Shown in pieces: positions 1 to 44,394 of a DNA stretch of 44,394 bases. The notes beneath the pieces were generated by a model, which was given only the letters and a program-made list of their open reading frames with translations, had not been told where the DNA came from and ran no database searches. Positions within the stretch are counted from its first letter, which is position 1, and every line of letters begins with the position of its first letter. Made by a program: the position numbers and the translations under genes. Location: positions 1 through 44,394 of the IMG/VR virus record IMGVR_UViG_3300031753_000012. One strand, given 5' to 3'. The stretch is from a virus.

Positions 1-346
1 AAAAATAGACATGCAATCCACCGCCTGAATCGACAATTAAGTCGGGTTTCGGAATAGGAAAACTGTCGCTTACTTCTCTGTGATCCAAGTCGGCCCAAAC
101 AGCCTGCACGCGATAACAGTCGCTCTTCTTTCCACTGCGACCGTAGCGTGTACTTACACCGAAATAGACGTTATACTCTTCGTCATACTTCTGCGCCCGT
201 TTTAGGAAGTCATCGACGCTGGAAGAGAATTCCCGCTTGACTTTCTTACTCGTGCGCTCGATAAGTCGAAGTTCGAGAGTTTCGTGAGTGAGCAGCTTCT
301 TGGGCCAGACAAGACGCAGGAATTCCTCGGGGGTAAGTGTCTTCAT
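1..346 (-). CDS. PrimPol (archaeo-eukaryotic type) primase, N-terminal part, cut by left edge
   Basis: Reading the minus strand from ATG at 346 gives 115 codons, open to the window edge, starting MKTLTPEEFL. The visible part has the signature of the archaeo-eukaryotic primase/PrimPol fold: a 'VYFGVSTRYG' strand, then 'VWADLDH' (the acidic metal-binding D-x-D), then 'PKPDLIVDSGGGLHVYF' (the S-x-H-type motif). These enzymes make primers, and some also extend them, at a phage replication origin. It is transcribed away from the plus-strand replication operon. No strong ribosome site precedes the ATG. The C-terminal half, where a helicase domain might follow, is outside the window. The fold call is fairly sure; the exact subfamily is not. 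Confidence 0.72.
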   Translation of the reverse strand, partial: MKTLTPEEFLRLVWPKKLLTHETLELRLIERTSKKVKREFSSSVDDFLKRAQKYDEEYNVYFGVSTRYGRSGKKSDCYRVQAVWADLDHREVSDSFPIPKPDLIVDSGGGLHVYF

Positions 347-479
347 GATGAAAGTAAAAGAACAGCACTCGGGGAAGAACGTTGACAACTCTATTCGCGT
401 GAGTTTCATTTTGTCAATAGAAAGTTGCATTTCGCCCTTGACAGAAAGTATACACTCAATTTAGTCTCACTTCTCGCCG
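347..479. promoter_or_regulatory. Divergent promoter/operator region
   Basis: This 133-base spacer lies between the minus-strand primase and the plus-strand operon. TTGACA occurs at 382-387 and 438-443 on the plus strand, and its reverse complement TGTCAA at 412-417. The copy at 438 is followed after 16 bases by TTTAGT (460-465), a 4/6 match to a -10 box, so transcription could start near 472. The minus-strand copy could serve the primase. The three copies could also be operator half-sites. This is motif reading only. Confidence 0.45.
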
Positions 480-707
480 ATGAATCGCGCCAAGAAAATC
501 AACACCTCAGAGTCGCTGGAGATACTCAAGGACATTGACTCGATAGAGTGGCCGGAGCATGTCACGAGCGCCGATGGTATCTTTCTAGAAGACATGTTCC
601 ACAAAGCAAATAACCGAGATGATGGATTCTTCTTAGTGACAGATCGCCAGTTACTCCGATTGCGCGAAGTAAGAGACCGGTTGAAGAGAAGCGGATTGTT
701 GATGTGA
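480..707 (+). CDS. Hypothetical protein, first gene of early operon
   Basis: A 75-residue charged, soluble protein that I do not recognise. It opens the plus-strand operon and its stop overlaps the GTG of the helicase gene by four bases. No Shine-Dalgarno sequence lies in front of ATG 480. If the putative promoter at 438-465 is right, the mRNA leader would be only a few bases, so initiation may be nearly leaderless. Confidence 0.6.
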   Translation: MNRAKKINTSESLEILKDIDSIEWPEHVTSADGIFLEDMFHKANNRDDGFFLVTDRQLLRLREVRDRLKRSGLLM

Positions 708-2074
708 GTTACCCGTATAAACTCAAACCTAGGAGCTATCAGCTCGACACCGTAAAGCTAATCTATCGCCGTAAGAGATTCGGTGTATTTTATGAACCCG
801 GAACAGGGAAGACTAAGATCGCTCTCGACTTTCTCGGCAGTATGCTCTACCACAAAAAGATCGGCACTGCTCTCATCGTCGCTCCTCTCTCCGTGCTCAG
901 CGTATGGGAAGACGAGATCGATAAAAACTGGCCGGACGGACTTAACTATACTGTGTTGCGCCCAGGCGTCTCTGAGCTTTGGAAGAATTCACGGGTCATC
1001 ATTACGAACTACGACTATGCGCGGACTCGCGTAAGAGACTTGATGCTCTGGTCACCCGATGCCGTGGTGCTCGATGAAAGTCACAAGATTAAGAATCCAT
1101 ACGCCCGGCAGTCGAAGATGGCTCATGTGCTCGGAAACGTCTGTCAGTATGCTGTCTGTCTTACTGGCACTCCTATCGGCAATCGTCCACTCGACTTATG
1201 GAGTCAGTTTAAGTTTCTTGTTCCCGGCCTGCTCGATTTGACATTCAAGGACTTCAAGAACCGCTATGCGATCTGGGGCGGCAATGGCGGTTTCGAGCTG
1301 CGCCAATACAGAAACCTCAAAGAGCTGGCCGCAATCATTCATCCTTATGTGAAGAGTTTGAAGAAGAGAGACTATCTCGACTTGCCGGATAAGAACTTCA
1401 TCGAAGTGCCTGTGGAGATGGGAGAAGACGCCCGCAAGCTTTACGCCAGCATGGAGAAGGACTTCGTTGCCTATGTCGAGAAGACTAAAGCAATCATGGC
1501 TCCTATCGTCTTGGCGAAGCTGACTAAGCTCTCACAGATATCTGGCGGCTTCATTCGAGATACTGAGGCGAAGAAAGACTATCAGTTACACAGGGCAAAA
1601 CTCGAAGTATTGAAAGGTATCACAGATGACTTACTCGATGCCGATGTCAAGCGAGTCGTTATCTTTGCCCGCTTCCTGTGGGAGATAGAAGAGATCAAGA
1701 AGCTACTCGCACCCGACTGGACGACTTATCAAGTCAGCGGCGAAGTACCCGAAGCGCAACGCAAGCTCGCTCAGAGTCTTTTCACCGAGAGCGGCGGAGC
1801 AATGATCTGTCAGATATCGTCCGGCTCACTCGGCAGCAATTACCAGGCGGCGAATTACTGTATCTTCTACTCGTTCGACTACAGCCACATCAATTTCCTG
1901 CAGGCACAAGACCGCATTCATCGCATCGGACAACAGCTACCATGTTTCTATTACGTCTTGATGAGCAAAGGAACCATCGACCGCCGTATCTATCGCATCT
2001 TGCGAGAGAAGAAGAATGTGGCTGACGAGATGATTCGACTGGTTAAGGAGATTCAACAAGGAGACAAGAAGTGA
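704..2074 (+). CDS. SNF2-family DEAD/DEAH-like helicase
   Basis: A 456-residue superfamily 2 ATPase of the SNF2 group. Walker A is EPGTGKT (residues 31-37), motif II is DESH (124-127), motif III is near 'LTGTPIGN', and motif VI is QAQDRIHRIGQ near residue 400, the typical SNF2 form. Such phage proteins are thought to move along or remodel duplex DNA during replication or recombination. It is compact, with no extra DNA-binding domain visible. Start is GTG at 704 overlapping the upstream stop. It is the second gene of the early operon, next to nucleotide-pool genes. Confidence 0.88.
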   Translation: MSYPYKLKPRSYQLDTVKLIYRRKRFGVFYEPGTGKTKIALDFLGSMLYHKKIGTALIVAPLSVLSVWEDEIDKNWPDGLNYTVLRPGVSELWKNSRVIITNYDYARTRVRDLMLWSPDAVVLDESHKIKNPYARQSKMAHVLGNVCQYAVCLTGTPIGNRPLDLWSQFKFLVPGLLDLTFKDFKNRYAIWGGNGGFELRQYRNLKELAAIIHPYVKSLKKRDYLDLPDKNFIEVPVEMGEDARKLYASMEKDFVAYVEKTKAIMAPIVLAKLTKLSQISGGFIRDTEAKKDYQLHRAKLEVLKGITDDLLDADVKRVVIFARFLWEIEEIKKLLAPDWTTYQVSGEVPEAQRKLAQSLFTESGGAMICQISSGSLGSNYQAANYCIFYSFDYSHINFLQAQDRIHRIGQQLPCFYYVLMSKGTIDRRIYRILREKKNVADEMIRLVKEIQQGDKK

Positions 2075-2289
2075 GGATTGAATCTCGTTCTTTTCTCGTC
2101 AACCATGAAACAGGCGAGCGCAGACACATGCTCTGCCTGATAGCTGAGAATGAAACGGAGAGTTTACAGATTGACAACTGTTTTGGAAATCACGTGAAGG
2201 GAGACGGACTTATCTCTTCAGTTAAAGGAGAAGTAAGACTCTCCGACGGATGCGCAGAACACTACTTACTCCTAGAGAAAGGGAAATGA
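2071..2289 (+). CDS. Hypothetical protein
   Basis: A 72-residue protein of unknown function. The GTG start overlaps the helicase stop by four bases. The stop at 2287-2289 overlaps the next ATG. Its place in the coupled operon supports it as a real gene; no motif is seen. Confidence 0.6.
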   Translation: MRIESRSFLVNHETGERRHMLCLIAENETESLQIDNCFGNHVKGDGLISSVKGEVRLSDGCAEHYLLLEKGK

Positions 2290-2483
2290 GCGCCCATCCC
2301 TACTTGAAGTTCAAGCTTCCATTTCGAATTTCTGGCCAGTGCAGAGCGGGACGGCATTGCGCCTGTTACTCGATTCACTGCACTTGTTCATGCCGACATA
2401 AGCCTGACCCACGCGCACATGGAGAGCATGGAAAGTTTCTGAAACAATATCGAACGGACACAGAGAGGACTACACAGCAATGA
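2286..2483 (+). CDS. Small Cys-rich protein
   Basis: A 65-residue basic protein starting MSAHPYLKFK. I chose ATG 2286, which overlaps the upstream stop as ATGA, over a longer in-frame start at 2250. It carries several Cys and His residues (C-x5-H-x-A-C around residues 16-24, then HCTCSC-R-H near 27-33) that could bind zinc. Function unknown. Confidence 0.6.
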   Translation: MSAHPYLKFKLPFRISGQCRAGRHCACYSIHCTCSCRHKPDPRAHGEHGKFLKQYRTDTERTTQQ

Positions 2484-2842
2484 TGACGATGGCGGAGCGC
2501 ACCAGGCACTTTATCGAGCTGACACAGCGCATGATTGAATTACAACCTAGGCTCTTCACTGAGCTGACACAGAAAATGATTGAGCTGCAGGAGAAGAAGG
2601 GACGCGATTACGGCGAAGAAGATGACGGACTTAAGAATCTGCGCCGCCGCGGGCAGTACGGCGTCGTTGCCCGCATGGGAGATAAGCTCTCACGCCTGGA
2701 GGTGTTAGTGCAGCCAGGACGGCAGGCGGCTGTGTCGGACGAGTCACTCGATGACACATGCATCGACCTTGCGAACTATGCTCTGCTGCTCATCATTCTA
2801 CGACGCTCGGAAATCGCTCAAGCTCAGGAGGTAACGAAGTGA
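2480..2842 (+). CDS. DUF1599 / nucleotide-modification-associated domain protein
   Basis: A 120-residue protein with the DUF1599 pattern. After a helical N-terminus comes 'KGRDYGEEDDGLKNLRR', then 'GVVARMGDKLSRLEVL', then 'DESLDDTCIDLANYALLL'. Proteins with this domain (also called nucleotide modification associated domain 1) are found in phages near genes that alter bases or nucleotide pools; their precise reaction is not established to my knowledge. Here it sits directly before a dUTPase-like gene and near two thymidylate-synthase-fold genes, which fits that context. Confidence 0.72.
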   Translation: MMTMAERTRHFIELTQRMIELQPRLFTELTQKMIELQEKKGRDYGEEDDGLKNLRRRGQYGVVARMGDKLSRLEVLVQPGRQAAVSDESLDDTCIDLANYALLLIILRRSEIAQAQEVTK

Positions 2843-3555
2843 ACGTTGACGACTTCAAGGACATCGAAGTTCCCGAAGGCGACAAGCTAGAGCTGATCTT
2901 CAACCGGCAGCGCGAGCTGATGAATAAATACCACTCAGTCGAGGAAGCGAACGTCGGTCACAAGATTCCCAGTTCCGCTGATGAATATGGTCCACACTGT
3001 GGTCCACTCGATTTGCAAGACAGAGCGAGTCAGCTGCAGCTCAAGTCCTTCGCTTGGCGCATTACAGAGGAAATCACAGAAGCGACTCTCTGCCTCGTCT
3101 CAAATGAAGTAGACAAGACACACTATCAGGAAGAATTGATCGATGCTCTTCACTTCACCGTGGAAATGCTCATCATGTCGGGACTCGACGAGAGAACGCC
3201 TTTTGTAAAAAGATTAACCGATAAGGTAGATAGACTCTACGTACTCTTTTCTCTGATAGGGGAATGGGATTCGGGTGAGCTTGACTTGAACAATGCCGTT
3301 GACCAAATCGAACTGCGTAAACTCGCCTATAACTTTCTAGAAAAGATCGGTGAAGCCTGTAACTATTTGAAGCTCAAACCCTGGAAGACAACGGCGATGC
3401 TAACAGATGTTGCAGCTTACCGAAGTTGCATGAAAGAATCCTTTGTCCAGCTCATCGCTCTACTGAAAGCCTCAAGCTTTGACTCGGATAGCCTTGTGCT
3501 GATGTATCTGCAGAAGCACTCTGTCAATGCTTTTCGGATTCGCAGCCGCTACTGA
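2839..3555 (+). CDS. dUTPase/MazG-like all-alpha NTP pyrophosphatase
   Basis: A 238-residue mostly helical protein. GTG 2839 is chosen because AGGAGG lies just upstream (2826-2831) and the start overlaps the previous stop. An E-E-x-x-E-type metal site is visible in 'WRITEEITEATLC', followed by 'YQEELIDALHFTVEML', the E-x-x-D helix of dimeric dUTPases and MazG-like enzymes. Such enzymes cleave dUTP or other dNTPs to the monophosphate and pyrophosphate, here perhaps feeding dUMP to the ThyA-like enzymes downstream. The exact substrate cannot be read from sequence. Confidence 0.68.
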   Translation: MNVDDFKDIEVPEGDKLELIFNRQRELMNKYHSVEEANVGHKIPSSADEYGPHCGPLDLQDRASQLQLKSFAWRITEEITEATLCLVSNEVDKTHYQEELIDALHFTVEMLIMSGLDERTPFVKRLTDKVDRLYVLFSLIGEWDSGELDLNNAVDQIELRKLAYNFLEKIGEACNYLKLKPWKTTAMLTDVAAYRSCMKESFVQLIALLKASSFDSDSLVLMYLQKHSVNAFRIRSRY

Positions 3556-3566
3556 GGAATCTAGAC

Positions 3567-3680
3567 ATGAAGGTTTGTTACATCTGCCGAGAGCCGCTCA
3601 AGAAAGGTCAAACGGTTGCTACTACAAAGCGTGGCAAGTGTCATCTGGAGTGCCTCAACAAGCGTTGGTGTATAAAATGA
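3567..3680 (+). CDS. Tiny zinc-ribbon-like protein (37 aa)
   Basis: An ORF of 37 codons with C-x2-C near the start (CYIC, residues 4-7) and a C-H-x3-C pair near residues 25-29, a compact treble-clef or zinc-ribbon-like layout. GAGG lies upstream at 3554-3557, and the TGA stop overlaps the ATG of the next gene as ATGA (3677-3680). Spacing, RBS and overlap support it despite its size. Function unknown. Confidence 0.62.
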   Translation: MKVCYICREPLKKGQTVATTKRGKCHLECLNKRWCIK

Positions 3681-4111
3681 ACCAACCCAGCTTGAAAGAG
3701 AGCATCGGCTTTACTGGCACACGTTACGGCATGTCGAGCGACCAGAAAGACTCTCTCAGAGAGATGCTGGAGAGACATCGCGTCGGAGGACTCGTCTGGT
3801 TTCATCACGGCGACTGCATCGGCGCAGACACAGAAGCGTCTGAAATCGCCCAGAAACTCGGCTACAAGATTGCCTGCCATCCGCCAGAGGATGACTCGCG
3901 GCGCTCGTTCTCTGTCTGCGACTTCTGTTATCCAGAGAAGCCATACCTCATTCGTAATCACGAGATCGTAAAGTGCTCTGCTGCTCTTATCGCCGCTCCA
4001 CATTACATGAGAGCGCAGCGCAGAAGCGGCACCTGGGCGACTGTACGATTCGCCGAACAGCTTGGAAAACCCCTCTATGTGTTGTCCCGCAGAGTTGGAG
4101 TTACAGCTTGA
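3677..4111 (+). CDS. SLOG-superfamily nucleotide-binding protein
   Basis: A 144-residue Rossmann-like protein. ATG 3677 overlaps the previous stop; the longer in-frame start at 3527 reads through the neighbouring small gene and is not used. N-terminal 'IGFTGTR', then 'FHHGDCIGADTEA' and a later 'LIAAPH' strand match the DprA/LOG-type SLOG fold, which binds nucleotides or derivatives. Phage SLOG proteins are often linked to nucleotide metabolism or defence signalling; which applies here is unknown. Confidence 0.66.
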   Translation: MNQPSLKESIGFTGTRYGMSSDQKDSLREMLERHRVGGLVWFHHGDCIGADTEASEIAQKLGYKIACHPPEDDSRRSFSVCDFCYPEKPYLIRNHEIVKCSAALIAAPHYMRAQRRSGTWATVRFAEQLGKPLYVLSRRVGVTA

Positions 4112-4893
4112 TTCAACGACGCTTTCCTGATATCCTCACCGCTTGGCATTCGTTGATTGACGAACTTGCTTATCACCACGAGAAAGTCAGAGGCGTGGGA
4201 GCTGGCGGGATCACAACTAGTTACCCAGACGGACTCGTCGTAGACATCGACGATGTGTTGCTGGACGAGGGTCTTCATCTCAATATGTCTTCCTATGGGA
4301 AGAACCGTTGGACTCAGTTTCTCAGACGCTACTTCCGTCCTGATTTCTCGCAGTGGGTGAAAAACACTGCGGCCGAACTGGAAGCGCTGAATAAGCATCA
4401 AGTCGCAGGCTACTCAGTGAGCTACAATCCGAAATTCGAGCAGATAGGAAGAAAAGGATACGGCAGCTCTTCTCGTGGACATCGCCATGGCGCTTGCCTT
4501 GCCTCTCTTCAGCTGCAGCACTTCCCTAAGCCCAAAGTGATCCTGATGTCCCGCGCCTCACAGATCGACAAAGCGGGTTTCCTTGATCTTTCGCTGATTC
4601 ATCTTGTGGCGAAGCAGACAGGTTGGGAAAATGTAAGCGGTACATGGATTGTGTCGATGGCATTTATAGCGGCTGTAAGTCAAATCTTCTACGTCCGAAG
4701 ATTCAAGAAACCTCTTAAAGGACACTCGCTCGAAAAGAGCACCCGCAGATTCTGGCATGACGATTACAACGACGCTAAATATGGTCCACAGCGCCGCAGT
4801 ATCAAGAAAGCGCAGCAGTTTAAACAGCTCGGAGAGATACCGCGCAGCTGTCTGGTATCGGAGCTGAGTCTCGACTTCGAAGAGCGTCCTTGA
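4108..4893 (+). CDS. Divergent thymidylate-synthase-fold protein (putative)
   Basis: A 261-residue protein starting at TTG 4108, which overlaps the previous stop and has GGAG at 4097-4100. The middle resembles the ThyA superfamily: 'RGHRHGACLASLQLQHF' with C130 in the position of the nucleophilic cysteine, then 'VILMSRASQIDKAGFLDL' like the R-S-x-D nucleotide-binding segment, then a long helix. It looks like a distant relative of the protein at 5808-6482. It could be a base-modifying hydroxymethylase-like enzyme or an inactive paralogue. The assignment rests on pattern similarity only. Confidence 0.45.
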   Translation: MIQRRFPDILTAWHSLIDELAYHHEKVRGVGAGGITTSYPDGLVVDIDDVLLDEGLHLNMSSYGKNRWTQFLRRYFRPDFSQWVKNTAAELEALNKHQVAGYSVSYNPKFEQIGRKGYGSSSRGHRHGACLASLQLQHFPKPKVILMSRASQIDKAGFLDLSLIHLVAKQTGWENVSGTWIVSMAFIAAVSQIFYVRRFKKPLKGHSLEKSTRRFWHDDYNDAKYGPQRRSIKKAQQFKQLGEIPRSCLVSELSLDFEERP

Positions 4894-4984
4894 CAAGAGA
4901 CCTTGACAGCGAGTAAGTTTTAAAACGCGGTACTCACTTGTAGTGAGGTTCCCGTTCCGATATGTCGGAGCTTGATTGGCCTCT

Positions 4985-5015
4985 AGCATGTTAAGCAGCA
5001 ATGCTTACATGTGCT
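4985..5015 (+). promoter_or_regulatory. Hairpin with GCAA tetraloop upstream of small membrane gene
   Basis: AGCATG-t-TAAGCA pairs with TGCTTA-CATG-t-GCT around a GCAA loop (4998-5001), a GNRA-type tetraloop. It lies in the 167-base spacer 4894-5060, the largest gap in the early operon. That spacer also holds a six-base hairpin (CTCACT/AGTGAG, 4933-4947) and two TTGACA boxes (4890-4895, 4903-4908). There is no T-run after the stem, so this is not a standard terminator. An internal promoter or processing site is possible. Confidence 0.45.
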
Positions 5016-5060
5016 CCTTGTGAGTGCCGTATTTCAAGAGTAGGAATGAGAGGTATTGAA

Positions 5061-5255
5061 ATGAAAGCATTAAAAGCAATACCCATGATTGTTGCCTTTT
5101 TCATCAATATCCCAATTTGGATGTATCTGCTCTATAGCATTCTCAAGGCGATTAACCCAGATAGGCTAGTCTGGTTCTTATTCTGGATCTATCTGCCGAC
5201 TACATTTCTAACGTCCGTGCTTGTAAAGATCATAGATTTGAACGATAAGAAGTGA
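5061..5255 (+). CDS. Small two-pass membrane protein
   Basis: A 64-residue protein starting MKALKAIPMI. ATG 5061 is preferred over 5001 because AGAGG lies at 5049-5053. Two hydrophobic segments (about residues 6-28 and 36-56) predict two membrane passes with a short polar loop. It is unusual among cytoplasmic replication genes. Function unknown. Confidence 0.6.
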   Translation: MKALKAIPMIVAFFINIPIWMYLLYSILKAINPDRLVWFLFWIYLPTTFLTSVLVKIIDLNDKK

Positions 5256-5296
5256 CGGTATCATGAAGCTGTTCCTCCCCCAGAAACGAGTGGTAT

Positions 5297-5557
5297 ATGC
5301 AACAGCCGAATGGAGTCTCGGCATCGCAGGAGCAGGTTGACAAACACAAAGAGCACTTAGAGTCGTGGTTGCAAGCATGGGCGAACTTGGAATGGGAAAC
5401 GCCGCCCAAACACATAAACCAGAATCACTATCCCGTCTGCATACACTGCCGCGTTTCAGTAGCATGTCAGTGTACGGACGGGCATGAGCTATGGACAGAA
5501 TGCCTCGACTGTATGCGGTTGAATCGATTACTGGCCAAGCGAAGAGAGGCAGCATGA
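5297..5557 (+). CDS. Small Cys-rich protein, zinc-binding-like
   Basis: An 86-residue protein with a helical N-terminal half and a C-terminal 'CIHC...CQC...CLDC' set (C-x2-C-x5-C-x-C-x11-C-x2-C), a likely metal-binding knuckle. Its stop overlaps the next start as ATGA. The ribosome site is weak. Function unknown. Confidence 0.58.
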   Translation: MQQPNGVSASQEQVDKHKEHLESWLQAWANLEWETPPKHINQNHYPVCIHCRVSVACQCTDGHELWTECLDCMRLNRLLAKRREAA

Positions 5558-5811
5558 CACTGCCAGCACTGGTAAATCCTGTGAAGATCGAGACTGAACA
5601 CATCGAGCAGTTGAAACGGCGCAACGTTCAACTATCAATCATTGCCGCAGCTAAATCTCAAGAAGCTACCAAAGCCCAACAAGAATCAACTGAAGCACGC
5701 CGCACACAAGTCGATGCTGAAACTGCCTTGGACCGGGCATTCGGTATGTGGAAACGTGGAGATGAAATCTCCCAAGAAGAGTTCAATAGACTGATGAAGG
5801 GAGTACTGTGA
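5554..5811 (+). CDS. Hypothetical coiled-coil protein
   Basis: An 85-residue protein; ATG 5554 overlaps the upstream stop and has GAGAGG just before it. Residues 15-65 are rich in Ala, Gln, Glu and Lys in a heptad-like pattern, suggesting a coiled coil. The C-terminus (WKRGDEISQEEFNRLMKG) resembles a short helix-loop-helix. Function unknown. Confidence 0.58.
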   Translation: MTLPALVNPVKIETEHIEQLKRRNVQLSIIAAAKSQEATKAQQESTEARRTQVDAETALDRAFGMWKRGDEISQEEFNRLMKGVL

Positions 5812-6482
5812 GATTCTTTCAAACGTTCGGCGAAGCTCTCAACGAGATCAAGCGGGAGCTGAAAGAGTTCGGCATTCTCGTCCACACTAAGAGTGTGCAG
5901 AACAAAGACATCTCACAAGATGAAAGCTTCACCTGCTACGAGCTGCAGGATTATATCTATCGCGTCACGTCGCCGGACTATACACAGATACCACTGCGCT
6001 GTCCGGAGTGGGCAGAACGCGAATTCATCGAACGTATCAGCGGATTCGCTCTCAATCCAGGCGAAGCTTGGAAGTATCGCCGAGAGTACTGGGAGCAGTT
6101 TCTTAACGATCAGGGAAAGTTCGATTACGCCTATCCCGAACGAATGACAAAGAACTTGGAGAACGTCATTGACGCATTACGTAAGGATCCGAGCACGCGA
6201 CGAGCCTATCTATCGATTTTGGGCAACGATGATCCCCCGAACGAATTTGGCGTCCGTTACCCTTGCTCCATTGGTTATCATTTTCTATACCGACAAGGAC
6301 AGCTTAACATTAAGTACCATCTGCGTTCCAGCGACTTCTTTGAGCACTTCAATTACGACATCTTTTTAGCTGAACGTTTGAAGCATTATGTCGCCGAGAA
6401 AGTCGGAATGAAGCCTGGATTCTTTACGCACGAGATCGGCAGCCTTCACTGCTTCACTAAGGACGTGGCTTTAGTCTTCTAG
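5808..6482 (+). CDS. Thymidylate synthase / dUMP hydroxymethylase-family protein
   Basis: A 224-residue ThyA-superfamily protein, GTG start at 5808 with GGGAG upstream. 'VRYPCSIGYHF' carries the nucleophile C153. 'IKYHLRSSDFFEHFNYDIF' matches the R-S-x-D and F-N segments that hold the nucleotide, and 'HEIGSLHCF' matches the C-terminal G-D-x-H-x-Y strand. The Asn in FN is the residue that in ThyA prefers uracil over cytosine, so dUMP is the likelier substrate. It is shorter than bacterial ThyA (about 264). It could make dTMP or 5-hydroxymethyl-dUMP; with the neighbouring dCMP deaminase and dUTPase-like genes the latter is worth testing. Confidence 0.78.
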   Translation: MRFFQTFGEALNEIKRELKEFGILVHTKSVQNKDISQDESFTCYELQDYIYRVTSPDYTQIPLRCPEWAEREFIERISGFALNPGEAWKYRREYWEQFLNDQGKFDYAYPERMTKNLENVIDALRKDPSTRRAYLSILGNDDPPNEFGVRYPCSIGYHFLYRQGQLNIKYHLRSSDFFEHFNYDIFLAERLKHYVAEKVGMKPGFFTHEIGSLHCFTKDVALVF

Positions 6483-6483
6483 C

Positions 6484-6678
6484 ATGTCGTACATAAAAGT
6501 AAGTGACCCCTACGAAGTCGATGGTAAGTGGTACTGGGGTCAGTCTCTGGAGTCTGAAACCGGCATGAAGATATGGGGTCCTGTATTCTACGGACCATAC
6601 GACACAGAGGAAGAAGCTCAGAGACATGCTAAGTTACGCATCAATCAGCTAAGCGAATTTTGGGAACATCAACGATGA
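6484..6678 (+). CDS. Hypothetical protein
   Basis: A 64-residue protein rich in Trp and Tyr, 'WYWGQS...KIWGPVFYGPYDTEEEAQRHA', with the look of a small beta sheet ending in a helix. Its stop overlaps the ATG of the deaminase. Function unknown. Confidence 0.6.
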   Translation: MSYIKVSDPYEVDGKWYWGQSLESETGMKIWGPVFYGPYDTEEEAQRHAKLRINQLSEFWEHQR

Positions 6679-7073
6679 CTCGCATCACACGAGACGAGAA
6701 GCTCATTGAGTATACCAAGCTTGTGGCGAAGCGGGGAACGTGTCTGCGCGCCAAAGTTGGCTGTGTGATCGCCCGAGACGGGCGCGTGCTCTCCGAAGGC
6801 TATAACGGCAGCGCTCCGGGAGAACCACATTGCCTCGATGTCGGCTGTCTCATGGAAGATGGTCACTGTATAAGGACCCTACACGCCGAAGCTAATTCTG
6901 TGGCCTGGGCAGCCCGTCGCGGAATCGCTATCGAGGGAGCAACTCTTTTCACCTATGGATGGCGAGACGGCATCTGTCATCGCTGCCACAAGCTAGCTCT
7001 TTCGGCCGGAATTGCGAAGATCGTAGAAATTCCGCTTGAAGATGGAATAGCTGCAGTGGAGAAGCTCATTTGA
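6675..7073 (+). CDS. dCMP deaminase (ComEB-like)
   Basis: A 132-residue zinc deaminase that converts dCMP to dUMP. ATG 6675 is chosen for its ATGA overlap. The zinc site is H70-A-E72 ('TLHAEANS') with C101-x2-C104; the usual P before the first Cys is replaced by I. Additional C53, C58, H64 and C65 match the second structural zinc of phage dCMP deaminases. Its product would feed the ThyA-family enzyme encoded just upstream. Confidence 0.9.
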   Translation: MTRITRDEKLIEYTKLVAKRGTCLRAKVGCVIARDGRVLSEGYNGSAPGEPHCLDVGCLMEDGHCIRTLHAEANSVAWAARRGIAIEGATLFTYGWRDGICHRCHKLALSAGIAKIVEIPLEDGIAAVEKLI

Positions 7074-7282
7074 GGTGTCAAGCTTTCACTCGCTATATCT
7101 TCTTTACAGAAGGGAAATACAGTCAGCATCGCTGTCCATTCGAAGGTCATCACAGGATTGACGGCAAGACTTACTGTATGCGACACGCCGACAAGGTTAG
7201 GCTAGGAATCAGTTTCAGACACGGAACACAGAAAGAACTGGCGGAAGCATACAAGACACATCCGCACATGTTTAAGCCATGA
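7070..7282 (+). CDS. Small Cys/His protein
   Basis: A 70-residue protein with TTG start at 7070 overlapping the deaminase stop, GGAG at 7058-7061. C3, C22, C36 and nearby His residues (CPFEGHH, YCMRH) suggest a small zinc-binding fold. Its stop overlaps the polymerase ATG. Function unknown. Confidence 0.6.
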   Translation: MRCQAFTRYIFFTEGKYSQHRCPFEGHHRIDGKTYCMRHADKVRLGISFRHGTQKELAEAYKTHPHMFKP

Positions 7283-9759
7283 ACCGCCATCCTAAATCGA
7301 ATCTCATCTGGGACACTTTGCGCAATCCCAAATGTGAAGCCTGCGACCTTCATAAAGAGGCGAAGACGATTTGCTTGTTAGGGGACGGGCCTGTTCCTGC
7401 AAAAGGACTAGTCTTAGGTGAAGCTCCCGGTTACAGAGAAGACTCTGTGGAAATTCCCTTCAGCGGTAAGTCTGGACTCTTTCTGCGTAAGATGCTCAAA
7501 GAAATTGGACTTGACCCGAGAGAGTTATATATCACGAATGTAGCAGCGTGCAGACCCCCTGGGAATCGCCCTCCGACTCGCAAAGAAGCGAAGACATGCT
7601 CCGAGCTGTATCTGGTGCCGCAGATCGAACGTGTAGCGCCGAGAGCTGCTCTGCTGCTTGGTAACACTGCCGTAAGCTTCGCTCTCGGAAAGAAAGCTTC
7701 CGTCACAAAGATGGAGGGAACGACTTTCAACTATGAAGGCATCATCTGTGTTCCCAGCCGCCATCCATCGAGCGTCATTCGAGCCGAAGGAGAAGAAGGC
7801 TACGCCTTTGTGCTGCAGCAGTTCCGCGAGAATCTTCTGCTCTTCAAGCGAGTACTTAATCCGCAGAAGGAAGATGAGTTTAAATTCTCTTCCGAGTTGC
7901 CCGATAAGCTAGAAGAAGGAAAAGCCGTTTACACAGATATCGAGACGACTGGACTATCTCCTTTCGTCGAAGACGCGAAGATTCACAGCGCAGGATTCGC
8001 GCAGTATCCAGCGTCGATTTCATGCTTTGCGCTCAACGGAAAGCGTCATGTCAATGTGAATTACGTTCTGAAGAATTTTCCGATCATCGCACATCGCACG
8101 ACGTTTGAGGGAACATGGTACCGCCAGCATTTTGGAATCACTCCGCGCATTTATCACGACACCAAGCTGATGGCGTATCTCATCGACGAGAATGAGCCGT
8201 CGGGCTTGAAGTATCAGGCGATACGCTACCTCGGAGTCGAGCCTTGGGCGGAAGAGATGGACTTCAAGGATCCAGACTTGAAGAAGCTTCTTCCCTACAA
8301 TGCCCGCGACGTGCAATATGGATTGAGGCTCTATCGGGAACGCGATCTGCCCTTCCTGAAGAAGAATCCGAAGATCGCCCGCTTGATGCGTTATATTCTG
8401 CTTCCCGCCATTGAAGTCTTTATCGAGATCATCTGCAACGGCTTTCACATCGACGAGAAAGCAGCAACGAAGAAGCTCAAGCACTGCCAGGATGAGAAGA
8501 AGAAGCTCAATGACAAGCTGAATGAAATCGCAGGCAAAGAAGTTAATCCCGGCTCGCCGAAGCAGATGAGCCATCTTTTCTACAAGCAGCTGGCGCTCAC
8601 ATGTCCGGTGAAGACGAAGAAAGGCGCTGACTCTACGTCCGAGGCGTCTCTGGTGAGGCTCAAAGGTCAGCACGAAGCTGTGGACGTGCTGTGGGCGTGG
8701 AGAGGCTGGGAGAAATACGACTCTACGTACTTGACGCCATGGCTGGAGAAAGGGCCGATACTTCACGCTAACTACGATTTCACTGGAACAGACACCGGTC
8801 GCCTCAGCTCTTCCATGGTCAAGAATTCACGCAACGAGAAAGGGACTGGAGCTGTCATTCATCAGTGTCCGAGAGATGCTTTCATCCGCAATCTTATCGT
8901 CGCTAGAAACAAGGGTTGGTATATTCTCGCTGCCGATCTGTCACAGATTGAGTTGCGCTGGGTCGCTCATCACGCCAACGAAGAAACTATGATCCAGATT
9001 TTTAGGCGCGGTGAGGACATTCATCTCGCTACGGCGCAGACTCTTCGTAAAGGAGAGATCGACAAAGAGACGAGAAAGCGGGCCAAGGCCGTGAATTTCG
9101 GCTTTGTCTATGGGATGTATGCTCCGAAGTTTCAAGCTTACGCGAAAGAGAAGTTTGAAATCGATCTCACGTTGAAAGAAGCTAAGGACTATCGCAGGAA
9201 ATTCTTCGAGAAGTATAACGGATTATTGTCTTGGCATCGTCGAGTGGAAGCGTTCGTCAGGCAGAATGGTTATATCGATTCTGTCTTCGGTCGTCGTAGA
9301 CATCTTCCCGAAGCGAGAGACGCAAGCGAAGAAGACTGTCCAGATTGCTTGAAGGATATCAAGTCGGATTGCTTTCTATGTGGAGGTACCGGCATCGTCT
9401 CAGGCAGCGGCTCAGCCGATGAATGGATACGGAGAGAGAACGTGAGACAGGCTATAAACTCTCCGATCCAGAGCGCAGCAAATGAGCTGGACTTGCTCAT
9501 CGCCGCATTAATCGCAAGTTACTCTCTGCCCTGGGATTTCAAGATCGACCGCAAGCGGACTCTGCCTATCGGGGCTGCTCACGACTCGCTGCTCTTTGAA
9601 GTCGAACCGAGCTACGCGAAGACGCTCAAAGAGGGAATCTTGTGGACGGTGAAGAATCTGCCTCTCAAAAAATTCTTTGACATCGTGATGCGCGTGCCGA
9701 TTCTCATAGACGTAAACGTCTACTCGGATTGCTGGGAAGGGAAGGTAGTTGAGTTATGA
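7279..9759 (+). CDS. Uracil-DNA glycosylase / family A DNA polymerase fusion
   Basis: An 826-residue replicative polymerase. Residues 15-190 are a family-4-like uracil-DNA glycosylase: C19, C22, C91, C107 (iron-sulfur ligands), GEAPG at 47-51 and H162 in 'SRHPSS'. Then a 3'-5' exonuclease: D220/E222 (DIETTG), E277 where Asp is usual ('HRTTFEGTW'), Y340/D344. The polymerase has motif A with D553 (DLSQIELR), motif B with R599/K603, and motif C H768-D769-S770 (usual HDE). A C-x2-C-x7-C-x2-C knuckle (687-701) is inserted in the fingers. No 5' nuclease. Similar UDG-polymerase fusions are known in other phages. It starts at ATG 7279, overlapping the upstream stop. Confidence 0.93.
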   Translation: MNRHPKSNLIWDTLRNPKCEACDLHKEAKTICLLGDGPVPAKGLVLGEAPGYREDSVEIPFSGKSGLFLRKMLKEIGLDPRELYITNVAACRPPGNRPPTRKEAKTCSELYLVPQIERVAPRAALLLGNTAVSFALGKKASVTKMEGTTFNYEGIICVPSRHPSSVIRAEGEEGYAFVLQQFRENLLLFKRVLNPQKEDEFKFSSELPDKLEEGKAVYTDIETTGLSPFVEDAKIHSAGFAQYPASISCFALNGKRHVNVNYVLKNFPIIAHRTTFEGTWYRQHFGITPRIYHDTKLMAYLIDENEPSGLKYQAIRYLGVEPWAEEMDFKDPDLKKLLPYNARDVQYGLRLYRERDLPFLKKNPKIARLMRYILLPAIEVFIEIICNGFHIDEKAATKKLKHCQDEKKKLNDKLNEIAGKEVNPGSPKQMSHLFYKQLALTCPVKTKKGADSTSEASLVRLKGQHEAVDVLWAWRGWEKYDSTYLTPWLEKGPILHANYDFTGTDTGRLSSSMVKNSRNEKGTGAVIHQCPRDAFIRNLIVARNKGWYILAADLSQIELRWVAHHANEETMIQIFRRGEDIHLATAQTLRKGEIDKETRKRAKAVNFGFVYGMYAPKFQAYAKEKFEIDLTLKEAKDYRRKFFEKYNGLLSWHRRVEAFVRQNGYIDSVFGRRRHLPEARDASEEDCPDCLKDIKSDCFLCGGTGIVSGSGSADEWIRRENVRQAINSPIQSAANELDLLIAALIASYSLPWDFKIDRKRTLPIGAAHDSLLFEVEPSYAKTLKEGILWTVKNLPLKKFFDIVMRVPILIDVNVYSDCWEGKVVEL

Positions 9760-10736
9760 GAGTCACTTCTTGCAGCTTCAGCTCCGATAAGCGGCTTTCC
9801 AGATGCGAACAACAGTATAGCTACCGCGCCGATCAGCGTCTGAAGCCTCGCTTAAAAGGTAAAGGTCTGTATATGGGAGACTGGATACACGAGCTTCTCC
9901 AAGCATATCGCCTGAAGAAAGATTGGAAGAAGAGATTCCAAGAATTTAAGAAGGAGAAGTGGGACAAGCTCTTCGATGAAGAAAAAGAAAAATACGAAGA
10001 GGACGGCTTGACTCCCGAACTTGTCTACGCCCTATTCGAACACTATGTGGACCACTGGAGTGAGCAAGATAAGCACTGCAAAGTCATTCAAGTCGAAAAA
10101 TCCTATGAGCTGATGACGAAATACGGTTTCCCCGTTCGTTGGAAGTCAGACTATATCGTGCAAGATGGAAGAGCCGTTGTACTCTTCGAGAACAAGAACA
10201 AAAAAGAAATTCCCGACTCTAGCGAGCGCATCTTATCGCCACAGGTTCACGCCTATTGCTATCTACTCTCGAAAGTCGGAATCAAGGTTAATAGGATCAC
10301 CTGGGACTACATTAGGACCGAACCAGTACCGTCACCACAAATTCTGAAGAGCGGCGAACTGAGCAAGCGCAAGATCAACACCGACCAGCGTACCTATCTT
10401 AAAGCGCTGAAGGAAGCGAAGATTCATCCGAAAGGCGACGAAGTTATCGGATTGCAGAACTATCTCGAGACGCTGCCGGAGACGCTCTCGCTGGCGCGTG
10501 TGACGAATGCACCGAATCTGAAAGTAGGTGAGCAGTTCGTTAGAGATTGGATCGAACGCCATCGCCGCGCCCAGCTTATTAAGCGTCCTCTGCGCACCTG
10601 GACTCGTTCCTGCTCTTGGGATTGCGACTATTACACCTTGTGCTCAGCGGATATGCTCGGGAATGTGGATCGGAACATGATCATCAAAAAGGATTTCATT
10701 CAAATCACCGGAAGAAATGGCGAGGAGCTGAAATAA
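9756..10736 (+). CDS. PD-(D/E)XK nuclease, RecB/Cas4-like with Fe-S cysteines
   Basis: A 326-residue nuclease of the RecB/Cas4 group. H45 in 'GDWIHELLQ', D132 in 'WKSDYIV', then E145-x-K147 in 'LFENKNKK' and Q163 in 'SPQVHAY' give the catalytic set. C17 near the N-terminus with C286, C290 and C296 near the C-terminus are placed as in Cas4/AddB-type iron-sulfur nucleases. It probably trims DNA ends for recombination together with the ATPase encoded next. ATG overlaps the polymerase stop. Confidence 0.85.
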   Translation: MRVTSCSFSSDKRLSRCEQQYSYRADQRLKPRLKGKGLYMGDWIHELLQAYRLKKDWKKRFQEFKKEKWDKLFDEEKEKYEEDGLTPELVYALFEHYVDHWSEQDKHCKVIQVEKSYELMTKYGFPVRWKSDYIVQDGRAVVLFENKNKKEIPDSSERILSPQVHAYCYLLSKVGIKVNRITWDYIRTEPVPSPQILKSGELSKRKINTDQRTYLKALKEAKIHPKGDEVIGLQNYLETLPETLSLARVTNAPNLKVGEQFVRDWIERHRRAQLIKRPLRTWTRSCSWDCDYYTLCSADMLGNVDRNMIIKKDFIQITGRNGEELK

Positions 10737-11422
10737 TGCCCGATGTCAAGATCAGCGCATTCAGCGAGTACTTCCAAGACTTTCATCCATCAATCCTGAT
10801 CTACGGGTATAACGGAACCGGGAAGACTACGTTTGCCGGAACTACAGGATTGAAGACGCTGCTCCTCGATTGCTCCGACGCCGGAGTAATGACGCTGCGC
10901 AAGGCTAGCAATCTGCGCATCATCCGAGTGCAATCGACTATGCACTACCTCGACGTTATGGACAAAGTCAACTCTCTGGCTGAAAAAGTCGATCTGCTAG
11001 TGGTCGACACGCTTACGGGTTTGCAGTCAATGGCAATCAAGGAGGTGAAAGGGCGGCGAGGAGAAATGAATATGAGAAAGTGGGGCCAGGTTGGTTCCCG
11101 CGTCATCGAATGCATATCCGAGACGCGTATGTTCAAGAAGGATGTAATCTATCTCGCCCAGGAGAGAAGAAAGACGAAGGACGAAGGAGAGAACACCGTA
11201 CAGCTCATCTCTCCAAGCCTGACGCCAGGAGTACGCGAGTTTCTTTCTAGCTGTGTGGATTGGGTAGGAAGAATGTATATCGACGATGAAAAACGGAAGA
11301 TGAGTTTCTTGTTGACTAGCTATGTCGAAGCAAAAGACCGATCTTCTCTTTTCCCGAAGATCATCGCTAATCCGAGCTATGCTCCTATCCGTAAGCGAAT
11401 CATGGAGTCAATTCATGTGTGA
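10736..11422 (+). CDS. Sak4-like RecA-fold ATPase
   Basis: A 228-residue P-loop protein. ATG 10736 overlaps the stop as TAATG and has GAGGAG before it; the longer in-frame start at 10616 is rejected. Walker A is GYNGTGKTT, Walker B is 'DLLVVDTLTG'. This layout matches phage Sak4-type single-strand annealing/recombination ATPases, which act with SSB. The neighbours (Cas4-like nuclease, SSB-like protein) make a recombination module. Confidence 0.82.
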   Translation: MPDVKISAFSEYFQDFHPSILIYGYNGTGKTTFAGTTGLKTLLLDCSDAGVMTLRKASNLRIIRVQSTMHYLDVMDKVNSLAEKVDLLVVDTLTGLQSMAIKEVKGRRGEMNMRKWGQVGSRVIECISETRMFKKDVIYLAQERRKTKDEGENTVQLISPSLTPGVREFLSSCVDWVGRMYIDDEKRKMSFLLTSYVEAKDRSSLFPKIIANPSYAPIRKRIMESIHV

Positions 11423-11920
11423 CATAGAGCACTTCGACTCCATGCGCTCGCTCTTTCTGCAGTATGTACCGGAGTTCAAGTGCCGCAATTACAAGCCGTT
11501 CATTGCTTCATTCAATTGGGATAAATCGGTAGTTCTGCAGATGAACTCTATCAGCTCCCGCCGAGTCGAAAAGAGACTCTCTTCTTATCTGATACCTGGC
11601 GAACTCAGCCGCTCAGAGAGAGAGAGAGTAGGGCCATACGTTTCGGCAATAGAAAAACTGGCTTCGGAATACACGGAGAGCGTGGAGACTTCTGCCTCGT
11701 CGGAGCTGCCTTCGAGAAAGGCAGACTCACGGCATTTTACCGGTCACTTGAACTTATTGGCGGACTGCACTATGACACAGCTATCTTTGAGGTCATTGAG
11801 AAGCAACTGGGAAGAATCAGGCTGATTACGATTATGGCTGCTTCGGCTCATGTGATGGCTCTTAAGGGTAACTCAAATGAGAAGCTTTACGCAAAGCTCA
11901 TGAGGTACTACAACAACTGA
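11415..11920 (+). pseudogene. Early phage protein split by a frameshift at an (AG)7 tract
   Basis: Frame 1 starts at ATG 11415 (GGAG at 11404-11407) as MCDIEHFDSM and looks natural up to 'LIPGELSRSERE'; after that it turns into odd Ser/Arg-rich sequence ending at 11825. The -1 frame, open from 11525 to TGA 11918-11920, reads 'RAIRFGNRKTGFGIHGERGD', 'FCLVGAAFEKGRLTAFYRS' and 'MALKGNSNEKLYAKLMRYYN', which looks like real protein but has no ATG, GTG or TTG start before its last third. Joining the two at the AG tract gives a continuous protein of about 168 residues. Function unknown. It may be a mutation, an assembly error or programmed slippage. Confidence 0.68.
11615..11628 (+). repeat. (AG)7 dinucleotide tract at frameshift point
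   Basis: Seven AG units lie inside the coding region. One extra unit relative to six AG units explains the shift between the two halves of the gene at 11415-11920. Such tracts change length easily by strand slippage. Confidence 0.85.
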
Positions 11921-11945
11921 TTCTCACTTACAAAGGAGACCTTGA

Positions 11946-12452
11946 ATGGCAAGCAACCGAGTTGTGGAAGTAAATTTTGAAGGAGTCGAAGCTGGCGCGA
12001 TGTTCGTCCGCGTCCCCGAAGGAGACTATGGACTGAAGATCACAAAGGCCGACATCAAAAAGGGAAGTGAGTCGGGAAAGAACTACATCAATCTCACTTT
12101 CAAACTCACGAAAGGCGCAAAAGGTGGCGTCGGAAAATCGCTTCCACACAGCTGCTCGCTGCAGAAGCAATCACTGTGGAATCTGCGCAATCTGCTCGAA
12201 GCCTGCGGTAAGGAAGTGCCGTCGAAAGCGGTCAAGATCAATCTCGACAAGATGATTGGTTGGGAGTGCGCTGGTACAGCCGTAGACGACGAATACGAAG
12301 GAAAGAAGAAGTCCGTCATCAGCGCATTCTTTCCTCTGGCTGATCTCGGAAATACTTCGAAGGACGGTGGAGGTCTTGAAGCCAGCGGCGATGAAGAAGC
12401 GGAAGAGACCGAGAAGGAAGAAACTGACGACACGGAAGAGTTGTTCAGTTAA
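11946..12452 (+). CDS. SSB-like / DUF669-type single-strand DNA-binding protein
   Basis: A 168-residue protein with strong AAAGGAG upstream. A beta-rich N-terminal part with 'GDYGLKITKADIKKGSESGK' and 'YINLTFKL' matches the DUF669 group of phage proteins that take the place of SSB. The C-terminus is a long acidic tail ending EELFS, like the tails SSBs use to recruit partners. It follows the Sak4-like ATPase gene and the frameshifted gene, and precedes a nuclease. Confidence 0.72.
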   Translation: MASNRVVEVNFEGVEAGAMFVRVPEGDYGLKITKADIKKGSESGKNYINLTFKLTKGAKGGVGKSLPHSCSLQKQSLWNLRNLLEACGKEVPSKAVKINLDKMIGWECAGTAVDDEYEGKKKSVISAFFPLADLGNTSKDGGGLEASGDEEAEETEKEETDDTEELFS

Positions 12453-12463
12453 GGGGGCAGGAA

Positions 12464-12769
12464 ATCAGAGGACCGGAGACGAGGTTACGAAAGCGGATAG
12501 TAACAGCATTGCAAGAAGCCTTTCCCGGTTCTCTGTTCCTGAAAATTCACGGTGGCGCGTACCAAAATATCGGTATACCCGATCTACTCTGCTGTGTTCA
12601 AGGTAGGTTCATCGGACTGGAGCTAAAAGTAAAAGGAAATAAAGCTACTCCAGCTCAGTTACTCATGATAGAAAGAATCAATACAGCTAGAGGCAAAGCG
12701 TCTGTGGTCTACTCTGTGGAGGAAGCGGTTGAGTTTGTAAGTCAGTCTCTAAAGGAGAAGCGCAGATGA
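12464..12769 (+). CDS. VRR-NUC nuclease, apparent ATC start
   Basis: The core 'FLKIHGGAYQNIGIPDLLCC' and 'FIGLELKVKG' (D and E-x-K) is typical of VRR-NUC PD-(D/E)XK enzymes, probably a structure-specific nuclease. A start at TTG 12509 would remove the first helix. In-frame codons upstream encode 'PETRLRKRIVTALQEAFPG', the usual start of the family, but contain no ATG, GTG or TTG. ATC at 12464, six bases after GGGGG (12453-12457), is the best placed candidate and gives 101 residues. The function is fairly sure; the start is not. Confidence 0.78.
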   Translation: MRGPETRLRKRIVTALQEAFPGSLFLKIHGGAYQNIGIPDLLCCVQGRFIGLELKVKGNKATPAQLLMIERINTARGKASVVYSVEEAVEFVSQSLKEKRR

Positions 12770-12933
12770 CAGTAACTTGGGAATGTATTTGCGGACGTAA
12801 GTTCGAGAGTGGCCACGAGGCTTTTATCCATCGGGACGGAAATGATTCACATCATGTGTCACCTCAGAAGGAGTCAGATGTTCTGAACTTTATTGCTCCA
12901 GATGAGAAGTTAGAAAACGAGGTGATCCAGTGA
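12766..12933 (+). CDS. Small zinc-finger-like protein (55 aa)
   Basis: A 55-codon gene starting MTVTWECICG. C7-x-C9 followed by H17, H22 and H29-H30 could bind a metal. ATG overlaps the stop of the nuclease gene and its TGA (12931-12933) overlaps the GTG of the cytochrome gene, so it is coupled on both sides. Function unknown. Confidence 0.6.
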   Translation: MTVTWECICGRKFESGHEAFIHRDGNDSHHVSPQKESDVLNFIAPDEKLENEVIQ

Positions 12934-14099
12934 TAGCTAAAATCGCTGCTATACCCATTCTGGCCTTCGTCATCACAGCCGCGTTGCTCTTCAGTCATGG
13001 TCATCCAGCTCCGTTACCTGTTCCCGTATCGAATCTTCCAGAAGCTCCAACTGGATTTGATACACTAACGAACGGTTTTACAAGTCAGACGAACATGGAC
13101 GCCGACCGGGATCAGTTCGAAGAAGACGCTACGTTACCTGCGCTCGGACCGTTCTATAACGCTCGCTCTTGTGCTGACTGCCACGACAATCCAGTGTCTG
13201 GCGGCAATAGTCAAGTATCCGAGCATCGCATATCACCTGAAACCGAGAAGATTAGTTTCGAGACATCAGCAACCACGCGCTACGCCGTATTGAAGAGACA
13301 AAACGTTGCCGCAGCTACACTGATCCATGACCGATCTGTTGATCCCGAAGCGCAACAGAAAGCGCCTTATGATATGACGAATGCGTTGCGTATGTCGCTA
13401 TCTCTCATGGGTGATGGCTTCGTGGAGCAGATACCAGACAAAGAGCTGCTCAACTTGGCTCAAAAGAACGGCGGTCAGGCGATACTTGTACCTGTTCTAG
13501 AATCTGATGGGAAGTTCGCTGTCGGGAGATTCGGCTGGAAGTGTCAACATGCAAGTTTACTATCCTTCGCTGCCGATGCTGACTTCAACGAAAAGGGAGT
13601 CGAGAATCGACTAGTGATGGCTACGCCGCCCCAGCCGTCGAACGGCATCGAAGATAACGATAATCCAGCGCCAGGAAAACCTGAAGATATAGATTTCTAC
13701 GCGGAGATGATGCGCTCGCTCAAAGCGCCGTCTCGTGGCCCGATTACGGCTCAAGTAATGAAAGGCGAAGTTATCTTCCTCAAGATCGGATGTGGGAACT
13801 GCCATACGAAGACAATGACGACGCCGACTGTACAGTTCCACCCGTTCGGTGACTTCTTACTGCACGATGTTGGAACGGGCGACGGTATACATCAGGGACT
13901 CGCACCTGCTAACAAAGTGAGAACGCCTCCACTATGGGGACTGCGCACGCGTCCGCGCCTGTTGCATGACGGCTCAGCCATGGACATTCCGGCAGCTATC
14001 GAACGCCACAAAGAAGAGGCGAGAGACGAGGAGAAGCAATTCGATCATCTAAGCAAAGACGATCAGAAACTGATGTTGGTATTTCTGAATTCACTCTAG
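12930..14099 (+). CDS. Di-haem cytochrome c, DUF1111/DHOR (thiol oxidoreductase-like) family
   Basis: A 389-residue protein with an N-terminal signal/anchor (hydrophobic residues 5-22) and two c-type haem motifs, C81-x2-C84-H85 and C288-x2-C291-H292. 'GDGFVEQIPDKEL', 'VGRFGWKCQHASLL', 'TPPLWGLRTRPRLLHDGSA' and the C-terminal 'LMLVFLNSL' match the di-haem oxidoreductase family (DUF1111) over its length. Family members act in the periplasm as electron carriers or putative peroxidases. GTG 12930 overlaps the preceding small gene by four bases, so it belongs to the phage operon. It needs the host's Sec and cytochrome c maturation systems. Its role in infection is unknown. Confidence 0.87.
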   Translation: MIAKIAAIPILAFVITAALLFSHGHPAPLPVPVSNLPEAPTGFDTLTNGFTSQTNMDADRDQFEEDATLPALGPFYNARSCADCHDNPVSGGNSQVSEHRISPETEKISFETSATTRYAVLKRQNVAAATLIHDRSVDPEAQQKAPYDMTNALRMSLSLMGDGFVEQIPDKELLNLAQKNGGQAILVPVLESDGKFAVGRFGWKCQHASLLSFAADADFNEKGVENRLVMATPPQPSNGIEDNDNPAPGKPEDIDFYAEMMRSLKAPSRGPITAQVMKGEVIFLKIGCGNCHTKTMTTPTVQFHPFGDFLLHDVGTGDGIHQGLAPANKVRTPPLWGLRTRPRLLHDGSAMDIPAAIERHKEEARDEEKQFDHLSKDDQKLMLVFLNSL

Positions 14100-14112
14100 A
14101 GAGGAAATAGTC

Positions 14113-14373
14113 GTGAGCGATTTAATGAAATCTGACGTTTTGAAATCCAAAGCTCCGAGAAAACTCACGAAAGCTTTAAATCTACCGAGCGATTCAACTA
14201 GAGGCGATTGCCTTCATGCACTCTCGATGAGGATAGTAAAACGTCTTGAAATCGAAGCATATCTTGAAGATCACCCAGAAGATAAAGCTGAGATGGAGAG
14301 ATTAAATCCTGGAATAGAATTTTGCGGAGTAGACGAAGCAATTAAACGGCTACAAAAAGGTAAGCCCAGATGA
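14113..14373 (+). CDS. Hypothetical protein
   Basis: An 86-residue charged helical protein, GTG start at 14113 preceded by GAGAGG. No recognised domain. It lies 13 bases after the cytochrome gene. Confidence 0.55.
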   Translation: MSDLMKSDVLKSKAPRKLTKALNLPSDSTRGDCLHALSMRIVKRLEIEAYLEDHPEDKAEMERLNPGIEFCGVDEAIKRLQKGKPR

Positions 14374-14397
14374 CCGGAAACTGATGAGAGGACAATC

Positions 14398-14664
14398 ATG
14401 AGTGATCAATGGAATGGGATTAATTTAGGAGATCGGGTCCGTGATCGAATAACTGGATTCACGGGCATCGCTAGTTGTAAAGCGGAGTGGTTGAACAGCT
14501 GCAGACGCATCACAGTTCAGCCCGAGGAGTTGAAAGACGGGAAGCCCATAGACGGCTGCACCTTCGACGTTGAAGATTTGACTCTGGTGTTAGCGGGCGT
14601 CCACTCGAAGAAGCCTATAGAACACGAGACAAATGGCCCGATGCCCGACGTGCCAAGGCGTTGA
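14398..14664 (+). CDS. Conserved small phage protein, SH3/KOW-like
   Basis: An 88-residue protein: 'LGDRVRDRITGFTGIASC', 'CRRITVQPEELKDGKPIDG' and 'TFDVEDLTLV' form a short beta barrel pattern seen in many small phage proteins of unknown function. GAGAGGA lies upstream. Confidence 0.6.
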   Translation: MSDQWNGINLGDRVRDRITGFTGIASCKAEWLNSCRRITVQPEELKDGKPIDGCTFDVEDLTLVLAGVHSKKPIEHETNGPMPDVPRR

Positions 14665-14667
14665 AAT

Positions 14668-14943
14668 ATGAGCTGCGGATGTCCATGTCCAGAGTGTACG
14701 AATCCTAGTTACAGGATTCACTGCATGGGAAAAGCTTGCAACAGGAGAGTACTCAAGATGTCGAATAAACCTGATGACCCTATCGTACTGAGTGGCATTG
14801 ATCGAAAGTGGATCGACGCCTTACGCCCCTGGTGGGGCAGTGGTACAGTGCCGTTCTGGCGATTGCCTGACGGCTCCATTGACGCTAATAAAACCATCGA
14901 ATGGTTGATGGAGCTGCGGCATCAGGAGAAAGCTTTGCCATGA
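14668..14943 (+). CDS. Hypothetical protein with Cys-rich N-terminus
   Basis: A 91-residue protein. Residues 3-24 hold a C-x-C-x-C-x2-C then C...C set, a likely metal knuckle. An alternative ATG at 14758 has AGGAG upstream and would drop this knuckle, so either start is possible. The rest ('WIDALRPWWGSG', 'WRLPDGSI') is not recognised. The stop overlaps the next ATG. Confidence 0.52.
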   Translation: MSCGCPCPECTNPSYRIHCMGKACNRRVLKMSNKPDDPIVLSGIDRKWIDALRPWWGSGTVPFWRLPDGSIDANKTIEWLMELRHQEKALP

Positions 14944-15272
14944 GAGGAAAGATACGAGTACCAGAAACGATTGCATTTGTCATTGCTCTGATCATTGGAC
15001 TTCTAGTGTGGTCACGAGGAGAAGAAAAACCTACTCTCACTACTGAACATCGCCTTCAATTGCTCAACGACTTCAAGTCTGCTGTCATCGCCCAAGACAA
15101 TGCAGTCCGCGCCCAGCAGCGAGCGCAGCAACTAGTGCAGAAGTTCTACCAGACACAGACGGAATTGGCGAAGGCCGACAAGTTCCCGGACGGTACGACC
15201 TTCACAGTTAACGTAGACACAGACGAAATAACTCCAGTCATCCCGGAGCCGAAGAAAGACGCAAAGAAATGA
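14940..15272 (+). CDS. Single-pass membrane protein with coiled coil
   Basis: A 110-residue protein starting at ATG 14940 (ATGA overlap; AGGAG upstream). One membrane segment (residues 10-23) is followed by a helical, Gln/Ala-rich stretch and a Pro/Lys-rich tail. The layout recalls an inner-membrane spanin (Rz-like), but it is in the early operon far from the endolysin, so this is only a possibility. Confidence 0.55.
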   Translation: MRGKIRVPETIAFVIALIIGLLVWSRGEEKPTLTTEHRLQLLNDFKSAVIAQDNAVRAQQRAQQLVQKFYQTQTELAKADKFPDGTTFTVNVDTDEITPVIPEPKKDAKK

Positions 15273-15670
15273 GCCGTTGGTACGCGGAGAGACTTTTGCA
15301 GCTGGCGAATGTCGATGATATCCCGATCTCCGAGAGAGAAGAACAGGTAAAGATACTCATCTGCTTTGGAGAGCGCTACAGCAGTGGTAAAGTTCTCATC
15401 CGAAGACGCGAAGAAGTTCCCGCTTACCAGACTGTTTGTCCCTATCTAGCTATCAACTCGTGCGGCGATGCTCTCTCAATTACTCACATTCCTACTGGCT
15501 ACTCGATGATGCACGGCTTCCGACAGCTCCGTACTGCCGAGCTGTGCGCCGGGGCGCTCAAGAGCATCTTCCCTTGGGGCATCAATGACGACGAGAGAGC
15601 TATCCGCCACCGCATGTCGATACTGCCCGAGAAACTGCAAACTTGGATAAAGAAGTGGTCGTCTCTGTAG
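15269..15670 (+). CDS. Hypothetical protein, last gene of early operon
   Basis: A 133-residue protein with ATGA overlap to the gene before. Contains 'YLAINSCGDALSITHIPTGYSMMHGF', a mixed alpha/beta pattern that I do not recognise. It closes the plus-strand operon. Confidence 0.55.
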   Translation: MSRWYAERLLQLANVDDIPISEREEQVKILICFGERYSSGKVLIRRREEVPAYQTVCPYLAINSCGDALSITHIPTGYSMMHGFRQLRTAELCAGALKSIFPWGINDDERAIRHRMSILPEKLQTWIKKWSSL

Positions 15671-15734
15671 CGCAATACGTCAAGTTAACGTTTTAGATCG
15701 TCCTATACGGCGTCCACAGCTATCTAGACGAGTA

Positions 15735-15793
15735 GACCGCGCCAAACGTGAGCCGGAGACCTCAGAGGAGGAAGCTCAGCGTCGGACGCGGTC
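15735..15793. ncRNA. Long folded element between convergent operons
   Basis: GACCGCGCC (15735-15743) pairs with GGaCGCGGTC (15784-15793), one base bulged. Inside, ACGTGAGC (15746-15753) pairs with GCTCAgCGT (15774-15782), one base bulged, leaving a 20-base apical loop. About 17 base pairs in 59 bases is far above background. It lies in the 154-base gap 15671-15824 where the two operons meet. There is no T-run on either side, so a classic terminator is not supported. A structured RNA or recombination/packaging site is possible. Confidence 0.5.
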
Positions 15794-15824
15794 ACTATCA
15801 ACGCCGCAAAGCGCTGATATCGTC

Positions 15825-16490
15825 TTAAACTACGGTGCCGCCAATCGTCAGAGCAGTAGCTGCGCCGCTGACGACGGTGACTGTATCTTGTGCCTGAATG
15901 TTATTACCGGTGTCTACGACTGTGATCTGGAAGCTTCCCAGATGACCGGCAGTCGCAACAGCTGCGATCTCTGCGCCTCCCGGCGGAATCGTCTGACCTG
16001 GGACGTCAGGCGAAGGAATTGGGCTAGCAGTAGCATTCGGTGTAATGGTAAATGCTGTCGGATCCGATGCGGCATAGGTAATCTTAGTCGGATCAATCGT
16101 GACTGGATTCCCTGCTGCGTCGGTCTCTGTGGGTGTAGCGAACAGGTGTGAGCCTGCACCGCCGTCGGTCAACTGGAATGGCATGCCTATCTCCTTTGGA
16201 ATGATGTTACCGCTTTCGTCGCGGTAGGTAATGGTGAGGCTCCGGAACTGATGCCCCAACGTATCGATAATGAGCTGCAGCTGAACACCCTCAGCAGCTT
16301 GGGTATCCTGAATCGTTTGCAGCTGTTGAAGCACCTGAGAAAAGGAAAACGAAATCGCCGAACCAACTTTATTGAGCTGAGCCGTGAGATTGGCTTCGGA
16401 CTGAAGAATCGCCGTAGCGTCTGCTCGTTCATTGGAAGTAAGTTTGACGATTGCGGCGTAGAGTTTTTCGAGCCATGCGATGATGGTCAT
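15825..16490 (-). CDS. Coiled-coil protein with C-terminal Ig-like domain
   Basis: A 221-residue protein. Residues 1-80 are helical with Ala/Gln/Leu heptads; residues 85-221 look like one Ig-like (Big2-type) beta sandwich with 'TITPNATASPIPSPDVPG' and 'GSFQITVVDTGNNI'. It could be a virion decoration or attachment protein. It is the last gene of the late operon. Confidence 0.55.
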   Translation of the reverse strand: MTIIAWLEKLYAAIVKLTSNERADATAILQSEANLTAQLNKVGSAISFSFSQVLQQLQTIQDTQAAEGVQLQLIIDTLGHQFRSLTITYRDESGNIIPKEIGMPFQLTDGGAGSHLFATPTETDAAGNPVTIDPTKITYAASDPTAFTITPNATASPIPSPDVPGQTIPPGGAEIAAVATAGHLGSFQITVVDTGNNIQAQDTVTVVSGAATALTIGGTVV

Positions 16491-16688
16491 CTATTTTCCT
16501 TTATCCAGTAATGCCCGCAATACGTCACGCTTGATGCTTGGATCGAGTGAGATGTGCAAATCGAACATCTCGGATAACCGTCGTTCGGTCATCAATCCCG
16601 ACTCGGGACGAACCGACTCGACTACCTCACCTCTGGATACCAACTGCTCGAAGTCGTCCGCAGAGAGAATGACATGAAACTTGCGCAC
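16491..16688 (-). CDS. Hypothetical protein
   Basis: A 65-residue charged helical protein between the Ig-like protein gene and the papain-like gene, with almost no spacing on either side. No motif recognised. Confidence 0.52.
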   Translation of the reverse strand: MRKFHVILSADDFEQLVSRGEVVESVRPESGLMTERRLSEMFDLHISLDPSIKRDVLRALLDKGK

Positions 16689-16689
16689 G

Positions 16690-17505
16690 TCAGGCGCTCA
16701 ACAGCTTGATATCCGTCTGCAGTGTAGCCAGATCGACGCCGCCCGGGGTCAGCTGAGTCACCTGATTAATCCAGTCCTCGGTGATGATCACATATTCCTC
16801 TTCGATGTACTGAGCCTCCCAGGCTGATGAAGCTTTCTGATCCCATCGCGCCCAGCTCACGTAGTCACCGCCGAGACGACCGTATCCCGGGTGGATGATT
16901 GCGTGACCGCCCTCAATCGGATCGTTCGGAACTACTTTCCATGGCTGATTGGCTCCGAACTGCTCCTGAGCAGACATCGGCAGATTGACACCCACATAAG
17001 TGGCTCCGAACAGGTCTACGGCCAATTCGCGGTATAACTGGTTGGTGTGGTCAATCTTCGCCCAGGCCAGAATCTTGTGACCCGACATACCGGTTGACTG
17101 CATATAAGCCAGCACATCGGTCATAGCAGCACCGCGGTCGGTCGAAGGATCGCCGGGAACGTAGCCCGTCACAGCCGAGTAAGTGCCGATCACGTCGTCC
17201 AGCGTCGGGATTACTACAGCGCCGGTATGCACAGTCATCAGGATGATGAGATTCGCTATTCCGGCGCAAGTGCAGTCGCCGATAGTGTCATTGCCGAACA
17301 TCTGCATGGCTTCGGGCGGAGTCTTATACTCCCGATAGACCTTAGCTGTAGGACGCGGCAGCGATGCGTCGTTGCTGACGTACTTCGAGAATAGCAGCGT
17401 CTTGGGATGTGGCTTAGGCGCAAGTTTGCCCAGCTTAAATCGGGGGGGAGGCGAGGGAGGAACTTCGGGCGAGATCGTTGATGGCCTTACTTTTTTGCGC
17501 GTCAT
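16690..17505 (-). CDS. Papain-like cysteine peptidase-like protein
   Basis: A 271-residue protein with a basic, Pro-rich N-terminal arm (residues 1-35). 'NDTIGDCTCAGIANLIILM' has a Cys at the start of a helix as in papain-like enzymes, and 'IEGGHAIIHPGYGRLGG' supplies a His before a beta strand, followed by 'YVSWARWDQK'. The Asn of the classical triad is not clear. It may be a peptidase or an inactive relative. No signal peptide. It is an accessory gene at the end of the late operon. Confidence 0.5.
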   Translation of the reverse strand: MTRKKVRPSTISPEVPPSPPPRFKLGKLAPKPHPKTLLFSKYVSNDASLPRPTAKVYREYKTPPEAMQMFGNDTIGDCTCAGIANLIILMTVHTGAVVIPTLDDVIGTYSAVTGYVPGDPSTDRGAAMTDVLAYMQSTGMSGHKILAWAKIDHTNQLYRELAVDLFGATYVGVNLPMSAQEQFGANQPWKVVPNDPIEGGHAIIHPGYGRLGGDYVSWARWDQKASSAWEAQYIEEEYVIITEDWINQVTQLTPGGVDLATLQTDIKLLSA

Positions 17506-18072
17506 CTAGTTATTCCTTCGTTGATTAATAGCGGTTGTAGGCTGAGAGATATCCGTCTGTGTCACTGTGCCCGTTCCTCCAGAGACTGCATCCGAAGGAA
17601 CTTGATGACATCCAACGAACCTCCCACAAACAGTGTGGAACGTTCTGATGTAAGCGACAAGTATGTTGAATCCATCAAGAAAATTTTCTGAGTTGAGATA
17701 AGTCCCATACTCACCTGTGAAGTAGGGACAGGTCGTGCTCGCCGGAATGACATAGCTGTCCCCTGTCTTCGTTCCAGTACCGATGATCCATGTTTTAGTG
17801 CCCCAGGCCAGTGGATCGCACGGCTCAAGTCCGCCGTTGTTTAAATAGCCCAACTCAAAAGGTACGTTGATACCTGGAAATGGATTAGTGAGATTTACCG
17901 AACCCATGTGGTAAGGGTAAGGCGGATTGGCTGGGTCGCTGCCATCCCAAGTCGTAATGCTTGATTGAGCATTAAAAGTAAAGGTATCGGAACGAGGTTG
18001 AAAGTCGGCTTGTTGAGCGAACGACAGCGAAGACATCACGAGTAACAGCAGGGGGAGAACTGACTTTTTCAT
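17506..18072 (-). CDS. Secreted protein of unknown function
   Basis: A 188-residue protein with a clear Sec signal peptide (MKKS, a Leu-rich core, SFA-QQ cleavage near residue 19-20). The mature part is Gly/Asn/Thr-rich with a few Cys that could form disulfides. AAGGAG precedes the start. It may act in the host envelope during infection; no family recognised. Confidence 0.6.
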   Translation of the reverse strand: MKKSVLPLLLLVMSSLSFAQQADFQPRSDTFTFNAQSSITTWDGSDPANPPYPYHMGSVNLTNPFPGINVPFELGYLNNGGLEPCDPLAWGTKTWIIGTGTKTGDSYVIPASTTCPYFTGEYGTYLNSENFLDGFNILVAYIRTFHTVCGRFVGCHQVPSDAVSGGTGTVTQTDISQPTTAINQRRNN

Positions 18073-18080
18073 GAAACTCC

Positions 18081-18188
18081 TTAGTGATTTCTTAGAACAA
18101 GATAGGCGCTAATGGCCCACGCTATCATCAGTACAACGACGCTGACGAGATAAGCTAGCCTGAGCCATTCGTGCCGAGTACGCTTCAC
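18081..18188 (-). CDS. Tiny membrane protein (35 aa)
   Basis: GTG at 18188 overlaps the stop of the upstream gene by four bases (GTGA). The product has a basic start (KRTRHEW) and one hydrophobic span of about 20 residues (LAYLVSVVVLMIAWAISAYL). The ribosome site is weak. It may be a small membrane effector; support is the overlap and the clean membrane segment. Confidence 0.45.
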   Translation of the reverse strand: MKRTRHEWLRLAYLVSVVVLMIAWAISAYLVLRNH

Positions 18189-18799
18189 GGTATCAAGTAC
18201 TGAGTGTATCCAGAAGTTGCCAGCTCCTGATTGAACGCTTTCTTGAACTGACTCGGAGTACGCTTCTGCGGCGCTACGGAGAGGCGATTAGGCAGACTTG
18301 CCGCCTTCAAAGCAGATGGCGTAGGCGCAGGAGTTGGTAAAGACTCCGAGAATCCAGCTAACGTACTCAGTATGATCCCGAGTAAACCCTGCACTGTGGA
18401 AGCCATCTTCGCGTCTGGAATTTTTAAGTCATTCCAGAATTGCTGAATGTTAGCCTGTAGCACTGACAACACTGTGCTGAGCTTGCCTAAGTACGAAGCT
18501 TTACTGGCGGACGGAGCAGCCTGATACGCAGTAATTGCGGCATTCAAGTCAGCAAACGCTGCTTTTACCAGCGAGATCAAAAGATCGATGCCCGTACCAG
18601 AACCAACTGGAATGACGCCCGCGCCAGCTAGCAAGTCTACTACCGCTTGAAATCCTTGAAGACCAACGCCTATATATTTGAGCATCTCTGAGAACACAGA
18701 GCCGAAAGTGCAAGCGACAGTGTTCAGCATAACGGGCATAGACAACAAACTAATTGCACTTAATCCGGCGAACTTGCGGCGATTCATTGTAGATTCCAT
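18185..18799 (-). CDS. Tat-type signal lipoprotein, unknown function
   Basis: A 204-residue protein with AGGAGA upstream of ATG 18799. The N-terminus has NRRKF (twin arginine), a hydrophobic core and 'MLNTVAC', where Cys 30 could be lipidated. This is a Tat export signal with a lipobox-like end, rare in phages. The mature part is helical and Ala/Leu-rich with 'PTPAPTPSALKAA' linker and a basic C-terminal region. It may act in the host envelope, for example in superinfection exclusion; that is inference. Confidence 0.6.
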   Translation of the reverse strand: MESTMNRRKFAGLSAISLLSMPVMLNTVACTFGSVFSEMLKYIGVGLQGFQAVVDLLAGAGVIPVGSGTGIDLLISLVKAAFADLNAAITAYQAAPSASKASYLGKLSTVLSVLQANIQQFWNDLKIPDAKMASTVQGLLGIILSTLAGFSESLPTPAPTPSALKAASLPNRLSVAPQKRTPSQFKKAFNQELATSGYTQYLIP

Positions 18800-18814
18800 G
18801 TTAGGGTCTCCTTT

Positions 18815-18994
18815 TTACTCTGTTGGAGCTGGTTGATTGGTAGCGTACACATGCAATGCCGCCTGCGCCAGACCGACGACAGCGGCTACTACAGCTTTGT
18901 ACTTATTCGGTACGGTGTTCGTAGCAACGTTCCCGACTTGAATGATCCAACCCAGAATCTGTGCCGCCAGATGCCAACTGAATTCTACTTTCAT
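18815..18994 (-). CDS. Small membrane-associated protein, lysis cassette (59 aa)
   Basis: A 59-codon gene starting MKVEFSWHLA, with AAAGGAG before ATG 18994, which overlaps the endolysin stop. Residues 32-50 (KYKAVVAAVVGLAQAALHVYA) form a hydrophobic helix. It may help holin function or pinholin-like lysis control. Unproven. Confidence 0.55.
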   Translation of the reverse strand: MKVEFSWHLAAQILGWIIQVGNVATNTVPNKYKAVVAAVVGLAQAALHVYATNQPAPTE

Positions 18995-19509
18995 ATGCTG
19001 ACTCCTTTTGTGATCTCGTCCCAGAATGCTTCCCGACTTTGATCCTGATAAATCTGCTTTGCTTCTTCATCTGGAGCACCAACTGGAAAACGGCCGGTGA
19101 TCTGAAAGTGAGGAGCATCAACCAGCCGTTTCCAGTTCGCCCCCGTCGTCATGCCGAGACTGGCACCAACTGCTTCCATACGTTTCCACTGCGGATGACT
19201 TGCATTCCAGTCGATTGTTCCGTCTTTAACTTCCGGTTCACAATCGACTGCTACGCCGTAGTTATGCCAAGACTCGCCGCCGCGGGCGTTAGTAACCACT
19301 CCTGTGTGATGAACTGGATCAATATAAGTCCCGTCAGGATTTCGTCCTTGTAACCATAACACATCCTGCTGTAACCAACTTCGAAGACCCGCAGAAATAA
19401 TCAGTGTGATCGGTTGTGGATCGAGTAAAAGAATCTCCGCCATCTGATGAACTTTATCGACTAAGACGGGATATAGCCCTACGAGTTTCGCTTCCGAAGT
19501 TGGATTCAT
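18991..19509 (-). CDS. Endolysin, D-Ala-D-Ala/L-Ala-D-Glu carboxypeptidase type (peptidase M15)
   Basis: A 172-residue M15-family peptidase. R43 in 'ISAGLRS', H82 and D89 in 'SWHNYGVAVDCE', and H134 in 'DAPHFQ' form the zinc site (S-x-x-H-x(6)-D ... H). It cleaves peptidoglycan peptide links at lysis. No signal peptide, so it needs a holin; two candidate holin genes lie directly upstream. Confidence 0.9.
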   Translation of the reverse strand: MNPTSEAKLVGLYPVLVDKVHQMAEILLLDPQPITLIISAGLRSWLQQDVLWLQGRNPDGTYIDPVHHTGVVTNARGGESWHNYGVAVDCEPEVKDGTIDWNASHPQWKRMEAVGASLGMTTGANWKRLVDAPHFQITGRFPVGAPDEEAKQIYQDQSREAFWDEITKGVSI

Positions 19510-19899
19510 TCAATCCCCTAACAGCGTCTTGACGATGCTCTGAATCTTCTCTTTGTCTTCTTCCTTCAAGTGATCTGCAGTAACCATAGCCAATGCCACA
19601 ATAGCTGCCACATTAGCCTTGTGTTGAACATCACGCTTATCCTGATCATGCTTGATTTGAGCTTCGAACTTTCTCATCCGGCCGACAAAATCCCGATAGC
19701 CGAGTCCAGCGAGCGTACCTACAAGTGCCATCGACCCGGCAGCGACGTTGCGCCAGGTGGGAGCATCAGTTACGGAACTTTGATAGTACGCGACAGCGGT
19801 TAGCAACATGGCGACAAACAAGAGATTGGGCCCCAAGAATCGTGAAATAAACAACACAATCTGTGTTCCATACTTCAAGGTACCTACCTCGACCTGCAT
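19510..19899 (-). CDS. Membrane protein, candidate holin
   Basis: A 129-residue protein with two hydrophobic segments (about 13-40 and 52-66), then a charged helical cytoplasmic domain. Placed immediately before the endolysin gene, which is the usual holin position. The charged tail is longer than in most holins. Confidence 0.6.
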   Translation of the reverse strand: MQVEVGTLKYGTQIVLFISRFLGPNLLFVAMLLTAVAYYQSSVTDAPTWRNVAAGSMALVGTLAGLGYRDFVGRMRKFEAQIKHDQDKRDVQHKANVAAIVALAMVTADHLKEEDKEKIQSIVKTLLGD

Positions 19900-20318
19900 T
19901 ATCTTGGACTCAACATCGGTCCTGGCATTTGTGGCAAGCAGTCTTTTACACCCGGGATCTTACTAAGCGCAAAATCCAGTACTGAATCTACAGTGTGACC
20001 AAACACAGCTGCGAATACGGCAAACTGAGTCACCATCATTACGACCCAGGAGAACGTCGTCCAGCCTAGATAGCTTAACGCACTGTCAGCGAATCCAGGG
20101 GTGAAGAGCGCCCAGAACACGGCGCTGTCTGCCAACATGCGTATGAACAGAGGAATCCAGCAGCGTTGTACGAACTGCCCGTATGTGTTGGCAATCGGAT
20201 TCGGACCTGTCACCAGATAGTAAGCCCGCTTGAGCCAGTAAGTGGACATGCCGACTAAGAACCAGAACCAAAGCCATAAGAGGTGCTGACTTGCAGCCGA
20301 GGGGCCCAACAGCGTCAT
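19899..20318 (-). CDS. Multi-pass membrane protein, lysis region
   Basis: A 139-residue protein with three or four hydrophobic segments rich in Trp and Phe (about 12-30, 55-72, 84-110). Overlaps the next gene by one base. A holin or antiholin role is likely from position only. Confidence 0.58.
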   Translation of the reverse strand: MTLLGPSAASQHLLWLWFWFLVGMSTYWLKRAYYLVTGPNPIANTYGQFVQRCWIPLFIRMLADSAVFWALFTPGFADSALSYLGWTTFSWVVMMVTQFAVFAAVFGHTVDSVLDFALSKIPGVKDCLPQMPGPMLSPR

Positions 20319-20566
20319 CCGTTCTCCTTTGGGGGAGATTTGAGAGTGTGCGCCAGATAGAGTATCCTGGCCCGCGTGCTGTAAACGCTGAAATCGATCT
20401 TCATCTTGATCGCAACTTTTCGAATGTGACGCTTGACCGTCTTAACACTGATACCGAGAACTTTGGAAATTTCCCGATTCTCAAGTCCATTCATGACGCA
20501 CACTATCACATCTAACTCTCGTGGTGTGACTTTTAAAGCGTTTGCAGCCTCTTTTTTCAACACCAA
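20315..20566 (-). CDS. LuxR/GerE-type helix-turn-helix regulator
   Basis: An 83-residue protein made of little more than a GerE domain: 'LTPRELDVI'-like opening (VTPRELDVIVCVMNG), 'ENREISKVLGISVKTVKRHI' recognition helix, then 'KVAIKMKI'. No receiver domain. TTG start at 20566. It could time late or lysis gene expression, being embedded between tail and lysis genes. Confidence 0.8.
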   Translation of the reverse strand: MVLKKEAANALKVTPRELDVIVCVMNGLENREISKVLGISVKTVKRHIRKVAIKMKIDFSVYSTRARILYLAHTLKSPPKENG

Positions 20567-20594
20567 CGACCTAGCACTTAAGCGCTATGTCCAC

Positions 20595-20795
20595 TCAAGT
20601 GACAGCGAAGAGCTGCTCTCCGCCCGTTGATACACTGACGTGAGAGATAGAAGTCTCGATGGCAATCTGAGTAACTCGAATGTGACCATCAGTCGGCTTG
20701 ATACTGGTCTCTATGGCAATTTGAGTGACGCGAATTTTCCCGTCCGTAGGAGCAATGGACGTCTCGACGGGTATCTGAGTTACGCGAACTGCCAT
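20595..20795 (-). CDS. Short protein of three RVTQ repeats
   Basis: A 66-residue protein made of three 19-residue units with the consensus I-RVTQIAIETSI-x-PTDG-x. Similar 'RVTQ' repeat proteins occur near tail-tip genes of other phages. Probably part of a fibre or its attachment; function not known. Confidence 0.65.
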   Translation of the reverse strand: MAVRVTQIPVETSIAPTDGKIRVTQIAIETSIKPTDGHIRVTQIAIETSISHVSVSTGGEQLFAVT

Positions 20796-20796
20796 A

Positions 20797-21795
20797 TCAG
20801 CTTATGAACTTGTAACCAAATTCGGCTAGATTCCTACCTGCAATCGTCCACGCCGCTGCTGTATTCGGGTCTGTACCCTGAAACGTCTGGCGATTCTGAT
20901 ACGTCGTAGCGGGAGACACTCCAGCTGATAGTCCGACTACTCCGCCCGACAAAGAGTAGTGATCGATCACATGAGCTAAACCGTCGTCTACTCGGCAGAT
21001 TGTGTCAATGGCGATGGTTGCAATTGTACCCGTAACAGTAGCGACGTTCACAAACTTATAGGAATCGATGTTATTGACAGTCAAAGTAGAAACGAATGTG
21101 ACATCCGCATCCTCGTGAGCTTCGTTGACTGATTGCCAGTTAGTCGCAGCAGGCGACGATCCGCCGATGGTCCAAGTCGTATTGGTACCTGCCGCATTGG
21201 CCAAACGAGTATCGATGATGTGCTCACCGAAGAATGTCGTAACATCACCCGCCGTAGTATCCCAGAAGTGGTAGGAATCAGCCTGCTGTGTTCCGCCTCC
21301 GCCTCCAGTGATAACAACCTGGTTGAAGAATGAGTTGGCGCTGTTACGAGTATTTAAACCCGTTTGAGTCAGGAACGCGACACCGTTTACGCTAACAGAT
21401 GCCTCGCCAGCGGATGGATCGATAGTAGCTTTAGCCTCGATGAAGTACCAGGTATTGGGTAGAAGACGGCTAGTACTAGTGGATCCGATTGAAGTCGTAC
21501 CGCGTACAAAAAACAATCCTCCGGTAGCGTCCATGCGCAGTTCAACTTGAATCGTTCCAGCGTCGTTGAATCGACACATAGGAGTATTGGCCGCTAGCGT
21601 CCCGGTGAAGTAGTGAAATCCCTGAAACCCGGTAACGAAGTTAGAACCTAGCGTCTTTGTTCCTGTGCCGAGTCCAGTCGCTTGACCTATGCCATACACC
21701 CCAGTTTGTAAAGACGCTCCACCGAAACTGTCCCATTTCAAATTGAAGTTGGCGGCAGTTAAGTAATCAAACCCGTCGAGGAAGATCATCGCCAT
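20797..21795 (-). CDS. Lectin-like tail/fibre protein
   Basis: A 332-residue beta-rich protein. The first 200 residues look like a concanavalin A-type sandwich ('MIFLDGFDYL', 'NTWYFIEAKATIDPSAGEA', 'VSVNGVAFL'), followed by a second beta-rich domain. Probably binds host surface sugar. It follows the tail hub gene, as receptor-binding genes often do. Confidence 0.65.
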   Translation of the reverse strand: MAMIFLDGFDYLTAANFNLKWDSFGGASLQTGVYGIGQATGLGTGTKTLGSNFVTGFQGFHYFTGTLAANTPMCRFNDAGTIQVELRMDATGGLFFVRGTTSIGSTSTSRLLPNTWYFIEAKATIDPSAGEASVSVNGVAFLTQTGLNTRNSANSFFNQVVITGGGGGTQQADSYHFWDTTAGDVTTFFGEHIIDTRLANAAGTNTTWTIGGSSPAATNWQSVNEAHEDADVTFVSTLTVNNIDSYKFVNVATVTGTIATIAIDTICRVDDGLAHVIDHYSLSGGVVGLSAGVSPATTYQNRQTFQGTDPNTAAAWTIAGRNLAEFGYKFIS

Positions 21796-21796
21796 A

Positions 21797-24718
21797 TCAG
21801 TTACTCCTCGTCGCCCATAGCGTGATGCTAGCTCCCGCGAAGTTGACGTCCGCAGTCGAAGGAGCTACTAAGGTAATCACATCACCCGTACCATTCAAAG
21901 ATACCGAACTGGCAAAGGTAAATGTGCCCGTCGTGCTGCCTGCTGCAAAGTTCACCGTACCTACGCTGGCGCCGTTCTTATTAATAGTCACGGTAACATT
22001 GACTGCGGGCGCAACGTCACACGTTGCAACCGATGCAGTTAAATTGACTGGCAATGTCACATTGCGGGACGGGGTGATGCGAGTCAGTTCCTGGCTGTTG
22101 GAATAAGTCCCAGCTCGGTACATGTACATGTCGTTCGCTAGATTCGGCGGGCTGCTGGGATTCGTACCTCCAGTTGGGAACGGCTGCGAACCCGGAGGAG
22201 TCCCGCCCGTAGAGAACGTCCAGCCCACATTGCCGCTCGGAGTGAAAGTGTAATCCGTAACCGCCGACAACGCTTGTTCATTGGTACCGAAGATATTAAA
22301 AGCCGTGAACTTGAAGTGCAGCGTCACTCCAATCCAGGACTGCAGCATGTTCAGCTCAACGACCGCGCCGTCCAGAATGAATGAAAAATCCTGGCCGATG
22401 TTATGTGCCGCAATGGGCGTTCCGTAGACTCCGCGCCGTATCGTAGGTGGTAGAGCGTACTTGCTGGTAGCGGACAGCGTAGCTGTAGCGTATGCAACCA
22501 GCTCATACGGAATCGTCAGCGTGACGCCATTCGCCGTCACTGTACCGCCTGGACTGAGATAGCATAGCGATTGAAACAAATCACGCGAGGACGTACTGAA
22601 AGACGAAAGAACACCTATCGATTCCGTAAGATCGACATTCAACGTATTAGCATTGTCTGGATCCGCGTGAGATGGGTAGTTGCTGGAATAGACCTTGCCC
22701 ATCGTTTGACTGTTGTACTGTCGAGCTACAATCGAATAAGTAGAGCCGCCATCCGTACTGAGCCACACGTGGCACCCGCCATAGTTAGGATCGATACCAG
22801 ACGTGCAGATCCATAGTTGTGGTCGGGAACTGATCGCAGGCACAGCTTCGAATATGATCGGAGCATTGACACTTCCTGGATCGACATTCAAGTTCACGGG
22901 CGGTGAGCCAGAAGAAACAATAGCTGTCACATTCGTAGTAACAGGAGCACTTCCGCCGTAGATGAACGGCTCGGCTTCGTAATCAATCGTGTAATCTTCG
23001 TTCTCGGTGATTTTCGTAAGACGAACTGGGAACGGCGAGTTGGGAAATTCTTTTTCCGTTAATAGCACTAAATCCATCAGCGACAGTAAGCCGAAGCGCT
23101 GGCTCGAAGACCACTGATACGAGCGGCGATTGACGATGACGTTACGCCGAAGAATCGCTTGCCCACATACAGTCGCCACATCTTTATCGTGAATCCAACG
23201 ATGATCTTTAACAGTGCCCGGTACAGGTCCCTGTACAGTTACGTCTACTTGATCTGTAAGCAGTACCGAATTCTGATTGTAACTACCTCCGCCGTTGACG
23301 AACTGGGGTAGACGACCATTGGCGCGGTCAGTGAAATTGATCGTCAATGAGTTGTAATCGTTACTCGGACGGGCACGCTTGCATATCAGCGGCGGCTTAG
23401 CTTCGCCTGTTTTAGCTTTCTTGATGTAGTCGTCATCCGTGAAAGTCGCAATCGGACCAGCAGCTGTAGGAGCTACGAAACTAGCGCCGTTGCCGAACTG
23501 CGACACCTCGCAGTATGGAATGATCTTCAGCTGAGCGCCGTCCCAGCACGCTGCCGTAGTAGTAATCTCGAAGATTGTATCCAGCCACTGAGACGCTTGA
23601 GACTGAGTATCCAACACCTGTGACAAGTTGATACCGTAAGCTTGACAGAAATTGCGGAACGAGTTCAGTCCCTGATTGTTACCCCCTCCGTAAGTCACTC
23701 CCCACAGATTCGGTTCATCGTCAAGAATGCCGCCATAGCGGGAGTAAGCGGGATTCGTAAGAGAACTAACAGGCGCAACTAAGCTAGTGAAGTTAAGTCC
23801 GTGCTGCCATACAGGAGGCGTTCCACCACCCCAGGTAGGAACGACTAGATTATTTCCGGAGCAGATAATGTCCGCGACGATGTCAGCGGGATTCGCGTCT
23901 CCGGTCGCTCCCTTGCTAAATAGCCCATATCCCTCGAAGGAGATATTGGGCATAACCGCGCCGCTGCCTAAGTCGAGGTTGGAAACGCCAATACCAGAGA
24001 AATCTGGATAGATAATCGGCGCGCCTTCTGCCGCTGATCCCAGCTGCTTCTCGAATGCGAAGATACCGACCGTAGTACCCTGGCCCTGAAACTCGCGTAC
24101 CGTATCCATGTAATACACGGTAATCGGAATGCTTGATACGGAAGTCGGAAATACGACAGTGACATTGGTATCTCCAATCGAGCTGTTGTACTGAGCATAG
24201 GGAATCCCGGCATTCTGCCAGTCGCCAGAGTTGGGAGCTGGGTAGAGCTGATTGGGAAGAGCTACGAGCGAGCTGCCCGAGAAAGACTGTACTCCGGGTC
24301 CACCATAGTCGTTGTAGGAAACGGAAAAGGGCAGCTGGGCTACTACGCCGATCACAATTGTGAGATCGGTTCCAGCGGGAAAAGTATTGACGGTAAAGCT
24401 GAATGTGGTCCCTGTACCAGTCGTGAAGTTCTGCGACGATAGCAGTCCTTGGAAATAAGCTGTGTTGTACCAGATCGCGCCTACACCCTGCATCGGCCCA
24501 AAGCCGAGCAGCATGTCGGCATTCATCGAGTACGTGATGCCGCCTTTACCTTTCTTACCCTGAGTATGCTTCTGAAAATTGCCTGTCCAGATTAGCTGCA
24601 CTGGGCCGCGAGTACGCCCGTACCAAACGGGAATAGCCGCACCGTACAGCGACTTAGTGATACGGACGCCGTTCGCTACGGGCGGCGCGTTCGCAGCGCG
24701 TTTAAACATTCCAGCCAA
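21797..24718 (-). CDS. Tail hub / tip attachment protein (GTA gp15/J-like)
   Basis: A 973-residue protein. The N-terminal 'IPVWYGRTRGPVQLIWTG' with 'MLLGFGPMQGV' and central 'VILRRNV'-type and 'LLSLMDLVLLTE' segments match the Phage-tail_3/tail-tip family; C-terminal 300 residues are Thr/Ser/Gly-rich beta domains ending in an Ig-like module. It forms the central tip that contacts the host. Gene order DUF2460, DUF2163, NlpC/P60, hub supports the call. Confidence 0.8.
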   Translation of the reverse strand: MAGMFKRAANAPPVANGVRITKSLYGAAIPVWYGRTRGPVQLIWTGNFQKHTQGKKGKGGITYSMNADMLLGFGPMQGVGAIWYNTAYFQGLLSSQNFTTGTGTTFSFTVNTFPAGTDLTIVIGVVAQLPFSVSYNDYGGPGVQSFSGSSLVALPNQLYPAPNSGDWQNAGIPYAQYNSSIGDTNVTVVFPTSVSSIPITVYYMDTVREFQGQGTTVGIFAFEKQLGSAAEGAPIIYPDFSGIGVSNLDLGSGAVMPNISFEGYGLFSKGATGDANPADIVADIICSGNNLVVPTWGGGTPPVWQHGLNFTSLVAPVSSLTNPAYSRYGGILDDEPNLWGVTYGGGNNQGLNSFRNFCQAYGINLSQVLDTQSQASQWLDTIFEITTTAACWDGAQLKIIPYCEVSQFGNGASFVAPTAAGPIATFTDDDYIKKAKTGEAKPPLICKRARPSNDYNSLTINFTDRANGRLPQFVNGGGSYNQNSVLLTDQVDVTVQGPVPGTVKDHRWIHDKDVATVCGQAILRRNVIVNRRSYQWSSSQRFGLLSLMDLVLLTEKEFPNSPFPVRLTKITENEDYTIDYEAEPFIYGGSAPVTTNVTAIVSSGSPPVNLNVDPGSVNAPIIFEAVPAISSRPQLWICTSGIDPNYGGCHVWLSTDGGSTYSIVARQYNSQTMGKVYSSNYPSHADPDNANTLNVDLTESIGVLSSFSTSSRDLFQSLCYLSPGGTVTANGVTLTIPYELVAYATATLSATSKYALPPTIRRGVYGTPIAAHNIGQDFSFILDGAVVELNMLQSWIGVTLHFKFTAFNIFGTNEQALSAVTDYTFTPSGNVGWTFSTGGTPPGSQPFPTGGTNPSSPPNLANDMYMYRAGTYSNSQELTRITPSRNVTLPVNLTASVATCDVAPAVNVTVTINKNGASVGTVNFAAGSTTGTFTFASSVSLNGTGDVITLVAPSTADVNFAGASITLWATRSN

Positions 24719-25171
24719 TTACGATTCCTCGGGAAACAGAGTAAAGAACTTTTTAGGCTTGTCGATAAACACGCGGTGATGTTCGGCTGAGCTAACCGTA
24801 ACCTTACAAGAATCTGGATTGGAGTGTACGATCTTGGGCCAGTCAACGACTATTCCGCCATGTGCAAAGAGTCGTCCCATCTTGACTAGTACAACGTCAG
24901 CAGGCTTAGGAGGAAAGCGAGATATCTCCGTATATCCGATTTTGACGATGCCATCCAGATAAATCTCGTCGTCACGATGCGCCCAGAACTGTTGCGAGTA
25001 TTCCGGTATATTAAGCTCGCTATATCCCTGCGGTAGCATACCGAGATCGCGCAACACGCCGAAGATCAGCCAGCCACACTCAACGCCAGCGCCTTTCACG
25101 GCAGCACGCGCATGGAACGGTGTACCAACCCAAGTTAAAGCTTCCTCAACGATTTCAATGCGGGTCCTCAT
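24719..25171 (-). CDS. NlpC/P60 family tail peptidase
   Basis: A 150-residue protein. 'GAGVECGWLIFGVL' holds the Cys nucleophile at the start of a helix, and 'FAHGGIVVDWPKIVHSNP' supplies the His and following strand. In GTA-type tails this peptidase opens peptidoglycan at DNA entry. The usual Ser/Gly after Cys is replaced by Gly-Trp. Confidence 0.82.
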   Translation of the reverse strand: MRTRIEIVEEALTWVGTPFHARAAVKGAGVECGWLIFGVLRDLGMLPQGYSELNIPEYSQQFWAHRDDEIYLDGIVKIGYTEISRFPPKPADVVLVKMGRLFAHGGIVVDWPKIVHSNPDSCKVTVSSAEHHRVFIDKPKKFFTLFPEES

Positions 25172-26214
25172 TAGAGGGTTATCTCGGGAGGGGGGGTATA
25201 TGGGAATCCCGGCGCACCACCCGTCAAAGATTGCGGCGGATAGATCGTAATGAAGTGCGAAGCGTTATCAGGAGCTGCCACTAACAGGACAGGGTTAATC
25301 GGTTCATAAGGATAGATGTGTAAAGTGTTCGTGCTCGGCGAATTAGTGGTCAAGTTATCCCGTATACGAAACAGCTGAGGCTGCGGCGAGCCACTAGTGC
25401 TGCTAGCGGCGAATAGATTAGGAGGTACGTTGTTAATGACGGTGAAGTACCAATCCCTCCACGCATGGTCCGGGATGAGAGAGCCTCCTAATGTGCTGAA
25501 GTCCAGCTGGATATCAGTCGGAGTTGAAGTAGAAAATACAACGACGCCTGACAGAGGATGTCCAATCGTATTGCCACCTGGTCCAGTCGGAAGGTAAGGA
25601 GGTAGACGATTACCTGGCTGAATCGTCTGCGTCGGTATCTGCGTATTCTGAAACAAGTGCATCAAGCTTCCAACAGTCAAAACGACCTGCCCTCGATCCG
25701 CCTGTACGTCACGCACGAACCCGCGCCACATGAGAGTCGTACCTAGAAAGATTGGCTGAGCGTTCGGCGTAGCGGGCGGACTGAAGATCGCTTTGTAAAT
25801 CCAAATGGGAGACTCGTCGAAGTATCCAGATAAGAACGCCCACTTGAATCCCCACGCCACACTAGTCAGAGTCTTCGAATCGTCGATATACCAAGTCACA
25901 TCGACCGACTGATCCTTTAAACCGATCTCGTAGTTCAGAGCAGCGCGTTTAATCCGAGCGGGAATGAAGGTAGCATTAATCGTAGCCAGTCCACTCGGAC
26001 CGGCGAGCTGCTGCACCTTGTTCACTCCGACTGGGAACGGTCCGGACGTCATAAATAGATCGGTGTAATGTATGACACTGGCAATGCTGGAATGCTTTGG
26101 ATCGATGTAGCGGAACCAGTATAAGTCACAGATCGGCATGACAGTAGACGAGAACATCGCAGCGGAGACGCTGGTCGTTACGTCATTGCCGTTGATATCG
26201 TATACAGTCCGCAT
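25171..26214 (-). CDS. DUF2163-like tail protein
   Basis: A 347-residue protein from ATG 26214 (an upstream in-frame start at 26283 would overlap the previous gene heavily). 'DQSVDVTWYIDD', 'GYFDESPIWIYKAIFSP' and 'MWRGFVRDVQADRGQVVLTV' match the DUF2163 hub protein of GTA-type tails. It sits between distal tail protein and hub. Confidence 0.75.
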   Translation of the reverse strand: MRTVYDINGNDVTTSVSAAMFSSTVMPICDLYWFRYIDPKHSSIASVIHYTDLFMTSGPFPVGVNKVQQLAGPSGLATINATFIPARIKRAALNYEIGLKDQSVDVTWYIDDSKTLTSVAWGFKWAFLSGYFDESPIWIYKAIFSPPATPNAQPIFLGTTLMWRGFVRDVQADRGQVVLTVGSLMHLFQNTQIPTQTIQPGNRLPPYLPTGPGGNTIGHPLSGVVVFSTSTPTDIQLDFSTLGGSLIPDHAWRDWYFTVINNVPPNLFAASSTSGSPQPQLFRIRDNLTTNSPSTNTLHIYPYEPINPVLLVAAPDNASHFITIYPPQSLTGGAPGFPYTPPPEITL

Positions 26215-26216
26215 AG

Positions 26217-26498
26217 TTAAGTGTTGGGCGGAAACTCTTCTCCAGTCCAATCTAACAGCTTGAGATATATATGCCAGCCGCACCCACGGCCTGGATCACA
26301 TTCTTGTGTATGATGAAAAGAACGCGTTACCGTTCCATCGGGATGGACGTGATGTAGTCCAATACCACAGAACCATCCGCAATTACATCGAATAATCGGC
26401 TTAAGCTGTCGACCTTCCGTAGTAACCACCGAAAACCATGCTGGATAACCGACTTCGTAATCATGCTCGCCGTGAATGCCTTTTGGAATCTCTACCAC
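26217..26498 (-). CDS. Small Cys/His protein in tail-tip module
   Basis: A 93-residue protein, GTG start at 26498 after GAGGGAG (an upstream in-frame ATG at 26546 is less likely). 'CNCGWFCGIGLHHVHPDG' and 'FHHTQECDPGRGCGWH' give at least five Cys and six His, a probable metal-binding fold. Gene position between DUF2460 and DUF2163 is where several phages carry a small Zn protein. Confidence 0.6.
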   Translation of the reverse strand: MVEIPKGIHGEHDYEVGYPAWFSVVTTEGRQLKPIIRCNCGWFCGIGLHHVHPDGTVTRSFHHTQECDPGRGCGWHIYLKLLDWTGEEFPPNT

Positions 26499-26692
26499 AG
26501 CTCCCTCATCAATCGGTCGAATTCTTCCTGATGACTGACCTTCCACTTCATCAGTGCCCGCCGTCGCTCGATGTGAATCGCATTTAATAACTTCCGCCTC
26601 TTATCCTTGATACTCGAACACTTCTCTTGGGGCTTGCTCCAGCATCGAGGACATTCGACTGCCGCCTGCGCCATTCGAATATAGCCGTTCAC
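26492..26692 (-). CDS. Small zinc-finger-like protein
   Basis: A 66-residue protein starting at GTG 26692, overlapping the upstream stop. 'CPRCWSKPQEKCSS' followed by 'HIERRRALMK' is a C-x2-C-x7-C-x(n)-H-type finger widespread in phage proteins of unknown role. Confidence 0.62.
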   Translation of the reverse strand: MNGYIRMAQAAVECPRCWSKPQEKCSSIKDKRRKLLNAIHIERRRALMKWKVSHQEEFDRLMRELW

Positions 26693-27381
26693 GTCGTCGT
26701 CACTCGAACTTGTTCGTACTTCAGCGATTGCAGTTGGTAGAGCAGGATAGCGAACTGCTCGTAGTCCTGCATATCCTCCGAAAAGGCGCAGCGATAGTAG
26801 TAGGTAAAACTGGATGTAATCGTTCCTACGCCAGGAGGAGAAGAGAAATGAATTACGTAACCCTCATATGGTGGAGTAGTTGCCGCGTTCAATAAAGTCC
26901 AACTGCTCGTAGGCGTTCCAGCTACTTTTACCGTAACATTTACGCCATTCAATTCTTGGACAGACTCGTTGATGACGGTAAGTCCGGCTGACGGATCAGG
27001 CACTGCGCCAATGGGATGAACTAGCTCGATATTGTTATTGGTGTCTACTCCAGTACCAAGTACAGTATCTACCTGCACTGAATCGGGCGGCTGATAGATG
27101 AACAGATTACCCATACCGCGTTGCATGAAGTAGAAAGCTTCCAGAATCTGAAGATCCGAGTATAGAGTGTTGTTGTTCGGCGCTGTGGTAAAGGATAATT
27201 TCTTTGGATCGTTCAGCACCACTTCATACTGCCATTCCCAAGACCACAAAGGATTATTGGGCCACAATGGAACCGACAAACGCCCGCCCGAAGTAGAACG
27301 GTTGACGATGTTCGACCAATTCTGGTTCTTATGCGAAGCCCAGTTAGCGTAGCGGAAAGTCGGAAATAGAGGCAATCCCAT
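26689..27381 (-). CDS. DUF2460-like distal tail protein
   Basis: A 230-residue protein. 'FPTFRYANWASHKNQNWSN', 'LWSWEWQYEVV', 'LQILEAFYFMQRG' and the C-terminal 'SLKYEQVRVT' match DUF2460, the GTA gp12-type distal tail protein that joins tube and tip. Directly follows the tape measure gene. Confidence 0.82.
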   Translation of the reverse strand: MGLPLFPTFRYANWASHKNQNWSNIVNRSTSGGRLSVPLWPNNPLWSWEWQYEVVLNDPKKLSFTTAPNNNTLYSDLQILEAFYFMQRGMGNLFIYQPPDSVQVDTVLGTGVDTNNNIELVHPIGAVPDPSAGLTVINESVQELNGVNVTVKVAGTPTSSWTLLNAATTPPYEGYVIHFSSPPGVGTITSSFTYYYRCAFSEDMQDYEQFAILLYQLQSLKYEQVRVTTT

Positions 27382-30194
27382 CAGTAGCTTCCTCCACCTA
27401 TCTTACGCACATCCAAGTGACCTGTAGCAATCGAGCGCTGTACATGCTTAGCAATCTCGCGCTGCTGTCGCTTGAGCACGGAGCCGACTCCTTCGGCGTC
27501 CAAAGCCTGCACGCTGCCCATATGCACATGAACGTGTGTGGTAGTAGAAGACGAAGATTCAGCGTTGTTCGTCACCGAAGTCCCGCCCGAAGAAATCAAG
27601 TTTTGTACTCCTGTAGAGATGTGCGGCGGAAGTACCATTTCTTTAGGATGTAGTAGAGACAAACCGCCTTCGGAAATACCGCCATGCTCAAACGCAGCTA
27701 AACCGGCCCAAGCTAGTCCCTGCGCGTATGCTGCCGCTGCCATAGCAGGCGCGATAGGAGGAGAAACTGCTGAATACCAAGCGAACTGTCCCGCCGCAGC
27801 CACTGCTGCATCGCTCGTAGCTTCTCCTACATTGACCGCCGACTTAGCCGTCTGAGCTGCCGTAGCCGCAGTCACATCTTCCAAATGAAAGAGCTTGCTG
27901 GCAGCCGCCATCAATACATGCTGCAGCACCCAGCGCTCTCCTATGCGTAGGATAGCGGTGATAGCGTCTGTTAAGATGCTATTCCAGATACCCTGTAACG
28001 CTTTCTGGAACGTTTGATGTCCGGTAATCCACTGTGCGGTAGCAGCGTTGATCTGCCCTGATATGCGAGTGTAAACCTGTGTGTAGCTGGCCAACAGCTT
28101 CTGATTCTCAGAGTTGATTTGATTATTAGTACGCGTGATGATCGCCTGAATTTCGTTCTGAGTCTGAGTTAGTGCGGCCAACTGCTGGTTATAAGATGCC
28201 CTAGCTTCATTCAGCCGTGCAGCATCACCCGAACCTTCCGCCGCAGTACGTCGAGCTTCGGCAGCGTCCAGTAAAGCTTGCTGTCGCGACAACTGATCTT
28301 GCAGCGCAGCAATCTGCGAATCGGCCTGTTGGCGATATACTACAATCAACTGACTGGCAGCTTCGCGCTGTGAAATCACTCCTTCCGACGCTAGACGGCG
28401 GATGCTCTCTTCCTGAGCTGAGAAGTCTATCGCCGTAGATTCATGCTGAGCGCTGGCGAGAGTCTTCAGGCTCGCTATGTAATCCTGTACCGATTTGTCT
28501 GTAGCTTTGAGATCCGCACTCTCCTCTTTGTGCAATTCTTTCGATAACAAAGCTTCCTTGTTATACTCTTTAAGGATTTCATCTAGCTTCTTGTAGGATG
28601 AAGCTAGCTCCTCAGAAGTCTTAGCGGTGGCCGTAAATTCGAACTTCAGTTGCTCCTGGGCAATTATTGATTCCTTAGCTGGATCGCTGGCGAAAATGGC
28701 TTTAAGCTTATTGAAGTAGGATTGTTGCGCGGCATAAGCTAAGTTAGTGGCTTCAATTTGATACTGCTCCCACTCCGTCGCATCGATCTTGCCAGATTCA
28801 AATGCAACTTTCTGCGCTGCTTCCCATGCCTTGATACCCGCTAGCTGAGCCTGCAGAATAGCTTCCGCTTCGGCCTTAGCTTCGGACGCCTTCTCGCCTT
28901 TTCCTTCTCCGCCGGGAACATTCTCGCCCTTAGTCGGAAACTGAGTTTGAGCCGCTTTAAGCGCTGACGCCAAAGATTCCTCTGCCGTCTGCGGAATAGC
29001 AATACCCAGATCGGCTCTAACTTTTGCCGCTGTATCCGCCCAAATCTTCTGCAACTCAGCGGCGTCTTCTCTATGCCGAGCTACCGCAGGTTCGCCTAAG
29101 CCGGGCAAGTAAGTAAACAGATCGCGCAGCTGAACACCTGCTGCATTCATCGAGCCGCCTAGCTCGTCGAAGGTAGCTGCAATCTTCCCAGCCCAAGAAC
29201 TAATCTCGTCTACCGTTCCGCCCTTGGCGAAAGCTGTAAACTCAGCAGCTAAGTCATGCAATACTTTAGTCAAGTACGGCATCACATCCAAAGCCAGTTT
29301 GCGTAGCTGAACCTCTAGATCAGCGGAAGCCTTTTGAAACTGTAAAGCGTTCTCGTAGGATTCTTGTGTAATGCCTGTTTCTTCGCCTAGCTTGTCGATG
29401 ACTTCGCCAATCGTGTCGCCATACTGCTTGAACACCGGAATCAGAGCTGCGCCACCGCGTCCTAACAGAGCTATGGATGTGGCTGCAGCATCGGCTGAAG
29501 ACTTGGACCGCTGAATTGCCCCCGAAACGGTATTAAAGATTTCCTCTGGCGTCTGAGACTTCAACTGCTCAACGCTGATGCCGATACGCTCGAATGCAGT
29601 CTGCTGCGCCTTGCCACCTTCAATGGCTAGAACTTGAGCACGCTCCAATCGAGTCATGCCCATAGCAACCGTATCGAACGAAATACCCAGCTCATTGGCG
29701 ACGTGCTGTAATCCAGCCATTGACGATATGCTGGTACCCGCACGAAGCGACATATTGCCTAGAGCCAATACGCCCTGATTCACTTTGTCAGCGAAGTTTC
29801 CGAGAATACCAGCTAGCGCCCCTGCTCCGAGAATACCGGCTAGGCCAGCGAATCCAGCACCGACGCCGATAGTCGAAGCTTCCGCCGCTTCCGCTACTCC
29901 GATCAGCTTCTCTTGAAAGCCAGTCAGTAATGACTCAGTTTCAACAATGGCGGGACCAGCTTCAGCTGGTATTTTAGCGAAGGATGCAGTCAGAGCTTCG
30001 ACTGCAGTAGTCAACGCCGCCATCGATTCGATCATGGCGGAGTCAGCGGCGGCAGTCGAGTCAGCTAAACCTTGAAACTCGCTCGACATAGCAGCCGTGC
30101 CGGATTCGACACTGCCGACCGCTGCATCCATGCCGCTCTGTAGAGCAGCCACATCCATCAATGCGCCGACTTGTAAGATATTATCGTCTGCCAC
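27381..30194 (-). CDS. Tape measure protein
   Basis: A 937-residue, Ala/Gln-rich helical protein with a long coiled region (about residues 430-700), hydrophobic Gly/Ala segments (about 95-125 and 760-850), and a C-terminal 'KQQREIAKHVQRSIATGH'. At roughly 0.15 nm per residue it would set a tail near 140 nm. It lies between fibre-like genes and DUF2460. Confidence 0.88.
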   Translation of the reverse strand: MADDNILQVGALMDVAALQSGMDAAVGSVESGTAAMSSEFQGLADSTAAADSAMIESMAALTTAVEALTASFAKIPAEAGPAIVETESLLTGFQEKLIGVAEAAEASTIGVGAGFAGLAGILGAGALAGILGNFADKVNQGVLALGNMSLRAGTSISSMAGLQHVANELGISFDTVAMGMTRLERAQVLAIEGGKAQQTAFERIGISVEQLKSQTPEEIFNTVSGAIQRSKSSADAAATSIALLGRGGAALIPVFKQYGDTIGEVIDKLGEETGITQESYENALQFQKASADLEVQLRKLALDVMPYLTKVLHDLAAEFTAFAKGGTVDEISSWAGKIAATFDELGGSMNAAGVQLRDLFTYLPGLGEPAVARHREDAAELQKIWADTAAKVRADLGIAIPQTAEESLASALKAAQTQFPTKGENVPGGEGKGEKASEAKAEAEAILQAQLAGIKAWEAAQKVAFESGKIDATEWEQYQIEATNLAYAAQQSYFNKLKAIFASDPAKESIIAQEQLKFEFTATAKTSEELASSYKKLDEILKEYNKEALLSKELHKEESADLKATDKSVQDYIASLKTLASAQHESTAIDFSAQEESIRRLASEGVISQREAASQLIVVYRQQADSQIAALQDQLSRQQALLDAAEARRTAAEGSGDAARLNEARASYNQQLAALTQTQNEIQAIITRTNNQINSENQKLLASYTQVYTRISGQINAATAQWITGHQTFQKALQGIWNSILTDAITAILRIGERWVLQHVLMAAASKLFHLEDVTAATAAQTAKSAVNVGEATSDAAVAAAGQFAWYSAVSPPIAPAMAAAAYAQGLAWAGLAAFEHGGISEGGLSLLHPKEMVLPPHISTGVQNLISSGGTSVTNNAESSSSTTTHVHVHMGSVQALDAEGVGSVLKRQQREIAKHVQRSIATGHLDVRKIGGGSY

Positions 30195-30536
30195 TTACAC
30201 TAACCTCGTCCACTTAGAAACGCCGTCCGACACAAGCACTGCTTTAGCGAACGCTGAATTTAACACCAAACTCGTAGCTCCACTTATTGTATCCGTACTG
30301 GCGCGGGCAATAGTCAGCGTATTTGTTGATGTCACGCTACCATTCTCATCCGCAACCGTCAGCACGCATCCGACACCGTAAGCTGCAGCTGTTGGTAGAG
30401 TCCAAGTCCTGGCCAGCGACATCGTACCTGTCTGCGCTACATACACATCAGTGGTCAAGATTGTGTAAGACGCGTTGCTGATCGGCGTCCGCTTCAATCG
30501 CCACGGCTGAATCGGCTGTAGCTGCGGGATTGCCAT
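30195..30536 (-). CDS. Tail-associated beta-rich protein
   Basis: A 113-residue protein, 'ARTWTLPTAAAYGVGCVLTVAD' and 'TIARASTDTISGATS'; this pattern is common in phage fibre or decoration proteins where it folds as a short beta helix or sandwich. Its place just upstream of the tape measure gene is unusual. Confidence 0.55.
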   Translation of the reverse strand: MAIPQLQPIQPWRLKRTPISNASYTILTTDVYVAQTGTMSLARTWTLPTAAAYGVGCVLTVADENGSVTSTNTLTIARASTDTISGATSLVLNSAFAKAVLVSDGVSKWTRLV

Positions 30537-30537
30537 A

Positions 30538-30804
30538 TTAAACGCGAGACATATTCGATTCCGACTCTTCCCTAAGTTTTCTTAAGGCTTCAACATGTTC
30601 TCGGTGCATCCTTTCCATAGTAGCTTGATAATCCTTCTTGATGATTTCGAATTCCTTTTCGTAACGTCTTTGCAAGACCCTAGAAATAACAGCGAAGATA
30701 GCACCTCCTATTATCGCAGCCAATAAGTTAGATGCTAATATCCACAACTGAAATGAATCAAACTTCATAGACCACATGTCGTGTATTTGATCGGGTATCA
30801 TCAT
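30538..30804 (-). CDS. Small membrane protein with coiled coil
   Basis: An 88-residue protein: one membrane segment (about 20-43) followed by a charged coiled coil (KEFEIIKKDYQATMERMHRE). No recognised family. Being between fibre genes, it may be an accessory protein rather than a virion part. Confidence 0.55.
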   Translation of the reverse strand: MMIPDQIHDMWSMKFDSFQLWILASNLLAAIIGGAIFAVISRVLQRRYEKEFEIIKKDYQATMERMHREHVEALRKLREESESNMSRV

Positions 30805-31946
30805 CCAATCACGACCACTCGATAAGCGTTGCTGGCCGGAGCCGTTGCAAACACCAACGTAATTGTATTGGTACTGGTGTTCTGGATTTCCACTTGCACT
30901 TCCTGAAACGGTGAAGCGTTGGCGTATACCGTCACCGATACATCTTGAGTGCCCAAATTGTGAGTGACCACAATACTAGTCGTACTGCCGTCGCCTACAC
31001 TGGCTGCAAACTTAGTAGTAGCACCTAACGCAGTACGGGCCGCTGCGGCAGTCGCTCCTCCAGTTCCGCCGTTCCCGATAGGCAGTGTTCCTGTAACAGC
31101 TGTTGCTCCTCCAGCTAGATTTAATGCGCCGTAAGCAGCCTCAACTCCAGTTCCTCCAGATAGAAGAGGTTGCCCAGTATTTGCGTTCGACTTTACGCGA
31201 ACGTTGTTACCGGAAATCTCGATAGTTGATCCGCTAACATTGACGGAGAAGGTTGTACCGGTCAATGTCAACCCAGAGCCAGCGGAGTAAGTCGTCCCTC
31301 CAGCAAACTGCACCCAGCTAACCGATGTTGTACCCGGCGTTATGCTGCCCTGAGTAGCTACAACCCAAGCGCTGCCTGCGTTGACCGTACCTGTCTCCAC
31401 AAACACAAACGCACCAGATACGTAGTTGGAAGAAGTGTTGCAGTCAGCAGAGCGAGCGGGAGCGCCAGATACGGCGACCACATAGATACCGTTCTCTGCG
31501 CCTGCAGCCTGATTCTTTATTAGTATGCGGTCGCCTGTCGCTAGAGTGATGCCGTCAATCACGGAGTTGTTGGCGAAGGAAGACGCTAAAGTACCTGCAA
31601 CTGTCGTGGCCGCGCGGACGCTAGTTTTAACGTCCAATCCAAGAGCTACGTTATCGACGTAAGCTTTGGTAGCCGCATCCGTCGCAGCAACGGGCGTTCC
31701 TAAATTGTTGATTAGAAACCCGCCCAGATTGACATTCGCTGCAGCCGCCGCAAACACAGATAGCGCATCGCTCTGCGCCGCTAGAATACGAGCAGCGGTG
31801 TCGAACACTTTCAATCGGTTCGTAGTGCTGTTGTACCAGAACTGACCCGATACGGGCGAGCCGGGATCGGAGGCTAGATTCTGTGACCGTACATTGCGTA
31901 TCTCATTCTGATTTAGGTCCAGTGGCGACAGTACGGGTACAGCCAT
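30801..31946 (-). CDS. Tail fibre-like protein
   Basis: A 381-residue protein with an N-terminal 'LNQNEIRNVRSQNLASDPGS' and 'QFWYNSTTNRLKVFD' attachment-type region, a 'DAATKAYVDNVALGLD' segment typical of fibres, repeated 'GGTGG' turns, and a C-terminal beta domain containing 'VVTHNLGTQDVSVTVYANAS'. Confidence 0.68.
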   Translation of the reverse strand: MAVPVLSPLDLNQNEIRNVRSQNLASDPGSPVSGQFWYNSTTNRLKVFDTAARILAAQSDALSVFAAAAANVNLGGFLINNLGTPVAATDAATKAYVDNVALGLDVKTSVRAATTVAGTLASSFANNSVIDGITLATGDRILIKNQAAGAENGIYVVAVSGAPARSADCNTSSNYVSGAFVFVETGTVNAGSAWVVATQGSITPGTTSVSWVQFAGGTTYSAGSGLTLTGTTFSVNVSGSTIEISGNNVRVKSNANTGQPLLSGGTGVEAAYGALNLAGGATAVTGTLPIGNGGTGGATAAAARTALGATTKFAASVGDGSTTSIVVTHNLGTQDVSVTVYANASPFQEVQVEIQNTSTNTITLVFATAPASNAYRVVVIG

Positions 31947-31955
31947 AATTCCTCC

Positions 31956-32327
31956 TTAAACTAAATAAGCAGTCCCACCTATAGGAGCGGACATGCTGAT
32001 TGTAACCTGATTATTGCTGTCGTAATGCACGTCTGCTAGAATCTCTCGGCCCGTCGAATCTACGATAGTCACCGAGGGTAAACGATTAAGATTATGCACC
32101 ACTGTCCAAGTAGACTGCGGGACACTTTGTGTGAATAGAAATGAAGACGAACCACCCGATCCAGGAACTGTCCAACCACTGCCGTAGTTGACTGGAAGCT
32201 TGCCGTTGATGAGAAGCTCGCCTGTGTCGTCGTTGATGTCGATACAAGGTACATACTCGCCGTCGATCTGCTCTACGCTCGGACCGTTCGGCGCGATGAG
32301 ATACGACTTGAGACGGCGAATGGCCAC
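31956..32327 (-). CDS. Fibre-like protein with C-terminal receptor-type domain
   Basis: A 123-residue protein. Its last 45 residues ('WTVVHNLNRLPSVTIVDSTG', 'ADVHYDSNNQVTISMSAPIG') form the same small beta domain seen at the end of the 381-residue fibre-like protein. A short fibre or adaptor is likely. Confidence 0.62.
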   Translation of the reverse strand: MAIRRLKSYLIAPNGPSVEQIDGEYVPCIDINDDTGELLINGKLPVNYGSGWTVPGSGGSSSFLFTQSVPQSTWTVVHNLNRLPSVTIVDSTGREILADVHYDSNNQVTISMSAPIGGTAYLV

Positions 32328-32329
32328 AA

Positions 32330-32979
32330 TCAGTTCATACCTCGTTTGATCTTTTCCTGCTCGGCCCAGTCAATCATAGCGCGAATCTCCTTGGGCATTG
32401 CTTGAACGCCCGGTCCGAAGAGAGGACTCATCGCAAGCGAAGTCATATGATCAGGGCTAAATTCTTCGACTTCTGGATTAGTAAAAGAAGCGGAACGCTC
32501 AGGAGCAGCTCGCCGCCCGATGAACTCGATTACCTGCAGGGCGCGACACAGGCTCATGTCGTCCACATATTCGAGCGTCCAGCCGGTAGTCGTGACTAGC
32601 AGGCCGTAGAGACCAGTCCAGTCTAGTGGACGACTGGTTCTTGATCGACTGCCGGCGTACTGGGGTCCGTAGGCTTCACCGAGATAAAGCCGGACTGGAT
32701 TGCAACCTCAGTTAACAACTCTGCCGAGTTGCGAGTGCTGATCAAGTCGCCCAGCTCTTCGAGAGTCACGGCTGGGTAATTTCGGTGTATGGCCGCATAA
32801 ATGATGTTAAGAATCGTTTCCCACTTAGCCGGTAGCTCCTCCGCCGTAATACCCTTGTTCAACACTAAAATCTCGGGCCAGTACTTTCGGGCGTCGTTAA
32901 CCGACAAAGAAGGAACAACAAATTCTCGATTCCCGATACTCACTAACTTACCCTCAAAGGGAAGTTTCTCCTCGCTCAT
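32330..32979 (-). CDS. Tail assembly chaperone GT (-1 frameshift product)
   Basis: The 118-residue G protein (32623-32979, MSEEKLPFEGKL start) is followed in the -1 frame by an open stretch reading 'PLDWTGLYGLLVTTTGWTLE', 'YVDDMSLCRAL', on to 'IDWAEQEKIKRG' at 32330. The T part is open upstream of its apparent GTG (32566), and its frame overlaps the end of G, so ribosomal slippage is the simplest explanation, as in lambda G/GT. A CCCC run on the coding strand (plus positions 32662-32665) is a possible slip site; no perfect X-XXY-YYZ heptamer is seen. Confidence 0.75.
32623..32979 (-). CDS. Tail assembly chaperone G
   Basis: A 118-residue protein, MSEEKLPFEGKL start with AAGGAGA upstream. 'WETILNIIYAAIHRNYPAVT' and 'LEELGDLIS' match the alpha-helical tail assembly chaperones that bind the tape measure protein. 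Termination at TAG gives G; slippage gives GT. It immediately follows the major tail protein. Confidence 0.75.
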   Translation of the reverse strand: MSEEKLPFEGKLVSIGNREFVVPSLSVNDARKYWPEILVLNKGITAEELPAKWETILNIIYAAIHRNYPAVTLEELGDLISTRNSAELLTEVAIQSGFISVKPTDPSTPAVDQEPVVH

Positions 32980-33120
32980 AAGGTCTCCTTATTTCTTGGT
33001 TTGGGTCGCTGCTACTGATCGAGTACACCCTCAACTTTACTTCCATATTCCACTCCTTCAAATGGACATGGACAAAGAGCATGTAGATTTCAGCGACCCT
33101 AACCACTCGTTGTACCGAAC

Positions 33121-33861
33121 TTACGACAAATCGAACATCAACTTACCTAGCGTGTTGCTGGCGTCGAGATTGGCGCTGCCATCGAAGTCCGCAATCCAAA
33201 AATCTTCGAGCTTCGTCGGAATGGACCAATTGCCCAGCGTCACATCGTTCAGTTCCACAGCTATATATTTGTTGCGGAACTTGTTGTAAAGCAGCATCGT
33301 CAGCTCAGGCGCATAGCCCATGAGCTGCCCAGTCAACGTGATCGTCGTTCCTACGTTGACAAAGTAAGTGTACGAAATGGCGACCACGTTGCCATTGTCC
33401 CCTGAATTGAATGTATATACTCCGGTCGTCAAGTTGGGACCAGAGTACTGAGCTAAAGCGGGCGAAGATGCGACGTGGATCAGAGCCTGCCCAGTGGTCT
33501 TGTAGATCACTCCCCAGTCTTCGACAATAGGAGTGTGAGTAACAGTTGCCGCATTGGCGGTAATCGTCTGCTGCTCGCCATCGACCACTAAGTTATAACC
33601 TTGAGCAGAAGACTGAGCGAAGAAGAGTTGATTCAACTGATTGGCGTCGAATACGGCCAACTTGCCCTTGATATCGACGTTGACCTTACCGCGGGCAGTA
33701 GCGACCGGGAACTGAAGCTGGCCAAAAAGCTTTTTTAGGTCGCCCTTGAAGTCAACCATCACTTCCTGAAGGACGCCGAATTTAAATGGTGTGGGATTGA
33801 CGGGCTGATTCCCGGCGGTTGGATTGCCATAGAGAACGCCGGAGCCGAATTGAATATTGAT
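33121..33861 (-). CDS. Major tail (tube) protein with Ig-like insert, apparent ATC start
   Basis: From ATG 33762 only 213 residues are read, but the in-frame sequence upstream ('NIQFGSGVLYGNPTAG', 'PFKFGVLQEVMVDFKG') is the typical start of a tube protein. No ATG, GTG or TTG lies between the upstream stop (33904-33906) and 33765. ATC at 33861 is seven bases after GAGGG and gives 246 residues. An Ig-like insert spans about residues 105-167 ('WGVIYKTTGQALIHVASSPA', 'GVYTFNSGDNGNVVAISYTY'). Function is fairly sure; start unproven. Confidence 0.78.
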   Translation of the reverse strand: MNIQFGSGVLYGNPTAGNQPVNPTPFKFGVLQEVMVDFKGDLKKLFGQLQFPVATARGKVNVDIKGKLAVFDANQLNQLFFAQSSAQGYNLVVDGEQQTITANAATVTHTPIVEDWGVIYKTTGQALIHVASSPALAQYSGPNLTTGVYTFNSGDNGNVVAISYTYFVNVGTTITLTGQLMGYAPELTMLLYNKFRNKYIAVELNDVTLGNWSIPTKLEDFWIADFDGSANLDASNTLGKLMFDLS

Positions 33862-33903
33862 ATAGCTACCCTCTTTCTCCGGCTGTGCCGGGTCAGTCTT
33901 CGG

Positions 33904-34095
33904 TTACTTCGGTAGTACTAACCCGCATCGGAGGCAAGGCTGACCAGGTTGCTGCCCCGGTGCATCATGAGAACAGATCGTCTGCGCATACAGCTCTTCT
34001 GCAGTAAAGACTCGCGGAGCCTGTTTCGGCGGAGACCACCTCGGCTGAGTAGGTACGCTTGCTTGATTCTTCTTATCGTCTGTCAAGTTGGCCAC
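33904..34095 (-). CDS. Small zinc-knuckle-like protein
   Basis: A 63-residue Pro-rich protein ending with 'TICSHDAPGQQPGQPC-LRCG': Cys, His, then C-x2-C, likely binding zinc. Lies between tail terminator and major tail protein. Function unknown. Confidence 0.6.
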   Translation of the reverse strand: MANLTDDKKNQASVPTQPRWSPPKQAPRVFTAEELYAQTICSHDAPGQQPGQPCLRCGLVLPK

Positions 34096-34104
34096 TTTCC
34101 CTCC

Positions 34105-34620
34105 TCAGTCTGACGGTCCGGCTAGAATGTTGATAGGCACAGTTACAATCATCTGCTGATCGACCACGCTGGTAATTACTTCTCCCTCTATCCAGGCGTG
34201 ATAAACAAGCCCGCCCAGCTCCTGGCGCTGATAAAGCATCGGCGTGCCTGCTGGCGTCGTAGTTGCGCCCATCACCTGCGCCAATGCCCACACAATACGA
34301 TTCGCCGTAGTCGCCGGAATCGGAACGCTCGTGCCTATCGGATTCATCGTCTCAGTATCCGCTCGGATATAAACTGCCGCCACAGCTGTGAAGATCCATT
34401 TCGTAGGGCCAAAGATTTCTTTTTGTTCGGCGTGCATAGGTCCTTGAAACAGTATGAGAGCAGGCTGATTCGCGGCAGCGATAGAGTCAGGCGGTTCAGC
34501 CAGCCGAGCAGCCAGATTAAAGACCAGCCCATCGGGTAGCGTAGCCGACTTGAGTAACCCGAACAATGTGGCATAAACCACTTCCAGATACTCTGGATCT
34601 TCGAACTGAGTAACTGGCAT
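34105..34620 (-). CDS. Tail terminator-like protein
   Basis: A 171-residue protein: 'EYLEVVYATLFGLLK', 'PALILFQGPMHAEQ', 'IFTAVAAVYIRAD' and a final 'VVDQQMIVTVPINILAG' fit the tail completion/terminator fold (lambda U-like). Gene order between gp10-like neck and tube protein supports this. Confidence 0.72.
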   Translation of the reverse strand: MPVTQFEDPEYLEVVYATLFGLLKSATLPDGLVFNLAARLAEPPDSIAAANQPALILFQGPMHAEQKEIFGPTKWIFTAVAAVYIRADTETMNPIGTSVPIPATTANRIVWALAQVMGATTTPAGTPMLYQRQELGGLVYHAWIEGEVITSVVDQQMIVTVPINILAGPSD

Positions 34621-35228
34621 TAAACCCCCTGCGCTCCTCTCACGACTGCCGACTTTAACCTAGTGACAATCGTCTCTTGCATCTCATCGAGCGACGGCTT
34701 CATAAACGGACGCGGAGGCAGCGGTGGATGAATCACTTTTGTAACGACGATACCCCCGTACTCTCCGAAGCGTCCGTAAGAAGACTGCTTCAGTCGGCCT
34801 GCTCGCACGCCGGACTTCGTGTAGAGTCCCCGCACTAGCGACTTACTTATCGATGCGATTCCTCCTCCGCCTCCGATAGAACCTGTCGGGAAGAATGCTA
34901 GCGCCTTCGCATGTACCGGAAGAATCTCGTAAGTTCGCGTTCCGCCTTTCTCCTGAATCTTCCCGTAGAACGCAGGACCTGCTGCACCTGTCACCGAACC
35001 GACTACAGTGTTTCCGCGAACGACCGTAGGCTCCTTGATAATCGAAGCTGCCAACTTTCCCGAACGATGCGCTAACACTATACCTTGAAGCTTCAGCTGT
35101 ATCGAGCGTTGCAGCTCCAGCATCAGCGAATCCATCGTATCAACCACAGACGATTGAATACCCGGCCAGCGTGCGCGTATTCCAGCCAGCAATCGTTGAT
35201 CGGTCGAGTTGAAGCTAAGCCGGATCAT
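34620..35228 (-). CDS. HK97 gp10-like neck / minor tail protein
   Basis: A 202-residue protein with helical N-terminus ('VDTMDSLMLELQRSIQLKLQ'), 'AHRSGKLAASI', 'FYGKIQEKGGTRTYEI' and 'LPPRPFMKPSLDEM', the signature of the HK97 gp10 family that joins head and tail. Overlaps the terminator gene by one base. Confidence 0.85.
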   Translation of the reverse strand: MIRLSFNSTDQRLLAGIRARWPGIQSSVVDTMDSLMLELQRSIQLKLQGIVLAHRSGKLAASIIKEPTVVRGNTVVGSVTGAAGPAFYGKIQEKGGTRTYEILPVHAKALAFFPTGSIGGGGGIASISKSLVRGLYTKSGVRAGRLKQSSYGRFGEYGGIVVTKVIHPPLPPRPFMKPSLDEMQETIVTRLKSAVVRGAQGV

Positions 35229-35419
35229 CTGCGTATCAAGCTGACCGCTCCGCCTCCCGTCTGCAGTAGAAACACTAACAATCCAACCCAGAACATATGA
35301 AGAGCAATCACATTGGCTCTGATTTGAAACACCGATGGCGGTGGATCATTCGAGACACATGTGATGAAGTACACGACTCCGCCGACTAAGCAAGTCAACA
35401 GCGACCAGTAAATAACCAT
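35225..35419 (-). CDS. Small two-pass membrane protein
   Basis: A 64-residue protein with two hydrophobic spans (about 2-22 and 36-57). It overlaps the gp10-like gene by four bases. A membrane protein inside the neck-gene run is unusual; no family recognised. Confidence 0.55.
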   Translation of the reverse strand: MVIYWSLLTCLVGGVVYFITCVSNDPPPSVFQIRANVIALHMFWVGLLVFLLQTGGGAVSLIRR

Positions 35420-35428
35420 GAAGCTCTC

Positions 35429-36334
35429 CTAAGACGGCGACTTACGCTGATAGTGCTCGAAAATCTGCTGATACTCTGGCGGCCAAGTCCAGTCTCGATA
35501 TGACGTGGTCGCGGATGTTCCGGAAGCAGTCACCACGCGGCTCTTCTGATCCTGCCAGCTCTTGCGCTTATAATTTAGCGCCACCACACAACGTACTGCG
35601 TACTCCAAATCGGCAGGCGCTCGATTGATTTGATAAGACAGCGCCACGAGCTTGTTGTTATCTCCCACATTGAAGACATACAAGCCGCTTGATACTGCAT
35701 ATTGTCCGACAGCGGGCGAGTTAGGAACGTTCACCAGAGGCACGAGCGACGGATAGTAAACAACTCCGATATCCGCTGCCCAAGGGCCGAACGCAAGCGT
35801 CACGGTCTGAGCTGTGACATTCTCGATGTCGTTGCTAACCGTAGTCGGAAGATATCCAGCTGTGTACTGCACCTGTATATTGCCTATACCGTAAAAGAAA
35901 GATGGGCCGCCTTGCCGGTAGCCATTCACCGATCCCTGCCAAGCTGTAGGATATGGGAACGTCGAGAAGTTGCCAATCCCAGCCCGGATAGCAATCGACT
36001 TCTGGGAAGTTTCAATAAAGGCGCCCCAGGAATTGAACGCCGTAGCTGCTACAATGGGAACGGAAACGCCGTTCACATTGAGAGTGGTTATAGTCTGAAT
36101 CGGATTATTGCGAAGAAACAAACGGAGATTCCCGTTACCGTCGTAGACTTCGTTATACGATCCGACGGAGTTGAGCGAAGCCTTTCCAGTAAAATTCAAC
36201 AACCACTGTGAGAACGCAGTAATCGCCGATTGGATCTCTGGATCGTCGGAAGTAGAAGTTGGATTAACTTCGGCGCGAGACTTCACCTGCGCTAGAAAAG
36301 TAAGATCAATCGGATTAGTAGGAGGCGCGGCCAT
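35429..36334 (-). CDS. Head-tail connector (gp6-like adaptor) with Ig-like insert
   Basis: A 301-residue protein. N-terminal 'DPEIQSAITAFSQWLLNFTG' and C-terminal 'PADLEYAVRCVVALNYKRKS' helices match the HK97 gp6-type connector; between them is 'VYDGNGNLRLFLRNNPIQTI' and an Ig-like insert at about 172-237 ('IGVVYYPSLVPLVNVPNSPA', 'GLYVFNVGDNNKLVALSYQI') like that in the major tail protein. GGAG at 36344-36347. Confidence 0.78.
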   Translation of the reverse strand: MAAPPTNPIDLTFLAQVKSRAEVNPTSTSDDPEIQSAITAFSQWLLNFTGKASLNSVGSYNEVYDGNGNLRLFLRNNPIQTITTLNVNGVSVPIVAATAFNSWGAFIETSQKSIAIRAGIGNFSTFPYPTAWQGSVNGYRQGGPSFFYGIGNIQVQYTAGYLPTTVSNDIENVTAQTVTLAFGPWAADIGVVYYPSLVPLVNVPNSPAVGQYAVSSGLYVFNVGDNNKLVALSYQINRAPADLEYAVRCVVALNYKRKSWQDQKSRVVTASGTSATTSYRDWTWPPEYQQIFEHYQRKSPS

Positions 36335-36351
36335 CTAACAGTTCTCCATCA

Positions 36352-36430
36352 CGGAGCATCGAATCAGGCTCCCCATGAGACCATCATTCGATGCTCCGCG
36401 TGAGAAGCGAGTTCGATCCTGGTCGAACGC
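36352..36430 (-). promoter_or_regulatory. Two strong hairpins in connector leader
   Basis: CGGAGCATCGAAT (36352-36364) pairs perfectly with ATTCGATGCTCCG (36386-36398), 13 base pairs; the loop can pair further (GGCTC with GAGaCC). A second stem is GCG-a-GTTCGA (36407-36416) with TCGAACGC (36423-36430). They fill the 122-base gap 36335-36456 just before the connector ribosome site. They may control translation, mRNA processing or local termination. Confidence 0.6.
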
Positions 36431-36456
36431 CCCCGCTCCAACTTGTAAAGTCTCAA

Positions 36457-36732
36457 TCACTTCTTATCATCCTTCCTCTTAGCTGCCGTGAATCCGTATG
36501 CTTCCAACAACCTGCGAATCCGATCTTCGGTCACCCGAGCAATATCTTCGATACTAGGGCCGTGTAAATGTGTAATGACCCCAGGACCATCACGCCGATC
36601 AATAGTGACGTGCCCATGCTTGGTACAGTCGAACTCATAAGCCGCGTTCTGCGTGCTGATGTCCCACATCTCCCGGCAGATGCAATGCTTCCCGTTTCCG
36701 TTGGCCTTGGTAATAACTTTCCCCTCTTCCAT
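36457..36732 (-). CDS. Small Cys/His protein
   Basis: A 91-residue protein with 'HCICREMW', 'FDCTKHGHV' and 'THLHGPS', suggesting a metal-binding site, then a helical C-terminus. Lies between the glycosyltransferase and connector genes. Function unknown. Confidence 0.58.
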   Translation of the reverse strand: MEEGKVITKANGNGKHCICREMWDISTQNAAYEFDCTKHGHVTIDRRDGPGVITHLHGPSIEDIARVTEDRIRRLLEAYGFTAAKRKDDKK

Positions 36733-36752
36733 CTTTCAACTTTCAGGCCCAA

Positions 36753-37532
36753 TTATTTGATCTCTCCAGCTAGCATTGCCACTACTGGCATATCTCCCAC
36801 ATAAGTGTGAGTGCCTGTATGAGTAGTCCGCATCCACGGGACTAACCATACTCGGAATCCTAGCAACTTACAATCGTTGCAAAAGCAGTAGTCCTCGGAT
36901 TCGTACTCATGAGTATCGGGATTAATGCCAGATCGGAAAAACTCATGTATCGGACCTGGCAATGCTGCTGGGTCGCCTCGCGATTCATACCAACGATCAG
37001 GGTACTTCTCCTGATACGTAGTCAGCACGTTGCGGCGAATCATCAGTAGGCCAGTTCCCAACCGACTAACTGCCTGCAGCTCGTCCAGCTTAATCTCGCG
37101 TTTCCCGCCGCGCTCCCAAGTCACCACAAAATCGCCAGACACTTTCAACAGCTCTTGTGGAGTATATAGATGGCCATTGGAGCGCTTGACTACGGACTGT
37201 ACCCGATCCCACTTGATGTTTTTCTTGACGCAAGGTGCGCCGATAATATCCTTATCAGCTTCTAGCATTCCGAGAACATCTTCGGCGTGGAATCCGATAT
37301 CTGCATCGATATGTACGCAATGAGTCAACTCGGACTCTTTAAGATATACGTCACATAGCCGATTACGGGCGCGGTTGATCAGTGACTCGTTGTAGGTATA
37401 GGTCTGTAAGAATGGAATGTTGTACTTCAACAACATCCCGACCAACTGTACCATGGATTCGTGATACGTTCCAGTGCAAACGCCTCCATACATCGGAGTA
37501 AGCACGTGAAGAGACTTGCCTTGAATGCTCAT
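36753..37532 (-). CDS. GT-A type glycosyltransferase
   Basis: A 259-residue protein. 'THCVHIDADIGFHAEDVLGM' has the D-x-D metal motif at 76-78; 'IGAPCVKK', 'LGTGLLMIRRNVL' and 'SEDYCFCNDCKLLGFRVWLV' match the nucleotide-sugar transferase fold common in phages and methyltransferase clusters. It forms a cassette with the FkbM-like and CgeB-like genes upstream. Confidence 0.8.
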   Translation of the reverse strand: MSIQGKSLHVLTPMYGGVCTGTYHESMVQLVGMLLKYNIPFLQTYTYNESLINRARNRLCDVYLKESELTHCVHIDADIGFHAEDVLGMLEADKDIIGAPCVKKNIKWDRVQSVVKRSNGHLYTPQELLKVSGDFVVTWERGGKREIKLDELQAVSRLGTGLLMIRRNVLTTYQEKYPDRWYESRGDPAALPGPIHEFFRSGINPDTHEYESEDYCFCNDCKLLGFRVWLVPWMRTTHTGTHTYVGDMPVVAMLAGEIK

Positions 37533-38272
37533 TGAGCAGCCTCCACGACCTGATTCTCCGATTCCTTCCTGGCCCGTTCAATTGCAATTGGGTTAATGAA
37601 TAGTATGTTATACGAGTCTCGCGCCTCTGGAAGTTGATTCCAACTACCATGCGCGTCCGGTTCCCATACTTCCCACCCAGAAAGTATGCTGGTAACGCCA
37701 TGCAAACCGTCATTCAGCGTAACCAGCCGGCACGATTGGCATTCCATCAGTATGTAGTCAATGCGCTTGAGTAAGTCGCCCGCGCCCAACAATGCTTGGA
37801 CTTCAGAGCCTTCCACATCCAACTTCAACATACGGACGCGATCCGGCATAGGTAAATCTTGCAATCGAACCATGTCCGCTAGGATGTGACGGTCAGATAC
37901 TCGGCCTACCGAAGACATACCTTCGTTGGGGTGATCGACGAGATAAAATTCAACGTGACCCGTGCGATTGCCCAAAGCTACATTCATGACGTGATGAGAA
38001 TACGGCGCTAGGTTGATCTCGGCCAGTTTGCACATCTCTGGATTAGCGTCGATAGACAGTACTTCCGCACCTTTGCTCAGCATGAGTAGCGAGAAGTAAC
38101 CCGCATGACAGCCAGCGTCAATGCAGAAGTCGCCGGGATGAATGAGCTGTAAGACCATTTCAGATTCGGCTTTTTCGTGGAAGCCGTTCTGCTTAATAGC
38201 CTGATGGAGCACGCTGTCTCTCTCCATTTGAATATCAAAGCCGTAGATAGTGTGCAGAGACTCCAGACTCAT
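37529..38272 (-). CDS. FkbM-family methyltransferase
   Basis: A 247-residue SAM-dependent methyltransferase: 'GDFCIDAGCHAGYFSLLMLS' is the SAM-binding loop, 'EVLSIDANPEMCKLAEINLA' follows, and 'VRMLKLDVEGSEVQALLGAG' is the FkbM signature. Such enzymes methylate sugars. Overlaps the glycosyltransferase by four bases. Confidence 0.9.
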   Translation of the reverse strand: MSLESLHTIYGFDIQMERDSVLHQAIKQNGFHEKAESEMVLQLIHPGDFCIDAGCHAGYFSLLMLSKGAEVLSIDANPEMCKLAEINLAPYSHHVMNVALGNRTGHVEFYLVDHPNEGMSSVGRVSDRHILADMVRLQDLPMPDRVRMLKLDVEGSEVQALLGAGDLLKRIDYILMECQSCRLVTLNDGLHGVTSILSGWEVWEPDAHGSWNQLPEARDSYNILFINPIAIERARKESENQVVEAAQ

Positions 38273-39321
38273 CTCAACGCTCCTACCTCGGCAACGTCAG
38301 AGCCGATCTTCAAACGGCGGCGGGCATCAAAAGTCAGCCGTGGAGATACGGGAAGATCGGGACGAGCAACCCACAGCATCTTCTCCAACATCTGCTGTAG
38401 CGTGTATTCGCTATAAACGCGAGAGCACCCAGCGCCTGCTATGGCTTCCCGCTCTTTCTCATTCTCTAGATAGTAACGAATCTGCGCAGCGTTCTTCTTC
38501 ATGTAGCCGTGTTCGTAGTACACGATCTCTTTGTCCGATTCGAAGGCCTTCATGTTCTGCGCCGCTTCACCGGGCAGCGTCGGAAACATGACAAACGTTC
38601 CGCAGGCCATCACTTCGAATACTTTGCAAACCAGCAAGCGGGACATGGGTGGCAGGCAAAAGAATATCTTGATGGATCGGTAATTATCCGCCAGAAGAGC
38701 AGTGGACTCCTCTGGGCGAATTCCCGACAAATCCTGAACAATAGCCTGTCCCACATTGAATGTGACATCGTTTCCAATGTACTCGGCCAACTTGGCTAGA
38801 TACTGCTGGCGCAGCGGGTAGAGCGAGCCGACAAAAGCCAGATCGTACTTCTTTTCTTGCGGTACCGTGTAGTGGAACTTAGCCAGATCGGCTCCGTACA
38901 CCAGCCAGTTACCGCCGTAGCGTTCGGCGTCCTGATGAGCGGGAAAGAAATTGAAGTGTGGAACTGGCGCCCACTTCTGAAATTCTTCCCAGCGATCAAA
39001 TAAACCCAAGTCACCTCGGTCGAAGGATTCATCATAGCGAGCGACAATCGGAACTTTGACGTGCTGCCAAAGCTCCAGCCCGTAGACTGCCGCTAGCCAT
39101 GGCTGAATATACTCCATGAACATGAGCAGAACGCAGTCGCAGGAATTGAGTTGGTCGATAGTTGGCATCGCCGCTCGCACCTGATCGACGTTATGAACTT
39201 GATTGCCAGGAAATGGACAGTCAATCACGTCGTGGCCCATATCTTGAAGCGTGTTGACATACCCGCCCAGGGTATACCAAGAAGCAAGCCAGTTACGCGG
39301 ATAGTACAGTGCGATTTTCAT
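38269..39321 (-). CDS. CgeB-like GT-B glycosyltransferase
   Basis: A 350-residue protein. 'MKIALYYPRNWLASWYTLGG' opens a Rossmann half; 'YDLAFVGSLYPLRQQYL' and 'LLVCKVFEVMACGTFVMFPT' with 'SDKEIVYYEHGYMKKNAAQI' match the C-terminal domain of CgeB-type transferases. It is the first gene of the sugar cassette. Confidence 0.85.
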   Translation of the reverse strand: MKIALYYPRNWLASWYTLGGYVNTLQDMGHDVIDCPFPGNQVHNVDQVRAAMPTIDQLNSCDCVLLMFMEYIQPWLAAVYGLELWQHVKVPIVARYDESFDRGDLGLFDRWEEFQKWAPVPHFNFFPAHQDAERYGGNWLVYGADLAKFHYTVPQEKKYDLAFVGSLYPLRQQYLAKLAEYIGNDVTFNVGQAIVQDLSGIRPEESTALLADNYRSIKIFFCLPPMSRLLVCKVFEVMACGTFVMFPTLPGEAAQNMKAFESDKEIVYYEHGYMKKNAAQIRYYLENEKEREAIAGAGCSRVYSEYTLQQMLEKMLWVARPDLPVSPRLTFDARRRLKIGSDVAEVGALR

Positions 39322-39354
39322 AGGAAGTAAGGTCTCCTTTTCCCTCTTTCCCAG

Positions 39355-39579
39355 TTAGGTAATATTCGCTCCGCCTTCGTCGAGGATACCCGGCTTGGTT
39401 CCGCCGTAGATGTAAGCGGCGTATTGTGCGCTGGCAATCTGCGCGTTATACCAGGCCACCTGCGCCGTCTTCAAACTGGTGACAGCGGAAGCGTAAGTCG
39501 TCTGCGCCGTCGCTTCCGCTGCATTTAAAGTAGCCAGCTGCGATAGCTGCGATGCGGTTGGTACATGCGGTAGAGCCAT
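39355..39579 (-). CDS. Small Ala/Thr-rich protein
   Basis: A 74-residue protein; ATG 39579 is chosen for AAGGAG upstream (a longer in-frame start at 39639 lies inside the previous gene). A helical Ala-rich middle, ending 'AYIYGGTKPGILDEGG'. Function unknown; near capsid genes. Confidence 0.57.
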   Translation of the reverse strand: MALPHVPTASQLSQLATLNAAEATAQTTYASAVTSLKTAQVAWYNAQIASAQYAAYIYGGTKPGILDEGGANIT

Positions 39580-39593
39580 CAAAGTCTCCTTGT

Positions 39594-39833
39594 CTATATG
39601 TCTAAGTTCGGTACTGCTGGAATCGAATCCGACAACCAAAATTTGACGTTACGCTTCTCGATGTGATTGCCAGCTACGTCGCGCCATTCCCAATTTTGAT
39701 TGGTGTCGAGCGGATCGTGTACGAGCCGAACGCCGAACGTGACGCCCTTGTTTCCAATTGGAATCTGCCCGGCAATTAGGGCAAAAGTACCAATAGTAGG
39801 TAAACTGCCCGATGATACTGATGTCCAAGCCAT
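39594..39833 (-). CDS. Hypothetical small virion-region protein
   Basis: A 79-residue protein starting MAWTSVSSGS with GGAGGAG upstream. 'LIAGQIPIGNKGVTFGVRLV' and 'NWEWRDVAGNHIEKR' suggest a beta-rich protein. Position downstream of the capsid gene allows a decoration role. Confidence 0.58.
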   Translation of the reverse strand: MAWTSVSSGSLPTIGTFALIAGQIPIGNKGVTFGVRLVHDPLDTNQNWEWRDVAGNHIEKRNVKFWLSDSIPAVPNLDI

Positions 39834-39846
39834 GAGTATCTCCTCC

Positions 39847-40051
39847 TCAGTTCCCTGGTCCAGTTCCAGGCAAGAATCCGCCGCTGACCGAAGTCAACGT
39901 ACCGCGCGGAAACTGAGCGTATGTGGAGTCAGTCGTTGAAGATCACGTAAGCGGACGGATGCGTATTGTCCGTAACCGAAGCATTATCGTAGACGCATAC
40001 GCCCGTACGCCCCGTACCCGTTTGAACTTGTGTTCCTGCTGAGATAGCCAA
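39847..40051 (-). pseudogene. Small capsid-region gene split by +1 frameshift
   Basis: TTG at 40051 after GGAGG starts a 40-codon ORF (MAISAGTQVQTGTG ... YVIFND) ending at TGA 39929-39931. The +1 frame continues straight on as 'DSTYAQFPRGTLTSVSGGFL-PGTGPGN' to TGA 39847-39849 with no start of its own. The joined protein of about 67 residues reads naturally across the junction AAC-GAC-TGA-C. It may be an inserted T or a +1 frameshift. Function unknown. Confidence 0.5.
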
Positions 40052-40071
40052 AGTATCCTCCGATCTGTTTT

Positions 40072-40109
40072 AAAATCGGGAGAGCGGGACATCTCGGAAC
40101 CGCTCTCCC
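40072..40109 (-). terminator. Rho-independent-like terminator after capsid gene
   Basis: GGGAGAGCGG (40078-40087) pairs perfectly with CCGCTCTCCC (40100-40109) around 12 bases. On the minus strand the stem is followed by GATTTTAAAAC. It lies 42 bases downstream of the capsid stop and may be a partial terminator that keeps capsid mRNA levels high. The T-run is only four bases. Confidence 0.62.
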
Positions 40110-40151
40110 AGCTTCATTGGCCGAAGCAACTCAAGGCAACCGGGAGTAGAC

Positions 40152-42065
40152 CTATACCGTTGCTTGCGCCTTCATCAATACTCGGTCGAAGAGCTTGCGG
40201 AACGCTCTCTTCAACAGTCCGTGTCGAGCTACCACCGGAGCTAGACGCTTGCCGTATAGCGAGTACAAAGCACAGACTCGGCTTCCGATCCACGTCTTAG
40301 CATACGTGTTGTACAGCCAATCGCGCACTGCATTGACCCGAGGACCAGTGTAGAAGTCTTCGTCGAACACTACTGCAGCGATCCAGCACGACGGCGCCAC
40401 AAATGGTCCGACACCCGTACGGATAGCGGTGATCCACGGCATGTAGTGCGCCAGCACTTCATGGATATAAGTACCGAACGTCCATTGACGCGTGGTCACC
40501 GGCCATTCGATGGCGTAGTAGTCGCGCTGTAGCAGGAAGGTGCGTACTGCCGGAACACGGCTATGTGGGTATGGGTTGGTGTTAATGTCGTACATCAGGG
40601 TACCAGACGGGAACATGGGATGCAGCCGAATTGGAATTGCGTCGCCGCCCGACTGGTTGATGCTGTATTTCGACTTGTAAGCCGTCACTAAGAACCCGCC
40701 AAGCAGTCCTCCCTGGTCATCTCTTGTGTACTGGAAGATGTAGGAATTCTGCCCAGTCGAGCTGAAGATAACCGCCGACTCCAGCGCGGCACGCACGTCA
40801 GCCGAGACCCAGATGGCATCTGGCTGCGCCTGATAGTTGTTCCACAGCGTCTGCAGATCGCTTTCGATCTCAGCCACCTGCCCATTGCCCGCTGGAGTAA
40901 AAGAGCCTCCGCCCATGTCGGTCCACAGACCGTTGAGGAACGAGTAAGTGCCCAATCCGTCGAAGTCAGTCGGCTGGAATGAGTTATCCGTACTCAAACC
41001 AGCAGCTGCTCCCGTCTGCGTACCTGCTGCTACATTGGTGATGGTGTAGTTGGGATTGTTCGTAATTGCTCCCAACTTCACGTTCGCCGCAGTGGCCGCC
41101 ACGTTGACGCCCCAGAACCAAGCGTATGCCACTGCGCCCTTCATGGCAGGAATGGAAACCTTGACTGTCTGAGCCGTCGCGTTGGTGGAAAGCCCTGTCG
41201 TTACATTGCTGATTGCTGACAGTCCGCAAGCCACATTGGTCTGAGAACCGTCTGCATTGGTGCGCGTGTAGGAAGTAGTTAACCCACCTACAACGGTCGG
41301 AGGAGCCGCATAGCCAGCCTGTCCGCCCGGATTGACGCCCATGCCGGTTATAGCTACGACTGCCACAACCACGTTAGCAGACGCGCCGAGCGGTCCAGTC
41401 GCAACTGGCGTAGCCAGCGCTGCCGTGACGTTCGGAGCTTGACCGAGAGCGAAGCCGAGATTACCTGCGGCCGTTCCCGAATTGCCCCACAGAGTGATCA
41501 TCTCTTCCTGCAATCTCAGTCGCGCAAGATTGCGGAAGTGTTCGTCCGCCAGGTTGTCTGTGTAGCCTTCACCAGCCCACTGCGCCGTGAAGGTCTCGCC
41601 GCCTTCCATGCCCAGCTCTTTATACGTAGCTAGGTAATCGGCTTCGTTCGGCGTAGCCGTCGGACCGCGCTGCCCTTCCTGCACGCCGGCATATACAAAT
41701 GTGCTGTTCGGATTGCGCGTAGCCTTCCAATGCGCTGCCGTGCCTACGCCCGCGTTCACCTTGCCTTGCTTTCCGATCATCTGGATGAACGGAGTGAGCA
41801 ACGGGAATATGAAGTAGGCGGGTCCACGCAGATCGAAGAAATTGAATCCAGTACTGGTTGTGAGACCGGCTTTGATAAGTGCCCGGCCAGCGGCTTTAAC
41901 CAAGGGATGCTCGGGCGACCACTGCTTCATTTCCACGTCGCCGCCGAACTCCTTGGGCATAGCACGCTTCATCAGCGCCTTGAGTTCCGGAGAATTGGAC
42001 GCCTTCTTCATCCGATTCCGGGAATCACTGGCACCGTATGCGTACAGCTCTTGTCCGATTTTCAT
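40152..42065 (-). CDS. Major capsid protein (HK97-type) with inserted domain and CFI-box-like C-terminus
   Basis: A 637-residue protein. The capsid core spans about residues 1-215 and 365-550: 'KQGKVNAGVGTAAHWKAT', 'EEMITLWGNSGTAAG', 'DLQTLWNNYQAQPDAIWVSA', 'SGTLMYDINTNPYP', 'TTRQWTFGTYIHEVLA'. A Thr/Ala/Gly-rich beta insert (about 218-365) resembles an Ig-like decoration domain. Residues 560-637 ('CWIAAVVFDEDF', 'VNAVRDWLYNTY', 'IGSRVCALYSLYGKRLAP') resemble the CFI-box-CTERM domain found at the ends of bacterial proteins, here added to the capsid. Follows scaffold and protease genes. Confidence 0.87.
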   Translation of the reverse strand: MKIGQELYAYGASDSRNRMKKASNSPELKALMKRAMPKEFGGDVEMKQWSPEHPLVKAAGRALIKAGLTTSTGFNFFDLRGPAYFIFPLLTPFIQMIGKQGKVNAGVGTAAHWKATRNPNSTFVYAGVQEGQRGPTATPNEADYLATYKELGMEGGETFTAQWAGEGYTDNLADEHFRNLARLRLQEEMITLWGNSGTAAGNLGFALGQAPNVTAALATPVATGPLGASANVVVAVVAITGMGVNPGGQAGYAAPPTVVGGLTTSYTRTNADGSQTNVACGLSAISNVTTGLSTNATAQTVKVSIPAMKGAVAYAWFWGVNVAATAANVKLGAITNNPNYTITNVAAGTQTGAAAGLSTDNSFQPTDFDGLGTYSFLNGLWTDMGGGSFTPAGNGQVAEIESDLQTLWNNYQAQPDAIWVSADVRAALESAVIFSSTGQNSYIFQYTRDDQGGLLGGFLVTAYKSKYSINQSGGDAIPIRLHPMFPSGTLMYDINTNPYPHSRVPAVRTFLLQRDYYAIEWPVTTRQWTFGTYIHEVLAHYMPWITAIRTGVGPFVAPSCWIAAVVFDEDFYTGPRVNAVRDWLYNTYAKTWIGSRVCALYSLYGKRLAPVVARHGLLKRAFRKLFDRVLMKAQATV

Positions 42066-42149
42066 GATTCTTTTTGCTCCTAGACTCGAAGTCTCGAATT
42101 TCTCTCTGAAACCCCGCTGCGACCAGGAGCAGGTGGGTACTGCGTGAAC

Positions 42150-42821
42150 TTACTCCCCGAATACGGATGCCAACTCAGGCGAAACTGTTTCCGTCTGAAT
42201 CTGCTGGCCGGGACGTGGAACGAGAGCTGCGGAACCTCCTGTCGGAATATCGGGCAATACGCCGCGCACTAAGCTCGGAATCGTCTTGTCGCCCAGCGCC
42301 TGATTAACTCGCTCCAGCACGATCTGCTGAATCTTCTCAGCCACTTTCGGATCGCTATCAAGAGACTCCAGAGCTTTGGCAATCAAAGCATTGATCGTGG
42401 TATCAATGGTCTTCGATACCCCATTGCCGGGAGCTGCATCAGCCGGAGGAGCCGCACCAGCTGCGGCAGCTGGAGGCGCGGTAGCTGCAGGAGGTTGAGC
42501 ACCCGCTACCTTATCGGCGTTGTAAGTGTCCGCCATCGTCTGATTATCCTCGGCGTGCGCCTTATGCAACTTGTGCAGTTCCAAGTGGTGGGCTGCCTTG
42601 GCCGTGTGATGCTCGGCTGCTTTGCCCATGTACGCCTTCATCTCGTGCCCATCATCCATGGCGTCATGCTTCCCTTTAGAGAATGCCGCCATCTCGGAGT
42701 GGTGTTTGTGGAGCGCCTCGTGGTGAGCCGCCGCAGCCTTGTGGAACGCAGCAGCCTTACCGAAATGCCCGCCTAGGCCACCTGCCGCCTTGGTCAGGTC
42801 TTCCAGTGTAAGTACTTTCAT
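42150..42821 (-). CDS. His-rich scaffold-like protein
   Basis: A 223-residue protein from ATG 42821 (GGAAAGGAAG upstream; TTG 42857 is a longer option). Residues 15-95 are a His/Ala/Lys-rich helix with many HH and LHK-x-H repeats; a Pro/Ala linker (about 106-133) follows, then a helical C-terminal part. The slot between protease and capsid genes is that of the scaffold or a capsid chaperone. Confidence 0.6.
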   Translation of the reverse strand: MKVLTLEDLTKAAGGLGGHFGKAAAFHKAAAAHHEALHKHHSEMAAFSKGKHDAMDDGHEMKAYMGKAAEHHTAKAAHHLELHKLHKAHAEDNQTMADTYNADKVAGAQPPAATAPPAAAAGAAPPADAAPGNGVSKTIDTTINALIAKALESLDSDPKVAEKIQQIVLERVNQALGDKTIPSLVRGVLPDIPTGGSAALVPRPGQQIQTETVSPELASVFGE

Positions 42822-42862
42822 ATGCTGTACTTCCTTTCCCACCAAGTAAGGTGGCAATCGAT

Positions 42863-44386
42863 TTACAAACTTGATACGGGGGACGCCGCTACTTCTGCAG
42901 CCATACCAGCGCCCGTTTCACTAGCCTTAAGCCGCATTGTAATTTCTTCTCGCATTTCGTCAGTTTCTTCTTTGACCATAGCAAGTAGCGTATCCATAAG
43001 GCCATTCACATTCTCTGCGACCATCTCAGGAAGAGGCGAATCTGCGTCTCCTTCCCATTGCTGCTCGTTGGCGACAGCGTATACCAAGTAGCCTACTGAC
43101 TCCACGCATTGAGCAAGACGAGAAACTTCGTACATGCCCTTTTGCAATCGGCCCAAATCATCGTCCAACGCCAATACATGCGGACGCGGTTGTAATTTAG
43201 CCAAAGCACTGGCTACGGAACCATGAATTCGGTTCACCTGTATTCTAGCCGCCGTGCGCAACAACTTATGGATGCGGCTAATCAACGCCTTCTCGTCCGA
43301 CACGTCGATGCCATGCTGCTTGGCTGCGCTCACTATGCGCTGGTATACCTTGGAGCGCTCGCCCGATGGAATACCTTGAGTCTGATTGAACCGAGATAGA
43401 GCATTGCGGATGTGGGACTTAGTCTTCGCATCGGTGGAAAACTTGATGGGCAGCTTCCAGGTGGAGGTGTCATTCGCGTCGCCAACGTATGCAAATGCGG
43501 ATGAAGGCAAATCCTCACCTGCCACACGCTTAGTCTTGCCGCCTTTAGCAACCGGAACGTTCGTTCGGCTCGTGATCGCCTTGTCAATTAGCACACTCAA
43601 CCGAGTCAACGGGACCGTAACTGCCTCCTCCGTCTTCTTGAACTTGCGCAACTCGACCGACCCGTCCAATTTCACATAGGTAAAGTGGGCCACGCCCAGA
43701 CACGGATTATCAACCACTGAGACTTCGGATGGATTCGCTACATAGCGTGTACAACCCTTGTATACCGGGTCTGGCTCTTCACTGACCTTACTCCCACCTT
43801 GGCTGAATCCGGTATATACTCCCTCATCAATCTTGTGCCAGGCGTCGTCATCCACCACTTTGAATCCCATGAAAATCTCTTTATCCTGATCGCGGAATTC
43901 GAAGCCGATGCCCTTGCCTACGGCACTAAGCTGGTGCATTTCACGCAACGGGAAGAAGTTCTTGCCGTCCGTCGCCTTCGCCATTTCGTCAATCACGGCC
44001 TTGTAATAGGGCTTGGACTTCTCGTAGTCGCAAACTTCGTCCTCCTTGTCGGGCACTTCGGCGGTAACAATGCCCCACACCTCACGCTTAGCCGCGTCCA
44101 CCTTAATAAACGGAATGAACTTGGAGTATCGACCCTTCTGAGCCTTAAGCGTACCGTCGCCGCCCGTCACTTCGACTGGCTTAGTTTCGAACTGGTCGCA
44201 CCACCCACCCGGCGACACAATCTTTTGACCTCGCGCATCCTTGGGCACATTCGGGTCACGCTTAACTTGATCGTTCAAGCAGCGGTTGCCTGCCGGATCG
44301 AAGTATAGGCAATTGCGGCAAGATTCGGCGGCGACAGAAGCTTGAGCGGTATAGTGTACATCGGTCGATCCAATATTGGCCTTCAT
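42863..44386 (-). CDS. XkdF-like prohead protease with N-terminal Cys cluster
   Basis: A 507-residue protein. Residues 23-63 hold C23-x2-C26-x9-C36 and C63, a likely metal or Fe-S knuckle. The XkdF protease domain follows: H151 in 'REMHQLSAVGKG' and S195 in 'VYTGFSQGG' are the probable catalytic pair. Residues about 290-375 ('SHIRNALSRFNQTQGI', 'RIVSAAKQHGIDV') match a conserved add-on domain, and a helical tail (about 400-507) may act as internal scaffold. It cuts the head proteins during maturation. Confidence 0.82.
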   Translation of the reverse strand: MKANIGSTDVHYTAQASVAAESCRNCLYFDPAGNRCLNDQVKRDPNVPKDARGQKIVSPGGWCDQFETKPVEVTGGDGTLKAQKGRYSKFIPFIKVDAAKREVWGIVTAEVPDKEDEVCDYEKSKPYYKAVIDEMAKATDGKNFFPLREMHQLSAVGKGIGFEFRDQDKEIFMGFKVVDDDAWHKIDEGVYTGFSQGGSKVSEEPDPVYKGCTRYVANPSEVSVVDNPCLGVAHFTYVKLDGSVELRKFKKTEEAVTVPLTRLSVLIDKAITSRTNVPVAKGGKTKRVAGEDLPSSAFAYVGDANDTSTWKLPIKFSTDAKTKSHIRNALSRFNQTQGIPSGERSKVYQRIVSAAKQHGIDVSDEKALISRIHKLLRTAARIQVNRIHGSVASALAKLQPRPHVLALDDDLGRLQKGMYEVSRLAQCVESVGYLVYAVANEQQWEGDADSPLPEMVAENVNGLMDTLLAMVKEETDEMREEITMRLKASETGAGMAAEVAASPVSSL

Positions 44387-44394
44387 GTTAGCTC

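Follow-up and report, generated by a model that had tools for sequence, protein, structure and literature searches.

Among di-haem c-type proteins, the closest described systems include the bacterial cytochrome c peroxidases (bCCPs), MauG, BthA and MbnH. In bCCP, the C-terminal haem has Met as its sixth ligand, whereas in MauG and BthA this ligand is Tyr; the acid-base residue of BthA is Glu277 (PMC6405878). A Tyr-to-His change at the equivalent position of BthA abolished the formation of bis-Fe(IV) and kept the reduction of H2O2, and in MauG and BthA the Y294H/Y463H changes reportedly kept the bis-Fe(IV) species from forming (PMC6405878). Proteins of the DHOR family, also known as DUF1111, have been linked to imelysins and iron uptake (PMC3143127). 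In the open-access papers searched, no description of a phage-encoded DHOR or DUF1111 protein was found; the protein family is known, and its use by phages appears to be new. Here we describe a DHOR gene carried by a tailed phage.

Genomic context of the DHOR gene

The stretch of DNA analyzed (the window) spans 44,394 bases, makes up a complete IMG/VR virus record and comes from a tailed phage, a virus of bacteria. Replication and nucleotide genes fill positions 704 to 15670 on the + strand in one run, and virion genes occupy the - strand from ~15.8 kb to the end of the window. The run is called the early operon here because the replication genes share it; its timing is thus presumed. Between 10500 and 16500, the + strand showed no sigma-70-like promoter, and the count of terminator-like sites in this interval was near the shuffled expectation, so the operon borders are drawn from gene spacing only.

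The open reading frame (ORF) of the DHOR gene is intact and is coupled to a small upstream ORF, for which no PHROG match was found (Table 1). An earlier note, made from the DNA sequence, had described a full-length DUF1111/DHOR-type protein with an export signal and two C-x2-C-H motifs, joined by a four-base GTGA overlap to a small gene. Each of these features was recovered. The N-terminus is signal-like, with residues ~7 to 22 hydrophobic and helical in the structural model, and a hydrophobic N-terminus is common to all other viral DHORs. No clear signal-peptidase site is visible in it, so the window protein may carry an uncleaved anchor.

Table 1. Coordinates of the DHOR gene, its motifs and other features of the window
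Feature	Position	Strand	Basis or remark
Gene run: SNF2 helicase, pyrophosphohydrolase, thymidylate synthase, family A DNA polymerase-uracil-DNA glycosylase fusion, exonuclease, AAA ATPase, SSB-like, VRR-NUC	704..15670	+	
DNA polymerase I with N-terminal UDG domain	7279..9759		Pfam UDG 35-178, exo 205-353, pol 398-814
SSB-like replication protein, conserved early operon	11946..12452	+	phrog_3724
VRR-NUC type nuclease, last conserved early-operon gene in relatives	12509..12769	+	phrog_93
55-aa Cys/His-rich ORF, translationally coupled to the DHOR gene	12766..12933	+	
Shine-Dalgarno-like GAGGTGA, 4 nt ahead of the GTG start	12919..12925	+	sequence
GTGA start/stop overlap with the 55-aa ORF	12930..12933	+	DHOR start codon 12930-12932
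DHOR/DUF1111 di-haem c-type protein, 389 aa, GTG start	12930..14099	+	Pfam; AlphaFold model
N-terminal signal or signal-anchor, residues 1-22	12930..12995	+	sequence; model
First haem-attachment motif CADCH, residues 81-85, N-terminal haem (peroxidatic in bCCP)	13170..13184	+	
W203, aligned to the inter-haem Trp position of bCCP/MauG	13536..13538	+	profile alignment
E221, aligned to the acid-base Glu position of bCCP/MauG	13590..13592	+	profile alignment
Second haem-attachment motif CGNCH, residues 288-292, C-terminal haem	13791..13805	+	
H312 in the LLHD motif, 71/71 rows	13863..13865	+	family alignment
H360, invariant, predicted sixth ligand of the C-terminal haem	14007..14009	+	sequence alignment
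Remaining accessory cassette: 14113-14373, 14398-14664 (phrog_16275), 14668-14943, 14940-15272, 15269-15670	14113..15670	+	
Major-capsid-like protein	40152..42065		phrog_13692

Genes of the phage families phrog_93 (upstream) and phrog_16275 (downstream) flank the DHOR gene on its own strand, and the next ORF begins 13 nt past the DHOR stop codon. Its G+C content is 51.4%, compared with 51.1% (standard deviation, 2.5) for window genes of at least 150 codons; the cellular DHOR relatives sampled, including those from Acidobacteriota, are mostly at 53 to 68%. Base composition is continuous over the DHOR region. The codon bias of the gene was the weakest among the early genes tested, as expected of an acquired gene, and gives no sign of strong expression.

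A profile scan with the window polymerase identified 80 related viral loci. A VRR-NUC gene was found in 50 of these and an SSB gene in 55; DHOR and homologues of the genes between 12766 and 15670 were found in none. In locus L132, whose polymerase is 57% identical to that of the window, the early operon ends at VRR-NUC and convergent virion genes start immediately. Because the polymerase relatives are without DHOR and the surrounding genes, and the L132 operon stops at VRR-NUC, the DHOR gene is, as judged from gene content, part of a lineage-specific accessory cassette (12766 to 15670) appended where the conserved early operon ends. A search of phage genomes for the same gene beside VRR-NUC and SSB-like genes had been proposed with the earlier note; none of the 80 loci has it there, and the other viral DHORs lie in other contexts. 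The phage context itself is well supported. Same-strand phage flanks, the overlap, phage-like G+C content, the syntenic empty site and 12 parallel contigs (see below) all uphold the earlier proposal that the gene, closely followed by other phage genes, belongs to the phage operon and is not a stray host segment.

Several other features of the genome were observed. The product of 14940-15272, at the cassette end, is a 110-aa protein with an N-terminal membrane anchor followed by a long polar helix-like region; it matched no family and looks like an inner-membrane spanin or similar protein. The window polymerase has a UDG domain fused to its exonuclease and polymerase domains, and the polymerases of L133-L139 align to it only from residue ~205-211, so that the UDG part seems to be missing from them. 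In Arthrobacter phages Sonali and Mufasa8, the genes that the phrog_13692 product matches carry the annotation major capsid protein, and on account of these annotations phrog_13692 is probably a capsid family. A relative of this protein was found in 1 of 396 Acidobacteriota genomes (34%), and Brevundimonas phages also encode it.

Family, motifs and predicted chemistry

Analysis of the 389-aa protein with Pfam gave a match to DHOR (PF06537) of 68.7 bits (cut-off, 22; E = 4.5e-19) over residues 152 to 389, and the N-terminal haem half was recognized via a 71-row family alignment. The full-length match is not attributable to chance, and the HMM search proposed with the earlier note thus places the protein inside the DHOR family. 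Nine other viral copies also scored over the cut-off. The score against PF03150, the bCCP/MauG family, was 18.1 bits and so fell below the threshold of 25.6.

Further inspection of the sequence revealed that the RFGWK, LLHD, RTPPLWGL and HDG motifs of DHOR and His360 are all present. Both CxxCH motifs, H312 and H360 are invariant in the 71-row alignment, and the spacing between H85 and H292 is 207 residues (family range, 175 to 267). All 12 viral rows keep both CxxCH motifs, E221, H312 and H360, and 11 of them keep W203. H360 sits 14 residues past the His of the HDG motif (H346 in the window) in 69 of the 71 rows. In the sequence alignment, His stands at position 360 in every row, at a site that is Met in bCCP and Tyr in MauG and BthA. 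H312, in the LLHD motif, is without a counterpart in the bCCP profile alignment; it is possibly an extra haem ligand or a metal site specific to DHOR.

An AlphaFold model made from 11 sequences had a pLDDT of 40.6, and the confident model, made from 71 family sequences, had a pLDDT of 85.6 and a pTM of 0.84. The best solved matches in Foldseek were bacterial cytochrome c peroxidases and MauG (6qkn, 3o5c and 3svw; probability, 1.00), with TM-scores of only 0.3 to 0.57, which indicates that the domain arrangement differs from that of bCCP/MauG. The modeled protein nevertheless shares their overall fold. In BFVD, a viral fold library, no structure matched the model. The structure prediction called for in the earlier note gave a bCCP/MauG-type fold, and the sequence alignments point to His85, His292 and His360 as predicted haem ligands. 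A profile match to Shewanella bCCP (E = 4e-10) was also obtained, and in this alignment W203 lines up with the inter-haem Trp and E221 with the acid-base Glu of bCCP.

From the presence of His360 at the Met/Tyr ligand position, together with the result of the Tyr-to-His change in BthA, we infer that the C-terminal haem is a His/His (His292/His360) electron-transfer haem and that the enzyme would reduce peroxide rather than modify proteins in the manner of MauG. The distal-pocket Gln of bCCP aligns with Phe213 in all viral DHORs, so the peroxidatic pocket differs from that of bCCP, and this counts against a role as a peroxidase. At position 213, 42 of the 59 cellular rows have Gln and the other 17 have Phe, as do all 12 viral rows. 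The DHORs divide there into two types, and the viral proteins are drawn only from the Phe type.

Viral DHOR genes and their origin

Single-sequence scans of viral contigs found no DHOR, and profile scans were needed. These revealed 12 further IMG/VR phage contigs with an intact DHOR gene and phage-gene neighbors, a count that leaves out L014, L015 and the ambiguous L102. L014 and L015 were rejected as phage DHORs since they look like host DNA on virus records, with a beta-propeller gene and a chemotaxis-type gene beside DHOR. The window protein had no match among the 50,697 INPHARED records, and no PHROG family matched it; two other viral DHORs matched INPHARED record MT836197 weakly (22 to 25% identity; an unverified faecal scaffold with no annotation). 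The earlier statement that phages rarely encode such proteins therefore stands for known phages, whereas among uncultivated phages the gene recurs.

The neighbors of these genes are varied. A terminase gene lies near DHOR in L009, and in L099 and L100 DHOR follows terminase and portal genes, with a head-protease domain downstream. In L010 it comes directly after tail sheath and tape measure genes, with a 4-base overlap, and in L103 it lies within a tail module homologous to that of the window. In L013, DHOR has a 4-base overlap with a holin-like gene, which is preceded by head-decoration and tail-fibre genes, and Sak4 lies downstream. Upstream of DHOR are a lipoprotein-like gene in L011 and L012 and a phrog_5902-like gene in L096; L011 also encodes a chitosanase-like (GH75) protein and a primase farther away. 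A virion protein is encoded downstream in L097. In L098, DHOR stands between primase/helicase and sliding clamp genes and has a 4-base overlap with an RNA ligase gene. In L101 (5494-10146), DHOR and a 152-aa ORF with a signal-like N-terminus lie exactly between the N- and C-terminal parts of one family A DNA polymerase, whose break falls immediately ahead of motif A (PHROG positions 555-988 and 995-1240). This split is reminiscent of intein or homing-endonuclease insertion sites; no endonuclease was recognized there.

The occurrence of DHOR in both early and late modules argues against its being part of the virion or serving a single, timing-specific takeover role. No dedicated substrate protein recurred among the neighbors of viral DHOR genes. 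Carriage by a mobile element was also considered and rejected: the gene after DHOR in L010 has HNH-like motifs, but the flanks of the DHOR genes showed no element in common.

One tree was built from 83 rows, and a careful one from 44 rows. The window DHOR falls within Acidobacteriota (support, 100/100), and it and the L009 protein form two separate lineages inside this phylum. Two clades are all viral (L097/L098/L101/L103 and L010-L013/L096), and the L099 lineage adjoins Gemmatimonadota. A single viral clade was rejected (p-AU = 1.9e-61). The bootstraps need 4 to 5 independent changes and the starred branches force at least 3, counts that are provisional because the cellular relatives are those among the matches listed. 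The window DHOR is up to 49% identical to Acidobacteriota members among the relatives listed, its end branch is ~0.9 to 1.0 changes per site long, and DHOR is multicopy in the five Acidobacteriota genomes checked. The presence of DHOR genes in mostly unrelated viruses and at varied genome places suggests that phages acquired this kind of gene several times and gain something from it.

Possible roles and comparison with known systems

The reading that we prefer, with even confidence for and against it as a whole, is that a tailed phage took this gene from an Acidobacteriota-like bacterium and keeps it as an auxiliary gene, within an accessory cassette at the 3' end of its early operon, and that the product is a periplasmic di-haem peroxidase of the bCCP/MauG superfamily. 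The protein would be exported or anchored so as to face the periplasm, and the cytochrome c maturation machinery of the host would equip it with two haems. Peroxide may react at the N-terminal haem (His85) with the aid of Glu221, and the C-terminal haem (His292/His360, predicted to be bis-His) may pass on electrons from periplasmic donors of the host through the Trp203 position. In sum, periplasmic peroxide would be removed, and respiratory electrons drained or re-routed, in the infected cell. The effects on respiration, peroxide handling and envelope redox state suggested in the earlier note are putative roles.

Envelope modification or superinfection exclusion is unlikely. Here the enzyme would oxidize a periplasmic or surface protein of the host in the manner of MauG or MbnH, altering receptors or blocking injection by rival phages. 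It is predicted to face the periplasm, and accessory cassettes such as the one that carries its gene often contain exclusion genes. The superfamily does have protein-modifying members (PMC6405878), but the predicted His360 ligand corresponds to the Y294H/Y463H change that is reported to abolish bis-Fe(IV), the gene shifts between early and late modules, and there is no recurring substrate-protein neighbor.

A role in iron acquisition is also unlikely. In bacteria, DHOR proteins occur together with imelysin-like iron-binding proteins, and the phage copy would boost periplasmic iron handling during infection. The link of DUF1111 to imelysins and iron uptake (PMC3143127) is accompanied by the presence of imelysin genes next to DHOR on Thermus and Pseudomonas plasmids. 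However, an imelysin domain was found in none of the 13 viral records tested, many of them fragments, and no imelysin-like partner was seen by eye in the N-termini of the flanking ORFs in five close Acidobacteriota relatives.

That the enzyme is a defense counter-measure, destroying peroxide or other oxidants made by the host or by competitors upon infection, we consider quite unlikely. The chemistry would be that of the preferred explanation, and several viral DHORs lie in late modules, which would suit protection of the cell until lysis, but PADLOC found no defense-related neighbor.

There is little to commend the notion that the gene was captured recently from a host and is a neutral passenger that does nothing for the phage. 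The weak fit to phage codon bias and the lack of DHOR in the 80 loci with a similar polymerase are as such a capture would predict, yet the ORF and motifs are intact after long divergence, the gene is translationally coupled and phage-like in G+C content, and the all-viral clades keep intact motifs. An assembly chimera or host contamination at 12900-14120 is scarcely credible: IMG/VR contigs can carry host DNA, as L014 and L015 seem to, but both flanks are same-strand phage genes with overlapping or nearly contiguous ORFs, composition is continuous, and independent contigs are arranged alike, including the one with DHOR between two polymerase halves.

Returning to the preferred reading of a phage-borne peroxidase, a wider and more tentative proposal, which we hold to be possible but short of probable, is that exported di-haem peroxidases are recurrent, convergently acquired envelope-redox effectors of phages. 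Unrelated tailed phages would have captured them on at least 3 to 5 occasions and put their genes freely into early or late modules, even between the two parts of a split DNA polymerase gene, and the enzymes would control periplasmic peroxide or respiratory electron flow during infection. Independent, repeated capture by different phages points to a need of infection at the envelope, apparently an undescribed one. The gene is small and its chemistry easy to test; the prediction is a bis-His electron-transfer haem and peroxidase activity without bis-Fe(IV). The phage copies also offer a route to the role of DHOR proteins.

The DHORs of Acidobacteriota resemble the window copy in the two CxxCH motifs, RFGWK, LLHD, HDG and the invariant His360; they differ from it in that the window copy lies in a phage early operon. 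No recognized partner gene stood beside the cellular DHOR in the five relatives with surroundings listed. Phage ctfzr933 (MW202455) and the IMG/VR loci L131-L142 have the same polymerase-exonuclease-AAA-SSB-VRR-NUC early operon but are without the DHOR cassette. With bCCP, MauG, BthA and MbnH (PF03150), the window protein shares the fold, the two c-type haems and the positions of the inter-haem Trp and acid-base carboxylate. Unlike them, it scores below the PF03150 threshold, has His in place of Met or Tyr as the predicted sixth ligand, and has Phe in place of the bCCP pocket Gln. Like known phage auxiliary metabolic genes, e.g., those for tetrapyrrole biosynthesis (PMC11480375), it is a bacterial-type redox or cofactor gene in a phage, and it has phage genes on both sides, away from any host-phage border, and is nested among cellular homologues, as befits an auxiliary gene. 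Phages are known to have genes for cytoplasmic metabolism and photosynthesis, whereas the window gene would encode an exported c-type di-haem enzyme that needs the periplasmic haem-loading machinery of its host.
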